From contig BCIX01000001.1 of the NCBI GenBank assembly GCA_001600095.1, forward strand, positions 2,563,863 through 2,627,862: a stretch of DNA of 64,000 nt, given 5' to 3'. A program made the position numbers and the translations under genes. Below are positions 1 through 64,000 of this stretch, one piece after another. The notes beneath the pieces were generated by a model. It did no database searches, was not told where the DNA came from, and worked only from the letters and a program-made list of their open reading frames with translations. Source of the stretch: Bullera alba. Its lineage: Eukaryota; Basidiomycota; Tremellomycetes; Tremellales; Bulleraceae. The number at the start of each line of letters is the position of its first letter. Within the stretch, counting starts at the first letter, position 1.

Positions 1-45
1 GCAGTGATCGGCTTTCGAGTCACCTATCGCTAAGCCTCAGTACAG

Positions 46-1837
46 GACACTTTGGCTAGTGAAATTTTGACTGTCACGTCGGATCTGCTGAATTCGTGTG
101 AGCATACTCTGCTTGGATTCTCGCCTATGAACGTAAGTCCTTTTTCAACTTGAGTGAAGAGTGCTGACCGTTGAGCAGTACATCAGTGAGTACCGTATCA
201 CCGCTGGGATTCAGCACTTATGATGCCACTGTCCAGCCAATCTTCGTCTCTCGACTCCGTTCATGCTCCTGATCATACATCAATGGATCACGGAACAATT
301 GACCTTCCGGAGGACCTTGACATCTTCGTTCATCGTCGATGATGCCTCGTCCTCCGGCAGTCCACCTTCCCCTCAGAATCCCGACTTGGCGATGCTCGAG
401 GGCCTGAATATGCAAAGTATAGACGTAACACTTCATGCCTGCCGGTCGCAGATCGATTTGTTCAAGGTGTGTCCAAGCTGCCTTCCTGGATGCCGCGGCT
501 AAGTCCCAGCAGGTACTGTTGCCTACGGGAATGGTGCAAAGTACGTAACATCGTTCTGAAAGGTATCAGAGCGCTATGCTAATACCTCGAAGGCGCTGTG
601 ATATTCTTGCGCGTGCAGATTTCCGCGGCCCTGTTCCTCTCAGAGGTTCCGACCAATGAGCAAGGATACCCGGCGGACTCGGTGCGCAACATCTAAACGC
701 TATGCGAAGCTCCCATATAGCTGACATTGGGTACAGCGCGGCGGAATGGGCTGGACGTGGGAAGCCAAGCAGAGTGAGATCAAAGTCTGCGTGGATGCGT
801 TGTATCAGATGGTAAGCTTTGCGACAATCATTCCCTGCACACTTCGGCTGAACGCTTCTCTTAGGGATGGGGTATGTGGCTTGTTGAAGTAGCTGTATTG
901 AATTCGACTGATATGACACTCTTTAGCTTGGGCCGATGTCGGCGAGACCCTTAACAGCATCATGGTGACTATGGAGCGGATGGAGCCAACCCTGGACCAA
1001 TTGGCGGCCTACGCCAGTCAGCCCAAGAGCAGAAACGTCAGAGTTGAGTCTGCCAAAATACAAGAGGAGATGCAGCAGGCCACGCTGCTCAAACAGGCAA
1101 TGGTCTTCTGGCCACCGAAGTGAGTCTAAGCAGTCCCTTAATCTGAATCACGAACAGGGCCGCTGACGACTTGACCTCCTAGATCGGTTCCGACAATGAT
1201 CGAATCGGCAATGAGAGATTTACAGATTTCTCCGGATAGGCCGGTGCAACAGCTCGATCTGACATCATCTGCTGTGCCTTGGCGAGAACTCGACGAAGTG
1301 AATGCGGCAAGATCCTCCCGACTGGTTTCCCAGCAACATAGTCAATCTGGGCTGCCTGGAGATGTCATTGACGCGTGGCAGAAAGCTGGGGCTGGGGCCG
1401 GGGAAACGTCTGGACAAACGCAGAACAAGTCGCATGCCTTGAACCGCGCTCTGGATCGGATGGGCGTACCGGACTTTGATCTGGCCAGAGCAGGACACAC
1501 CACCTGGCCAACACCTACAACACAAACGCCATCAGACGAACATATTGCGTGGGGAGCTCATGGCAGTGTCCCGGATCCGTCCTTATGGCCAACAGAAACA
1601 GCGAATGCTGCCATGGTCAATCCACCCGATTGGACAAGTGGTCCGAGCGATACGTGGAACGAAGCCCAATTCGACTGGACACCCGACACAAGTGACGGGC
1701 CACCAGCCAGTAAGAGACCTAACACTGCAGCTGGCGCACCGTTTGTTCCGGGTGAGGGATTGGACGAGATGGATCTCGAAGTCCTGCTCAGGGACATCGA
1801 AAATGGTGCATTTGGCAGCTTCAGTGGTTCGACATGA
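46..1837 (+). CDS. Fungal transcription factor, C-terminal part (5' truncated)
   Basis: This is the 3' part of a multi-exon gene whose start lies left of the window. Exons I can place are 46-132 (after a TACAG acceptor), probably one around 263-464, then 737-811, a 7-nt microexon 865-871, 927-1119 and 1183-1837 (stop TGA). The last five junctions keep one frame: a helical stretch with the residues VDALYQMGWAWADVGETL and then a low-complexity Ser/Thr/Pro/Asp/Trp-rich tail with several acidic patches. The alternation of helical alpha-alpha segments with a disordered acidic tail is typical of the C-terminal half of fungal Zn2Cys6 regulators, but the DNA-binding domain is outside the window, so the family call is an inference. 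It is tail-to-tail with another regulator gene (163 bp between stops). Upstream exon limits before position 737 are uncertain. Confidence 0.5.
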
Positions 1838-1999
1838 GGAACGCGCTCTGCTGGGTCAGGACGTGCCAACCTCTGGGAACCGGTACATGAACGCTATATA
1901 ATATAAATTAGAGTCGTAATTACTCGGCTATCTGCTACAACCTATTGTACAAACTACAGGGAGAGAACGTTCTCTGATGTATCGCATAGCAAGTCAATC

Positions 2000-4900
2000 C
2001 TACATCAACCACGGGGCCCATTTGCGATTCACATCGTCTACATCGCTCGCCGTGCAGTCGACCGCTGGCGCCTGACCATACGTAAATTGATCCACCGTCG
2101 AGTACGGGTTGAGCATCGGGTCGGATGCCGGTGGCATTGTTGGGTATGGGAAATTGGCGTTGAAAGTCGTGTCGACGGGAGCGCTGATCGCGTCTTTGGT
2201 GCTCGCCGCTGTCATCCGCTGGACGTACGCATCGACTTCTGCAGTGGTAGAATTAGTCAAATCGACTGGAGGCAGGTTGGGTATTCCCTGCATGTCGAAG
2301 TCGAAGAGGGAGGAGGTACCCAACGCGTTTAGCTGGTTGAAGGACAAGTTGCTGTCCGGTGGCGTGATGGCATTGGGGTTCGGCGGCGTGACTCCGGTCG
2401 ACGATGAATTGTGCAAAGGCGGGGTCGGGACCCTAGAAGGGATCTTGAAAGCTTTGAGGGGAGCGTTCGCTTTCTTCCGTGATACCTCGCAACAAGCTTC
2501 CCGTTCAATCCAATCAATCTCCTTCAAATCCTTGCCCCTAACGACAATCGAGTAGCCTTCCAAAAATTCGGCCATCATGAGGCCAAGGGTAAACCTCTGA
2601 CCATAACGTCGAAGCACTATGCAGCATCATCAGTAAACCTTCGTACGCCATCTTTGATCTCGACACACCGTTACAGAACACCGATACGTCAGACTCGTGC
2701 TGAAGGGCAGCGTCCATGTCGTAGACCTGCGCTGCACGCTCTCTTAGATGCAATGTCAGGCGACCAAGTGTATATAGCGAGCTAGGAGGTGGATCAGCTT
2801 GCTTCCTGCGTCCCTGTGAGCTAGCGACTTACAAGACGAACGAGGCGCTCATGATCGAGGTCACGTCGAGGTTACTGGGTATGCAATGAACCAGAGCCGT
2901 GGCACCGAGGACCGCTTTCTTCAGTATGTCGACGCATGGTGCCGTGGAATTGGAAAATTCCATGAATGGCTCGTGTATTATGCCCAAAGCGATATAAGGC
3001 ATGAGGTGCGCCAGCTACGACGGAGCCGTTAGCCTCGACAGAGTCTGCTCACGTGCGGGAATACTCACAAGAACATCGGCGTTCAGCTGTGAACCATCAG
3101 ACAACTTGTGCACACTCAGTTGAGCAGGTATGTTCCTCCTGCAAGGGGATAAATGTAAGCTCTGCAATATGTGCACACCCAGGTGCACTTACTGGAAAGT
3201 GTAGATGTCATTCATCAGCTGATGATATGGCGTCGAGGTCAACAGAAGTAGGTCGTCGCCTGGAACTGGATCCCTTTGGTTCCAATATCTCAGCATCCTG
3301 AAGGATTATGTCAGCCCGTGGCCCAACTTAAGAACGACTGACTGACCTTGCACTTCTGCTGATCAGTGTCGATGCTGCGAAAGGGTCAATGGAACGTTTT
3401 TAACGCACCGTGGCCCACTCACCTTTGCACGATAGGGTGAAGGCGCTGATGACGGGGTGCCTGCAGTCGGGTCAGCCAGCTGTGATCGATCAATGCCAGC
3501 GCTGTATGACGTACTCTATCAAGGCTCCTGCACTCCTCGCGGTCTGCGGGTTTTCTTCGATGTAATCGTTCTATGCGAGTGAGCGCAGCTCACGAGCAAA
3601 AGTGGGCAAAGCTCACCTCGCCATTCGTATCATTCCACTTGGCTGGGAAGGCACACCAGACTTCATCCAGCTCCATCGTCCCGTTCCAAAACGAGTTGAT
3701 CGAGAAATTGGCGTCCAGCATAAAGGTTAGCCAAACCGTGGCCAATCTCTCTTCTCTCTGTATAGGCGTGGCGGGAGCTTGTAGCATTGGATCTTTGAAG
3801 CGTTGTGGGCGATTCTTGTTTCCCAATTCCAGCGCTTTCACAAGTCGAGCCGGGGTACCAGCGAGAATCCAAGCCTGCATGGGGAATCCTCGGCCAAAGT
3901 AGAGGTCGCAGAGGATGATCTGCGGAGGTGTGAGCTGCGCGCGCGGATACTTAGGAATGTAACTCACACTGGCTTGACACATTTCGACGGTCTCTGTCCC
4001 AGGCCCGACGATGCAGGTCTGAGTGGCTAAGCGGATACTGCGTTGAGCCGCTTCACCCTGAGAAAGGCCAAAGTCCGGGATATCGTCGAGTGTGTCGTGG
4101 GTCTTCTTATACTCGGCGACCTGATTATCCGTTTCCTCTGGCTTGAACGTGTGGACCCATGCGGTATAACTTGCTGCATAGGCGCAGATGGCATGGAGAA
4201 GAGATGGGTGAGGGAACTTGTCTGAAGTCGGAGGCAGTCGGACTCGAGCCAGTAAGGAGGGTCGGTGGAGCATGTGAGGGAGTTGTGGTGCGTGTGCGAA
4301 GAAGGTTTCGATTCTGAGGACGTTCAGCTTCTGAGAATATCAGGGATAACGAAGCAACCTACAGGTGTTCGAGTAGGACTGAGATTGGTCAGCTCTGGTT
4401 GATAATCGCTCAGCAGCACACTCACAAGCAGAAGGTAGTTGCTTTGGCCAATTTGCGGGCACCATGAAGAGTCCTCCCAGATCCCAATCGTTGTTCACGT
4501 CGTTGGACACGGTTGTGCTCTTGTTGTTGTCCTGTACCCAGATCTGCTGGATGTCTGGTCGATTGATATGGCTCGATCCGAACGAATCCACCGTAATATT
4601 GGCGGCAGCGGATGACCCGCTTCCTTGGCGGTGGGATATACCGGCTGGAGATGAATACTGGGACCCGCCGATTGACGGTAGGTTACTGGTCGAGTTGGAG
4701 TCGGCGGGCGTCAACCCAGCCAAGCGTCGTTCGAGTTCCGCTATAATTGTGGAGATTAGGTTCTCGATTCCTGCATTGCCAACAGTACCTACCAATCCTG
4801 GCCAGTAAAAGATCCTTCTCCTCATCGCGTCGGATCTCTTTCTCCCGCTCCAAATTTCGACTGGAGCCTATTGCGCTCTTTGGCCCTTTCTTCTCTGAGA

Positions 4901-5294
4901 CCCGTTTGATGGCATCCTGTCCACCCTTCTTCTTCGTCGCTCCACTATCGTGCGAGTCACTGCGCGGAGCTTGCTGGACATGAGACGTTGTTGGTGACTC
5001 GTCATCGGAAGGCGGAGGCGTGTCAGTGTCCGCATATGTACAGCTGCATCGCGGTGGAGCGACATTGTTTCGGTGAGCTGACCGAAGTGCATGAGCATGA
5101 GAACGGAGGCAAGGCGAGCACACGGGCTTGATCTGAAGAGAGATTAGCGAAGTGAAGGATTCTCTTCCATCCGTATCTCGACTCACCGCATCGCACTTGA
5201 CTTTTCGTTTCTTGCATTGCAGACACGCATGATTTCGCTTGAGTGGCGCGAGAGAGTCGTCGTCGAGAATGTTATCAGCGAAAGAGTCGCTCAT
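2000..5294 (-). CDS. Zn2Cys6 fungal transcription factor
   Basis: The gene reads right to left from ATG at 5294-5292. Exon 1 (5294-5187) and exon 2 (5132-4793) encode a zinc cluster starting HACLQCKKRKVKCD, then CSPC, then a last cysteine pair CSC about 20 residues later; the loop before the sixth cysteine is much longer than the usual 6-8. Exon 3 is 4740-4426, exon 4 a 16-nt microexon 4378-4363, exon 5 4313-3968, exon 6 3919-3617, followed by several more exons to the stop at 2000. Exon 5 opens the fungal-specific regulatory domain (LIETFFAHAPQLPHMLHRPS, the usual hydrophobic HP-RPS signature of PF04082-type middle regions). The C-terminus is Asp/Pro/Thr-rich and may activate transcription. 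Target genes cannot be read from the sequence. The exons between about 3600 and 2600 were followed only roughly. Confidence 0.8.
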
Positions 5295-5822
5295 GATGCG
5301 ACCCGTTGGCGGTTGTAGTGATTGCTGTAGGGCTGAAGGAGACGGTGTAGTGTCCTAGTATACGATTCCCACAGCGCTGTGGATGGCTTTGAGGTGGTCT
5401 ACTATCGCCTGCCGAGGCTCCGAGGACGCTTTGTCAGTGATTTCTATGAGCCGAATTCAAAGGAGCGGGGCGGAGATGATAGAGCGATTGGAACAGAACA
5501 ACAGCCTAGGGGAAAACTCGGACGATGGCCGACGGCCTCGATTACACGTTGTATCATTGCCGCTTTGGGCAAGTGTGCAATCGCTCGTCAACCAGGATCG
5601 TAGATCTGGCTCTCTACATAGCTCATCCTGGCTCATCTACAATCTAAGCATGTTCAGCTCGCCTCGTCTCAAACAGGTCCACCCACCTCAACTGGACAAC
5701 AGCTTCCGAGCTACCGCACTGCCCAGATGCTCGAGTAATCTCTATGGACCACGTTGATCCCAATTGAGTTTACACGAATCACTTAGCTCAAGCTCAGCTT
5801 CGGAGCTGAGAAGCACTGGAGC
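5295..5822. other. Divergent intergenic region, 528 bp
   Basis: This lies between the Zn2Cys6 factor (minus) and the PIG-L gene (plus) and must carry both promoters. I see no convincing ORF, tRNA or TATA box in it; ORFs across it lack coding character. Confidence 0.5.
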
Positions 5823-6791
5823 ATGAAACAGCCTTCATCGCAGACCGCTCCCTCGCTCGGATCGCCGTATGCGTATCGCCTCTCGCGCCTCCTGTTCGTC
5901 GGAGTGGCTCTGCTCTTCCTAGCGGTCGGTTTACAGCTACCAAAGAGTCATGCCTCGGAACTGGACCGACTCGTTCATGATGGTGCGGGCAAGATAGCCT
6001 TACTGCTAACCGCACATCCCGACGACGAGGCAATGTTCTTCTCGCCAACCTTAAGAGCGTTGTCCGGGGCAGGGTGGGATGTGCATGGTCTCTGCTTGTC
6101 AACCGGTGCGTGCGGCTTGGCAAGGGTGTCAAGATCTGACTGTCTCGTCAGGCAATGCAGACGGACTGGGGGACGAACGCCGGGAAGAGCTCTTGAGCAG
6201 TTTCAAAGTCTTCGGCATATCTGAAGATCACGTCGAGGTGTTAGATCACAAGTGAGTCCTTTGGGCTCAGCTGAGGCTGACATTTACCAGGTTGCTCCAG
6301 GATGGCATGTCGGAGATCTGGGATTCTGATGTGATATTGGAGGTTCTAAGAGAACATTTGGCGAAGGTACCCGCTACCCTGGTACGTACAAGACGGAGCG
6401 TTGCGACGACGAACTGACCACCCTAAAGATAGTCACGTTCGACGACCAGGGTGTCTCGGGTCATCCAAATCACATGTCTCTTGGGAAAGCAGTCACACAG
6501 ACGTCCCTGAAAGATACCGTACAAGTGCTGCAATTACGGTCGCCTTCACTGTACTGGAAGTACACTGGTCCGATCTACGCTCTGATCGATAGATTCGTAT
6601 CACATACCCAAGAATGGATCCAGGTTCCTAGCTTGAAGTCGTCTGCCGCCACACTGGTATCCTCACCGCGCGACTGGTGGATCGGCTTCAAGGCGATGCT
6701 GGAACACCGCACCCAGTTGGTCTGGTTCCGATGGCTGTATCTCGCCTTTTCCCAGCTCATGTGGATCAATCAACTCGACATCGCCACATGA
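5823..6791 (+). CDS. GPI12: N-acetylglucosaminyl-phosphatidylinositol de-N-acetylase (PIG-L)
   Basis: Four exons (5823-6105, 6152-6251, 6291-6381, 6429-6791) give a 278-residue protein. It removes acetate from GlcNAc-PI, the second step of GPI-anchor synthesis, on the cytoplasmic face of the ER. Residues about 20-40 form one membrane segment, as in PIG-L proteins. The metal-binding signature TAHPDDE lies near residues 62-68, and the second conserved motif, VSGHPNH, sits in exon 4 near residues 167-173 after the conserved TFDDQG. Length (family about 250-300) and motif order match Gpi12/PIG-L rather than mycothiol-type LmbE enzymes. All introns are 39-50 nt and the junctions preserve frame. 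The start is the first ATG of the open frame and directly precedes the hydrophobic segment. Confidence 0.93.
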
Positions 6792-7125
6792 CCACTGGCA
6801 CCGTGGTGGATAATTGGCGAGGCATCCCGAGCCCGACACCATCTACGTGGAAGCGAGATAGCTCGATCTCAGTGCAGCTTTGGACCATGAATCAATGGTT
6901 ATATCAGAGACAGGCGGTGTAAGGGTTCTGCGCAATATGTGGCTCAGATATCGACTTCGAGCTGTTTTGGCACGTCTGGCCACACGTCGGGGATCGATGC
7001 CAGTGTAAGCTTGAACACAACTTCACAATGTATCTGTATCTGCGCGATAGATGTGTATGTATGACCGCGACCAGCGCGTACATATCGAAGAAAGAATGGT
7101 TTATAGTTCAGAGCCCTTATAGAAC
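6792..7125. other. Convergent intergenic region, 334 bp
   Basis: These are the 3' flanks of the PIG-L gene (plus) and the beta-barrel secreted protein gene (minus). I see only AT-richer stretches compatible with 3' UTRs and no further gene. Confidence 0.5.
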
Positions 7126-8138
7126 TTATGGCGTGAAAGGCACTTGTGGCAACCGTCCCGAACCCTTCGTCCAGCTCCAGGTGATGTTGCCAGTATAACT
7201 GTCCATGCCCAGAAGGCCCACGCCAAGATCTGCAAAGTGCTCAAAGGCCCCTTTAGACAGATCCAGCGATCGGACCGCGCATCCAGGGCATCTATCCGAT
7301 ACCTCCACTGTCAACGTCTTTCCGCCCCAGGAGATATCGAGGTGTTGACCACAGATAGGGTTGACATTGGGGTTGAGGCCATTATAACCTGGCCAGTTAT
7401 CGAACAGCTCCGCGGATACAGCCACGATCTAGAATAGTAGTTAGCTTTGTCGACATGGCAGCTATGGGCGCGACTTACCGGCATCCCGGGGGTGTCCTGG
7501 AAGCCACAAGCGGAAAGACCGACATCAAACCACGTTGCCCAGCCAGAGAAGGGTCCGTTACCAGCGGGATCCACGGTGACTGGCGATGCGGTTGCGACGG
7601 GAGCTCGGGTTGAAGTGGTTGTTTTGGTGGTTGAGGGACTTGGCTTCGCGGAGGTCGTGGGGATTGGTGCTGTGGTGGGCACTGCGGTAGATGGGGCAGC
7701 CGTGGTTTGGGTGGCAGAACTGAAGGCCGGGACCGCAGTGCTGGCGCTGCCTCCGCCAGTGCTGGGCTTCGCGACAGGACACTGAGCTCGCTTCTTCACA
7801 ACCCTAGTGTCCCCTCTCTTCATATGTCCCGGAGTCCTCTTCCCTCTCTTCTCCACTGGAGCGATCCGGTACTGATTTCTTTCCTCCATGGCCTGCGAGA
7901 ATAGACCGGAAGAAGAGCGGCGTCGCGTTTCCAGCTCCGCCCGAGATTCTAGATCCTTCCTCGAATACAACGGTCCCTCTGATCGGACATAGTAGTTTCC
8001 ATCGGCGTGGGTGTGGGAGATCGGCGGGTAGAAGGGGTTGTACGGCTTTGCTTCTGCATTGGCGACTGGTTCAGCGGTGGGCAAGGCCGAAATGGCAGTG
8101 AGGAAGGGGAGTACCGAGAGGAGGGAGGCGACGAGCAT
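7126..8138 (-). CDS. Secreted RlpA-like double-psi beta-barrel (expansin-like) protein
   Basis: Two exons (8138-7479 and 7428-7126, 50-nt intron) encode 320 residues. The N-terminus is a signal peptide (MLVASLLSVLPFLTAISALP, cleavage after ALP or nearby). A basic pro-region follows with several dibasic KR sites that a Kex2-type protease could cut, then a Ser/Thr/Ala/Pro-rich linker that is probably O-mannosylated. The C-terminal 110 residues form the barrel domain: GxATWFDVGLSACG at its start, then NPICG, VEVSDRCPGC and LDLSKGAFEHFADL, the signature set of fungal RlpA/barwin/expansin-like proteins. The Asp in SDRCPGC is the conserved DPBB acid. Likely role is in the cell wall or extracellular space, possibly polysaccharide binding; enzymatic activity is not implied. 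The ATG at 8138 was chosen because upstream codons would spoil the signal peptide. Confidence 0.85.
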
Positions 8139-8836
8139 GTCGAGAGGTTGATGTGGGCAGTGAAGGGGTGTTAGGGAGGTCGGTGTTGTCGCCGGCGACA
8201 ATCTACCAGTCTAAGCGGTGTCAAGGGAGTGTGGGATGCTGTCAAAGCAAGTGCCGGAGCGTACAATCAGTAGTTGTGAAGAGCGGTCAAATGGTGAAAG
8301 TCACAACACGACATCTTGTCAACATGACCCACTGCCCTCGTCCATCGTCGTCGCTGCTTGTGGCGTGGGCCGAACCATGCTCAAGAGGGAACGGCCGAGG
8401 ATGGCAGGTATCAACATTGGCGCTGCTGCGGTGTGCGCCCTCCAGCTAGTCTCGTTACCCGCCCTTCGCCCTCCAGCTAGGAGGGCGGTGACGAGACTAC
8501 CTCCAGCTACGTTACCCTTTAGCTTTGTGTGATTGTAGTTCCTATTCTCGGTGCAGAATTCCTCTTTACAGCTCTGACATCGCAGCCGAGGGTCCCTCAC
8601 GGCCGAGGGATAAAGTTGGGCGAGGAGATATCAGGAGACACGAAGAGGCCGTCTTGGGTAGTATAAGGCAGCGTACCAGAGGGCGACTGGTTCCTGCGAA
8701 GAGGTTGTTGGAGATGGCGGGATGACTTGTGAGACGGCGCGCCATTTGGGTGAAGTCGACAACGCCGCATGCGGTAAGTTCTATGAGCCTGTCCTTTATA
8801 ATGGTGCAGGGTGGTTTAGCCGATGTTGATCCAGAT
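8139..8836. other. Intergenic region upstream of the secreted protein gene
   Basis: About 700 bp between the secreted protein gene and the tRNA-Thr gene. It holds a small cluster of direct and inverted repeats (8439-8509, listed separately). The ORFs across it have no recognisable protein similarity or coding bias. Confidence 0.5.
8439..8509. repeat. Triplicated CCTCCAGCTA repeat with an embedded hairpin
   Basis: The decamer CCTCCAGCTA occurs at 8439-8448, 8470-8479 and 8500-8509, i.e. every 30-31 bp. Between copies 1 and 2 the strand reads AGTCTCGTTACCCGCCC (8449-8465); after copy 2 it reads GGGCGGTGACGAGACT (8483-8498), its near-perfect reverse complement. After copy 3 the words CGTTACCC recur (8510-8517). 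The structure resembles a duplicated and partly inverted 30-bp unit; no larger mobile element borders it. Confidence 0.75.
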
Positions 8837-8925
8837 GCCGCTGTAGTTTAGTGGTTATAATTACGCACTTGTAGCAATATTATCACAACATGCGTGGGTC
8901 TCAGGTTCGAATCCTGACATCGGCA
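8837..8925 (+). tRNA. tRNA-Thr(UGU) with 16-nt intron
   Basis: The cloverleaf can be drawn by hand: acceptor GCCGCTG (8837-8843) with CATCGGC (8918-8924) and discriminator A at 8925; D-arm with GG at 18-19; anticodon stem ACGCA/TGCGT (8863-8867, 8891-8895); anticodon TGT at 8870-8872; T-arm TCAGG/CCTGA around a TTCGAAT loop. The intron, 8874-8889, starts one base after position 37, the canonical eukaryotic site. The B box GGTTCGAATCC is a perfect consensus and a T5 pol III terminator follows at 8929-8933. Pair 5:68 is a C-T mismatch, the one irregularity. Confidence 0.88.
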
Positions 8926-9877
8926 TCGTTTTTGCCAGTTGAATGCCAGTCTGCTTGAAACGGCGCCGTTCTTCTCTTTTGTTGCGGACGTAGGAGGCTA
9001 ACGGGACCGAGGCGGGTTAGACAGCGCACAGAGAGGCATAGACTCAGTCGAGGGTGCTTAGGAAGTGTTCGTACGGCGGCATTTCGGACGGAGAGGGTAT
9101 CTGAGATGGAGAGGTCCGCGAGTATATTAGCCTGGCGATGCATTCACTAACCTGCCAGTCTCCCTTCAGTGACCCAAGTCGTGTTCAAGGACCTTGATGG
9201 CCAGACCACGGTACATATCGGGATGAGGAGAGGAGCGCACTGACCGCTCGCTTTGGTGACAGGTAGCCATGTTTGCGTCGCGGTGTCTGCCTTTCGCTCA
9301 GCCGCCCCCCATGCTTCCTATTCAGTCCGCCAGAGGCTTGATGGCGAACTGAGCAAGGACCCTTCAGCTGTTGTCATCTGACGGCAAGTGGGTGCAGTGA
9401 GTGTCTGAACTGTCAGTACGTGTGTTTTAGTCGGTAGCATTGGTTTGGTGTGTTGTCAATTGTCAATGTCATCAGTGCATTATCGAGTCGACTTTGGAGA
9501 AGGCGTCGGGACAGTGTATCGTAAGGCTCGATAGTCTCCGGCCTGCAGATCATGAGGAGCATAGTGGTGAAGCCAAGTGTAAGGGTGTTGTGAGACGCCG
9601 AGGATAGAAGCAGGCCAAGGACCAGATTGTTCTACGGCGCGCGATGGAAGAGTCTCGCGTCTTCAAAATGTTTCCTCGCAGAAGCATCTGTTTAATTTGG
9701 TGACACGTTTAAGCGCTCTGAAAAGTTCAACCACCACCATGCTGTCGCAGCGTAGCACTCCACGTCCATCTCTCGCATCAGATATTAAACGCTTACAACC
9801 ATCACAACAAAGCAACAGGTATTGCTTTCAAAACTACTCCCTACATTATCCATTAAAACCCATAGAATCACTGCACC
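8926..9877. other. Intergenic region and SSE1 promoter, 952 bp
   Basis: Between the tRNA and SSE1. It must contain the chaperone promoter. I looked for canonical heat-shock elements (GAAnnTTC or TTCnnGAA) in 9400-9877 and found none. An upstream ATG at 9739 opens a frame that overlaps the SSE1 start (see findings). Confidence 0.5.
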
Positions 9878-12533
9878 ATGGCCGTGAGTGGTAGTGGAAG
9901 TGGAATGTCCCAAAGTATTTACACGCTGACGCTCCTTCGCTAGAGTGTCGTCGGTATTGATCTCGGTAACCTCAACTCGAAGATTGGTGTTGCCAGACAC
10001 AGAGGAATTGATATCATCGTCAACGAGGTCTCCAACAGAGCCACCCCGTGAGTTAAAGCATCAGTAGCCCACCATCCCTTTGTCCTGAAGTCAAGTCTGA
10101 GAATCTGTTGCTCATACCCTTCACTTAGCTCTTTGATCTCTTTCACTCCACGTCAGCGACACATTGGAGAGGCTGCCAAGACCGCCGAGACCTCAAACTT
10201 CAAGAACACTGTCGGATCGTTGAAGAGATTAGTTGGAAGGACACTGTCGGACCCGGAGGTTGAGGAGTTCGAGAAGAAGTTCATCAACGCCCAGCTAGTC
10301 GATGTCAACGGCAGCATCGGTGTCAAGGTGAGCGGATGGTGATTTACACCATAGTGATATGCTTACGCTCGCATCAGGTCAAATACCTTGGCGAGGATGC
10401 CGTCTTCTCGTACTCTCAGCTGGTCGGTGCCTACCTAGGCAAACTTAGGGACATCGCCTCGGCCGAGCTCAAGCAGGCCGTTTCCGACGTTGTCATCGCC
10501 GTCCCAGGATGGTACACCGACGTTCAGCGACGAGCTCTGCAGGACGCCGCCCAGATCGCCGGACTGAACCCCCTTCGACTGATCAACGACACCACGGCTG
10601 TCGCCCTCGGTTACGGTATCACCAAGGCTGATCTGCCCGAAAGCGCCGACGAGCCACGTCACGTCTGCTTTGTCGATGTTGGTCACTCGAACTACTCTGT
10701 TTCCGTTGTCGCCTTCTCCAAGGGCCAGTTGACCGTCAAGTCGACTGCCTACGACAGGAACTTTGGTGGACGAGACTTCGACTACGCTCTTGTCCAGCAC
10801 TTTGCCAAGGAATTCGACGCCAAATACAAGATCGACGTTCTGTCCTCGCCTAAAGCCGTCTTCCGACTGTCGGCCGGTTGTGAGCGACTTAAGAAGGTCC
10901 TTTCCGCCAACGCCGAGGCTCCGATCAACGTTGAGTCACTCATGAACGACGTCGACGCCAGCTCGTCGATGAACCGAGAGACTTTCGAGCAGCTCACCGA
11001 CCACCTGCTCAGCCGAGTCAACAACCCATTGCAAGAGGCCTTGTCGCGGGCCGGTCTCACTGTCGAACAGATCGACGCCGTCGAGCTTGTTGGTGGATGC
11101 ACCCGAATCCCCGCCATCAAGGAGCGAATCTCGGCCTTCTTCCCCGGAAAGACTCTCGGCTTCACCCTCAACCAGGACGAGGCTGTCGCCCGGGGTGCCA
11201 CTTTCGCTTGTGCTTCCCTCTCCCCAGTCTTCCGAGTTCGAGAGTTCGCCGTCCACGACCAAACCCCTTACCCTATCAAGGTCACCTGGGAGAAGGAGCC
11301 AGGAAACCCAGACGAGGACACCGAGCTGGTCGTCTTCCCTGCCGGAAACCCAATCCCATCGACAAAGATCCTCACCTTCTACCGACAAGGCCCCTTTGAG
11401 CTCGAGGCCAAGTACGACGAGTCGGCTACCTTGCCCAAGGGTCTCAACCCATGGATCGGCAAGTACACCATCAAGAACGTCGAGAAGCCAGCTTCCGGCG
11501 ACCTTGCTTGTGTCAAGGTCAAGGCCAGACTCAACCTGCACGGTATCATGAACTTCGAGAGCGCCTACATTGTCGAGGAGGTCGAGAAGGAGGAGACCGT
11601 TACCGTTGGTGAGGGTGAGGAGGCCAAGGAGGAGAAGAAGTTGGTCAAGAAGCTGCAGAGGAAGGGAGACTGCCCAACCGTCGGACAGTACGCCGCCGTC
11701 ACCAAAGACGCTCTCGACTCGATGACCGAGAAGGAGGGCAAGATGCACTCCGAGGACAAGCTCGTTCTCGAGACCGAGGTAAGTACAGCTGGTCGAAACA
11801 TTCCGGGTCAAATTGAGCTGACTGCTGACTGCTTTTGTAGGACCGAAAGAACGCTCTCGAGGAGTACGTCTACGACATGCGAGGCAAGCTCGAGGACCGA
11901 TACGCCGCGTACGTTCAGGAGTCTGAGAAGTCCGCTCTTCTCGCCGGTCTCTCCGAGGCCGAGGACTGGCTGTACTCTGAGGAGGGAGAGGATGCCACCA
12001 AGTCTGCCTACGTCAAGAAGCTGGACGCTCTCAAAGCCCTCGGCGACCCAATCGTCCTGAGATGGAGAGAGAACGACGAGCGACCAAAGGCTGCTTCCGC
12101 TCTCAGGGAGGCCCTCAACACCTACCTCAGCCAAGCGCAGGGTGGTGAGGAGAAGTACTCGCACATTGACGAGGCCGACAAGACCAAGGTCGTGAGTAGC
12201 TTGCCTTGATCTTTCACGACTAAAAACTGAGCTGACATTCGCTTTCAGATTGAGAAGTGCGCTACGACTCAGCAGTGGCTCGACGACAAACTCGCCCGAC
12301 AGGCCGAAAAGGCCAAGAACGTCAACCCAGTCATCACCTCTGACGAGATGAACAAGCGAAGGGAAGACGTCGTGTACACCTCTGCTGCCATCATGAACCG
12401 ACCCAAGCCCAGGCCAAAGGCCACCGAGACCCCAGCCAGCGGTCAGGAGACGCCCAAGGAGGAGCCAAAGAAGGATGACAAGATGGATGTCGAGCAGGAT
12501 GGACCCAGCATCGAGGAGATGGACGTTGACTAG
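9878..12533 (+). CDS. SSE1: Hsp110-family chaperone Sse1
   Basis: Six exons (9878-9883, 9944-10047, 10129-10327, 10378-11778, 11841-12191, 12249-12533) encode 781 residues, beginning [15 protein letters not shown], the Hsp110 version of the Hsp70 ATP-binding loop. Sse1 is the cytosolic nucleotide-exchange factor for Hsp70 and a holdase. Visible landmarks are the phosphate loops of the actin-like ATPase fold ([25 protein letters not shown]), then the beta-domain, an acidic Glu/Lys-rich loop ([12 protein letters not shown] region, the Hsp110 insertion), a helical C-terminal domain, and a last segment with Pro/Lys repeats ending SIEEMDVD. The first exon codes only two residues, a common arrangement in tremellomycetes. 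Codon use is strongly biased to C-ending codons, as expected for an abundant protein. No canonical heat-shock element was found upstream. Confidence 0.97.
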
Positions 12534-12868
12534 ATGTAGCTGTAGACGATCATGAATGGTAGAAGCATGTGTTTGAACGCTCCGTGGGATTGATCCACTT
12601 CATCCTGCCTTGCCGGGGATAGACAGTCTTCTGTTAGACTCGAGTGGGAGATGCCCCGCTTGTAGTCGTATGCTGAACGTAGCACATCTAGCTGACTGTC
12701 CTCGTCGTGTCTTCTCGAGCTGGTCCTGAACGGGTTTGGGCCAATCAGAGGGATCAAAATGGCAATGTCGATTTTGATTCCGCCGATCCTTCGTTCGAGC
12801 AAGTCGAGCTTGCCTGCATCTCCAGCTATTGAGACGATCATCGTTGACAGTAGACACACCCATACACA
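12534..12868. other. Intergenic region, 335 bp
   Basis: Between SSE1 and the NDUFS6 gene, same strand. It contains SSE1's 3' flank and the NDUFS6 promoter. No other feature seen. Confidence 0.5.
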
Positions 12869-13786
12869 ATGTCGTTCTCGAGATCACTACTCCGACAGAC
12901 GCCTGGATGGAGGGTACAGGTCCTCTCTCGGGGCTACGCTTCCCCCCGAGGCACACCGCAACCACCGGCTCCATTGGCGGATAAACAGCCAGACTCGACA
13001 TCCGCGTCAACCATCCAGCAATCGCCCAATGTGCCAACGACGTGGTCGACATCTCAGAACCCAAAGCCAGAGGCTTACAACAGCCCGAGGTTCACACAGG
13101 TCAACCTCGCCCAACAGCCAAATGCGAGGGCGGCTATCGGGATGGTAGCGGAGGATCCAATAAGATTGGTAGAGGGCCGTAAGGCCGTTTGCGATGGTGG
13201 TGAGTCAAATCGGAGCGCTGCGAAGGGCCCTGCGTCTAGAGCTACAGGCGAACGATGTCGGGAGATGGTCGAGGAGGAGACCCGTCGTCCGAGAGAAGGA
13301 GCATGGAGGTTTTACGGAATACCCAACGATCACGGATTGAGACTGCAGCCACCTGTTGTGAGGGCAGCGGTGATAGTCAGAGGAAGACACTCCTATTCCC
13401 TGCATGGACTGAGGCATGAACTGGGCCTCGATAATATCAAGAGAAGTGCTGTGTTGACCCTCTGCTTCATAGGCGGCGGACCACTGGGTCACCCTAAGAT
13501 CTTCATCAATCTCGTGAGTCACCTCTTCGCCCGTATCCATCGCCTCGAAGCCTATGCGATGATCTTCCGCTGACACGATGCATATCCAGGACAAACCAGG
13601 TACGCTCTTAACTAAGCAAACACACAGTCCTACAGCTGCGAGATACTGACGACTCGTTGCTACAGGACCAAAAGCCTGTGGATACTGGTGCGTATCGGTC
13701 TGAGCAACGGGTTTGGTATCAGAAGTGTGACTGACGCTATTTGCAGCGGTATTCGATTCGAGCAAGCCCATCACGCTCATCACTAG
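12869..13786 (+). CDS. NADH:ubiquinone oxidoreductase 13-kDa-A subunit (NDUFS6-like)
   Basis: Exons 12869-13199, 13473-13513, 13590-13599 (10 nt), 13666-13687 (22 nt) and 13747-13786 give a 147-residue mitochondrial complex I subunit that binds zinc near the peripheral-arm hinge. The N-terminus is Arg/Ser-rich without acids up to residue 40, a matrix presequence. The C-terminal CHCC zinc motif is assembled across the small exons: VCDGGGGPLGHPKIFINLD, then ACGYCGIRF and a final His-rich end. The Cys, His, Cys, Cys order and spacing match NDUFS6 of animals and fungi. Intron 1 is unusual: 273 nt, a multiple of three, and open in the reading frame (see findings). The family alignment (GGG directly continuing to LGHP) argues it is removed. 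Confidence 0.92.
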
Positions 13787-15311
13787 TCGTTTGGAGGAGT
13801 ATGCATATCAGGTTGGGAGAGGGACAGATACGGACATTCGAAGTTCAACCGACACGGTATGGACCGCTGAATGTGATGGTGGTCAATGAATGGGCGTCGC
13901 TGCACGTCCGCGGGGCTTGTCTTTGCCTGATGAGCTTATGACCGGGGGGTGATAAGCCACGAAGCTGGAGTAGCAGGCGAAAGCGCGGTGTGGAAAGTCT
14001 GATCGGTTGAAGATCACTCTCGCCCCTCGACACCGAGCCACCTACAGGAGCATTGCTTGGAAGGAGCCGTTCTCGAGCCTTTCTCGACCTCCTCCCAGAT
14101 TGCAAGAAATACTGAAGCTTACCAACGGGGCTTCCGAGCCCTGTACATCGATGGGATAAACCGGCTTTGACGTCAAGGGGCCATTGCAGAAATAACAGTG
14201 TCGACCTGGCTGACGAAGATCGATGTCAAGCGCTCGTCAACGGCGCTTTTGCAAGGCAGACGAGCTATCCCGGGCCTTGAGGGACTACCAATACTGACAC
14301 TCCCGGCATCTGAATTGACACCACCCTAGGTGGCACCGCATATGGGCTACCGAGGCGATATCATAGCGCTAGGCATTGCCGCTGCGAGGTATCACATCTC
14401 GAGTCGATAACTGGCAGGATGAGGTTCATGTATCTCGTCACCCCTCTACCACACACGCGTTATGTCATCGCCTCGAATGGGTCAATGTCGGAGATCGTCG
14501 AATCCTCCTCCCCTCTGGTATAGACCGTTTTCAAGTCGCCTTGCGGTCTCTTTCGGGACCCAACCGGGGGTGCAGCGGCAACGACCTTCGCTCTAGTGCC
14601 GCTGATCTCAATGCCATTCCTCTTCGGCCTTGATCGCCCCTGTAAGACCAATCGCATAACTTCTGGTCGGAGTTCGTGCCTGCCCTCCAGTACTCGTGCT
14701 CTCCAACCTCCTCAAATCTTACCTCGAGTAGGCATGCACAAGTATGATGCTAGCTGTGCTGGGTGTAACGACTACAGCTCTGCTCTTGCGATTTTGTAAT
14801 CTGGTTGTAAGAAGCGGCGATTTTGGCGAGAGAGCGGTTTATCAATCTCGTAATCGCATTTCAAATTGATTCCGGCCATCCCGTTTACTCGTTCACCGGC
14901 CAGGACAAGATTCGCAGACGTCCTATCGACCCCTTTCCCTCGGCAATCCTCGGTCGGGCTCTATCTCAACCGCAAGTCGAAGCCGCTGTTCGTCGAGGAG
15001 CTCTGAAGAGTCTTCACAGCTCAGAGTAGTAGTCACCCCGAAATCGATAACGACTTGGGACAAACTCACACCGTGACCCAACACGCGCTCGGTCAGACGA
15101 CAGCCAGGTCCGGTCATCTGCCCTATCTCACACAGGCTCCTACCGCATCCTTGCACCACAATCTCCTATCGACAAAGACTATGATATCCAGCTAAGACTC
15201 ACCCCTAGTCGAGCTTGGACATTCTCGGAAGTCTTGTTGTTCCTCAAAGGATCTGTTACATCTCGCCAACGGCCAACGCCTCGTGCTGGGCGGAAAACAC
15301 CACTCAACGTC
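13787..15311. other. Large intergenic region, 1.5 kb
   Basis: Between NDUFS6 and the Zn2Cys6 factor of the GlcNAc cluster. I inspected all frames: the ORFs present have no family resemblance, no intron pattern and no coding bias. The 3' half is pyrimidine-rich and is probably promoter plus 5' leader of the regulator. No tRNA seen. Confidence 0.5.
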
Positions 15312-18300
15312 ATGCCGGAAGGCGATCGCACGAGGATGCACGATCTCGAGATCCCATCTCAATCGACATCGGCTGGCAGATCACATTCAAGACCACCAAT
15401 GGATCGCAGCGCCAACAGCTCTGGCAGTGTCGATGAACGCGAGACACCCAGACATCTCCCGGCTAATACACTGCCCGGCGAACGACCTGTTTGGGCATTT
15501 ACCCCTCCAACACGACCTGCGGCGGGACCCAGCTCACAGACTGGGGACCTAGAGCGACCTACTGGAGCGACCGGCCCCGCTCCGAAGAAGAAGGCAAGGC
15601 GATTGTCCCAAATCCCCGCCCAAACTACGCAAACGACTCAGAACGGTACCTCTCCCGCTCAGAACAAACAGCAATCAGCAACGACATCCAGAAAAGGTGC
15701 CACGGGAGAATCGAACGACTCGCCTCCAGCAGTGTTGACAAGAGAGAAGAAGCAGAAAGCTTGTGCGAACTGCAGGAGAGCAAAGCTCAAGTGTCTAGTC
15801 TCAAAGGGGGAAACGGATTGCGTACGATGTCAATCCCGTGGAGAACGCTGTATATTCTACACCAGATCTCATGTGAGTGTGGGCGCTCTTTGACATTGTC
15901 TTGTGCTGACTCTTGCCCAGGAGGAAGACTGGCAGCAGACTCTCACCGCCGACGTATACTCTGCCATCACGCACGTAGCAAGTCTGTCCAACGCTGTGCA
16001 CCACCTCCTCCATCACCTAGTCACGCAGAACGTCATACCCCCTCTGCCACAACCTTTGGATACTTTCGATCCGCCAGAGCGAAACATCGAGTTGCTGCAA
16101 GGCTGGGCAGCGGAGAGGAAGCAAGAATTGGGGGAGGAGAGCAAGAAGCGCAAGAAGACCGAGCCCCTCGCCGACCTACAGCAACTCGACGACAGTCATG
16201 ACGATTTGAGGAGGATGCCTGCTACTGAACCCCAGCGGAGAGAGTCCGCAGTCAACCCTCTCTCCCAATATGATTCCGAGCCGCCTGCGCGATTCGACGC
16301 TCGTCATAATTGGAATCATCCCTCGGATGGTCAGAGCAGTGGCGTTAGACAGAGCCGGAGTGAGAATCAAGGAGTTCGACAAAACGCCAACTCTTCCGGC
16401 TCACGATATCCCCTTTCTATCACTACACCTACTTCGCACTCTTTGGCGTCCAGATCCTCGGTCCCGCTTCTCGCCTCTTACGAGCGAGAAGACTCAAATC
16501 CATTCGGATCGTATTCTCAGCAACCCTCACGAATGCCACCACCTCCGAATCCGATGAGCGTACCTCTTCGGCAGCACTCGCTGTCCCACGAAGCTCCGAT
16601 CAGTGCCTTGCAGCAGACGACGCCAAATAGCTATAGCAGCTCGAGCCCTCTTTCGGCCGGACAACAGGCTTTCGGCTTGCCCCCGCCCTGGTTCTCCGAT
16701 AATACCAATGACTCTTCGCAAGTTCCTTCACAATCTTTACTTGATGAGAATTCGTTCAGGGCTCCCACTCTCGATGGACCGCCAACGGATGATGTCTTGC
16801 CGGTGACTTCGCAAGATCCAATGGCGATATTTGCCGAAATGCCAGAAGGTCAGGAGGATGTCGCGGGATCGGCCGACCCTCGAAAGACTATCATCAAGAA
16901 GAATATCTTGTCTGCTCCGGATGCCAAGGCTCTAGTTGAGTTGTAAGTACCGCGAGCTATACTCACGAGCACAACTCACAACAACGTAGCTTTCATTCTA
17001 GCCTGTCACCGCACTTGTTTGGATATCATTTGCAGCTCCGACAGTTCCCCTACCTGCCCAAAGGTCTGATGTCAATGACGCCTTTCATCCTCGCTGTGGA
17101 ATGCCTCTTGGCGGCAGAGAGGGTGCCTTCGCTGTATCACTATCACAGCAAATTGGCCGATGAAGTGCTGGATATGATTTTAACATCGCCCGCGGAATCT
17201 TGGCAAACGATCCAGAATATCCAGAGTCTGAAAGAGCAGCAGAAGGGATCCGCAGGAGAGATCAGCCAGGGCTCAACCACGCTGCTAGGAGAGCAAGTGC
17301 TAGGCAAGGCGTGGGCGACAATGGGAGACGACGAGTGGGATGACGAATTGGGTATCGGTCCTGAAGAGATTGTCGCAGCTTGCGCCCTGGCAACGTTCAT
17401 CGCCCAGAGGAAGCAAGCGAAACATATAGCCGACGTCGCATTCATGTGGGCAAGAGGATGGACTAAGGTGAGTATGACATTGGGATATTGCATATGGTGT
17501 GAGGCTGACCTCATCATGTAGTCCCTCATGCGCCAACAAGCACATCTCGAGACTAGAACGAGGACCTTTGCGGAGACTGTATTCCTCGTCACGCCACTTC
17601 GAGAGGCCAGCGAAGCGGACATGGCGAGAATCTGGCTCCTGTCCTATGTGAGTGTCTGCAAGGCGAAGAGACTGGAGTCCATACTCATCGACCGACCGTA
17701 GATCGCAGCAGGTCAAGAGGCAACTCACTCATCTGAAGCGAACACCAGCATACCGGAAGACCCTCGCAAATGGTGTCGGATCCTCCTGCTCGACACCGAT
17801 GCCCCCATCACCCCTCCCAACCCACACGACGTGCTGCTCGTCTATCACGCTAAACTACTGGCCTTGCTGCAGAATTGGCACAAGGATAGAGTCAACATTC
17901 TTCGTCCGTCTCTCGACATGCGGGCTACCGGCGGCGCTCCTCCCTCAAGCGAGCTACACAAACGCTTGGCCAGTAGGACGAACGGCAATCTTGACTGGTG
18001 GCAGGACGACCTTGAGCAGTATAGGCTTGGTGACGTGTGGACAGGGCAAATCCAGCTGGACTGGCTGTACGCTAAAGTCCTGGTGAACTCGGTTGCCTCC
18101 AAGAATCTGTGGGGAGGAGCGGACGAAGGGAGGTTGAGGGAGGCATCGAGGGGCCTGGCCGTCGACTCGGCAATGCAGCTGCTGCGCAGGTGTGCAGCTT
18201 GGACACCGAGGGAAGATCTTACGAATCTCCCCCACGCATACCTCCGTGTGAGTCGGCTATGCCGCCTCAAACGTGTGCAGAAAGCTGATATCCTCGTAGA

Positions 18301-18584
18301 TGATCGGCTTGGCGGTCAGTGAGGTGGTCGAAGCACTGCAAGAGAGCGAACAAGGGAGCTGCTCGCACGCCGCTTGTCCCGTCACCAGGAGTGAAGGTGG
18401 GTATGACTGAATCTCTGCTGTCAGATCCTCTACTGACTCACTGCGCTCAGCGTTGCCGATTCTTTTGACTGTTAGCGACATGTTGTCGCTAGGAGGACTG
18501 CAGGAAGGCCACGACTGCCGACGACTCGCTACATCAATGAGGCATCATGTCGGAAATTTCAGTCGGAGCACCGTTTACCGCTGA
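15312..18584 (+). CDS. Zn2Cys6 transcription factor of the GlcNAc cluster
   Basis: Seven exons (15312-15872, 15921-16942, 16990-17467, 17522-17647, 17702-18247, 18300-18396, 18451-18584) give 987 residues. The zinc cluster starts at about residue 154 (ACANCRRAKLKC), continues DCVRC and ends RGERC; the spacing C-x2-C-x6-C-x8-C-x2-C-x6-C, with eight residues in the middle loop, resembles Leu3/War1-like factors. A helical linker follows, then about 250 Ser/Pro/Gln-rich residues, then a helical regulatory domain beginning LVELFFHSSLSPHLFGYHL (fungal-specific TF domain). Its stop lies only 185 bp from the convergent deacetylase gene, and GlcNAc kinase and deaminase genes follow, so a role as pathway regulator is a reasonable inference from position alone. 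Ligand and target sites are not shown by the protein sequence. The first in-frame ATG was taken as start. Confidence 0.88.
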
Positions 18585-18769
18585 GCGTGTGTATGGATGT
18601 ATAACAAGAGCGGGAGACATCGCTGGGAGAAGGCTTATCTACATCCAAGATCTGAGAACGTGTCGCAAGGGAGCGTTGTGACCATGTGCGCCATGATGTG
18701 TTGATGCCGAGGCTGGACGGATGCATATATTGTCTACAACAAGCACAGACGGGACAATCTCACACCTCG

Positions 18770-20375
18770 CTATTCGACCCAGTTGCCGGCCGTTTTTGTA
18801 ACCCTCCAGACCTCTTCGCCCTTGACCCACGTCGACTTTACATTACCCTCCCAATCAAACACGCAAAGGTCGGCATGGTATCCGACCTTGAGCTGGCCTT
18901 TCGTCTGGGCGATCTGCCCGCCGAGTAATTGTGCCGGATTGTAAGTCGCAGTGATGAGAGCCGAGGATAAGGATATGCCTGTGAATTTGCACAGGTTGCG
19001 TATGCAATATGGCATGGGAGAGCACGATCCTGCAAGAGTGTCGGTGCCGTCAATGACGACTTTGTAGCCGTCTTTCCTAAACTTCACTCCAGGTCGCCAG
19101 TCGTGCACTCCATCGGGCAAGCTGGGGTCTAGGATTGATTGTGCTATAGGTCTGTCAGCTGGCTGCTCAGAGTGTATCATGAAGGATGCAGCAGAACAAG
19201 TACTCACCATCGGTAACCAAGACGCATCCCTCTTTGTGGGTAGCGTAGGCGATCCTGACGGTGTTTGGGTGTGAATGCAGGCCGTCCACTATCAGTCCGT
19301 AGTAAGGTCTCCAGACGGGATCTCCCAATAGGCCGATGACTCCAGGGTCTCGATGATGTATAGGCGGCATGGCACTGTTGACGTTTCGTCAGTTTATACC
19401 TCCGCAGGATGGAGCCACAGAGACATACTTGAACAAATGGGTGATCATTCTCGCACCTCTTCTCACAGCATCTGTGGCCACCTCCAGTGTTGCGTCGCTA
19501 AGGGTCATGTCAATGGGAACTCGGCGCCTGATCGAGGAATTACCTACCTATGACCAACGGATACCGTAACGCCTCTAGCAGTCATCTCCTCGATACACTC
19601 CATCACCCCTTCTACGTCCGGTGCCAGCGTAACCATTTTGACACCAGGTTGGTCGAGACCTTCTTTCCCATACACCTTCTCGATGATTTTAATAGGAGTA
19701 TCTTGGGTCGAGGGCCCCGCCTTGGCAGACATCAACAGGGTTTCGGAGTGAGCACCTCGTCGAAGTGGATGGAGGAAAGGTCCTTCGGCATGGTATCCAA
19801 GCACATGGGCGGATGATTTGGGTGACCTGGGGCCGAGCAGTCGTAGTAGCTACGGTAGCGGGTAAGCTGCAAGTCTACAGAATAGCGGTCAATGTGTGTC
19901 GCTCGACTACTCACCTTGGCATATAGCTCCTCTTTCTGCGTGATGATCGTTGGGACAAAACTGGTGCACCCCGTTTCGACTATACGTCTCGCGACCAGCT
20001 CCAGCCCAGTGAGATATCGCTCTTCCCCTCCGTCCGCATCTTCCAAACTGAGTTCCGAGAAATCTATCCCATAAGCTCCGTTGATCTGACAGTCGATCAG
20101 GCCGGGCGAGACCAAATCCCCCCCGAGGTCTACTGTCCGAACGGGCGCAGCACCCATGTCAAAGAAATGGGACTGTCCAGGAACGATCAGACCTGACTCG
20201 GCGGAGAAGTACAGATCCTGCTTCACCGTCTATGGGTACACGTCAGCATGGGTCTACCAGTCATGTGCACGGTGCACGGATTCCCGGATGGACAAAGGGG
20301 ATTCGAGAATGACACACTCACCGAGCCGTCTGGCATAGCCAGGTGACAATTGGTCAGACGAGTGACTTGAGCCAT
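18770..20375 (-). CDS. DAC1/nagA: N-acetylglucosamine-6-phosphate deacetylase
   Basis: Six exons read right to left (20375-20322, 20229-19915, 19849-19548, 19497-19429, 19374-19208, 19143-18770) encode 426 residues. The enzyme hydrolyses GlcNAc-6-P to glucosamine-6-P and acetate in the cytosol. Family marks in order: VSPGLIDCQINGAYG at the barrel entrance, the metal ligand Glu in GYHAEGPFL, His in TVSVGHSDAT, His in MITHLFNAMPP, the substrate loop GLIVDGLHSHP, the catalytic Asp in CVLVTDA, and the C-terminal YNPAQLLG plus DLCVFDWEG typical of the amidohydrolase beta-sandwich. Several of these motifs are split by introns, which supports the exon calls. The gene is divergent from the GlcNAc kinase (903 bp shared upstream region with a CGG-N8-CCG palindrome) and convergent with the Zn2Cys6 factor. 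Confidence 0.95.
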
Positions 20376-21278
20376 CGCGCAAGAATGTGTTCACAGGTGG
20401 TGTGTACACAAAAGCTGCTTTGCAGGTGAAGGAGGAGGGTGAAGAGAGCAGTACACGCCTTCTCAAGTGGTGTTGCGAACCAAATATGCTACAAGTGTCA
20501 TGTTCGTTGCCCCCACCTTTGATACCTCGCTCCCAAACCTCCATCGGCAAACACGCCGAGCGAGATCCGCCCAGCGTACAAGCGAGGATCATCCTTACCG
20601 GTCTTTCGGCGAGATTGACCCCAAAGCTAGATTGAGCCATGCAAGCGATCGAGCGTAAACGTAAGACACCGTCTGCATGGTCCACAACTGCAGCTCCAGC
20701 AGAGAGTAGCTCACTTACCGACCATTCAACGCTCGAGTCGCCGATCAAGCCGAGATAAGCTGCTAGCTGCCCAGTGACCCCCGCTCAAAGTCATCGACGC
20801 GGGGCAGCAGAGGGGCGAGAAGGGAATTGGCGTGAAAAACCCTAAACCAGTCCCAAGGGTATTACATGTCACCTCTACACTCATCTCGTCGGGAAGCTGT
20901 ATAACACCCCCATCTCTCCATCCGACTTCTACAACCTGTGAATATTTCGTCCCAAGGTCACTCGTCCATCCGCCAGACGGACCCTGTGAATAGTCACGCG
21001 CATATACCCAACCTCTGTATACACCGCCATCAAAATCGCGTCGACTTGGACTCGCAACCCAACATCAGCGACAACAATATCAACGTCACAGTCTACACGC
21101 GCCTTTGTGCTCGTCGGTCCTTTGTCCTCATTCTCGATCGTGCAATCTTGCAGATCATTCTTGTGGATCGACCTTCTGTCCAGTAAAGTCTCACGCACCC
21201 CACCCATACACCTACAGCACCCACCCACCCGACTCTCATCCTCAACAAGCCCAAGTCAGCTGTGCATACCTCCGCAAC
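20376..21278. other. Shared divergent promoter of deacetylase and GlcNAc kinase
   Basis: 903 bp between the two head-to-head GlcNAc genes. It contains the palindrome at 20545-20558 (listed separately). The kinase-proximal 350 bp are C/T/A-rich, as usual for tremellomycete leaders. No protein-coding signal of its own. Confidence 0.6.
20545..20558. promoter_or_regulatory. Candidate Zn2Cys6 site CGG-N8-CCG (copy 1)
   Basis: The sequence CGGCAAACACGCCG has inverted CGG/CCG triplets eight bases apart, flanked by T and A that extend the palindrome to TCGGC...GCCGA. Binuclear zinc factors commonly bind such paired triplets. It lies 170 bp upstream of the deacetylase ATG and 720 bp upstream of the kinase ATG. 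A copy with 12 of 14 identical bases is at 23082-23095. Confidence 0.45.
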
Positions 21279-22802
21279 ATGTCACGGCCGCTCACACCAC
21301 CTTCACCCTCGTCAAGCCCTCAACTGGTCCTCTGTGCCGATGGAGGCGGGTCAAAAGTCTGCGTTGTCATCAGAAGCTCTGATGGGGTCGAAGTAAGAGG
21401 AACTGCTGGTCCTTGTAATGTGTGAGCTGCTACGGCCTTGTTCTTGGGAGAGATAGTTGACTGACATCCCGTGTAGCCTCAGCGTCGGATATGACAATGC
21501 AGCCGAGGCGATCCTGCTCGCCACGTATAGAGCCCTGAGCCATCTGCCAAGCAGTCACTTCCCTTCTGGACTAAACATTCCCGACCTCGATGGCTTCGAT
21601 GAGTCAGCTGCGCCATCGCTAAGAGCGTCGACAGTGTCACTGCCTGCACTACAGAAGATGACTTCGACGTCAATCACTTCCGACCTCATTACACCCCAAC
21701 CTTCGCGCAACACTTCACCAGTACATGGTCCATATCTCCTGCCGCCGCTGAACCGGCCGGTCTTCCAGTATGTTTGGCTGGCATTGGCCGGTATCAGCAC
21801 CCCCGCGGACTGCGAGATGTTTGCGCCATACGCCGTGGAAAGGCTCAATGTCTCGGTGCAGTCTGTCAAGGTCACAAATGGTGAGTCACCTGTGTCCATC
21901 GACCTGGTCAGGAATACTGATCAGCCGTAGACGTGAACCTGCTCGCCGCCCCAGCTCTGGACGCAAGCAACATCAAGTATGTTGCCGCCGTGGTCTCGGG
22001 TACAGGGACTGTCGGTCGCACGATCCGTGTCGGACACTCTAGCAAGCAGGGCAAGCGGTCGCTACCACTTGAGGATGTAGGCGTATCGCGCGGCTGGGGC
22101 TTTACGTGAGTCGTTCGAGGCCTTCTGTCAACCCAGAGCGCGATCTGACCCTTCCTGCTCCATAGGTTATGCGACGAAGGATCAGCTTTCTGGCTTGGTC
22201 GGAGTGCTGTCCGACTCCTCCTGGCCCACACGGATCGTGAAGCCTCATCTTCCATCTTCTCCTCACCGCCTCCCCGACTTCTGCCTTTCCACGAAGACCT
22301 CATGATGTACTTCGGAGCGGATAAGCCAATGGACTTGATCGACCTCATGTCCTTCACTGGTGCTTGGATCGCGGACGGCTTTGGTCCTTCGGACATTGGA
22401 CGGATATCGGCCCGGAGAAACGCTCTGCTCGCTGGTTCAGCTCGGATAGTGCTTGAATGGGCTTTCCGGGAGCGAGGTGCCCAGAGGGGTGGTCTGGATG
22501 GACAGGCATTGGAGGACATTGAGGAATCGCATCGACAAGCCCTGGACATGGCGATCCAGTCGATACAGCCTCTGGTAACGTTGACCTTGAACCTACTTGG
22601 AGATCGGACGATTGTCAACCCTGGAGAAACGGTACTGGCGCTCGGAGGGGGATTGATGCAGTCCAAGGGGTTCAGGGAGCTCCTCCTCAAGGGTCTGGAA
22701 TCGCACGGTATCTCGGACTGGGGTATGGTCACGGTGATCGACGATGCCGCCGGAGTTGGAGCGCTGGGTTTGGCAAAGGTTCAGTTCCCAGACCATCCAT
22801 AG
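21279..22802 (+). CDS. N-acetylglucosamine kinase, NAGK/BadF type
   Basis: Four exons (21279-21421, 21477-21880, 21931-22105, 22166-22802) encode 452 residues of an actin-fold sugar kinase. Residues 21-26 are DGGGSK, the first phosphate loop. Then come a NDVNLLAAPAL segment (catalytic Asp region), VSGTGTVGRTI (second phosphate loop), the family hallmark GWGFTLCDEGSAFWLG equivalent to the animal GWGHMMGDEGSAYW, and ALGGGLMQSKGF near the C-terminus (adenosine loop). This is the BcrAD/BadFG ATPase family to which mammalian GlcNAc kinase belongs, not the hexokinase-like Hxk1/Nag5 used by Candida. It would phosphorylate GlcNAc to GlcNAc-6-P, the substrate of the neighbouring deacetylase. The protein is about 100 residues longer than human NAGK, with the extra length in a Ser/Pro-rich insert near residues 95-140. 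An upstream in-frame ORF start at 21105 was rejected. Confidence 0.88.
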
Positions 22803-23358
22803 GACTAGAGTGCTGTACTCTGCTCGTTCTCTACATACTCTTGGATTGTCACGTTGTATTCAGGCTCATAACTATCAAGCTTGCTGTATTGCTATGTCAT
22901 GCACTGTACTCGTACCTGTCGCACTGGACAACCTCGCTTGCACGTCTTCGAGCCTGCTACTGCATGAGCATCACTTGTCAACATCCCCAGCCGCAATGGC
23001 CCATGCTCGCATGCGGCCCGCAGTACCTCCCTCCTGCTTCGGCGACGAGTCCCGCTGTTCTCCCGGCGTCCTCCCTCTCTCCGGCGAAAACGCCGATGCT
23101 GCGTTGGGCGTGACGTAAACGAGCTCAGTGCCGGGGGGGGTCCATGTCCAAGATGGGCCCAAAGGGAAAAGTGGACATTTGGCCGAAGTATTCGAGAAGA
23201 AAGGAGAGGTATCAACGTCCTTCAACTGTCTTCGAAGGCCTTCGATATAGCCCCACCTCGCATCGCTTTGCTACTATTCTTACTCATACACACACCACCT
23301 CGGTCACACACAGATCGCCCCATTACACACACCCGAATCACCGATATCCCAACTCGAA
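22803..23358. other. Intergenic region and deaminase promoter, 556 bp
   Basis: Between the GlcNAc kinase and the deaminase genes, same strand. It includes the second copy of the CGG-N8-CCG palindrome (23082-23095), a G8 run at about 23132-23139 and a CA-rich leader before the deaminase ATG. Confidence 0.55.
23082..23095. promoter_or_regulatory. Candidate Zn2Cys6 site CGG-N8-CCG (copy 2)
   Basis: CGGCGAAAACGCCG: inverted triplets with an eight-base spacer, 264 bp upstream of the deaminase ATG. It differs from the copy between deacetylase and kinase only at spacer positions 5 and 8, giving the shared form CGGCRAAMACGCCG. Confidence 0.45.
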
Positions 23359-24762
23359 ATGCGTCTTACTATCAGAGACACCAAGACCCAAGTCGGTGAC
23401 TACGTGAGTCTTCCAGCGATGATCATTGCGAACGGCTTCCGAGGATGGATGCTGACTCCCTGATAATCTGGCAGATCGCAGAGTACATTGTCAAGAGGAT
23501 TAACTCGTTCAAGCCAAAGCCCGAACACCCACATTTTGTCCTTGGGCTCCCGACCGGGTCCAGTCCACTGCCCGTGTACAAGAAGCTCGTGGAGCTGCAC
23601 AAGGCTGGCAAAGTCTCTTTCAAGGTGAGCCGGTACTTTCATGGTACCTTTTAGTGCAGCAGCTGATAGATCGTCGCTTCGCAGGATGTGATAACCTGTA
23701 AGTGATAGCCGCAACGTACGACAAGATAGCAAAGCGCTGATCTCGGTACCCTTTTTCTTCGTACTTGCAGTCAACATGGTGAGTGCTGAAGACCTCCTCT
23801 GAGGAGATGGGATATGATCTGACAGCGCCTGGCAGGATGAATACGTCGGCATCCCCCGTGATCACCCAGAATCATACCACACTTTCATGTTCACCAACTT
23901 CTTCTCCCACGTGGACATCAAGTGAGCCAGAGTTTCGTGGTCAATTGCGGGAGAGAGATAGCGCTAACACCCGGATCTTAGCCCTCAGAACACCCATATC
24001 CTGGATGGCGAGGCAGAGGACCTGTACAAGGAATGCGAGGACTATGAGGCTGCTATCAAGGCGGCTGGCGGAATCGACCTTTTCCTCGGCGGTATCGGAG
24101 CGGGTGAGTTGAGTTGCTCCTCAAATGGACTCCTGCTGATGCCTGATCCTTATCGCAGACGGACACATTGCTTTCAACGAGGTGAGAAGAATGAGCTTCC
24201 CCCCTCAAGGCTGGTACTGACGATCTCGGCCCCGTTTAGCCTGGATCGTCACTCACCTCGAGAACACGTATCAAGACACTAGCGTACGAGACCATCTTGG
24301 ACAACTGCCGATTCTTCAACAACGATCTCGCCGCTGTGCCTCGTATGGCTCTCACCGTCGGCGTGCAGACTGTCATGGACGCTCGAGAGGTCGTGTTGGT
24401 AGTCACTGGTCAGAACAAGGCATTGGCTCTGAGCCAGATGATCGAGGGCGGAGTCAACCACATGGTCAGTCGAATGGTATGTCAACCCCTGAGTCGACAC
24501 TGACGATCCCGCTTAGGTCACGGCGAGCGCTTTGCAGACGCATCCTTGGGCTCTCATCGTCTGCGAGTGAGTATTAATCGCGAAGATATGATCAGAAGCA
24601 ATACTGACCACCGAGCTACTTAGTGAGGACGCTACAAACGAGCTTCGCGTCAAGACTGTCAAATACTTCAAATCGATCGAAAAGGTCCAGGACGAGGTCG
24701 AAGCAAAGTACGGTCCAGTCGCATCGATACGACTTGGACTAGGACGAGCGAGTGCTGCTTGA
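23359..24762 (+). CDS. NAG1/nagB: Glucosamine-6-phosphate deaminase
   Basis: Ten exons (23359-23403, 23475-23624, 23685-23697, 23771-23778, 23836-23921, 23982-24103, 24159-24181, 24240-24464, 24517-24566, 24624-24762) encode 286 residues, the usual length. The enzyme converts glucosamine-6-P to fructose-6-P and ammonia, the last step of GlcNAc catabolism. Motifs: [17 protein letters not shown] (phosphate loop), FNMDEYVGI with the catalytic Asp, HPESYHTFM, the active-site loop [18 protein letters not shown] with the catalytic His, and [15 protein letters not shown] near the C-terminus. Exons 3 and 4 are only 13 and 8 nt, and together spell the DVITFNM part of the active site, so they must be included for function. 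It is convergent with the Crk1 kinase gene (224 bp between stops). Confidence 0.95.
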
Positions 24763-24985
24763 GCAGATTCCTCGAGTAGTGACTACGTGAGTTTGTAAAC
24801 GCTATGGGAGAGAGGCTCTCCGTGTATTCTGTTTGCGCGTGTCGTTTGCGCTTGTGTCCGCGGTCTCTACATGCACTATGCATACGATATCGCACTGCGA
24901 TCGCAACAAATGGCACGTGCAAGTGCCGAGCATTCGCTGTAAGAAATGTGACACCCGACATCCTATGGATGCTAGGCAAGAAAGT

Positions 24986-27900
24986 CTATCTCTGATGTTG
25001 GGCGTGCGAGTCGGCGACTCGAGCAATGTCCGAGAACGGGGGCAGGGTTGGTTGTTGGGCATGGCGACCTTGCTCTGCAGGAGGCTAGCGTTGGCAGTCA
25101 GCACAAGGTCACGACATAGATAGTCTTACTCACCACCTTGAACATGGGGTTGATATTTCCATTATACTGCTGATGATCTGGCTGTGGAGACGACTGTCCA
25201 TCCTCCCAATCCCTTATGCTTGGCAGCATTGTCCCATTCCTCCCGATACCACCGCCATGCGCTACTGCTATACCCTTTGGATGTCCATAGGGACTCGTCG
25301 GAGCACTGCCCTGTCCGACTTTTGCGGCGAATTGCGCGGCTCCATGCGTCGGCACTGGCGGGATCTGCTGCGGCGACATGGATTGATGCAACGAGGTCTG
25401 GGATGATCCCGCCACATTGGCATGAGCCTTGAAGTCTCGGGCGAGCTGCGACTCTAAAGACGGGTTGGACAATGATGCCAGTCGAGATGGTTGCAGAGCG
25501 TGGTGATGACGAGACGAGTTGGATGGCGGTCGACGAGTGACCAATGGGTCTTTCGATGCTTGACGAGGGATGGTCATATCCGGGAAATCTATCCGTCCTC
25601 GCCTTGGACCGGGACTGAACATGATTGATCAGCTCGCATTCAGACAATAGATGCCCTTAATTTCACTCACTCGCTGTCAATCGTTCCAATTGTCAAGACA
25701 CTCCTGCTCCGCATTGAGTTGTGTCCGAAGCTCGACATGGAGTGATCATCATCTTCGTCCCTCCGTCTGGCTTTATGACGGCCAATACTGTTCATTCCCG
25801 ATTCGATCCCGTACTGCTGGTCCGAAGAGAGCGGAAGCTGTGGCTGCGAGCGGGAATTGCCATACGAGTGAAGCGAGTGTTTGTCCGCAGTGTTCTTGGA
25901 TCGCTGGCTGTCGTACGTCCGGATCGAAGTTGCAGACTGACTGGCGCCGAGCATGCCATGGATGGACCTGGTCGACGTGCCCTCATCCATCGGACGATGT
26001 CTCGACCCTTGTGCTTGCTCATCCACAGCCATCTGATTCGAAGATTGGTCGTAATGCGACGGAGCATAAGACGAAGGTGGTGGTTGGCTTACCTGAGGCT
26101 TTCGAGCCTGAGGCTCCGGGTCCATTGTGAATCCAGATAAAGCCTCGATATTCGTAGCGTCTGACTTGCCAGTCTGCGCAGAGACGATTTGCTGTCGTTT
26201 CAACATGACCGCCCTAGCTCGTTCCTTTTGTACCCTCGCAGCGGCTTCTCGCTTCATCTTCTCGGCCTCTCTCTTGGCCTTTTCCGCCTCCTTCTTTGCC
26301 AACTTTGGATCGGCGTTGACGCGAGCTGCAGATGCATCGTCGATGGGAGTCGTGGGCGAGAGCATGCTGCTCGACATAGCAGGTGCGTTTCCAGACTGAG
26401 TACGCTTGAGCGAGCTTGACGATCCGCCAGAGTATCCAGTATGATCGGCCGGCGAGATTGGCGACAAGGAGACTGTACTGCCCTTGTCGCCGCCTCCGCC
26501 GAAGACACTCGACAAACCCCACTTCTTCTTCTTGCCGATAGTGAGCGAGGCCAGTTTACCAGTATTGCTGGGAAGTGGTTGGGCCGTGGCGTCTCTGGTT
26601 GGCTCGATGGGAGGTGGGATGACGACTTGGTTTGCCGCGGGCTGTCTAGGCGTGCCGTCCTCGTAGCTCTGAATCTGCTGTTGTTGCTGAACGTAATTGG
26701 CGACCTTGCTCTGACTGCGCATATGGGCGATCTGGGCTTGTTGGGCAAGACTGAATTGGCCATAGGACGAATTCTGACCGGAATTCGATTGGCCGTCATA
26801 TGGCACCTCTGAGCCTGTTGACTGTCGGGTCGTATTATCACTCCATTCTCGAGCGCGCGCGACCTGGACATTGGGCTGTACTGGAGCTGGCTGCTGTCCT
26901 GCTTCTTGGATTGGTTTCGCCAATGGCCTATTGCCGTACGAGTGGAGGTCTTCTGTCGGCAGGTCGAGCTCTCGCAACTGGTTGACCAGAGCAGATGCCT
27001 CGTACCGCTCAAAGTCGGTGGCTTGGGTCGGGAAGATGACTCGCGACTGCGACATGTCGGGCATTCCGACTGGAGGCGGTAGTGTTCGCATGTCGCCATT
27101 GGCGAACGCGGGCCTCGTCTCGTGGTGCGAATGGCTTGGAGGTACCGCTCGTGGAGGCGCCGTGAGCTCTGGCTGTGGCTTGGGCATCGATCCCGGTTCC
27201 GGCTGTCCATGAGAGAATGGCACTCGGGGCAGAGGCGGCGTCCGTTGTAGGTGAGGTAGTGTTTCGTGAAAGTAAGCATGTTGGACACATTGGGCCGAGG
27301 TCATCCTGTACTTTGGGTTGTAGAGAAGCAGGTCGCCAATGCAGTCGATCAGGGATTGCGGTACATTCTCATTGAAGAGCGATCTGAAGTTGACTGGTTT
27401 CCGCTGATCCCAGTGTCAGCTCGCGCCATGTCCACCGGTAAACACTGAGCTCACCTTTGGAAACGAGAAGCCGACCTTCTTGGCCAGTATAATTCCGCTG
27501 TTCCAGCTACCTCCACCGATCGTCCTTCCTCTCTCGTCGACTCCGTAATTGGGCGAAGGGTCTCCGAGTGTGTCGGTGATTCTGTAGACCTGGTCGATCT
27601 CACTCACACCGGGAAATAGGGGTTTGAGATTTAGCATCTCGGCTAGGATCGTACCCAAAGCCCACATGTCCACTGGTGCTCCGTATTCCGTTGACCGCAG
27701 CAGTACTTCGGGAGCTCGGTACCATCTTGTCGAGACGTACTCGGTATAAGGCGGTTTCGAGGTAATTGCTCTTGCCAAACCGAAATCCGCCAACTTGACG
27801 ATGACCGAAACGTCCTTTTCATACTTCAATTGCTGGGGATCGTAATTGCCGTCCGCGCTCGACGATCTCGCAGAGTTGATGTATGCCAAAGCCTCGGCAT

Positions 27901-29164
27901 TCAGGTAATCCGCCAGTCCAGTTGTTGTGACGAGCAAGTTCTCTGGTTTCATGTCTCGGTGAAAGTATCCATGGCGATGAATGTGGTCGAGACCGGTGGA
28001 TATTTGGTGAAAGCAGGAAGCTATCAGTCCTGCTGCTAGCGGCCTTCCTCGACGTGACTTTGTGAGCTGGTACAGGTTGCCCTCCATACACTCGAAGACG
28101 AAATATAGCTCTCTCGATTTGGGCGAAATGAATGCGTCGTACAGGGGGATGATGGCGGGATGTTGAGGTATACGGCTCAGCGACTAGCGAATAATAGTTA
28201 GTTTATCTGTGATGTTCAGGAAGGGCATCTTGCTCACGTAAATCTCTCCTAGATTCTTCGCCTGACTCCAGCCGCCTTCCCATACCCTCTTCATCCTCTT
28301 CAACGCAACCAATCTCTTTCCTGACCATTCCGGACGCGCTCCTGCGCCACACTGCATCGCTGATAGCAGTGTTCCCGATTTGACAGGCGAGTGCCAGTCG
28401 CACAGCCATACTGTGCCGAAAGATCCGTCTCCGAGCACTTTCAATTCTGTATACCGACGCTCCCCAACTTTGATTAGGAAACGTCAGAATATTGCCTCGG
28501 GGCCAGTCCCAGTTTGACACGACTCACAGGGATCTTCAGTTCCGATTCTTCCGTCACCTTCATCCACGGCCATCCTTTCCATCCCGTCCATCATGACCTG
28601 CTCGCCCATCGCTGTTTGCCTCCCCGGTTGATGCTGTCCTCTCGCCGGGCTATGCTCCGCGGAAACTCTGTCATGTCCTCTAACCCGCTCTGCCGAGTCC
28701 CCCGCTACGCTGACTGGCGAGTGGAGATTGGGTGTCCGGCGGTACGATGAAGGACCTGCCACTGGCTGAGGTGAGCGATGGTCGTACATCCCGTTTGATT
28801 GCCCGTTCGCTTTTGAGGGAGAGTAGTTGTTCTGGGATGTAGTGTTCGAATGTGAAGGCGAGGGTTGATGGTAGACTTGTTGCCGTTGAGGCGAGTATGT
28901 CGAATGTGGATCTGAGACTTGTTGTTGTTGTTGATATTGTTGCTGTTGTCGCTGGTGATGTTGGTGATACTGCTGCTGCTGCTGCAGGTCGAAGGGGGAT
29001 CCTCCAGATGTCGGGGTAGGTAGGTATGAGGATTGTGATGAATCATCATTCGGAGACTTTGCATACGCCTTGGTGATTGACGAGGAAGGTCCTGCTGTGT
29101 ACTGGTTATACAGCGGCTCTGGCATGGTGTAGCTTGTCGAGTGAGGGACGACTGCGATCGCCAT
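24986..29164 (-). CDS. Crk1/Ime2-like CMGC (RCK-family) protein kinase
   Basis: Six exons right to left (29164-28528, 28467-28238, 28183-27455, 27403-25671, 25614-25134, 25084-24986) encode 1302 residues. The kinase domain starts near residue 220: GDGSFGTVW glycine loop, VALKRM lysine, [12 protein letters not shown] catalytic loop at about 363, KLADFGLAR at about 422 and a TEY activation motif followed by [10 protein letters not shown], the dual-phosphorylation loop of MAK/ICK/Ime2 kinases. An insert of about 25 residues (after [13 protein letters not shown]) separates the catalytic loop and the DFG. The N-terminal 210 residues are disordered with a Gln/His tract; the C-terminal 750 residues are also low complexity, with a short basic coiled coil. 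Crk1 in smut and Cryptococcus species acts in mating and morphogenesis. The final exon (ending [13 protein letters not shown]...) was chosen because the continuous frame beyond 25134 loses coding character. Confidence 0.88.
28918..28987. repeat. CAG/CAA microsatellite coding Gln/His tract
   Basis: On the plus strand this is a run of GTT/CTG triplets, including five consecutive CTG units at 28971-28986. On the coding (minus) strand it encodes about 24 mostly Gln residues interrupted by His, Tyr and Arg, in the disordered N-terminus of the Crk1-like kinase. Mixed CAG/CAA use should limit slippage, except in the CTG5 core. Confidence 0.85.
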
Positions 29165-30981
29165 CGGTTCGTTCGAGGCCAAGGTGTGATAGTGTGAGAG
29201 CGGATGGATGATCAGACGACTTGTTGCACGTTATGCTGACAGGCACTTTTGTGCAAGGTCCAACACTACCGTTCCTGTCGAGTTCGCCCCAGGTGGCAAT
29301 GGACAGCGAGTTGCAAAACGATCGCAGAGCACTTGGGGACGTCCCTGATCAACCCCTCCTTGGCCAGTTTCAGCAAGATAGCCAGGCTCCAGACACGTCT
29401 GGCCCGGATACAGCGTCACTGGTGTGTCGTTCTCGGCCCTGCGCGCCGATCAGGCGAACGTGTAGCGGTGTGTCGCCCGGCGCAATGTAACTGCTCGCGG
29501 TTCTCCTCTGATGATCGTAGAGGTGTTGCTGCTGCTGCCCGGCGTCCGATCGATGAAACGCGTCGCTTCGAGGACGGATTGGGTGGGATTGCAATACCGA
29601 CCAGGGTGTTGCGTAGAAGTAGAGCAGTGTACGAGAGAGTATCGTGATGCTCGTACTTTTGTTCGTTCGAATCTTGGGTTTTGGCCGCCACCACTTAAAC
29701 TCTGGCTTGTGCCCGTGTTCCTTGGATCGTGTCAATGTTGTTGTCGTCGACGACGCGATCGAGGTGGGACGTCTATGATGTCGACGAGGGCGTGTATGAG
29801 TTGTCGAGCGATGATCGTCGTGGTTGCGAGTATTCACCGAACTATGCACTACTTCCCACAGGATGATTTTTGTCCCGGTGGCCGAGGACACGAGCGAGCT
29901 AAGTTATTACTAGTCGGTCGGACCGTGTTCCGCCAGTCCTTGTATGACTAGCGCGACTCGGCGGGGCGATATGCGACCTAACCTGACCTCTTACGGGAAA
30001 CCTCGACAGGTCACACCGAGTGCTTGGGCTGTGATCGTACCTGAACCTTGTCACCGATGGCTAGTGCGGCACACTGCTCAGTCACCGAGGTCGTGTTCGG
30101 TGTCTCGGACATGAGGTCTGACAGAAAGACTATCAAGGAGACTAGCATCTCCTAGTACCGGGTCTATCGAGCTTAATGCATGTATGGGATTGACCGACCC
30201 TTGACCACCTGTCTGGCTCCTCTGGCAGAGCCTGGCCTAGCCTGGCGGATCAGACCAGAGCAGACCAAAGCGTAGCTTGCGCATCGCTACCTGCAGGACC
30301 GATACGGACAGCAAGCCAGGAAGCTAGGAACACGCATCGGATCAGGCAGTTCAAAGTTACGAAGTTCTTTCATATGGCTTGTTCAGGCTTGTTCCTATCG
30401 CCTGGATACGTACGATCTAGTAAGGTATGACCGCCCGCATTGGTTCGACAAGAAGGCTAGACCAGGCAGGGTCGGGCGAGACCAGATGCAAGGCCAGGCA
30501 AGGCGGCACCTGGCCACATCGAGGAAGCACCTGAAGCAGATGTTCTCTTAGAACTAGAGTTCTACAATCGACTGAGCTTCTCTCAAGCAAGCATAAAACC
30601 AAAGCGATCTCGCAGGATCTCGCCTGATCTCGCAACGGTCAGGTACGGTCTGTCGTAAGCAGGCAGGCAGCAGCAGGCGAGTCGTCTGTCTTGTCCAGGC
30701 TATCCCGCCTGATCAGCAGTCTCATGCAGCAGAGTCTAGCAGCGTGATCGAAGAGTCGCCGCAAGAGGCAAACCAAGAAGAACCAAGAGCAGCTGCTCAT
30801 GTCGGCGGAGATCGCCGGAAAGACGCCACAGAACAGCTTTACGTCATCGCGCCGGCGGACTAGTGGAATGACCGGGATCTTGCAATTGCCTCGCCGTGTC
30901 GATTGTCGAAGTCTTTGGTCCTCGAGATCTTCTGCAGTCTGCCTGTCCGACCCCAACCGGCCCGAGTCACCTCAAATCAGG
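29165..30981. other. Divergent intergenic region, 1.8 kb
   Basis: The longest gene-free stretch, between the Crk1-like kinase (minus) and the EI24-like gene (plus). ORFs in it lack family similarity. The right half (about 30180-30700) is full of short CAGG/CCTGG words (for example AGCCAGGAAGC at 30314-30324) and a 3 x 10-nt tandem repeat. A long 5' leader for the kinase mRNA is possible, as in other signalling genes, but cannot be shown. Confidence 0.5.
30606..30635. repeat. Three tandem 10-nt units (GATCTCGCNN)
   Basis: Units GATCTCGCAG, GATCTCGCCT and GATCTCGCAA follow each other directly; eight of ten positions are invariant. It lies about 350 bp upstream of the EI24-like gene. Function unknown. 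Confidence 0.8.
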
Positions 30982-32487
30982 ATGCCCTCCGAGTTTCTAC
31001 ACTTTCCACCGGCGTACACTCTCGTCGGTCTGTATCGACTTCTCACGGATCCATCAATCCGGAGCCCAGTCCTCGCCAAAGTCAAACATGCTTCCATCAG
31101 GGGTGCTGTCGTCGCGCTGCTCTACGCCGGACTTAGCTGGAACGCTCTAGATTGGGTCATCAGATCATTCCTATTGGGCAACAAGTCGACTTACTCGCTG
31201 TTCGGGCTGGGAAAGCTGTTGTTGAGAAAGGCGAAGGATGTGATCCCGGAAGACAGTACCGCGGGCATGACGAGAGTTGGGTTCGGGAGATTCAGTATGA
31301 ACATTGACCTCGTCTTCTGTGAGTTCTATTCGGACGCAAATGGGGATCGCAGTTTGAAATCAATGTGCTATACCAGTCGCTGACACACCACTTCCCTCCA
31401 TCACCAGACACCCACATGATCATACTGCTGCCACAGATATCATCGATCCTCCGGTTCTTCATTTACAAAAACCTCAAACTCGCTCGATCTCGGGCGTACG
31501 CTCTGACTGTAGCGTCTCGAGACAAGCCAGACGAGTTCTGGTCCCAGGTGAGTTCTCGCAGCTCAGCTTGCTAGTCCCTGTTCTGCAGTCTCTGATCTAG
31601 TCTTGTGCAGGGATATATTGAGGAATGGGCTCAACCGCCTGTTCCGAAACCAGGAGACATCATCACTGCCAAGGGAGGAAGCGTGAGGAGGGATAGGGAG
31701 TCAAAGTGGGTAGGATGGATACTATGGCCTCCTACCCAGATCGCTCTACAGCACTGTGAGTGATAAAATGGGCAATTGGAAATTGTTATGATCTCTCTGT
31801 CGCCTCATTGAGGATTGGATCTTTGACATTTACTGACCAACCTCTGATCAGTCTTGCTCATTCGCCTCTCGCCTACCCTACCCCTGCTCTCGCCGCTGTT
31901 CAAATCCACCCTGCGAGCCATCAACACAGGTGCATACCTACATCAGCCATATTTTGAGGTCAAGAGAATGGACTCGGCCTCGTCCTGGACATGGGTCGAA
32001 GAGCGGAAATGGGCGTACCGAGGTGAGTGTAGCAGGCGAGCCTGATAGCAGGGACCGCTGTACTGATGTTCGACTCAGTGTTCGGATTCTCTGCAAGTCT
32101 GCTCGAGGGTCTGCCGATCATTGGACTGTTTTTGTCTATCTCGAATCGTATAGGAGCTGCAATGTGGTAAGTCCAAGCCCAATTCCCATCTGTCCGATTG
32201 ATCAATGGAGCCAACCGCTGACACCGTTGCACCACTCCAGGGCGTTCGACATGGAGAAGCGGCAACACCTCTTCTCCAACGGTATCGTCAAACCGCTCAA
32301 CCCCAACCAAGTCGGCTTCTACGGGATGGGCAGCATCAATGATCTCGGGGTCGACATCCAGGGTGCTGAAGATGAGATTGACAGGGAGTTCAGTCGGAAG
32401 AAGTTGGCGCAGGGGAAGCACGCAACGGTGGAGCTTAGAGGCGAAGGGATTGGATCAGCTGAAGCAGGGAGGGAAAAGCTGCTATGA
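30982..32487 (+). CDS. EI24/Rrt8-like polytopic membrane protein
   Basis: Six exons (30982-31318, 31408-31547, 31611-31755, 31852-32022, 32079-32166, 32241-32487) encode 375 residues. Four to five hydrophobic segments are visible: around GAVVALLYAGLSW, DLVFYTHMIILLPQIS, HFLLIRLSPTLPLLSPLF and VFGFSASLLEGLPIIGLFL followed by GAAMWAFDMEK. The last block (LLE-PIIGLF-S-NRIGAA-WA-D-E) recalls the EI24/Rrt8 family, whose yeast members (Rrt8, Lds1, Lds2) are spore-wall and lipid-droplet proteins. That similarity is from memory of the family's pattern and is not decisive. The soluble C-terminal 80 residues are charged and end without a sorting signal I recognise. All junctions keep frame. Confidence 0.65.
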
Positions 32488-32711
32488 GGGGACGCGTGAT
32501 GGCTGTATCTTTCGATGGCCCATGACATACATGAATGACGATGAACGACAAAGTCTGGAGAGGGTAGAGTTGACAACATCATCAGATCAGGTGTAATGCT
32601 TCTATGTGCTACCGTTTGCATTATATACTGATCTTTACAACGATTTCAGACTGCATACTGACTATGACGGTTCTACTGCCCGCCCTTACTGGTCGCCTCA
32701 GTGACAGTCCC

Positions 32712-35191
32712 TCAGAACAACTTGCCCCACAAGACACCGAGGAAGATCGTGCCCAGAATGGCGAGGTAAGCAGACCACCCATCTTCGCTCTCACTCCGCA
32801 TCTCCCACCTGGGTATCACTTCGCCGTTTCTATAGTCTCTATCGTCTCGCTTTGCCCGATAACTCCGCCCACCGCCTCGATTGGACGGATCAAGCTCTTC
32901 ATCATCTTCGGTGCCGCTGCCGGTGTTTCCCTCAAATGACCGCATTGGACCTTGAATACGATCAGTCCTCTCCTGCTGAGAATCACAATATGGCTGATGG
33001 AGGGCTGGGCCATCGGAGGATACTCCAGTCAAGACGGGGACACGTTGCTTGCCCTTCGAAAGTGATTGAGAAGCTGGTCCACGAGCTTCGAGGCTCGGTC
33101 CCCGTTCTCGACTGTCCACTGTACTTGTTGCACTGGACTTCTGCTCCCTTGCCTGAGATATCGACGTTGAGGCATCTTCTTTTCCAATAGGCCCATTTGT
33201 CGACGACACCGCCAGTCGGGACTGTACTGCGGGTCTCGAAGGTCCTGCTCGAGAAGCCTTGAGAGGCGGTGGCGACCCGCCCCTTCGTCGTTCCAATACA
33301 TCCAGTTCGTCAACCTCATTTTCGTCATTGTCATCTGCACTTTCGTCCTCCGTGCCATGTCGCACCGGAAGCCGGGATCGCTTCTCCAATTTGTCTGTCC
33401 TCTTGGGGGTTCTCACTCGTGAGCCGTTGGTGCCAAGGCTGTGTCCCTTCATCTCCCCGTCTCCTAACTTTCCCTCGTTGGCATTGATCCGAGCTGCCGG
33501 AGTCCGCTTCGCTACCCCGTGATCACGAATGATCTGCTCATCCCCGCTGTGTTCGTCATCCGAGTCGAGGCCAAAGTCGACTTTGGAGCAATCCAGCACT
33601 ATCACCTTCTTGACCCCGCCGTTTCCGATTTTAGCGGTCTCAGCCTTGAGATGTGTGAGATCCCGTTGATCCCTCCATATCCCCATAACCATGCTCGACA
33701 ACGACTCCACACAACCCAGATCCACCCTCGCTCGGAGCTTGATCCTCTCGACATCCGCTATACTTAGCTCGGAGCGATCGGGCATGGGCAGGTATTTGGC
33801 GATTGGACGCGACATGTGGATGGGGATGAACAGGTATGTCCAGGCGAAGAGGGATATGAAGCCAATGACCAAGTTCCGCGCGATTGAAACTAGGAGTTGC
33901 AGTAACGTCGTCTCTGGAATTGTTGGCGAGGAGGCGAGGATCTGTTCCAGGTCATATAGAGTGGGGGTGAAAGTCAAGTCCGGTTGGCTAGTTCCGCTGA
34001 GCTTCGGTAGGAGCGGCAGTAGCGTGCTGAGTGTCTTTGCCATGTTGCCATGTGATGAGTCGTATCGAAGTTTCTTAGGCCGTCGAGGTGGTGTAGACTG
34101 TGAGATTATCAGCTATTGGTTTTGGCATGAACAAACCAAATACTGAGTAGCTCACCGGATATGCGAGGAAGGCCTCCCAAGAGCTGCGCACTCAAAGGTC
34201 AATCAGGAGCTTTGTCAATCGACGCAAAATTCCTCACCTGATAGACCACACTAGAAGCTGCTCCCAGGCCTGGCCCCAGGCGTTGGCCCTGATACCAGTC
34301 TGATCCTGCCCTTGGGCCCTGGAGATGATATTCGCCCTTCTCGCCGGGTCAATCATGGTCGAGATCTGGACCGCAGAGCATACAAGTGTCAACTCGGCCT
34401 CCCTTATGCCTCCTGCTGACTCACGTATCTGTCTTCCGGAATCGGTTCGACCGAGGGGAACGAGGTGGACAGCAAGGACGAGAGGGAGTAAGACGAGGAT
34501 GGGAGATGAGAGGTGGCGGGCAGCCAGCTATGAAATACATCAGCAAGCTAGACTCAAATTGATCACTTAACTGACTTGTGCCCGAAGCAGTCCCCCTCGT
34601 CCCAGCTGACAGCCCTGAGGACAGCATCGCTCAACAGTCCCTTTCTCCCCACTCTACTCTTCGAGCATGGAGTGCCTGTGCCCAGCTTGCTGCGATGCCT
34701 ATCCGTTTCATCCTCATGGAAGAGCTTGGAGACTCCCAGACTCGAACAGATCCTCCTTGCAGCGGTGAACTCGACCCAGAAATCGACGTGGGGAGCTGTT
34801 CCATCCAAATTGAGAGAGTAGGTGCCGGAGGCGAGCTTGAACCGGGCCAATATGCTCAATGGGCTGATTGGAGGTGAAAGTGATAATAGTAGTGGTAGGA
34901 GGGACAGATGAGGCGGGTGAGTTGGCGATAGTGTCAGGTATATCGGGATGTCATTCTGTATCCCGGTGTCAGTACCATCTCGCTTAAGCTTATAGTTGCT
35001 GTAGGAAGATGATGGCTGGGGAATGAATCACCATACTGAGGAAAGGTCTAGGACGCTTGACTCACGATCAGAGAGTACAGAATCGGTACGAGATGCGTTC
35101 CAGGGCTGAGAGACGGCAGCAAGCCGAATTGAATCGGCAGCGGTAGGGGAACCGAGATGTCCTCTCGTCTCGATCTGGCCGTCTTGTCCAT
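32712..35191 (-). CDS. Uncharacterised membrane protein with acidic disordered region
   Basis: Six exons right to left (35191-35066, 34955-34576, 34527-34425, 34365-34238, 34183-34156, 34097-32712) give 716 residues. I recognise no family. The N-terminal third has proline/leucine-rich hydrophobic stretches (ILYSLI region, LSLLPLLLSL) and a conserved-looking motif EPIPEDRYISTMIDPARRA near residue 190. A clear membrane segment follows the residues SIARNLVIGFISLFAW and continues TYLFIPIHM, then about 300 residues of acidic, Ser/Arg/Gly-rich disorder, and the protein ends in a hydrophobic tail (SAYLAILGTIFLGVLWGKLF) typical of a C-terminal anchor. The topology suggests an ER or nuclear-envelope protein with a long cytosolic or nucleoplasmic loop; that is inference. 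The 5' end rests on the ATG at 35191, the first in the open frame. Confidence 0.65.
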
Positions 35192-35758
35192 CTCACCGGC
35201 TCTGACCTCTCAATGGCCGTGTCACGACTCTGAAAGTTCCTCTTCACCTTCCTTGATCTCTGAGGCTCGGGTCATCGCTGTAGCTGTGTGACAAGCTGTC
35301 AAGAGGTATACAGAGTCGGCAAAGAGTCGGTCAAAAGCAGCAGCGAAGTGCGGGCAACGAACTCGAGCCTCTCGAGGCCAGCAGATGACACAATCGGAGC
35401 CCCACTACCCAACACGCCGTGCCCTGGTAAGCTCGCCCAAGAGTGCCCTGGCTGGCCTGCCGCCTGGCTGCTTCCTGGCTCGCTCTATAACTGCCTCACG
35501 GTGCCTTAGAGCCACTTAGAGCTGCCTTGCAATCGTCTCACGCTTGCATTGTCAATGGATAAGGGGTATCTATACTGCTCGATCCGCAATAGCCATCTGT
35601 CATCTGTCATCGGTCGTCATGTTCCTTCTGTTACACTATGCTTTCACCCTTTATCCACGGCACAAATGACTCTTGGCTCTGTCCTCGCCGCTCTAAGTGG
35701 TCTCGTTGGGGGATAGATCTCGAGCCCGTGTGGTATTATAGTACACATCGACTGGGCC
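35192..35758. other. Intergenic region, 567 bp
   Basis: Between the orphan membrane protein gene and the PP2A scaffold gene (both minus). Positions 35420-35520 are rich in CCTGG/GCCTG words, including GCTTCCTGGCT at 35470-35480, the reverse complement of a word in the 30.3-kb intergenic region. No gene seen. Confidence 0.5.
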
Positions 35759-37947
35759 TTACGACAGGACTGCAATAATTTATCAGCTGCGATTCCCAAC
35801 CTCAAACTCGGTACTCACCCATGGCGTCGCCGTTCTCCGCTCGCTCCAGGGCTTTCGTGGCGAAATACCTCACGTCGGCATCAGAATCCTCTTGCAACTT
35901 CTTCAACGCAGGCATGACCCGTCTCTGGCTAATCTCCTGGCCCTCGGGCGACGTGGCTAGCACGCTAGCGAGCGTTTCTAAGCATTTGGCAACGTTGAAT
36001 CGGATGTTGGGGATGGGATCATTGGCGAGTGCCAGGGCGGCGTCTAGCACTGTATCCCGGATAATCTGGACATTGAGCGAAGTAGCCATGGTCTGTATGT
36101 AAACTCAGCTCCATGTCCTTAGACTAGTAGAACGGGAGTCTGACTCACGGTGATGGCAAAGATTGTGGTCATTCTGTATAGGTAGTTGGTGTGGTCGCCC
36201 ATTGCCAGGACTTTGGGGATGATCGTACTTCGAGCCCACTCGACACCGAACACATCGGTCAACTTCTTCAAGTTGATCGTCGCTGCCTCTCGGATCGAGA
36301 AGACAGTGTCGCCTAGCCAGGACATGCAAAGCGTGCCAAGCTTGTCGTCGAAGAATTGGACACCGAGCTGTGTGGCCAGGAGAGGGATGTACTCGATGAT
36401 GGCTTGTCGCACACGCCACTGCTTGTCCTCGGCGAGCTCCATGATCGCCGGGAGCAGAGCTTGCGATAGTCTGTCAATGCCAATGACTGTAGGGCAAGTC
36501 AGTTTCGTCGTTGAGAATAAAACACCGCCAGCTCACCATCGTTGACCATCTCCAGCTTGCCGATCAGGTTGAGCCTCACCTCGCTGAAGTCGTCCTTGAG
36601 CAACTGCAAGAACAGCGGAACGAGGTGCTCCACTGTGGCGTCTTGGCCAAGTAGGGGTGCCAGGCCGGAGATCTGCATAGCGAGGGAAGCTCGAACGTGC
36701 TGGGACGTGTCGGTCGCGAGGTCCTTGACGCAAGGGAGAATTCTAGCCAGAATGACTTCTCGGTCCAGCAATTTGGCAAAGCCTAAGATGATCATTCAGT
36801 CGCTATATCTATATGCCATCGTATACTTTACTAAGGCCGTGAAACACGACTCACCTGGGATCTGACCGGCTCCGGCAGTCCTGACTTCCGCCTCGTTGTC
36901 CTTGAGCAGCCCCACAAAGGCATTGACAAGCTCGTCCCTGACAATTCCCTCTCCAACCGCTTCCGCCAATCCGACAAACTCGTTGGCGACCATGTACCTC
37001 ACCCTCCACGACTTGTCCGACATTGACGATCGGAGTGGCTCTAGGAGGTATTCCCTGGTCTCCTGAGGAGTCAGGTTTTGTGCGAGTGTGATAAGGTCTG
37101 GGATGGTGAGGAGTCGGACGGAGTCTTGGTCATCTGCAGCGAGTTTGCGGTAGAGGGGAATGATGTCGCTCGTGAGGACGTTCTTCTGTCCAACGGATCC
37201 AATCGATTTGGCGAATGGCTATCATCACACCGAGGTCAACAACAAGTTAGATAGACGGAAATAGACTGTACCCACGCCTAGAGCCTTAGTGGCCGCTCGC
37301 CTGACCATTGGCGTATCGTCCGTGCCCAGAGTCACGAACATCCTTATCATCTCAGCGCGGACGTTTTCACCGGCATTGGGATATGGCGCAGCGAACAAGG
37401 CACAAGCTGACGTCCTCGACGTGAACCAATCACCACCACTCAGCGTCTGCAGCAGTGGGAGGAACTTCTGCTCGAGGTGCTCCGCAGAGAGGAGTAGCGA
37501 GATTTTGGCAATAGACTCGGCGGCCTGCAGGACGGCATCAGTACAGCTCCATCGTCAGATTATCGTGTCACTGACCTTGTCTCTGACCAAGGTCTCCTCG
37601 ACCGCTGCAAGGTTCTCCAAAGGTCCAAGGATGGTCCAAGCCCACTGATCTCCTCCAACGTACTCGGCGAACCCTCCGAGCTCCTCCGCAAGGACCAGCA
37701 ACACCTCGTCCTCATCATCCAGTTGATCCTACGCGTCGTCGTTGGGTCAGTCGCCTCCCTACAACGTCCTGCTAAACTGCAGTCTCACCTGGAGAAAAGG
37801 TATCAACTCGTCTCTCGTTCTCTGCTCCTTTAGCGCAAGCGCGATCGTGCTCAGCCTCCTGATGGAAGATAGTCTCAACACAACATCCTCCGATTTCAGC
37901 TCATCCATCAAGAGATGGATAGGGTAGTTGAGGTCGGCGTTCGACAT
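35759..37947 (-). CDS. TPD3: Protein phosphatase 2A scaffold (A/PR65) subunit
   Basis: Eight exons right to left (37947-37789, 37728-37576, 37524-37276, 37218-36855, 36782-36537, 36486-36149, 36092-35819, 35769-35759) encode 597 residues, the normal size for PR65. The whole protein is a run of about 15 HEAT repeats; recurring LLxDxxxEVRxxAxxxL patterns are easy to see (for example [14 protein letters not shown] and [16 protein letters not shown]). The start is [20 protein letters not shown], close to the PR65 N-terminal repeat. The tiny last exon adds only VLS and the stop, matching the short Leu-Ser C-terminal ending of PR65 proteins. This subunit bridges the catalytic C and regulatory B subunits and is essential for mitosis and morphogenesis in yeasts. 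Confidence 0.95.
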
Positions 37948-38497
37948 GGCTGCTGTTGAACCCTTGGTTGTAGTTGTGGTGTATGCGGTCGGACCGGGTG
38001 TCAAGCTCGAGAATGAAGTCTCCGGAAAGAGAGAGCTGTGGTCGATGAGGAGCTCTTTGCAGCTGCTGTGTATAGAGCCAGTACTATCTATGACTGACAG
38101 GATCTTTGAGCGGTTTGTTGTGATAAAGGAACGATTGAGCTCGACCGTATACATCCAGGCTGGTGGATCGTCGAACCCGGCAAGATGCGGTGACGCCCTT
38201 TGCTACAGTGGGGAAAAGTGCCACACCGACGCGTCCAAGCGGAAATTCCGGCGTTAACACACATCGCTATCACTGCTTGGTCGAGGTATCAGATGCATCA
38301 CATTGCTGGGTCGTATATACGTGACGGGTCGTTGGTATATTCACAAGATCATTCTAGATAGATGGAAGAGACGGGGAAGCATATCGCCCCCGCTCCGGTC
38401 ATTATAAAGTTGGAAAGACACAAAAACATTTCGTCAAAAGACATCAAGAGATCATCTCCCTGGTCACTCCTCGCTCGATGGAACAGTGCCACATCGC
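37948..38497. other. Intergenic region, 550 bp
   Basis: Between the PP2A scaffold gene (its promoter side) and the 3' end of the RTA1-like gene. Nothing beyond presumed promoter and 3' UTR sequence seen. Confidence 0.5.
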
Positions 38498-39803
38498 CTA
38501 GACCTTGGACTCGGAAGAGTTGGACGCACTGATGGCTCCGGTGACGGGGATGTCGTCTCGGACGTGAGCGCCCTCGCCGTGTCGGTGTCCAAGCGGGAAG
38601 ATGAACTTGTAAAGCGGCTTGGCGGCCCACAGAGCGACAATGAGGAGGATTGGCTATGACGGGTGTCAGTAAACGTACGAGACTGAACGACCAGAGATCA
38701 CTTACAGCAAACTCGAAGACACCAAAGACCCATTCGTGGGTGCCGGCGTAACCGTAGATGCCTGAGGAATGGTCAGCTATACATCTCACGTGACACGTCG
38801 CTCTGATCTCCTGCTCACCTTGTGCGCCTTCCGCAATCCTCACGACGAGTCGGATGAAGAACAGACCGAGGGAGATGAGGACCTGGTTCAACAGAGGCTG
38901 GACCAATGGGTACTGGACGTTGGGGTTGGCCGTGGCGAGGAGTCGAGCGGCTCGCTTCTTGATCACGAAGACGAATACGGAGACGATGATGATGGTAATG
39001 GCTTGAAGGACATTGCCAGCGAGGAAGATCATGCCAGAGGTCTGGTGATGTGGTCAGCTCATCATCTCGAATCAGGTATCCCTGTACTCACGCCGGTCGC
39101 GAACATTGGGTCGTCGTCGGTGATGATGGCGCTCTCAGCGGCGGCGATGAAGTACTGACCCGCAATCTGGAAAACAGCTGATGAACGTTAGCGGGCGGGA
39201 TACTGGAAATCTGACCTGCACTCACCCCATACAGCGTCCAGAGTAACGAAGACTGGTACATCATCAGCGCAGTACTAGTCACGTCGTCCGCTCAAGACCT
39301 ACCAGCGAGCAGAGATCGAGGTCGCATTGGCGACAACTGCGAGCCCTCAGGCGTGTACTTGAGGACTCTCTGGATCGACTTGTATAAGGCAGCCGTGACG
39401 AGGATGGTGGCCTAGTGGTCCGTTCAGAAGGATTCAAGCGAGACTGATGGCGTACTCACCACTTGGATCAGGTAGATGCCAATCAGGAAGGGCATACCGC
39501 CGTATGGGTGGTTGTGGGAGTAAAGTCGTGCACCATAGCCAAGAGCTTCGCAGACGCCAACGAAGAAGAGGAGGCCGTGGCTGAGGTGATAGGTCAGACA
39601 GATGTGTTCACGGGTTGGGCATATACTCACACTGATCGAGTACCTCGTCGAGTGAAGAGGTAGAACAAGTGAGGTCCAGCGACGGCGAGGAAGGCAATGA
39701 CACCGATGATGCCCATGGCGAGCGATGGGGCGTAGCCATACTCGAGGATAGCGGCATTGCCGTCATCTGGGTTGGGGTTGCTTGGTCCGGTGTAGCCAGC
39801 CAT
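38498..39803 (-). CDS. RTA1-like seven-transmembrane protein
   Basis: Eight exons right to left (39803-39631, 39580-39460, 39411-39303, 39252-39226, 39177-39092, 39041-38819, 38761-38706, 38653-38498) encode 316 residues with seven hydrophobic segments. Family marks of the fungal lipid-translocating exporter/RTA1 domain are present in order: EYGYAPSLAMGIIG near the start, GVCEALGYGAR, GIYLIQVVATILVTAALYKSI, the motif FVTLDAVWAVFQIAGQ (DxxxxxxQ-GG region), GMIFLAGNVLQA, FIRLVVRIAEGAQG (the R-x-RIxE motif of transmembrane segment 6-7) and GTHEWVFGVFEFA. Members include yeast Rsb1, Rta1 and Rtm1, linked to sphingoid-base or drug tolerance. It acts in the plasma membrane or ER; substrate cannot be inferred. 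One exon is only 27 nt. Confidence 0.9.
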
Positions 39804-41353
39804 TGTGAGTAGTCACTACTGAAGGTGGTTGAGTGAGCTGATGACAGATGATTTGGAAAGAAGAGGCGACTCACCTTCTTGTGATTGGGTTTGGTGATTT
39901 GGTCGTAAAGTCGATCGTCAAGACCTGGTCGTGGGCGTGGTCGTTAAGGTAGCTCTGCTGTGCGGACTAGCCGACGCGTGGAGACGAGTACTATACTTGG
40001 ATACCACTGGGGTAGGCTTGGGACTCTCAGAGCTGGTTGACTTTGTGAAGTGAAGAAGGGAGACACGAGATGGCGCCTCTGTTCTCCTTCTTTATACCAT
40101 CTCTCTCGCCCCCAACTTCTTTCTTCACCTTCTCCGTCTCATCTGGTCGTGATGGGACTATTCGGAATCCCACCGTCTCGTCTCGGAGAGTTTGGTTTAT
40201 TGGGGTGGGGCTGTGTGTGCTTGCTTGGCCCACCGTCCGTCGCGATGGGCTCTGGCGTCTGGATTGGATCGGCAGCAGATGGAAGAGGGAGGTCAAAGGG
40301 GAGAGGTTCGAGTGACCTGTGACACCTGTCACAGTCGTTAGCCCCTCTCTTGTTTCGGCATGAGAAGCAATACGGAAATTAGGGAGTATGTACTAGGCAC
40401 CTGTTCACACAATATGACCATCTCGACGGCTCTGGTCGCGACCCAAGTCTCTGCTCGGATCACCGCCCATCTTACTCCGAGCTTCGGATTCGCACTAGTG
40501 TGATTGATTGAGGTTGATGCGCAATCAGCCCTTTGTCAAAGGCATCAAATCCATCAATAAACCTTCCCAAGGCTTCCTTTCAACCCCCACCCCTATAGTC
40601 GATGCGAGCATTTTTGGTTCCTCAATCTGGTACCTTGGAGGCTCGGACGGAATTGAGTACATTGAGGAGATCAAGCGGCGAAAGACGACTGACGAACGGT
40701 GAGAGCGGGAAGCTAGAAACAATGTATCGCCAGTGTTTTGGAGTCGTGTCACGCGAGAGTCCAAAGCAGGTCAGTAGTGTCAGTCTAGAGGGGGCGGCGT
40801 AGCACCGTTGATGGGATTAAGACAACCGGATTCACTCTTTCGTTGGGATCTCAGCCGCAGATCCCCTCAGGGTGGCGTGTTTCGCCATTAACATGAGTTA
40901 CAGATTATACTCCGACGGGATCAGCATTTGATGTGGCGCAGGTGATGTAGAGTGGTGCAGAATATCACTAGCGTCCTCGCTCAAATGCTCCGCTGCTGCC
41001 GCCTCCTACTGTGCAGAGTCTCTGCGATCCGCTTTTGCCGCACTCAACTCAGGCAGCCATCAGCAATCCCCTTTCTCCCCGTGTCATCCCCCACTCTGCG
41101 ATTGGGGATCACTTTGGAGTGGTTGGAGTAATCTGGACCCGCAGTGCTAGTCTCCCGTTCGGATCGATCGGAGCGACAGCAAGGCCTCCCGTGATCGAGT
41201 GTAGAAGGATGCATCGTCGTAGGTATGCTTCAAGCTTCGCACAATCGCACTCCCTCTTTTCCCGACGACAGCACCCGATCATGTGGCCGCAGCTGTCCGT
41301 TCCGCAAACATATTGTCCAACTCTAAAGGATACAATGATCAGCTCATTATTCG
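39804..41353. other. Large intergenic region, 1.55 kb
   Basis: Upstream of the RTA1-like gene and downstream of the NCBP3-like gene. It starts with a CT-rich stretch (40080-40140 on the plus strand) next to the RTA1-like gene. ORFs within lack similarity or coding bias. No RNA gene recognised. Confidence 0.5.
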
Positions 41354-42921
41354 TCACCGTGTCATACTCGCTTCGCGAATGCAAAGACTTCGCATAGCGG
41401 GAAGGGACATTGACCCACCCTTATCCAGATCATCGGCTCCCACCCGTTCCCTTCGGTTGTTGTTCCCACCATTACGACCCCGTGACGATCGTCCGCCCCT
41501 CCGCCTGTCCATGTCCACGTCCATCTCATCGCCACCGACATCTTCCCCAGCCCTCCCTCTTGCAATTCTCTCCAACTCTGCATCGAGGTCATCTGCAGTC
41601 TTCTTCTCCTGTCTAGGTCTGCCGTATGGTTCTGCCCGCCTATTTTTGCCTATCCTCTTAGCAAAATCCCTGCCCTCTGTGCTGTCTCTGCCCCGGAACG
41701 ACAACTGCTCGTCCTCGTATCGCTCGCTTCTTCTAGGACCTGACGACACTTCCTTCCCTGCGTCGAAGCCGTGTCGCTTGTACCAAGCACTCTGCTTTGC
41801 TTGCGCTCGCAATCCACCATCACTGTTGACAGCGTATCTCACTCCGATCCTGGCATTCGGGTCCACCCCATCGGCTAGGCCCCAGCCACCCGTCTCTCCA
41901 TCCTTGTTGACCTTTATCAGATTCTCGTATCTATTCTCCCGGTCGGCCAATGTCGAAGACGCGAATGCGCCTCTTCCCTTCTTCCGGACAGAGGGGTCGT
42001 CTCCCACAGGTGGCTCGGAGCTCAGAAGCTCTGTGCCGGCCTGAGACAGCTCTGGGTCGTATTTGGGCTCGGCTACGGGTAGGAGGGAGATCGGCATCGA
42101 GTGTGCTGCCCGCTCGAGCAATGGGTCGTCACCTTCTGCGGGGTCGAAGCCGGCCTTGGACAGCAGCGAGAGACCGATCAGGGATTCCTTGGCCGAAGGG
42201 AAGACGAGGAGGAGCGTCGTGTCGTTCAGCCATTCGATACCTGAGAGTGTATGTCAGTCAATTGCGATGCCAATATGATGGTCGGACTACGCACCCATTG
42301 CACTTGCTCCCAGACCGGTCACCCAGGAGAAGACCTTTGATGTAGACAGATGTTGGATGTTTTCTGATGTAACGAACAGTGTTGTCGGTCTGATTGGTGA
42401 GAGCGACAGACTCGAAGCGGCAACTAGATCAGGTAGTCAGCGCAAGTGTGGACACGACGTGAGCACACTTACGAAGCCAGGCTGTAGGATCCTGATCGTT
42501 CAACTGAGCAGACAAAGCTGCAATCCGCTAAACACGAATATCAGCATCCACCTTCATGCAGATCATCCGCTGCTCTATTATAGAGCCAGGTGAAACATTG
42601 ACTCACTGGATCACCTCGTATCCTCTCGCCCGAGTCGACGTGCAGAATCCCGGGGCTTTCATCTAGCATGTACAGCTTGCCCTTGCCCATCCGCGACATG
42701 AGATCTTGCACGTGCCTAGGGATGACACTAGCGTTGGCGTTGGCCGCTTCTACCACTATATCATCGAGAGGCCTATCGATGTCGATGTCGGCCGACTTCG
42801 CAGGGGCCTGCTCCTGTGCGGTGGTCGAGACTTTGCTTAAGAGACTGGCCAGCGGGTTGGCGGAAGCCGCGGTGGTCGAAGGTCCCGGCGAAGGTGTTCT
42901 CTCATAGGGCAGTCCGCTCAT
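41354..42921 (-). CDS. NCBP3-like RNA-binding protein
   Basis: Four exons right to left (42921-42607, 42527-42473, 42423-42295, 42240-41354) encode 461 residues. The middle (residues about 105-200) has the core of a divergent RNA-recognition fold: LFVTSENIQHLSTSKVFSW, then IEWLNDTTLLLVFPSAKES, the pattern of the cap-binding subunit NCBP3/C17orf85 (LYIRGV...STKD..., IEWxDDxxCNVVW). The C-terminal 200 residues are Arg/Gly-rich with short repeats such as SSRGRNGGNNNRR and an acidic block (DDLDAELERIARGR) like the one in mRNA-export adaptors. This suggests a nuclear mRNP factor in cap binding or export. The assignment rests on remembered motif patterns, so a different RRM-like mRNP protein is possible. 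Confidence 0.6.
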
Positions 42922-43538
42922 TGTGATTGTAGACTGAGCTATCGTTTATAGACTCAGCTGTAGTGTGTTATAGTATGTTACCGGAACGAGGTCCACACAA
43001 CCTTGAAGGCGGGAGAGCTAAAGACAAGGGAGCTAGGGAGCGACGACCTGCAGATCAGTGCAGGCTTCAGATGAGCGAACCGCGACAGGTCTCTCACGGT
43101 AATGCTGCCACATCCCACGCACCACGTGGCGTGCGGTGTCGTAACTCGGCTCTGGGCCGGGGTCCGAGCTGGAGGCGATGAATGGAGCCGGTCAGACGGT
43201 CACTCTCTCTGCCTCTACTAGGTAGCGATCTCTCATTCCAATACTCTACAACCCTAGGTCACCGGCATCCACGTACACTGTACATATCAGCACGACCTAC
43301 ACAGAAGCATCCAGATTCAGCCGATCAGGTGGCTACCTGGTATTGCTCGACCACCAGCACCCGCTCCTACTCTACGTTTCAGGATCTACCCTGAACGCTT
43401 AAACGCTACGTCGATATCACTAGGACACGGCTTGCGACCAGATTCCAGCTGTAACGGTGTTAGAGTATCTTGAACCCTCGACCAACTCGCGCACCAAGTT
43501 TTCTTCTGTAGTGCATCTATCAGTCAAACACCCACGCC
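42922..43538. other. Divergent intergenic region, 617 bp
   Basis: Head-to-head promoter region of the NCBP3-like gene and SEC9. No TATA box or other gene recognised. Confidence 0.5.
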
Positions 43539-44785
43539 ATGTCATTCTTCAAGCGCAAGGAGAAAGGACCGTTGATCCCACCCGTCGCAGAGCAAGGGCC
43601 CGCTCAACCCAAGGCGGATCCTTACGCCTCCGCACCCGCTGGAGGTAATCGATACGGTGGTGGTGATCCCTACGCTCGACCAGGGCGAGGTGCGCCTGGT
43701 GGTGACCCATACTCCTCCAGTGCGGTCGACCGGGCTGGTGGACTGGACAACCCTTACACCAAACCACAAGCAACGCCGGATGAGAAAGCGAGGAACGAGC
43801 TTTTCGCGGGCTACACCGCTCCAGAGGGAGCTAAGAAGGCCGAGAGGAAATATGGCTACGAAGGACGAGAGGAGGAGGAGGACTTTGACGAGGACGATGA
43901 GATTGAGGGTATCAAGCAGGAAATGAGGGGGATCAAGCAGGAGTCATTGGCTGCCACAAGGTGAGTGTCGAGTGTCCGAGCTAAATGTAGGGACGGGTAC
44001 TGATATAATATATAGGAACGCGCTGCGACTTGCGAGAGAAGCAGAAGAGACTGCCCGAGGAACAGTTGCCAAGTTGGGAGACCAGTCTGGTGAGTGAGAG
44101 CGCTTCGACTGAAGACTGTGTTGGCTGACGATTCGTAGAACGCATTGCCAACTCGGAGAGATACCTCGACATGGCCAAAGCGAACAACCAGCGGGCAGAG
44201 GACAAGGCCGCTGAGTTGAAGCAGCTGAACAGGAGTATCTTCCGACCCGTCGTCACTTGGAACAAGGTGAGTGCCGCTTCCTATGCCCACGTCATATCTG
44301 ACCATTTGTGTAGGACGCCAAGCGAGCGGCCGAGGAGATGAAGATGCTCGAACGACATGACATGGAGCGAGCCGATAGGAACAAGGCCCTGGGCGACATC
44401 TCGGACACCCGACGCCGTCTTGGTGGCGCTGCCAACCCCTCGCCATACGATGGCACAGGGAGACAGCCCCTGCCAGGAGAGCAAAAGGCCAAGAAAGATG
44501 CCAGGGCACGATATCAATTCGACGCTACGGGTAGTGACGACGAGCTGGAAGATGAGCTCGATGAGAACCTCGACGAGACACTAGAGGTAACGAGGAGGCT
44601 CAAGAATCTCGCTACGGCGATGGGTGATGAGGTATCTGGTCAAAACTCGAGATTGACAAGAGTCACCGACAAGACTGAGAACCTCGAGGTCAGTGCCATA
44701 GACTTCTTTGCTGGAACTTCATGGCTGACGATGATGTCAGTACGGTCTCGGTCGAACAACCGCCAAATTGAACAGGATCAAGTAA
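43539..44785 (+). CDS. SEC9: t-SNARE Sec9 (SNAP-25-like)
   Basis: Five exons (43539-43960, 44016-44089, 44139-44266, 44314-44688, 44741-44785) encode 347 residues. The protein pairs with the syntaxin Sso and synaptobrevin Snc to drive fusion of exocytic vesicles at the plasma membrane. The N-terminus is Gly/Pro/Tyr-rich and disordered. Two Q-SNARE helices follow: the first around LAATRNALRLAREAEETARG with the zero-layer Gln in GDQSERIANSE, and the second around DELDENLDETLEVTRRLKNL with the zero-layer Gln in EVSGQNSRLTRV. Between them is a charged linker with no palmitoylated cysteines, as in yeast Sec9. Length is about half that of S. cerevisiae Sec9 (651) but close to basidiomycete forms. 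The short last exon finishes the second helix (ending KLNRIK). Confidence 0.92.
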
Positions 44786-45255
44786 GGGCTCTACTGCGTC
44801 CACCCGTGGAAGGCTATGAAACCTGAAGAGTTGGGTCCTTGATCGCTTGCAGAAACAGTGCAGAACGTCCCCCTTCGTGTATGATCTGCTATGACATGTA
44901 TGAGTATGTACGTTTGTCATCGTGGAGGACACGCGTTCTTGCGCTCCAGAACGCGCTGCACCGACAACCGGTTCGGCCATGCGCCAATTTGCCGCAATGT
45001 TGACAACTCTGGCAACCTCGCACTGCTTGTGTTTCGCTTTGATCTCTCTTCACATCCTTTGTCATCACAGGCCGCCTTTATAAACCGTATTGTATCCCAT
45101 CTCGAGACCGTCACACCCGAGTCGTGCAAAGTGCATACAGAATCTTGCTCATAGCGCCAACACAACAACCCCACCAATATGCCACCGAGGCAGGATTGAG
45201 CATCGCCTCCAGACCTACCGGAGCCAAGACACGTCGGTCGTAAAGCTCGAGCACG
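44786..45255. other. Intergenic region, 470 bp
   Basis: Between SEC9 and the alpha-arrestin gene, same strand. Promoter sequence presumably; no additional gene. Confidence 0.5.
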
Positions 45256-47686
45256 ATGTCAGAGCCTTCTCCAGGACCACCATCTCTCGCGCCGCCTTTA
45301 GCTGGATCAGTGTCCACATCCGAACTTCCTCCGCCTACCTACACCCCATCGCACCCACAAATCCTCGTCACGCCGCTGCCCGACTCGCCGAGCTTCTTCT
45401 GGGGTCGGTCCGTCCAAGGCGAGGTGTTCGTGAAAGGACTCGGCGAGACCAGAGGTGCAAGAAGTGGTGTCAGGCAGCTGTAAGTACTCTCTGCCGCTGT
45501 GATACGCGCGCTGTCGTTGACAGACATGGTAGATATATTCAACTATCTCTTACGAATCATCTGCCCGATCACCAGAGTGTATCTATATGTGATTTCCCCT
45601 ATCAGATTCTGTACCCGTTACCACCGCCAGGGCAGTCAACCTCCAACCCATCGACTTCAAGTGATGCGGCACCTTTCCCAACTTCACATCGTTTCAACAT
45701 CGCATTGCCGTCCACGTCATTCTTGCCCGGAACGCTCAATTTGTCGCAGAGCAATAAAGGCGAGGTGCGGTGGACTATCGATGTAAATCTCACTTTATCA
45801 TCCGGATCGACCATCACGGAAAGGGTCTATGTGGAAGGAACGCCTCAGGAGATCGATCTGAGCTTTCAAGTGTCTGACACAGGAGGAACAGATGGCGCGG
45901 AGCTGCCTCAGGAGGAGGAAGCAGTGTTGGAGAAGGAAGGTGTGAGGTGTCGACTGCTCGTAGACACTGTCCGGCCCAGGCTAGGCAGCTTGGTGAGGCT
46001 GGGCGTGGAGGTCAGACCAATGGAGAGGCAGAAAACACCAGTCGCTGGGCTTTCCACGCAGCCAAATCCGGCAAAGACCCTACGGCCACTTCGGAGAGTC
46101 AGAGTTGAGCTGTTTCGCAAAGTGCTCGTCAATCAGTCAAGATCCACGACGTCCACATCGAACCAAGCGTCGTCTTCTTCATCGGGTCCCATTGACCAAC
46201 AAGCAAGGCACCTGTCGCTACTGTATACCAGTGGGAAGTCACTCCGATACCCCGGATCATCTTCCACCCATCCGCCTCTCAGAGTCCTGTTCACCATCCC
46301 AACCACCCAGCTGGGATCCGTAGCCGATCAAACATGGGGCGAGATCACTCAAGCTACACCCTATCATGACGTTTCCTTTTTCGTCCGCGTTACCATCGGT
46401 TTTGGCAGTGTTGGCGAGACGAGCTCGGCTACCACGCCCGAACCTAGTTCCTCCTCGACGCCTAGTATACCCTGGACACTGGAGAAGATGGTCGAGATCA
46501 GACCGAAGGTTTGGAGAGAACCCAGGCACGTGGTGATTCAAAGAGGAGAACAGCCTGCTCTCGGGCAGGGCGCGACTTTGGACGTGATGGGTGTCAGTAG
46601 TGAAGGCATGGCTGGTGAAGACGCATCAGATGGTCTGAGCGACGAGGAAACGGCCAGGGAGGCGTATAGGCTCAAAGGCCTCGACAGAGTTGGTCACAGT
46701 GGGACATTCAGACTGGACTCAACGTCGCAAGATCTACCACCGCCATTCGATCAAGATGTTGCCGGGCCTTCCGGCTCGGCGGCGCAGGATACAGGCGAAG
46801 GCGGGAGTGGTTTGCCCAGCTTCTTGGAGAGCGAGCTGCAGATGAGATTTGGAGAGGCGCCCTTGCCCTCGGAGATGGTACCCAGCGAGAGATTAGTGCC
46901 TGTTGGCTTTCAGCAAGAGGATGAGCAGGACGGCCTGAATGTCGGCAGGCGGGGCAGCCTGGGCGGCGAGCTCGGCACCTGGATCGAGGTGAGCCATTCT
47001 GGCACCCATATAGTTTCCAGACAAAGCTAATTTGCCTAGTATGACGGCTACGAGACTTTTTCAGTTGCTCCGCCTGATGTCGCGGCGAGCTACGGCGTTG
47101 GCAGTGTTATGGACCCTCCGCAGGATGGCGACGATGAGCACAATGTGGTTGGCGGTATGATGGGCAGGCTGGGATTTGAAGGGGGACACGTCAGAGGTAC
47201 CACTGGACACCAATTGATAGAGCAGCTGGGACTCGGCGAAGGATCGAGAGTGGTCGATCTGCAGGTGAGTCGCAACAAGATTGACACCTTTGGCGCAATA
47301 CTCACTCGCCATAGGATGATCTGCCTCCGGGTATAGACGAGCCGTCTCTTCCTGCACTCCCGGGTTTCGGAGTTCCTCGACATCAGAGCCACCCATCTAT
47401 GCCGCCGGAGTTCACATCACCTGGCACAGACTCGCCTGGTGCACCTGTCAGTCGGGAGCAACCTCCTCCGTCATTCGCAGCGTCAGAGGCGGCGGTCGCT
47501 GGTCAGAGGCGCGTTTCGCAGTCAACCGCAAGACCAGTCGTTGGCCTAAGCACTCTGCCGAGAGTCACTGGACACGCTGCGAATGTCGGTCCGGTGCTTA
47601 CTCCTCAAGAGCCAGAAGGGGATGCGCCGCCTGGATATTTTGGTGCCGGGGGACAAGGTGGTGGTGGACCTCCAGCTTATAGCTAA
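45256..47686 (+). CDS. Alpha-arrestin (ART-type ubiquitin-ligase adaptor)
   Basis: Four exons (45256-45479, 45578-46988, 47040-47264, 47315-47686) encode 743 residues. An arrestin N-domain begins with SFFWGRSVQGEVFVKGLGE and continues through SICDFPYQILYPLPPPGQ, SLLPGTL-like FLPGTLNLSQ and GEVRWTIDVNL; the C-domain spans about residues 195-420. PPxY motifs for Rsp5/Nedd4 WW domains occur at the N-terminus (PPPTY, residues 25-29) and at the very C-terminus (PPAYS). The long tail is Pro/Ser/Gly-rich and acidic. Such adaptors bring ubiquitin ligase to plasma-membrane transporters for endocytosis. The first acceptor was placed at 45577 because only that choice restores the arrestin frame; the intron (98 nt) is longer than its neighbours and could hide a microexon. 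It is convergent with the acetyltransferase gene, with 73 bp between stops. Confidence 0.88.
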
Positions 47687-47759
47687 GCCACGCGAACGGT
47701 CACATCGTACAGGATCTACTTCTTGCTAGATGAGATTGGAGGATGCATGCCCATTACGA

Positions 47760-49188
47760 CTATAGCCAGTTGTACATTTGTCTATCCACGAACTCACCTT
47801 GGCCGGTAGGGGTGTACCATGCCAGAGCGAGGAGATGACCGTCGATCCCTGCTCGCTGAGAGCACTCCACCTTTCTGCCTTCAACTTCAGTCCACGCTTT
47901 ACCCAAGATAGAATCGTGGGCGATATCCCATACAAGCCCTTTCTTCAGACCTGTTCCCGCACACACCTCGTCTAGCTTGTCGAGCAAACTGCTCACATCG
48001 CTAGGAAGGAGGTTATGAATGTACGTGATCAAGAATGTCTCCGGAGCGAGCTCGTAGTTTGAGATGGTGAACACGACGATGATCTCCGTGCCATCTGGAT
48101 TACGCTTCTTCACTGCTCTGGGCTCGTTTGCCGGCCAATCGGGGTGGGAGGTGTCCCTCCATTCGGGTTGTGGGCCGAACGTCGAGCGTCGGTGCATGAA
48201 GTCCAATAGACCTTCAGAAGCCGGGTCTTGTTGCAAAGCGATGGGCAACGAGGGCTGAGCGTCCCGCAGGCTGGCTTTGGCCAGAATGGACAGATCGGAT
48301 GTGAGAGCCTGCATGTCTCGGTCGTATAGCAGTGCCCAACCACCTCCAGCAGGTGGATCCGAGGGTGAGGGAAGGGATTCTCGAGCGATTGGGTTTATAG
48401 ACCATTCTACTTGATGTTGATTATCAGAATCGGCCACCCATCCCGGCTTGTCGAGGCCGATAGTGCACTTTTCGTAGAAAGCTGGACCGATGTCGGAGCT
48501 GAGAAGAGAGCACACGGCAGGCGGGACCAACAGCCTTTCTTCGGGCGAGAGAGTGGGTGGTTGACCCCGTTCATCCGGATAAGCAGGCAAAGCACCCTCC
48601 GGGGCAAGGAGGTAGTGGAGTTGCTGCAACATCACCATGGCGTATTTCTTGCCTTTGAAAGCCGTCTATATCAGCATCAAGGCCACAGTCACAATACAAG
48701 ACCGAGCGTCCTGCTCACCTCGATGCTTCTTCGGAGCGATGACAGAAGTGACGCCGTAGAACCAAGCTGACTCTACGTCTTGGCCTTGTCGCTTGACCAG
48801 TGCCCTAGTTCTATGAGTCTCACAAGCGGCTAGCATCTCGCCATCATAGTCTGACCGACGGACCAAGGCCCTGCCGAGTTCTACGTCAACTCTTGTCTAC
48901 ATGTTCACTTCATTACTAGCTTGACGTCAAGACTTACCAGGAAAGACCTCTGCCATTCTGGATCCAAGCACCCTCCCGGAATTCCCTCTCAAGCCGCTCA
49001 CAGAATTGCTGTACCCAAAGTATCAGCACTCGACCTCATGCTGATGCGAGGGGATCAACGTCTCGCACCTCAAATGTCTGTCCATGGGCTTGGGCCCACG
49101 GCTCGTACTCGTAAGCTGCGGATATGTACTGTTTCTCCTGAGCCTCGTTCGTTAGTCGTATAACCAAGTCTCGTCTGTCCGTCATCAT
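47760..49188 (-). CDS. Lyc1-like GNAT-family N-acetyltransferase
   Basis: Four exons right to left (49188-49069, 48985-48938, 48896-48719, 48652-47760) encode 412 residues. The layout matches the Lyc1 family: an N-terminal segment with RLTNEAQEKQY, then a GNAT core with MLAACETHR (beta-4 region), the acetyl-CoA loop APKKHRGKKYAMVML (family pattern PxxHRGxGYA) and a C-terminal domain beginning SSDIGPAFYEKCTIGLDKPGW. Yarrowia Lyc1 acetylates lysine in lysine catabolism; the substrate here cannot be told from sequence. The loop is split by an intron, and the acceptor at 48652 was chosen because it alone restores HRGKKYA. The exon 2 acceptor (48985) is the weakest call: it was picked to avoid a stop and give frame. 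The stop is 73 bp from the alpha-arrestin stop. Confidence 0.8.
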
Positions 49189-49707
49189 GCAAAGTAGGTG
49201 AGAGCCGGATCGAGTTCCAACACCAAGATCAGAGCCCTTTGTTCATGCATGCCAGTGACATATGATGCGCCAGCTAGAGTTAAGGCAGAATACTCGGTCT
49301 ACCGGCTTGATACAGCCTGAATGACCTCTGATGCCTTTCCACTTTCATCAGCGTCGATCAATCACTTCCTAGCGCATCAGAGGGGATAGGATGGATGACT
49401 GATTACTTCGCGAGCATACAATGCTGGACCTTGCTGGGCACGCATATTCACTCGTCATACACAACAAGACGCCCGACATCACAAAGAGTCGAGTGTCCCA
49501 TGAAACACCGGCCGACACACCTGCGACTCCGGCTGCGAGAGCGCTCCAGTGCTCCAGACAATCGTCTCGGCGTGTCCATCCTTTCTCCCTGTAGAATCCA
49601 GACTGGCAGGAGATCCTCGCCACATATCTCTCCCCCATCTTCGCCAATCCCTTGCCGTCCAGCATACAGGCTTCATCCCCCACAAGAACCGCGATACCAA
49701 TATCACG
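49189..49707. other. Divergent intergenic region, 519 bp
   Basis: Head-to-head upstream region of the Lyc1-like gene (minus) and the coiled-coil gene (plus). No other feature recognised. Confidence 0.5.
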
Positions 49708-50582
49708 ATGTCTGACTTCAGTCCGGAGCTCATGCCACTGGGCAGCTGCGAATATGACGCCGGGAGCGGACCGATGGCGACAGAAATCTTCATGTCGATG
49801 TCGGAAGTGGACAAGGTCGCACCAGAGGATACCGACGCACTAAACGCGGCACAAGACGACGAGGTGATGCATGTGGAAGAGAGTGAGATCATGGGAAATG
49901 TGATTGGCGACAACAGTGACGAGGGAGGCATCGGTGAGTGCGAGTTGCAGAGAGGAGGTTGACCAGTATCGCTGACCGGATAGCAGATCACGACGGGCTC
50001 AAAACTTCGACGCTGGATAGAGCCATCCAATCGTTGCCTGTTCTCATGTCAGCCTTGGAGGAGTGCGCGCTGGTGAAGAGGGAGAACTCGCGACTGAGAG
50101 CTGAAGTGCGAAGGCTGAAAAATGGCGACGATGACCACCAACCGCCTCCAAATTCAGCGGAGACAGAGCTACAAGACCAAGTTGCAATCCTCAAAACACG
50201 ACTCGACAAAGCGATGTCCCTCATCAAGGCTTTACGCAAGACCCACATGGCTTCCACCAGATCTCCCTCAGCTTCCATCAGATCTTCCCCCGCAAGGCCG
50301 CAGGCGCTTCATCACGGCACGATTGCAGATGCCGCTAAACGAATCGAAGCCAGCAACAGGCGTATCACATCTCTGGCTATCGCGCTGACGGAGGGAGGTG
50401 ACGCAATTGAAATCGCGGGCCAGCTGCTGGACGAAGTTGACAGTGCCGGCGGCACCGGTGAGGAAGATGCCGCCGGAGACGATCTCGATTCAGTACTCCG
50501 AGTAACACTGTCCCGAATTGCCGCACTGGAATACCAAATGGACGACTTCATGACCATCGTGCGGTCAAGTCCCGGCGGCTGA
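49708..50582 (+). CDS. Uncharacterised coiled-coil protein
   Basis: Two exons (49708-49933 and 49984-50582) encode about 274 residues with no family I recognise. The first 75 residues are acidic and disordered. Residues about 85-130 form a strong coiled coil (SALEECALVKRENSRLRAEV, then QDQVAILKTRLDKAMSLIKAL), followed by a Ser/Pro/Arg-rich spacer and two more amphipathic helices. The splice acceptor is a tandem TAG-CAG: exon 2 can start at 49984 or 49987, giving an in-frame one-residue difference. Coiled-coil proteins of this kind are often structural or spindle/septum components, but nothing here points to one. The start ATG (49708) is the first in the open frame. Confidence 0.7.
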
Positions 50583-50814
50583 GGATGCGGCTCCGGTCAA
50601 ATCGTTGGCAATCCGCCTCGCCAAGATCTTGGAACGACACTCGCCTCGAACAGGGATCTCGGCTGCGTTGCGGATTGACCATCCATGTGCGTATGAATTG
50701 CCTTTCATGTGTCATGTTCACACGTCCATTGCCGTCGACAGGCTCGACGAAATGTGAAATCTGCGGGCAGATCCCGCATATTCGGGATTTCCTGCGGCTA
50801 CAGAATGACGGGAG

Positions 50815-51010
50815 ACTGACGGTGGCTGACGGACTCTGACCTGCTCTGACGGGAGCTGACGGGAGTCTTCCGGAGTCCTCGGGGGTCACGCTGCCAGACG
50901 CTGCCACAGGCTGGCACAGCTGCTGGCACCTGCTGACACGAGGAGGCCAAGCCGAAGCTGCCGGCGGGGCGCAGGCTGGCACAGGAGAGCACAGGCAGAA
51001 GGGGAGAGGC
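50815..51010. repeat. Low-complexity CTGACGGG/CTGCCA-rich stretch
   Basis: The segment contains several near copies of CTGACGG (50828-50834, 50846-50852, 50856-50862) and of GCTGCCA/CTGGCAC in direct and inverted order (50889-50930). It could form alternate hairpins. It does not resemble a known transposon end. Confidence 0.6.
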
Positions 51011-51648
51011 TGGGAGAGGAGAGGACAATATTGAGCTGCTGTAAGCTGCGATGAGGCCCCTCGGATGGTCCTGGATACTTCCTGGATAGTCTTCGATGTG
51101 CCCAGATCTGCCCCCGGGTTTCCCCCTGCTTCCCCAACGTGTCAACTGATCAACTGCCGCGATACCGTTTGATTCTGCCAAATCTACGGCGGTATCTCGG
51201 TCGATCCAAAGAGCTAAATTGGTCAATCTGTAATTCCAGCTTGGCAGAATGACCATGAGTGGAAATCAAGTCGACCGGAAACCTGCCGATAACCCGTTTA
51301 TTGGCAATACGAGCTTGAACCGACGGAACCGTTACGTCCATCTCACGCACTTCGGTCCTTCTTGGGATAACGAGAGGATAACGACGCACCATTCCCGCTG
51401 ATCTCGCGCAGTGACAAAAGCTCGCTTAAACGATCGAATGCCGGCGGTAGTTTGTGCCTTTGACAAACCAGGCACTGTTCCTCGTTCCTGACCTAGCTGC
51501 CAGGCGCAAGATCCAAGGATGTCTCACTGACATCGCCTAGACCCGAAAAGTGCATTGGTGGAGGTAGCACGAAGCCCCGCTTGGCCCATTCGTGATCATG
51601 GGGCACTCTTCGCGGAGCCGCTAACACGACTGATGCCCCGTGATCGTC

Positions 51649-51656
51649 TATATAAG
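51649..51656 (+). promoter_or_regulatory. TATA box of the FucP-like permease gene
   Basis: TATATAAG, 154 bp upstream of the permease ATG and followed by a C/T-rich stretch that probably contains the transcription start. It is the only strong TATA box I saw at an expected distance in this window, consistent with strong expression of the permease. Confidence 0.7.
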
Positions 51657-51809
51657 TCACCCCCGATGACCCCCTCTTCCTCATTCTTTCCCACAAGAAC
51701 ACAAAAGCTCCTCCTTCTCCATCTCCCACAAGCAACCTCGATCCCCGCGTCCTATACTCGACCAATCTTCCCGTCGACCTCCTCTTGCACTTCTCTCAAA
51801 ACAGTCACA

Positions 51810-53313
51810 ATGGCCGGTGGTGCTGTCGTCTCCGGCGGTTCGGGCGGTAACCCCCTCAAGAACGGTTTCATCACTCGACAATACCGTGAGTTTTGAGATG
51901 TGCATACTCCCTTGCGAACTCCGCTGACCTTGCCACTTAGTTTGGGCATTCATCCTTGTCACTTCCCTCTTCTTCCTTTGGGGTTTCGCATACGGTCTCC
52001 TCGATGTCCTCAACAGTCACTTCCGACAGGTCCTCGGTGTCACAAAGACCCAGTCTACCGGTCTTCAAGCTGCCTACTTCGGTGTCGGTTACTTTGCCTT
52101 CTCCCCGGTCGCCGGAGAGGTTATGAAGCGACGAGGTTACAAGACCACTATCATCATGGGACTCTGCCTCTACTCGCTTGGTGCCGTCCTCTTCTGGCCA
52201 GTCGCCAAATTCACCGGTAAATCCCCCAACCAGGCCATCTTCGGTGGTTTCGTCGTCTGCACCGCCGTCATCGCTTGTGGTTTGGCCTCGCTCGAAGTCG
52301 CCGCCAACTCGTACATCTCGGTCATCCCACCCCACAACGTGTCCAACTTCCGATTGCAGTTCTCCCAGTCTTTCAACGGAGTCGCCTCGTTCACCGGACC
52401 ATTGATCGCCTCCAAGTACTTCTTCTCTGACGAGCACTCCGACGACCTGACCAATGTCCAGTGGGTCTACCTCGCCGTCGCTCTCATGGGTGTTATCGTC
52501 GCCGTCGCCTTCTTCTTCACCAAGCTGCCCGAGCCAAGTGAGGAGTCCCTCCAAGCCGAGGCTGAGGCTCTCGCTCTCGCTCAAGGTGTTGACACTCAAG
52601 CCGACAAGCCCTTCAGGAAGCAGTACCGAGCCATCTCCGGCGCCGTCGCCCAGTTCCTCTACGTCGGTGCTCAAGTTGCTTGCGGTGCCCACTTCCTCTT
52701 CAGAACCGAGGAGGCCGGTATCCACAACGAGGAAGGTGCCAAGCTCCTATCTTATGCCTTGATCATCTTCACCGTCGCTCGATTCATCGGTACCGCCTTG
52801 CTCTCCTTCATCTCGGCCCCAGTCCTCCTCTTCGCCCACGCCATCTTCTGCACGATCCTCCTCATCTTGGTCGGATCCATCAAGGGCTTCGCCTCGATCG
52901 TCTGCCTCATGCTCGTCTTCTACGGTATGAGCATCATGTACCCAGTCATCTTCGTTCTCGGTACCTCCGGTCTTGGTCGACACACCCGACGAGCCTCCGG
53001 TCTCCTTGTCATGGGTGTCTCTGGTGGTGCTTGTTTCCCCGCCATGCAGGGTGCCGTCGGTGACAGGTTCGACACTCGAGTTTCGTTCTTCCTCCTCGTC
53101 CCATGCTTCGTCTACATCGCCCTCTGGGCCCTTTGGGTCTGGAACGCCGATGGCCGACAGTGGAAGGTCGGTGGCAGGGAGCTCGAGCGAGAGGTCGAGG
53201 CCGCTGCCGGCGGTGCTATCCCACCTGCCCACGTTGGACTCAACTACACTGGAGAGAAGGAGTCTTACGAGCCCAGCATCAAGGAGGATGTCGAGCGGGT
53301 CGAGAAGGCTTGA
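51810..53313 (+). CDS. MFS sugar permease, FucP (fucose:H+ symporter) family
   Basis: Two exons (51810-51885 and 51941-53313) encode 482 residues with 12 hydrophobic segments. Family marks of FucP-type permeases: WAFILVTSLFFLWGFAYGLLDVLN in segment 1, the loop KTQSTGLQAAYFGVGYFAFSP, GEVMKRRGYKTTIIMGL (loop 2-3) and the segment-4/5 block ASLEVAANSYISVIPP equivalent to the bacterial GLGCLETAANPYV. The C-terminal 60 residues are hydrophilic. Bacterial relatives move fucose, glucose/galactose or GlcNAc (NagP) with protons; the sugar used here is unknown. Codon use is very biased and there is a TATA box and CT-rich leader, so the gene is probably strongly expressed. Long antisense ORFs over it are by-products of that codon bias. 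Confidence 0.9.
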
Positions 53314-53708
53314 GTCGCTTAGATTGGGATTTTGTAGCATTCATAGGGTCATTACTGGTTTCACACTACCCATTCATTATGCACGGGTCATTCGTTCAAA
53401 CACTGCGTTGCTGCGACGTGCGATGGTCAAGGCATGCTTAGCAGGAAGTTGGTACAAGGTCGCGCTGCGAGAGTCTCTGCTCACTTCGGCGTCAGCAACA
53501 GCGAGTGCGAGAAGAGCAGTGCGACTCTTCACCAGCATGTTCTCCTCTGACTCGGCAAGGGTAACTTCACTGCATGTTCTGCATTTCCAGTACGAAAGGC
53601 TATGGCTCAAGGCGCTTGGCTCCTACACCCCCAAGTGAATCCGATCGCAAGGTTTCTAGGCGGCAGCTACGAACGCACCGTCAGAAAACCGCTGGTAACA
53701 CAGGACTC
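53314..53708. other. Convergent intergenic region, 395 bp
   Basis: 3' flanks of the permease (plus) and the ACBP gene (minus). If the ACBP gene has an extra 3' exon it would fall here: a possible donor overlaps its stop (GGTGAGTGAG), with an acceptor near 53654. Confidence 0.5.
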
Positions 53709-54181
53709 TCACTCACCCTCAAGCTCGACAAGCTGTTTTTTGCTCTCTTCGTCGTCTGACTTTGCGAGCATCTGGAGGGAAGGTCAGAGACACACACTCA
53801 TCAGTATGAGTAGGCAGACTCACACCCTTGAGAAGCTCGACGTATTTGACCTGAGCATCTTCCTTGCTCATACCCTCGAGCGCCTTCCAGGCCTTGTACT
53901 TGTATTTGCCCTTGAAGTCGAAGGTTCCTGAAGCGACATTAGTATTTCGAGATTCTCACTTGATGGGCCAGACTGACCTGGGGCTGGTCCAGTGCAGTCT
54001 CCCTCGTTGGCCTGCTTGAAGTGGGCGTAGAACTATGGTGGCGGGTCAGCTTGGCATCATCGTTCGATCACCTCTGACATACTGCGAGCTGATCATCCTG
54101 CGATGGCTTGACGGGGCCGTCGGCAGGCAGGGCCTTGACAATGGCGACGGCTTTGTCAAACTGAGCTCTAGATGCGGACAT
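53709..54181 (-). CDS. ACB1: Acyl-CoA-binding protein
   Basis: Four exons right to left (54181-54083, 54032-53978, 53927-53824, 53771-53709) encode 106 residues. ACBP binds medium and long-chain acyl-CoA in the cytosol and feeds lipid synthesis. The four-helix family pattern is complete: AQFDKAVAIVKAL, FYAHFKQANEGDC (the YxxxKQAxxGD motif), FDFKGKYKYKAWKALEGMSK (the KxKWxAW motif) and a last helix AQVKYVELL. The conserved Tyr and Lys ligands of the acyl-CoA phosphate are present. A short charged tail follows (AKSDDEESKKQLVELEGE). The stop codon overlaps a donor-like sequence, so a longer splice form is conceivable. Confidence 0.95.
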
Positions 54182-54589
54182 GGTTGATACGTTGGTTGGG
54201 TTGGACTGTTGAGTAGGAGGCAGAGGTGGTGAAGTGGGAGATGTCAGATGAGAAGCAATACAACCTTGAGCGAGCGGTTGACGGGTTCCTACTTTGCCGG
54301 ACCAGTGGGGTACGTATTAGGCCTGGAGGTCGGCAAGATAGGCACGCCTAAAACATCAATCTTCGATGTTGCCCGCGCCTGCTGATCGAGATCGACGCTG
54401 GCTGTCAGCTGATGACGTATTACGTCGAGGTCCACCCTGCTCGTCCACCTTGCTCGCAGCGAGCCTCTCCCCGCAATCATTCGCAGCCGGCTATAGCTAA
54501 TCCACTCAACATCTAACACCCTCGAAGACACTCATACATCACCTATAGTTACTCGCTCAGCAAAACCGCAACACTACAGCACATACACG
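54182..54589. other. Divergent intergenic region, 408 bp
   Basis: Head-to-head promoter region of the ACBP gene and the small MLRQ-like mitochondrial gene. Nothing else recognised. Confidence 0.5.
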
Positions 54590-55173
54590 ATGCTCGCCTC
54601 CTCCATCCTCAGAAGCCCAACCATGCTCCGTCAGCCAGCCTCGATGGCTGCCAGAACCGCATTCAAGCCAATGCCCCTGGCCAAGCGATACCAGCAGCTC
54701 GACAACCGTGGTGGAAAGAGCAAACTGGTGTGTACACTTGCTATTTACGATGTCAACCTAAGTGGCAAGCTGATCTTCGATGACCTTAGATCTTCCGAAT
54801 TGGTCTCAAGGGTGAGCCACCTTCCCTATTGACCGTGAAGTCATATACTCATGGCTACCAGATATCCCTGTCGAGCTTTACCCCATAGGCTTCTGTGTCG
54901 GTATCGCCCTGCTCGGAGCTGGAGTTGGTGAGTCGTATCTCAGGCGCAGAGACAACCAAGAAGCATGCTAATACGTTCGTGTTAGCGATTGGAAGACACC
55001 GTGGGTGAAATGGAACCGCTGTACGAAGAGGATGCTAACGGCTTTTCAACCCTTCCCAGTGTACCACGATGGTGTGAGTCGTAAACTCAGATCAGACTGG
55101 AGCCGTCAGTGTATACTGACCTGATGATTAGCTGCGACTGGCACCAACCGGTAAAGCTCCCGAGGATGCTTAA
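54590..55173 (+). CDS. Small mitochondrial inner-membrane protein, MLRQ/B12D-like
   Basis: Six exons (54590-54727, 54790-54811, 54862-54927, 54986-55000, 55060-55073, 55132-55173), three of them 14-22 nt, encode 98 residues. Residues 1-45 are Arg/Lys/Ser-rich without acids until QLDNRG and look like a mitochondrial presequence. A single membrane segment follows (ELYPIGFCVGIALLGAGVAIG), preceded by IPV and followed by RHLYHDGLRLAPTGKAPEDA. The pattern P-x-x-YP-hydrophobic-RxL-x(3-5)-R is that of the MLRQ/NDUFA4/B12D family associated with respiratory complexes I and IV. Family assignment is tentative because so little conserved sequence exists; the exon chain is well supported because only it joins the presequence, membrane segment and tail in frame. 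Confidence 0.7.
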
Positions 55174-56338
55174 GACCTCAGGCCATTGCCGACTCAGTAT
55201 TCGTTCAAGGGAAGAGGAGGAGCTCAGAAGTGAAGTGCGAATTGAATGCAACGACATGCAGACGGAAAGACGTCTAAATCGCAAACGGTCACTTTATAGC
55301 AGCTGTTTGGCGGCGGGAGTAGGCAATCGAGGACCAGTGCGGGAAACAGCTTGAACCTTCTTGGACCATCACCTACGCAACATTGCCCGATCCCGGATAG
55401 GTCCGTTACACTTGGGAGCTTGAAGTGAGCAGACCCACCTTGCAGCCGAGATCTATGTCCAGAGTCGAAGCTTCAGTGTCCCAAGTCCCAACTCTGAAGA
55501 CGGCGGCGGCGGATTGGGTGCCAAAATCCAGAAGTTTAGCTGCGACCGCCTCAGTACCGCTAGCCCCGCCCCTCAGTCAGCTCGGGAGCAGGGTACAGTA
55601 TGTGGATGAGCCTTCTCCTTAGGCTCAACTTGGGCTCAACTAAGCGCCTCCCGAGGAAACGGCTCCGCCAGGAAAGCTTTAGTTGCGCCTACCTTCGCCT
55701 GATGGCCGTATAGGCCTGTACAGGCAGATATGGCAGATTCGCAAGCGGACATCATATTGCTGTCAAAGGGTCCTGCAACTGAGGTTGCAAGCGTCCTCAC
55801 ATCCTCCCAGCCCCACAGACTCTGAGACTTGTGACTTATTACAGTACACACTAGTGTGTCACCAACAGGCAATACGAGTACGTACTCGTAGGATACAAAT
55901 TCGTGTGACGATCAGAGGACTACGTTTGATCTTGATCATTACGATTTGAACATAGATAGTTAATAAGGCTTCTCATTTCAATTTCCCTGACGTAGTGATT
56001 TGTTTGGATTGATCCGAATGGGAGGAAGCTCGTGTGGGCAGGCGTGAACGACGAAAAGTCGAGTTTCAGGATGGTTCAAAGCAGAGATACGGAAGGGTTA
56101 CAAGAACAACAACAGTCGCTACAGTCCTCCCATAGGACAAGCTCTGTCCCGCCAGTCTTGGATTCTGTGCCCCCGACAGCAGCGAGTCACCTTGATGCGA
56201 AGGGGTTTGACCGGTATTAAGAGGGCGACATCAGCGCAGCGACGTGCGTTGTCACATACGGCTTCACATTCCTCCTTTCGACTTTCATTCAACCCTCTAC
56301 CTTGGTCATCGCAACGGGTTCAAAGCGTTGCGGTATCG
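55174..56338. other. Intergenic region, 1.17 kb
   Basis: Between the small mitochondrial gene and the DEVH helicase, same strand. The right end is a CT-rich leader. In-frame codons run upstream from the helicase ATG to 56195 without a stop (see findings). No other gene recognised. Confidence 0.5.
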
Positions 56339-59300
56339 ATGGCAGGTCTTCCCCCTCGTCCCAATCTTGATTTAACACTTCCATGCCGACCCGACGCTGG
56401 CCCATCAACGTTATTAGTTGCGCCATTGGCTTCTCGACCGCTAGCTTCGAGAATCTCTGGATTTTCCACCGGTCTACCATCCAGACCCAGTCTCGCATCT
56501 CGACTGTCTACACCTGATTACGACTCGAGACCACGCCGCAGCCCCTCGCCACTTTATTTCGACAGTCGCAGATCCGCTGGCGATTCCTATCGGCCTCGAA
56601 CCCGATCTCCATCACCTCGACCTTTGCGGAGTCGAGACACTTGGGCAGCCCCCGACAGCTACGTTCCGGAAGCGCCTATAGAAAGACGGTCTCATAGAGA
56701 AAGGGACGATATCTATATCCCACGAGAATCTGAGGAAAGACGCCCTACATCTACACCTAGAGCCCGTTACGCCCGTCCAGAATCGGCATCTCGTCCAACT
56801 AGATCTCCATCACCAATACAAAGCAAAAGCTTCTTCACCCGAGCCCACCGCATCGCCGAATCCCGAGCTGAGCACGCAACGAAACGCTCCATATTCCAGC
56901 AAGACAAGTCGAGATTGGCAGTCTCCGGACAACGCTCACAGCAAAAAGATTTACCGGCAGTATCGGATAGAACTCCATCAGCGAAGGAAGAGAAGCGTGA
57001 CGCTCGATCAGAGGAGCAGTGAGTGTAGAATGTCGCCCCTGAGCTTATACAGCTTCAGTCCGCGCAAGCGATCACATCCCCTTCCGACCCCAGGAGACGA
57101 ACAGCCGGCCAAGGTAGCAAAATCGATACCAACAGGACCTCGATCTCAGCGACCCTTACAGAAAGTCATACCTGGAGCTCCGCTAGGCCCTCGAGCACTG
57201 TATACCCACAGGTCCAGCACAGCTGTATTAGCGCCTGGAGTACCGACTGGACCCCGAGCATCCGCTGGAGTAGCAACTTTCTCTACCTCATCTGCACACC
57301 AGACTCGCACCCGATCACGGTCTCCGGCAAAGTCGTCTGTCTCACAAAGCTCGAACAGCAGCATGACCCGGTCAGGCTCCAGCAAGTCCAGACATCATTC
57401 TGGGAAGCAACAGAAGGGGAAGCAACAAAATGACTTCAAAGGACCTCTGAACAACTTGAAGCGTCTCAAAGAACAATATGACTTGCCGCCAGTCACCTCG
57501 ACCCAGATGAGTGATCTCATGAAACGACTTGCGGAGGACTATGGAACCCTGGAGTTTGACAGAACCGCAGGCTCGCATGGTGGTGCGAAAGTCGTCCGCA
57601 GCACTCTCCGGGTCCCCAGCGTGGTCGAGGCCGGCGATGTGACGGGGACAGGAGACAATGCTCAGGCGGTGGAGGCGGATAGATTGGCTGCCTTGTCTTT
57701 TCTCGGGCAGCTCCAGGCCAAAGGACTCTGGTCTAAGCAGAAGATCTCCACATTTCTGCAGGCGGAGCCTGAACTCGAGGTGAAGCTTACCAACGGATCT
57801 ACCATTCAATACGACACGGCTACGACGTTCATGGATTACTACACCCGCCGCTACAAGTTTGGTCAGCCCACGGTGGACTACACCTATCAGTCAACTCCGA
57901 CTGGCGGGACGGTGTGGGAAGCAGTCATCTCCGTCGGCGGTCGCAAGATCGGTATGGGCACTTCGTCCTCCAAGAAAGACGCCAAAGTCAAATGTTTCCT
58001 GGACGTCGCCCAGTATTTGGAGAGCTGCGATCCGGACCTATGGACTCACTTTATGCAGACAGCTGGCCACAAAGCCAAAGCCAAGGTCTCGATCAGCTCT
58101 GCGATCGGGTTTCAGCTCAGTCGACCTCTCGAGACGGACATGTCTGGACTGTGTGAGGATATAAGGGGATCGAGCCTATATCAGAACGCACCATCTTCAA
58201 CCACGATAACCGGAGACGACCAAGCTCTACCTTCGAATTGGTATCCAGCCGACACAGCCAGCGAGGATCAGCTTGACGCCAAATCGTCACTTATGAAGGA
58301 GAGATTAGAGACATACTCGACAAATCCTTCCACATCGAACATGCGCAAGCAGCGAGCGTCTTTGCCCATCATGCAAGGCGCCAAGGACCTGGTCGACATC
58401 ATCCAGTCGAATGAAGTCACCATTATCATGGCGGCAACTGGTTCCGGGAAAACGACACAGGTCCCGCAAATCATCCTCGATCACTACATCGAGCGAGGCG
58501 AAGGCGCGCGGTGCAACGTCCTGTGCACTCAGCCCCGTCGGCTGGCAGCGATGTCGGTTTCGGAACGGATTGCGGACGAGCGAGGCCAGTCTCTCGGTGA
58601 GGAAGTGGGATACCAAGTACGGTTCGATCTCAAACTCCCTGAACCGGAAGGTACCATTACTTTCTGCACTACGGGTATCTTCTTGAGGAAGATGCAGAAC
58701 TTCACTGGGGACCAGGCCAAGGATCTGGATCATATCAGCCATATCGTTATCGACGAAGTCCACGAGAGGGATATCGATACGGACCTATCATTGATGGTGC
58801 TCAAACGACTCCTGGCCGACAGACGGGCGAGGGGCAACCCACTCAAAGTCATCCTGATGTCTGCGACGATCGATCCCACCCTGTTCAAAGACTACTTCAA
58901 AGACACCGTTGGAAAGCCAGCCCCGGTCATGGAGATTCCTGGGAGAACATTCCCCGTCAAGCGGTACCATCTAGACGACGTCGTACCAGAGCTGCGCAGA
59001 TTGGGCGGGCACGTTCTCGGCAACAAGATCGTGATGCAGTATTTGGAGAAGGAACTCGGCAACAAGGCGCTTGTGAAGAGCTCTGGCAGCGAGTTACCAG
59101 TGCCGCACCCATTGGTCGCCTTGTATATTGCCCATGTCATCAAACAGTCGAACTCGGGTCACGTTCTGGTCTTCTTACCAGGCTGGCAGGACATCAAGGC
59201 GACGGCAGGCCTGCTTAGAGGGTCGTCAGGATACCAGCCTATGGGAGTCAATTTTGCCGATTCTTCAAAGTACGAGATCCACTTCCTCCACTCCTCGGTC

Positions 59301-61108
59301 CCTCCAGCCGAACAGAAGCAGGTCTTCACGACCCCTCCAGCTGGTATTCGAAGGATCATCCTCGCTACAAACATCGCCGAGACCAGTTTGACGATCCCGG
59401 ATGTGGTATATGTCGTGGATACCGGCAGGGTCAAGGAGAGCCGATTCGATCCCGGTACACACATGTCTAGTCTGATCTCCGCGTGGGCCGGCGCTAGCAA
59501 CCTCAATCAGCGTGCGGGACGAGCTGGTAGACATCGACCCGGGGAATACTACAGTCTGGTTTCAACGCAGCGGCAGGCTCTGCTGGACCCCCATCAAATG
59601 GTGGAGATGAAACGATCGGACCTGAGTAACGTAGTCATGCACGTCAAGGTGAGTCCTTTTTCCCTTACCTTCAAGACGTATTGGCTAACCTCGCCCCCCG
59701 CAGATGCTCAACCTCGGCAGTGTGGAGGATGTCTTGGGCAAGACCATTGAACCCCCCGAGCCGGAACGGGTCCGATTAGCCATCGAGTCGCTCCTCATGT
59801 TGGGCGCAATGGACCAGAAGCAGAACCTCTCGCCGCTCGGTCGCGTCCTCGCTCAGATCCCCATCGAAGCTGCTATCGGCAAACTCTGCTTGTTTGGCGC
59901 ATTCTTCAAGTGCCTGGATTCCGCACTCACTCTCGCCGCTGTCCTCACCTCTCGTGACCCGTTCATGGCACCAGAGATGATGAAAAAGCAAGCCGACTCT
60001 GTCAAAAACTCTTGGGCACCGCTTTCCTTCCGATCGGACCCACTCGCGATCGTCGCCGCCTACAGACATTGGGACGGATTGGTGGAAAGGAGGGATGATC
60101 GCTCGGCCCATATGTTCATCCAAGACAACTTCTTGAACAGAACGTCGTTGTACTCGATCAAGCAACTCAAGACCGCTCTGCTCAAGTCATTGGAGCAGAC
60201 TGGCATCATTGCCGTGTCTTCTGGCTTGGCTCCGACGCGCTTCAACCGGGGAAATGGATTCGCCAATCAACTCAACGAGAACGGAAATAGCTTGCCCTTG
60301 TTAGCAGCCCTGATAGCAATCGCGAGCGCTCCGAAGTTCGCATTGCAGATGGGAAAGCAGGTGCAAACCGCGCAAGATACGGTCAGTGAAGAGCAGGACG
60401 ACCGCGAGCCATGTACTGACGATGTTGGCTTTGCAGAAGATTCAAATCTCTATGTCGTCCGTCAATCACCCAACTCGGTTGCCAGCACCTCCGACTGAGA
60501 GCCTCAATGACGCATCACTCTACGCCTTTGTCGAGAAGACACGCAACTTGGCGCCTGGCGCCAAAGAATCGTCAGCACAGATCGTCATCCGACAAACAAC
60601 TGAGCTGGATCCACTCACATACATGCTGTTTGGATCACACGATTTGGGTGCATCACAAGAAGCGGTCGGAAAGTCCCGACTACTCGCCGACTCCTGGTTA
60701 TCAGTCGAGGGTGAATCGTCTGCCCTGCAAGTCGTACAGCGACTGAAGTCATATCTGAACACGTCGATGTTGCGAGTGTTCGAGGGGTTATCGAGATCAC
60801 TCGGCCAAAGTCGAGAAAGCCGAATCGACAGGTCAAGAAACAGCGTGGACGTCGCCGAGCAGGGCAGCAGTGTGATCAGAGGCGACAATGAGGATGGCGA
60901 TGATGTCAGCGATGACGAGAAGGAGGTGGAGGAAGGAGATGATGAGACGGACCGAGTCGTCCAGCCGCTCTTCCCAGCAGAGATCAAGGAGCTCGGGTTC
61001 CTCACCACGGATGTGGTTCGCGTGCTCGATGCCTATGCTGCCGAAAGGACAGCAGCCAGGACGCCAAGCGGGAACTTTCAGGGCAATCGAGGCTATCAGA
61101 GGCGTTAG
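56339..61108 (+). CDS. DEVH-box RNA helicase with dsRNA-binding domain (DHX9/DHX30-like)
   Basis: Four exons (56339-57018, 57053-59648, 59704-60381, 60437-61108) encode 1541 residues. The first 350 residues are Arg/Ser/Pro-rich (RS-like) and disordered. A double-stranded RNA-binding fold lies near residues 490-555 (PTVDYTYQSTPTGGTVWEAV, then GMGTSSSKKDAKVKC). Helicase motifs follow: GSGKTTQVPQ (I, about residue 690), TQPRRLAAMS (Ia), DEVHERDIDTDL (II), LMSATID (III), FLPGWQDI, TNIAETSLTIPDVVYVVDTG (V) and NQRAGRAGRHRPG (VI). Then come the winged-helix/HA2 and OB-fold regions and a charged acidic tail. The dsRBD plus DEVH combination places it near DHX9/DHX30/DHX36 rather than the spliceosomal Prp helicases. 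Intron 1 is only 34 nt. The ATG at 56339 is preferred, though the frame extends upstream to another ATG at 56195. Confidence 0.9.
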
Positions 61109-61361
61109 TCGTCTGGAAAGTAAGAGTTACGATTGAGATATTCTGGGGTCGACTACGACGACGAAATAGAGCAGTAAGCACAGGGTGCCGCTGAGAGGAT
61201 CCTCCTCGCTAGTTTATTTGCGCAAACCTGTATCACAACTCATTGATTACATGCAAGCGAACTACCAGTGTGATCTGATGTTCATGTCGACCGATCGTCA
61301 TTAGGTGTATCTATGCGGGGTATGGACTTGTTCTCCCTTGACCATATGAGTACTCGCTACA

Positions 61362-62820
61362 TCACTGTTTGACATTCAGTCTTGATACTATACACATCAT
61401 GCCGTCGCTGCTCGCGGTGAAAATGCCTTCCACCGGTATGAATTCCTGACCCGGCATGGACCGCTCTGACTCGTCTGTTCCTTTCGGGAACGTTGCGCCA
61501 TGCGGTGGCAGGTCGGGTATCTAACAGGGAGTCAATTGCTGCTGTCTGCGAGGTCACCATCGTGACTGACCTTAAGTATGCTAAAGCGACAATAACCATG
61601 ACCGCCAGAACGCTTCTCGTTTCGAACAACGGGCGACCATGCCTTGGCCGTGTCGATGTAATGTCGGACAAGAGACCTGTCTGATGGCCGTATGATACAG
61701 TAGAATGATTGTCCTTTGACCTACATGCCAGAATCATCAGTCTTCGTGACGGCACTACACAGGATTCCACTCACGCTCGTAGTATTCACAATGCTGGCGT
61801 TACTGGCGAAAATGACCCTGCTTGTGTTGGTGAACCGGTCTAGGAAGAAGAACGTTCGAGGATGACGAGCTGGCAGCTTCCAGGGTTGGTCCAGCTCAGC
61901 TGCATTTCTAGCAGGGTTTATCATCGATGTTGATGTCAACTGAGGTTGACTCGTTGGCGTTGGCTGACTCCATCTCTACAGGCGTCAGCTATGGATATAT
62001 GGTCGACTCACCTTCACACCCCATTTGCCTTGTGAGCTGGGCGATACCTCGATGACTTCCCGCGCCGTCAATGCTTGCTCTACGTGAACAAGAAGTCCTC
62101 AGCAAACGAATACGCATGCGGTGTTCCACTACTTACGTATCGTTCGTGGTCCGTCCTCAGCTCGCGTGTACGTCGCGACGCTATGTCCGTAGACGGTCGA
62201 ACTTGACACAGTAGAGTCAGGAGGGCAGCTCCATGTGATGTTGACGAGAGACTCACTATGCCACACATGACTCGATGAAATGGCCGTGTTTATGCAGCAG
62301 ACGCATGTAGGCCACACATGCCGAGCGCTCTTCCAGTAATGCCCAGCTAGAGATGATGCGTTAACGAGAGAGAGTTGATACGTCCAGTTGTTTTGAGCTG
62401 GCGGCAGTCGACGACTTTGCAAGTGGAATCCAACTCACTAGTGTACCTCTCGTAGATAGGGTATTTCTTCTGGATGAAATATGTCATATACCGACGTCCC
62501 CGTCAATTCTTCGGGTTTGTACCCAAGTATGTCCTCCATGGACACAGAGACATATTCGATGGTGGCCTGCGAGATGAGCTCGTGCTTCACGGCCATCGAC
62601 CTACCCCTTCGTCCCCGGTGACCAGCATAAGTGCGGTCAAGCCGACTCCTCCCTCCGACATGGCGGTATCTTCTCCGTTTCCCAGCGCACGGTCAAAAGA
62701 GCTCCTACTTGGAGTTCGCCCATTGCTCATACTGCGGGAGGAGCCCGCCGAAGACATGGGTGACGTCCCAGGCAGGCCCCTTGGCGTACTGTTGTGACTT
62801 GTCGAACCGGCTCGCTGCAT
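61362..62820 (-). CDS. PAS-domain protein (two PAS folds)
   Basis: Eight exons right to left (62820-62605, 62566-62439, 62346-62257, 62201-62137, 62079-62012, 61975-61775, 61720-61571, 61520-61362) encode 358 residues. The first 70 residues are Ser/Gly-rich. PAS fold 1 starts ATIEYVSVSMEDILGYKPEE, with the classic DIFHPEEIPYLREVH and a RLLHKHGHFIESCVAY strand. PAS fold 2 starts TFFFLDRFTNTSRVIFASNA and continues VKGQSFYCIIRPSD and GGHGYCRFSILKIPD. Neither fold has the LOV flavin motif (GxNCRFLQ), and no GATA zinc finger or kinase follows, so it is neither a WC-1 photoreceptor nor a histidine kinase. It could be a small sensor or a PAS partner protein. Most exons are too short to show as ORFs, yet all seven junctions keep a frame that reconstructs the two domains. 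Confidence 0.82.
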
Positions 62821-63605
62821 TACCTATACGTTGTGTGCGGCCTGGTGGTAACTCATAACAGACGTTGTTGGCGCTGACGCAAGCATGCGGTGGTGTTGAC
62901 AAGGGGTGCAAATAGGTGTGAACGGTAGGAGTTGATTAACGCTGAAGGATTGATAAGGCCGGATCTTCACTGTGCAAGTCTCAGATCTCGCTTGGAGGCT
63001 GAAGCCAGGTGTATTTCCGCGGTGAGCGTACGTCCTGCCTGCTTGTGCCGAGCCGCTGGTCCGACCCCCCTTTCTTCGGTTCTCGGCCGTGAGACGCAGA
63101 CTAAGCGATGAGCCAGGACAGGCCAGGACTGATCAGGCCTCAGGCAGCCGCAGGCCTCAGGACCGACGGAGATGAACGAGGATGTGACTCTCTTGCTGGG
63201 AATGTGCGCAATCACTTGTCGGAGGCGTACGTCGGCCATCCACCTGATGCTCTCCTGAACGATGACCGAACCGGGCTGCTGATCTTTCCCCCTGGCAGCC
63301 GACCGCCACCCGGACCGCAGACACCCGCAAATCATATTACAAATTTCATTAGATCTCGCACGAAAAGCTTCAAATCGAAATCACTCCGCCTCGTCAAGTG
63401 ACAAAGCGGCACCAGGCAGCACCCCGCCCGGGCTTTGTTCTACACCTCAATCGTCCTCGACCTTAGTGCTCACAGGGCAGGACGTCCCTCAGTCACACAG
63501 TCAAGGGGACACCAGGGAACACCCGAGGCTGGGTATGCGTTGCAAAAAGGGGAGAACCAGGCGACAGCGGGAATGGCTGTCAGTCAGATCCGCGAGCAAA
63601 AGCAA
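62821..63605. other. Intergenic region, 785 bp
   Basis: Between the PAS gene's promoter side and the tRNA-Arg gene. Positions about 63105-63180 are rich in CAGGCC/CCAGG words similar to those at 30.2-30.7 kb and 35.4-35.5 kb. ORFs here lack similarity. Confidence 0.5.
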
Positions 63606-63687
63606 AACTCCGTGTGGGGATCGAACCCACGATCTTAACCTATCACAAATTTAGGAAAGTTACGCCGTACCGCTAGGCCAACGGAGC
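63606..63687 (-). tRNA. tRNA-Arg(CCU) with 10-nt intron
   Basis: Read on the minus strand: acceptor GCTCCGT (63687-63681) with ACGGAGT (63613-63607), a GT wobble at pair 1:72; anticodon stem TAACT/GGTTA; anticodon CCT at 63655-63653; T-arm GTGGG/CCCAC around TTCGATC; B box GGTTCGATCCC. The intron (63651-63642) sits after position 37, as usual. A T4 run just after the 3' end serves as pol III terminator. The start GCTCCGTTGGCCTA resembles yeast tRNA-Arg(CCU) GTTCCGTTGGCGTA. Confidence 0.88.
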
Positions 63688-63906
63688 CACGTCGATTTAT
63701 GTGACGATTCTGCTCGACCATGTGGCTCATAAAGCTGCAAGCGCAGGTAATCAATTGCATCTGCCTGTCCTGCCCAAGTCCTGGCTCACTCTCTCTTGCC
63801 GTGATGGTACTCTCGTGGCGGCCTGCAGTCGGTGAGAGCTGGGCGACGACCATAGACTGATGAGGTGATCCATCCCAGGACCGACTCTGGGACGAGTCCC
63901 GCAATA

Positions 63907-64000
63907 ATGGCCGATCAACCACCGGCCGTTTCTCCTTCACAACATCCGACCCCGCAGTCAATAGTGACAACATCGCCGAGGCCACCGCAAGAAACAGTAT
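63907..64000 (+). CDS. Gene start, truncated by window edge
   Basis: ATG at 63907 opens a frame that stays open to the window end (31 codons): a Pro/Ser/Thr/Gln-rich sequence starting MADQPPAVSPSQHPTPQ. The composition is that of a disordered N-terminus of a regulatory protein. Nothing more can be said; the minus-strand ORF covering the same bases looks like a shadow. Confidence 0.45.
   Translation, partial: MADQPPAVSPSQHPTPQSIVTTSPRPPQETV

Follow-up and report, generated by a model that had tools for sequence, protein, structure and literature searches.

A tremellomycete gene cluster for GlcNAc catabolism with a neighboring Zn2Cys6 protein as candidate activator

Introduction

GlcNAc sensing bears on fungal growth form and host interaction, and the GlcNAc regulators described in the excerpted text of the papers cited here (RON1/Rep1 and NGS1) are ascomycete proteins. 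In ascomycetes, control by RON1 and NGS1 is the established mechanism according to those excerpts (PMC4950302, PMC12176254). Is the pathway in a basidiomycete governed by a regulator of another kind, encoded beside the enzymes themselves? The question is raised by a four-gene locus in the window (the whole 64,000-nucleotide stretch of DNA that was analyzed), where a gene for a Zn2Cys6 protein adjoins genes for three predicted enzymes of GlcNAc catabolism. A literature search covering titles and abstract openings returned no Zn2Cys6 regulator of GlcNAc in basidiomycetes. The host fungus is a basidiomycete related to Cryptococcus.

Gene content of the locus

The original prediction had placed adjacent genes for a Zn2Cys6 factor, a deacetylase, a kinase, and a deaminase within 9.5 kb, and all four were found at that place (Table 1). 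Gene models were built by hand from the sequence, with 23 GT-AG introns of 47 to 92 bases, and the encoded proteins read open; at the nagB intron at 24465, an alternative donor would give four more residues, and the donor better fitting 1ne7 was chosen. The layout is compact, with gaps of 185, 903, and 556 bases between neighboring genes, the 903-base gap lying between the divergent nagA and kinase genes. The putative GlcNAc kinase, the deacetylase, and the deaminase are encoded by neighboring genes. Genome searches detected no close second copy of the factor, kinase, or deacetylase, and a 43% paralog of the deaminase; the PF01182 genome search missed the window's own nagB, which a protein search recovered.

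Table 1. Positions of cluster genes, candidate sites, and the flanking marker gene in the window
Feature	Position	Strand	Remarks
Whole cluster	15312-24762		Four intact, intron-rich genes (factor, nagA, kinase, nagB)
Zn2Cys6 transcription factor, 987 aa, 7 exons	15312..18584	+	Candidate pathway activator
Factor exons	15312-15872, 15921-16942, 16990-17467, 17522-17647, 17702-18247, 18300-18396, 18451-18584	+	
GlcNAc-6-P deacetylase nagA, 426 aa, 6 exons	18770..20375	-	PF01979; 7nut; TIGR00221
Candidate factor site CGGCAAACACGCCG	20545..20558	+	Divergent nagA/kinase promoter; predicted, picked post hoc
GlcNAc kinase, NAGK/MurK (BadF-like) kind, 452 aa, 4 exons	21279..22802	+	
Candidate factor site CGGCGAAAACGCCG	23082..23095	+	264 bases upstream of nagB ATG; predicted, picked post hoc
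Glucosamine-6-phosphate deaminase (nagB/NAG1 type), 286 aa, 10 exons	23359..24762	+	1ne7; TIGR00502
Protein kinase gene outside the pathway, seen as parts of two or more open frames	25670..28183	-	Synteny marker (CRK1-like)

Homology strongly predicts the roles of two of the enzymes, whereas that of the kinase is suggested by its fold and its neighbors. NagA matched the deacetylase 7nut (E = 3.7e-82) and scored 225.2 bits against TIGR00221, slightly below the cut-off of 225.65; NagB matched the glucosamine-6-phosphate isomerase 1ne7 (E = 1.4e-110) and exceeded the TIGR00502 cut-off (386.3 bits versus 236.9). The kinase is the weakest of the four identifications. It matched no Pfam family at E = 0.1 and reached E = 2e-10 against the NCBIfam NagK model, but with 40.6 bits versus a cut-off of 370. 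Several of its 53 homologs carry the UniRef name N-acetyl-D-glucosamine kinase, and 10 of the 53 are annotated with PF01869, which the window's own kinase did not match. MurK and human NAGK are matched by both the profile and the structure model of related proteins, with the family fold and the sugar and phosphate motifs present. The fold of this kinase family is that of NAGK/MurK, unlike the hexokinase-type GlcNAc kinases of ascomycetes. The fungal kinases differ from human NAGK (2ch5) and Clostridium MurK (8zo3) in having 17 to 20% identity to them and in poorly predicted insertions (residues 97 to 133 and 353 to 361 of homolog P0010).

This fold leaves the substrate unfixed, and the kinase could have a broader range than GlcNAc, accepting MurNAc as well as GlcNAc in the manner of MurK, for instance, with the locus serving bacterial cell wall or hexosamine recycling and not chitin use alone. 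We consider this improbable: the neighboring nagA and nagB are enough for GlcNAc, and no etherase is encoded among the four genes (the flanks were sampled only). The locus is read here as a GlcNAc catabolic cluster.

Comparison with known GlcNAc clusters

The same three enzymatic steps are encoded by adjacent genes in the NAG cluster of Candida albicans (HXK1/NAG5, DAC1/NAG2, and NAG1; PMC4950302), which, as excerpted, has a hexokinase-type kinase and no regulator gene named within it; the window differs in both respects. RON1-type ascomycete clusters, such as that of Trichoderma reesei (hxk3, dac1, dam1, ron1, and nag3/ngs1; PMC4950302, PMC12176254), likewise group kinase, deacetylase, and deaminase genes, and many of them include a gene for a regulator as well. 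In the excerpted accounts, however, that regulator is Ndt80-like and the kinase hexokinase-type, whereas the window has a Zn2Cys6 protein and a kinase of the NAGK/MurK kind, and its four genes include none of the GH3/NGS1 type. Neither the hexokinase-family GlcNAc kinase common to RON1-type and Candida clusters nor an Ndt80-like regulator gene occurs in the window's cluster, the regulator gene among the four being Zn2Cys6. The predicted difference from both ascomycete arrangements was borne out, with all three enzymes and a binuclear zinc factor encoded in the cluster.

Cryptococcus is closer. In C. neoformans/deneoformans, the pathway genes are NAG1 (CNAG_06098), NGT1 (CNAG_06186), DAC1 (CNAG_06190), and HXK3 (CNAG_06191) (PMC10218983, citing Ye 2022). 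The pathway is common to both fungi, and the DAC1-HXK3 pair, whose adjacency is already in print in the excerpted part of that paper, is matched here by adjacent nagA and kinase genes, HXK3 being a possible ortholog of the kinase. NAG1 lies about 90 locus numbers away, whereas the deaminase gene is within the block in the window, and the excerpted account names no factor where the window has its Zn2Cys6 neighbor. The C. neoformans homolog of the window's kinase (P0013, C360_06740) is 50% identical to it. CRK1, an Ime2 homolog, is CNAG_06193 in the excerpt of PMC9613880; CNAG_06192, a possible ortholog of the factor, did not appear in the literature searched.

The gene to the right of nagB encodes a protein kinase (PF00069, E = 3.1e-40 at 27419-28183). 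Its activation loop is of what we take to be the Ime2/MAK type, and it is probably an Ime2/MAK-type kinase, the subfamily being unsettled given that its best PDB matches are CDKL1 and CDKs. Because of this CRK1-like neighbor, the window's cluster and the Cryptococcus DAC1-HXK3 region probably represent one ancestral locus. The description of the cluster as independently arranged can therefore hold at most relative to ascomycetes; with respect to Cryptococcus it probably fails, given the clustering in print, in the excerpted text, and the suggested common locus.

The Zn2Cys6 factor and its linkage to the enzymes

The factor carries a six-cysteine binuclear cluster domain with the spacing C-X2-C-X6-C-X8-C-X2-C-X6-C, as read from the sequence (Zn_clus PF00172, 23.3 bits versus a cut-off of 21; E = 7.2e-5). 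A profile search found no match to the Fungal_trans middle homology region (PF04082). The structure model of a factor homolog, P0006, is helical at 315 to 733 (mean pLDDT of 66.7), and comparison of that model with the PDB returned nothing at E = 0.001 or better. The 19.4-Mb genome contains at least 42 Zn_clus stretches, a count that is too low because it missed the second Zn2Cys6 gene of the same window; from this count, itself too low, the chance of a Zn_clus gene lying within 5 kb of the enzymes is about 2%. Linkage in relatives is a stronger argument for the association than this estimate.

That linkage was judged from locus tags and contig sizes, not DNA, after homolog searches in which about 8,000 candidates sharing most words were scored. 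Nine species were comparable. Factor and kinase have consecutive locus tags in two (Cryptococcus depauperatus, L203_03255/L203_03256; Kwoniella dejecticola, I303_101325/I303_101324) and lie on one contig, by equal contig size, in three (Kockovaella, Naematelia, and Cutaneotrichosporon oleaginosum); two appear unlinked, and two could not be judged. In Cutaneotrichosporon cavernicola, factor and deacetylase tags indicate separate scaffolds; separate contigs carry the factor and the kinase of Tremellales sp. Uapishka_1. For Cryptococcus neoformans, C. gattii, C. amylolentus, and most Kwoniella, the kinase was found and the factor was not among the roughly 8,000 candidates scored; since scoring stopped at that number, absence of a species from the homolog lists proves nothing. 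The predicted conservation of the factor beside the enzymes thus applies to the kinase in C. depauperatus and K. dejecticola and appears to break down in C. cavernicola and Uapishka_1.

Such a pattern could also arise if the GlcNAc cluster is real and the Zn2Cys6 gene is a passenger, kept near the kinase by slow gene-order drift and regulating other things, with the enzymes under an unlinked regulator. Loss of linkage in C. cavernicola, and perhaps in Uapishka_1, fits this explanation, as does the presence of the factor family in Wallemia, for which neither kinase nor nagA was returned among the roughly 8,000 candidates scored. Against it, the factor adjoins the kinase in two genera despite a gene order unlike that of the window, where nagA separates the two, and Zn2Cys6 genes are sparse in the genome, by the count known to be too low. 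We regard a passenger as unlikely.

Candidate binding sites and transport

Two alike CGG-N8-CCG sites, a pattern selected after the fact, occur in the nagA/kinase and nagB promoters (Table 1), with distances from the first site of 170 bases to the nagA ATG and 721 bases to that of the kinase. The pair was equaled in 3 of 3,000 shuffles, and in 17 of 3,000 when the factor's own promoter, which has no such site, was added. Across the window, the pattern at up to three mismatches is no commoner than by chance (21 observed versus 16.0 expected; 15 of 100 shuffles reach 21). Genome-wide, CGGCNAANACGCCG has five copies versus one for the reversed control. Read by eye, none of the three near-exact copies outside the cluster is beside evident pathway genes: two fall within apparent coding sequence of formin-like and TBC-like proteins, and the third lies about 400 bases upstream of an apparent 5'-truncated permease fragment. 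For CGGCRAAMACGCCG, there were 4 exact matches, and 45 at up to one mismatch versus 24 for the control. A regulon defined by the motif was rejected, as none emerged from these genome searches. The failure to obtain a regulon favors a passenger gene, whereas the alike pair in two promoters speaks for a factor acting on the cluster.

No transporter gene lies beside the cluster among the 20 open frames of the window scanned; the only MFS gene among them, of the FucP/NagP kind (51928-53310), is 27 kb away. A genome search for MFS genes says little, as 9 of 206 candidates were scored and the window's own MFS gene was missing from the result. Ngt1 may be of the UNC-93 kind, and a genome search for UNC-93 gave one match (gene L024). 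As a co-regulated transporter this gene was rejected, the best consensus match around it having three mismatches; two CGG-N8-CCG pairs around it (3133 and 5776) are unlike the cluster sites.

Search for an ascomycete-type regulator

An Ndt80-like RON1 with an NGS1-like sensor, encoded elsewhere in the genome, could instead control the cluster and leave the Zn2Cys6 protein a minor role at most. That this mechanism operates in ascomycetes (PMC4950302 and PMC12176254, as excerpted) counts in its favor. The genome search for Ndt80 (PF05224, exons searched separately) gave no matches, but control genomes gave none either, so without a working control it does not establish absence. A GH3 search gave six matches at four loci, where the open frames (single frames, not whole genes) encode GH3 along with PA14 or Fn3-like domains but lack an acetyltransferase domain. 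With no Ndt80-like or NGS1-like gene among the four cluster genes as well, we find such control very improbable.

Discussion

We favor, with some confidence, the reading of this locus as a tremellomycete GlcNAc catabolic gene cluster whose neighboring Zn2Cys6 protein most likely activates the pathway. Clustering of pathway genes in a basidiomycete is not new, being in print for Cryptococcus in the excerpted text of PMC10218983; the novelty lies in an arrangement that is both complete and compact, and in a conserved Zn2Cys6 neighbor as candidate activator. In the pathway predicted by homology, the kinase converts GlcNAc to GlcNAc-6-phosphate, the deacetylase this product to glucosamine-6-phosphate and acetate, and the deaminase glucosamine-6-phosphate to fructose-6-phosphate and ammonium. 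Accumulation of GlcNAc, or of a phosphorylated product made from it, would be the trigger, upon which the factor would act via the pairs of CGG in the nagA/kinase and nagB promoters and turn on the three enzymes jointly, taking in this lineage the place of the Ndt80-like RON1 of ascomycetes. Activator role, inducer, and binding sites are all putative.

For Tremellomycetes at large, the chances seem even that GlcNAc catabolism runs through a dedicated, locus-encoded Zn2Cys6 activator and an NAGK-type first kinase, in contrast to RON1/NGS1 and a hexokinase-type kinase in ascomycetes, the pathway being kept while regulator and first enzyme differ between the phyla. A factor with no close second copy, whose gene shows linkage to pathway genes in several related fungi and for which two sites are proposed, makes the control of GlcNAc use in basidiomycetes testable. 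If the proposal is true, one catabolic pathway would differ between phyla in both the type of its kinase and the type of its regulator.

A four-gene cluster, very likely for GlcNAc catabolism

The original prediction described a compact GlcNAc-catabolic cluster with its own Zn2Cys6 regulator, and a cluster of four genes was indeed found in the proposed place and order (see table). Models built by hand with GT-AG introns gave all four genes an unbroken frame from ATG to stop, with spaces of 185, 903, and 556 bases from left to right. In all likelihood, the assignment of the cluster to GlcNAc catabolism is correct. Across the genome (19.4 Mb in seven contigs, the window on contig 1), matches to the kinase and nagA were confined to the cluster, and the conserved parts of the factor had no second close match (next best E 0.006). 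nagB has a paralog on contig 2: this deaminase-like gene (C2:1461386-1462189, locus L029; 43% identity) comprises short open frames containing GLPTGNTPIPVYREL and GLNEPGSGLNSRTRI.

Features of the cluster and the surrounding window
Feature	Position	Strand	Remark
Second Zn2Cys6-type factor gene	3593-5354	-	~10 kb left of cluster factor
Hsp70 gene	10264-12057	+	PF00012 E 1.3e-115; left of cluster
Zn2Cys6 factor gene	15312-18584	+	hand-built model
nagA	18770-20375	-	hand-built model
Candidate site CGGCAAACACGCCG	20545		nagA/kinase promoter; CGG-CCG pair
Kinase gene	21279-22802	+	hand-built model
Candidate site CGGCGAAAACGCCG	23082		nagB promoter; CGG-CCG pair
nagB	23359-24762	+	hand-built model
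MFS transporter gene, fucose permease kind	51928-53310	+	TIGR00885 E 3.9e-67, under cut-off
Helicase gene	56682-60495	+	dsrm, DEAD, Helicase_C, HA2 domains

The MFS gene, 27 kb from the cluster, is a possible GlcNAc transporter. It also matches the bacterial GlcNAc transporter NagP, less strongly (E 4.1e-27) and well below that model's cut-off. Elsewhere, a permease-like fragment (locus L021, C5:1325523-1335522) looks like a broken gene; by eye, its first half seems to be missing, and it lies beside unusual GC-rich sequence.

Linkage of the factor to the enzymes

A profile search found at least 42 Zn_clus stretches in the genome, a lower bound from which the second Zn2Cys6-type gene of the window was missing (Zn_clus start matched over 15 positions, under the cut-off; Fungal_trans match weak). 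Given this lower-bound count, chance alone would place a Zn2Cys6 gene no more than 5 kb from the enzymes with a probability of ~2%.

Among the candidates scored, the best-matching named relatives of the factor and kinase were in Kockovaella imperatae (56% and 55% identity, respectively, over aligned parts), pointing to a tremellomycete as the probable source. Nine species with a factor match plus a kinase or nagA match were compared for linkage, from names and contig sizes. Equal size was taken to mean one shared contig, and locus tags were treated as reflecting gene position; the search scored only candidates with most words in common. That the factor is kept beside the enzymes was borne out in part. 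Tags were consecutive in Cryptococcus depauperatus CBS 7841 (factor L203_03255, kinase L203_03256) and Kwoniella dejecticola (I303_101325, I303_101324), and the same contig was read for three species: Kockovaella (1,071,374 bases), Naematelia encephala (403,899), and Cutaneotrichosporon oleaginosum (2,699,508). Two species spoke against linkage, Cutaneotrichosporon cavernicola (factor tag 0409520 versus nagA tag 0505920) and Tremellales sp. Uapishka_1 (factor and kinase on separate contigs, both models partial). The verdict leaves out Tremella mesenterica, represented by two strains, and Kwoniella pini (kinase without a tag). In other Cryptococcus and Kwoniella species the kinase but not the factor was matched among the candidates scored, which does not imply absence. 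Wallemia carries the factor family at 28% identity (matches P0007 and P0008; a further match is P0009), and the family is therefore older than Tremellomycetes; neither kinase nor nagA was among its matches, again with only candidates sharing most words scored.

Candidate promoter sites

Four stretches between and before the cluster genes contained eight CGG-N(0-15)-CCG pairs. Two of these, CGGCAAACACGCCG and CGGCGAAAACGCCG, have equal spacing and 12 of 14 bases identical, and are candidate sites. An equally good pair arose in 3 of 3,000 dinucleotide shuffles of the nagA/kinase and nagB promoters, and in 17 of 3,000 once the factor's promoter was included, for a pattern picked after the sites had been seen. 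The same scan found no such site in the factor's own promoter. The consensus has four exact matches genome-wide, and no further copies of the pattern pointed to additional pathway genes.

Comparison with known GlcNAc loci

Clustering of the GlcNAc pathway in a basidiomycete is already published. In Cryptococcus neoformans, NAG1 (CNAG_06098), NGT1 (06186), DAC1 (06190), and HXK3 (06191) are described as co-expressed, with DAC1 adjoining HXK3 (PMC10218983, citing Ye et al. 2022). PMC5959073 assigns CNAG_06098 to both the deaminase and GlcNAc-6-P deacetylase, an apparent slip given DAC1 = CNAG_06190 in PMC10218983. The Ime2 homolog CRK1 carries the locus number CNAG_06193 (PMC9613880), and in B. 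alba a protein kinase gene lies right of nagB. CDKL1 and CDKs ranked first in a PDB search with this protein kinase. Its activation loop is presumably typical of the Ime2/MAK kind. We infer that the B. alba cluster and the Cryptococcus genes probably derive from one ancestral locus, with HXK3 the probable ortholog of the cluster kinase.

The ascomycete cluster is described as having a hexokinase-type kinase and often an Ndt80-like RON1 and a GH3 protein (PMC4950302), the latter since renamed NGS1 (PMC12176254), whereas the candidate regulator in B. alba is of the Zn2Cys6 type. An Ndt80 profile search of the genome, for which the control did not work, gave no match, and open frames at the four GH3 loci found contained no acetyltransferase domain. 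No Zn2Cys6 regulator of the GlcNAc pathway was found in the literature covered, with most subscription papers outside the search. Linkage in some relatives supports the Zn2Cys6 factor as a reasonable candidate for the regulator of this cluster.
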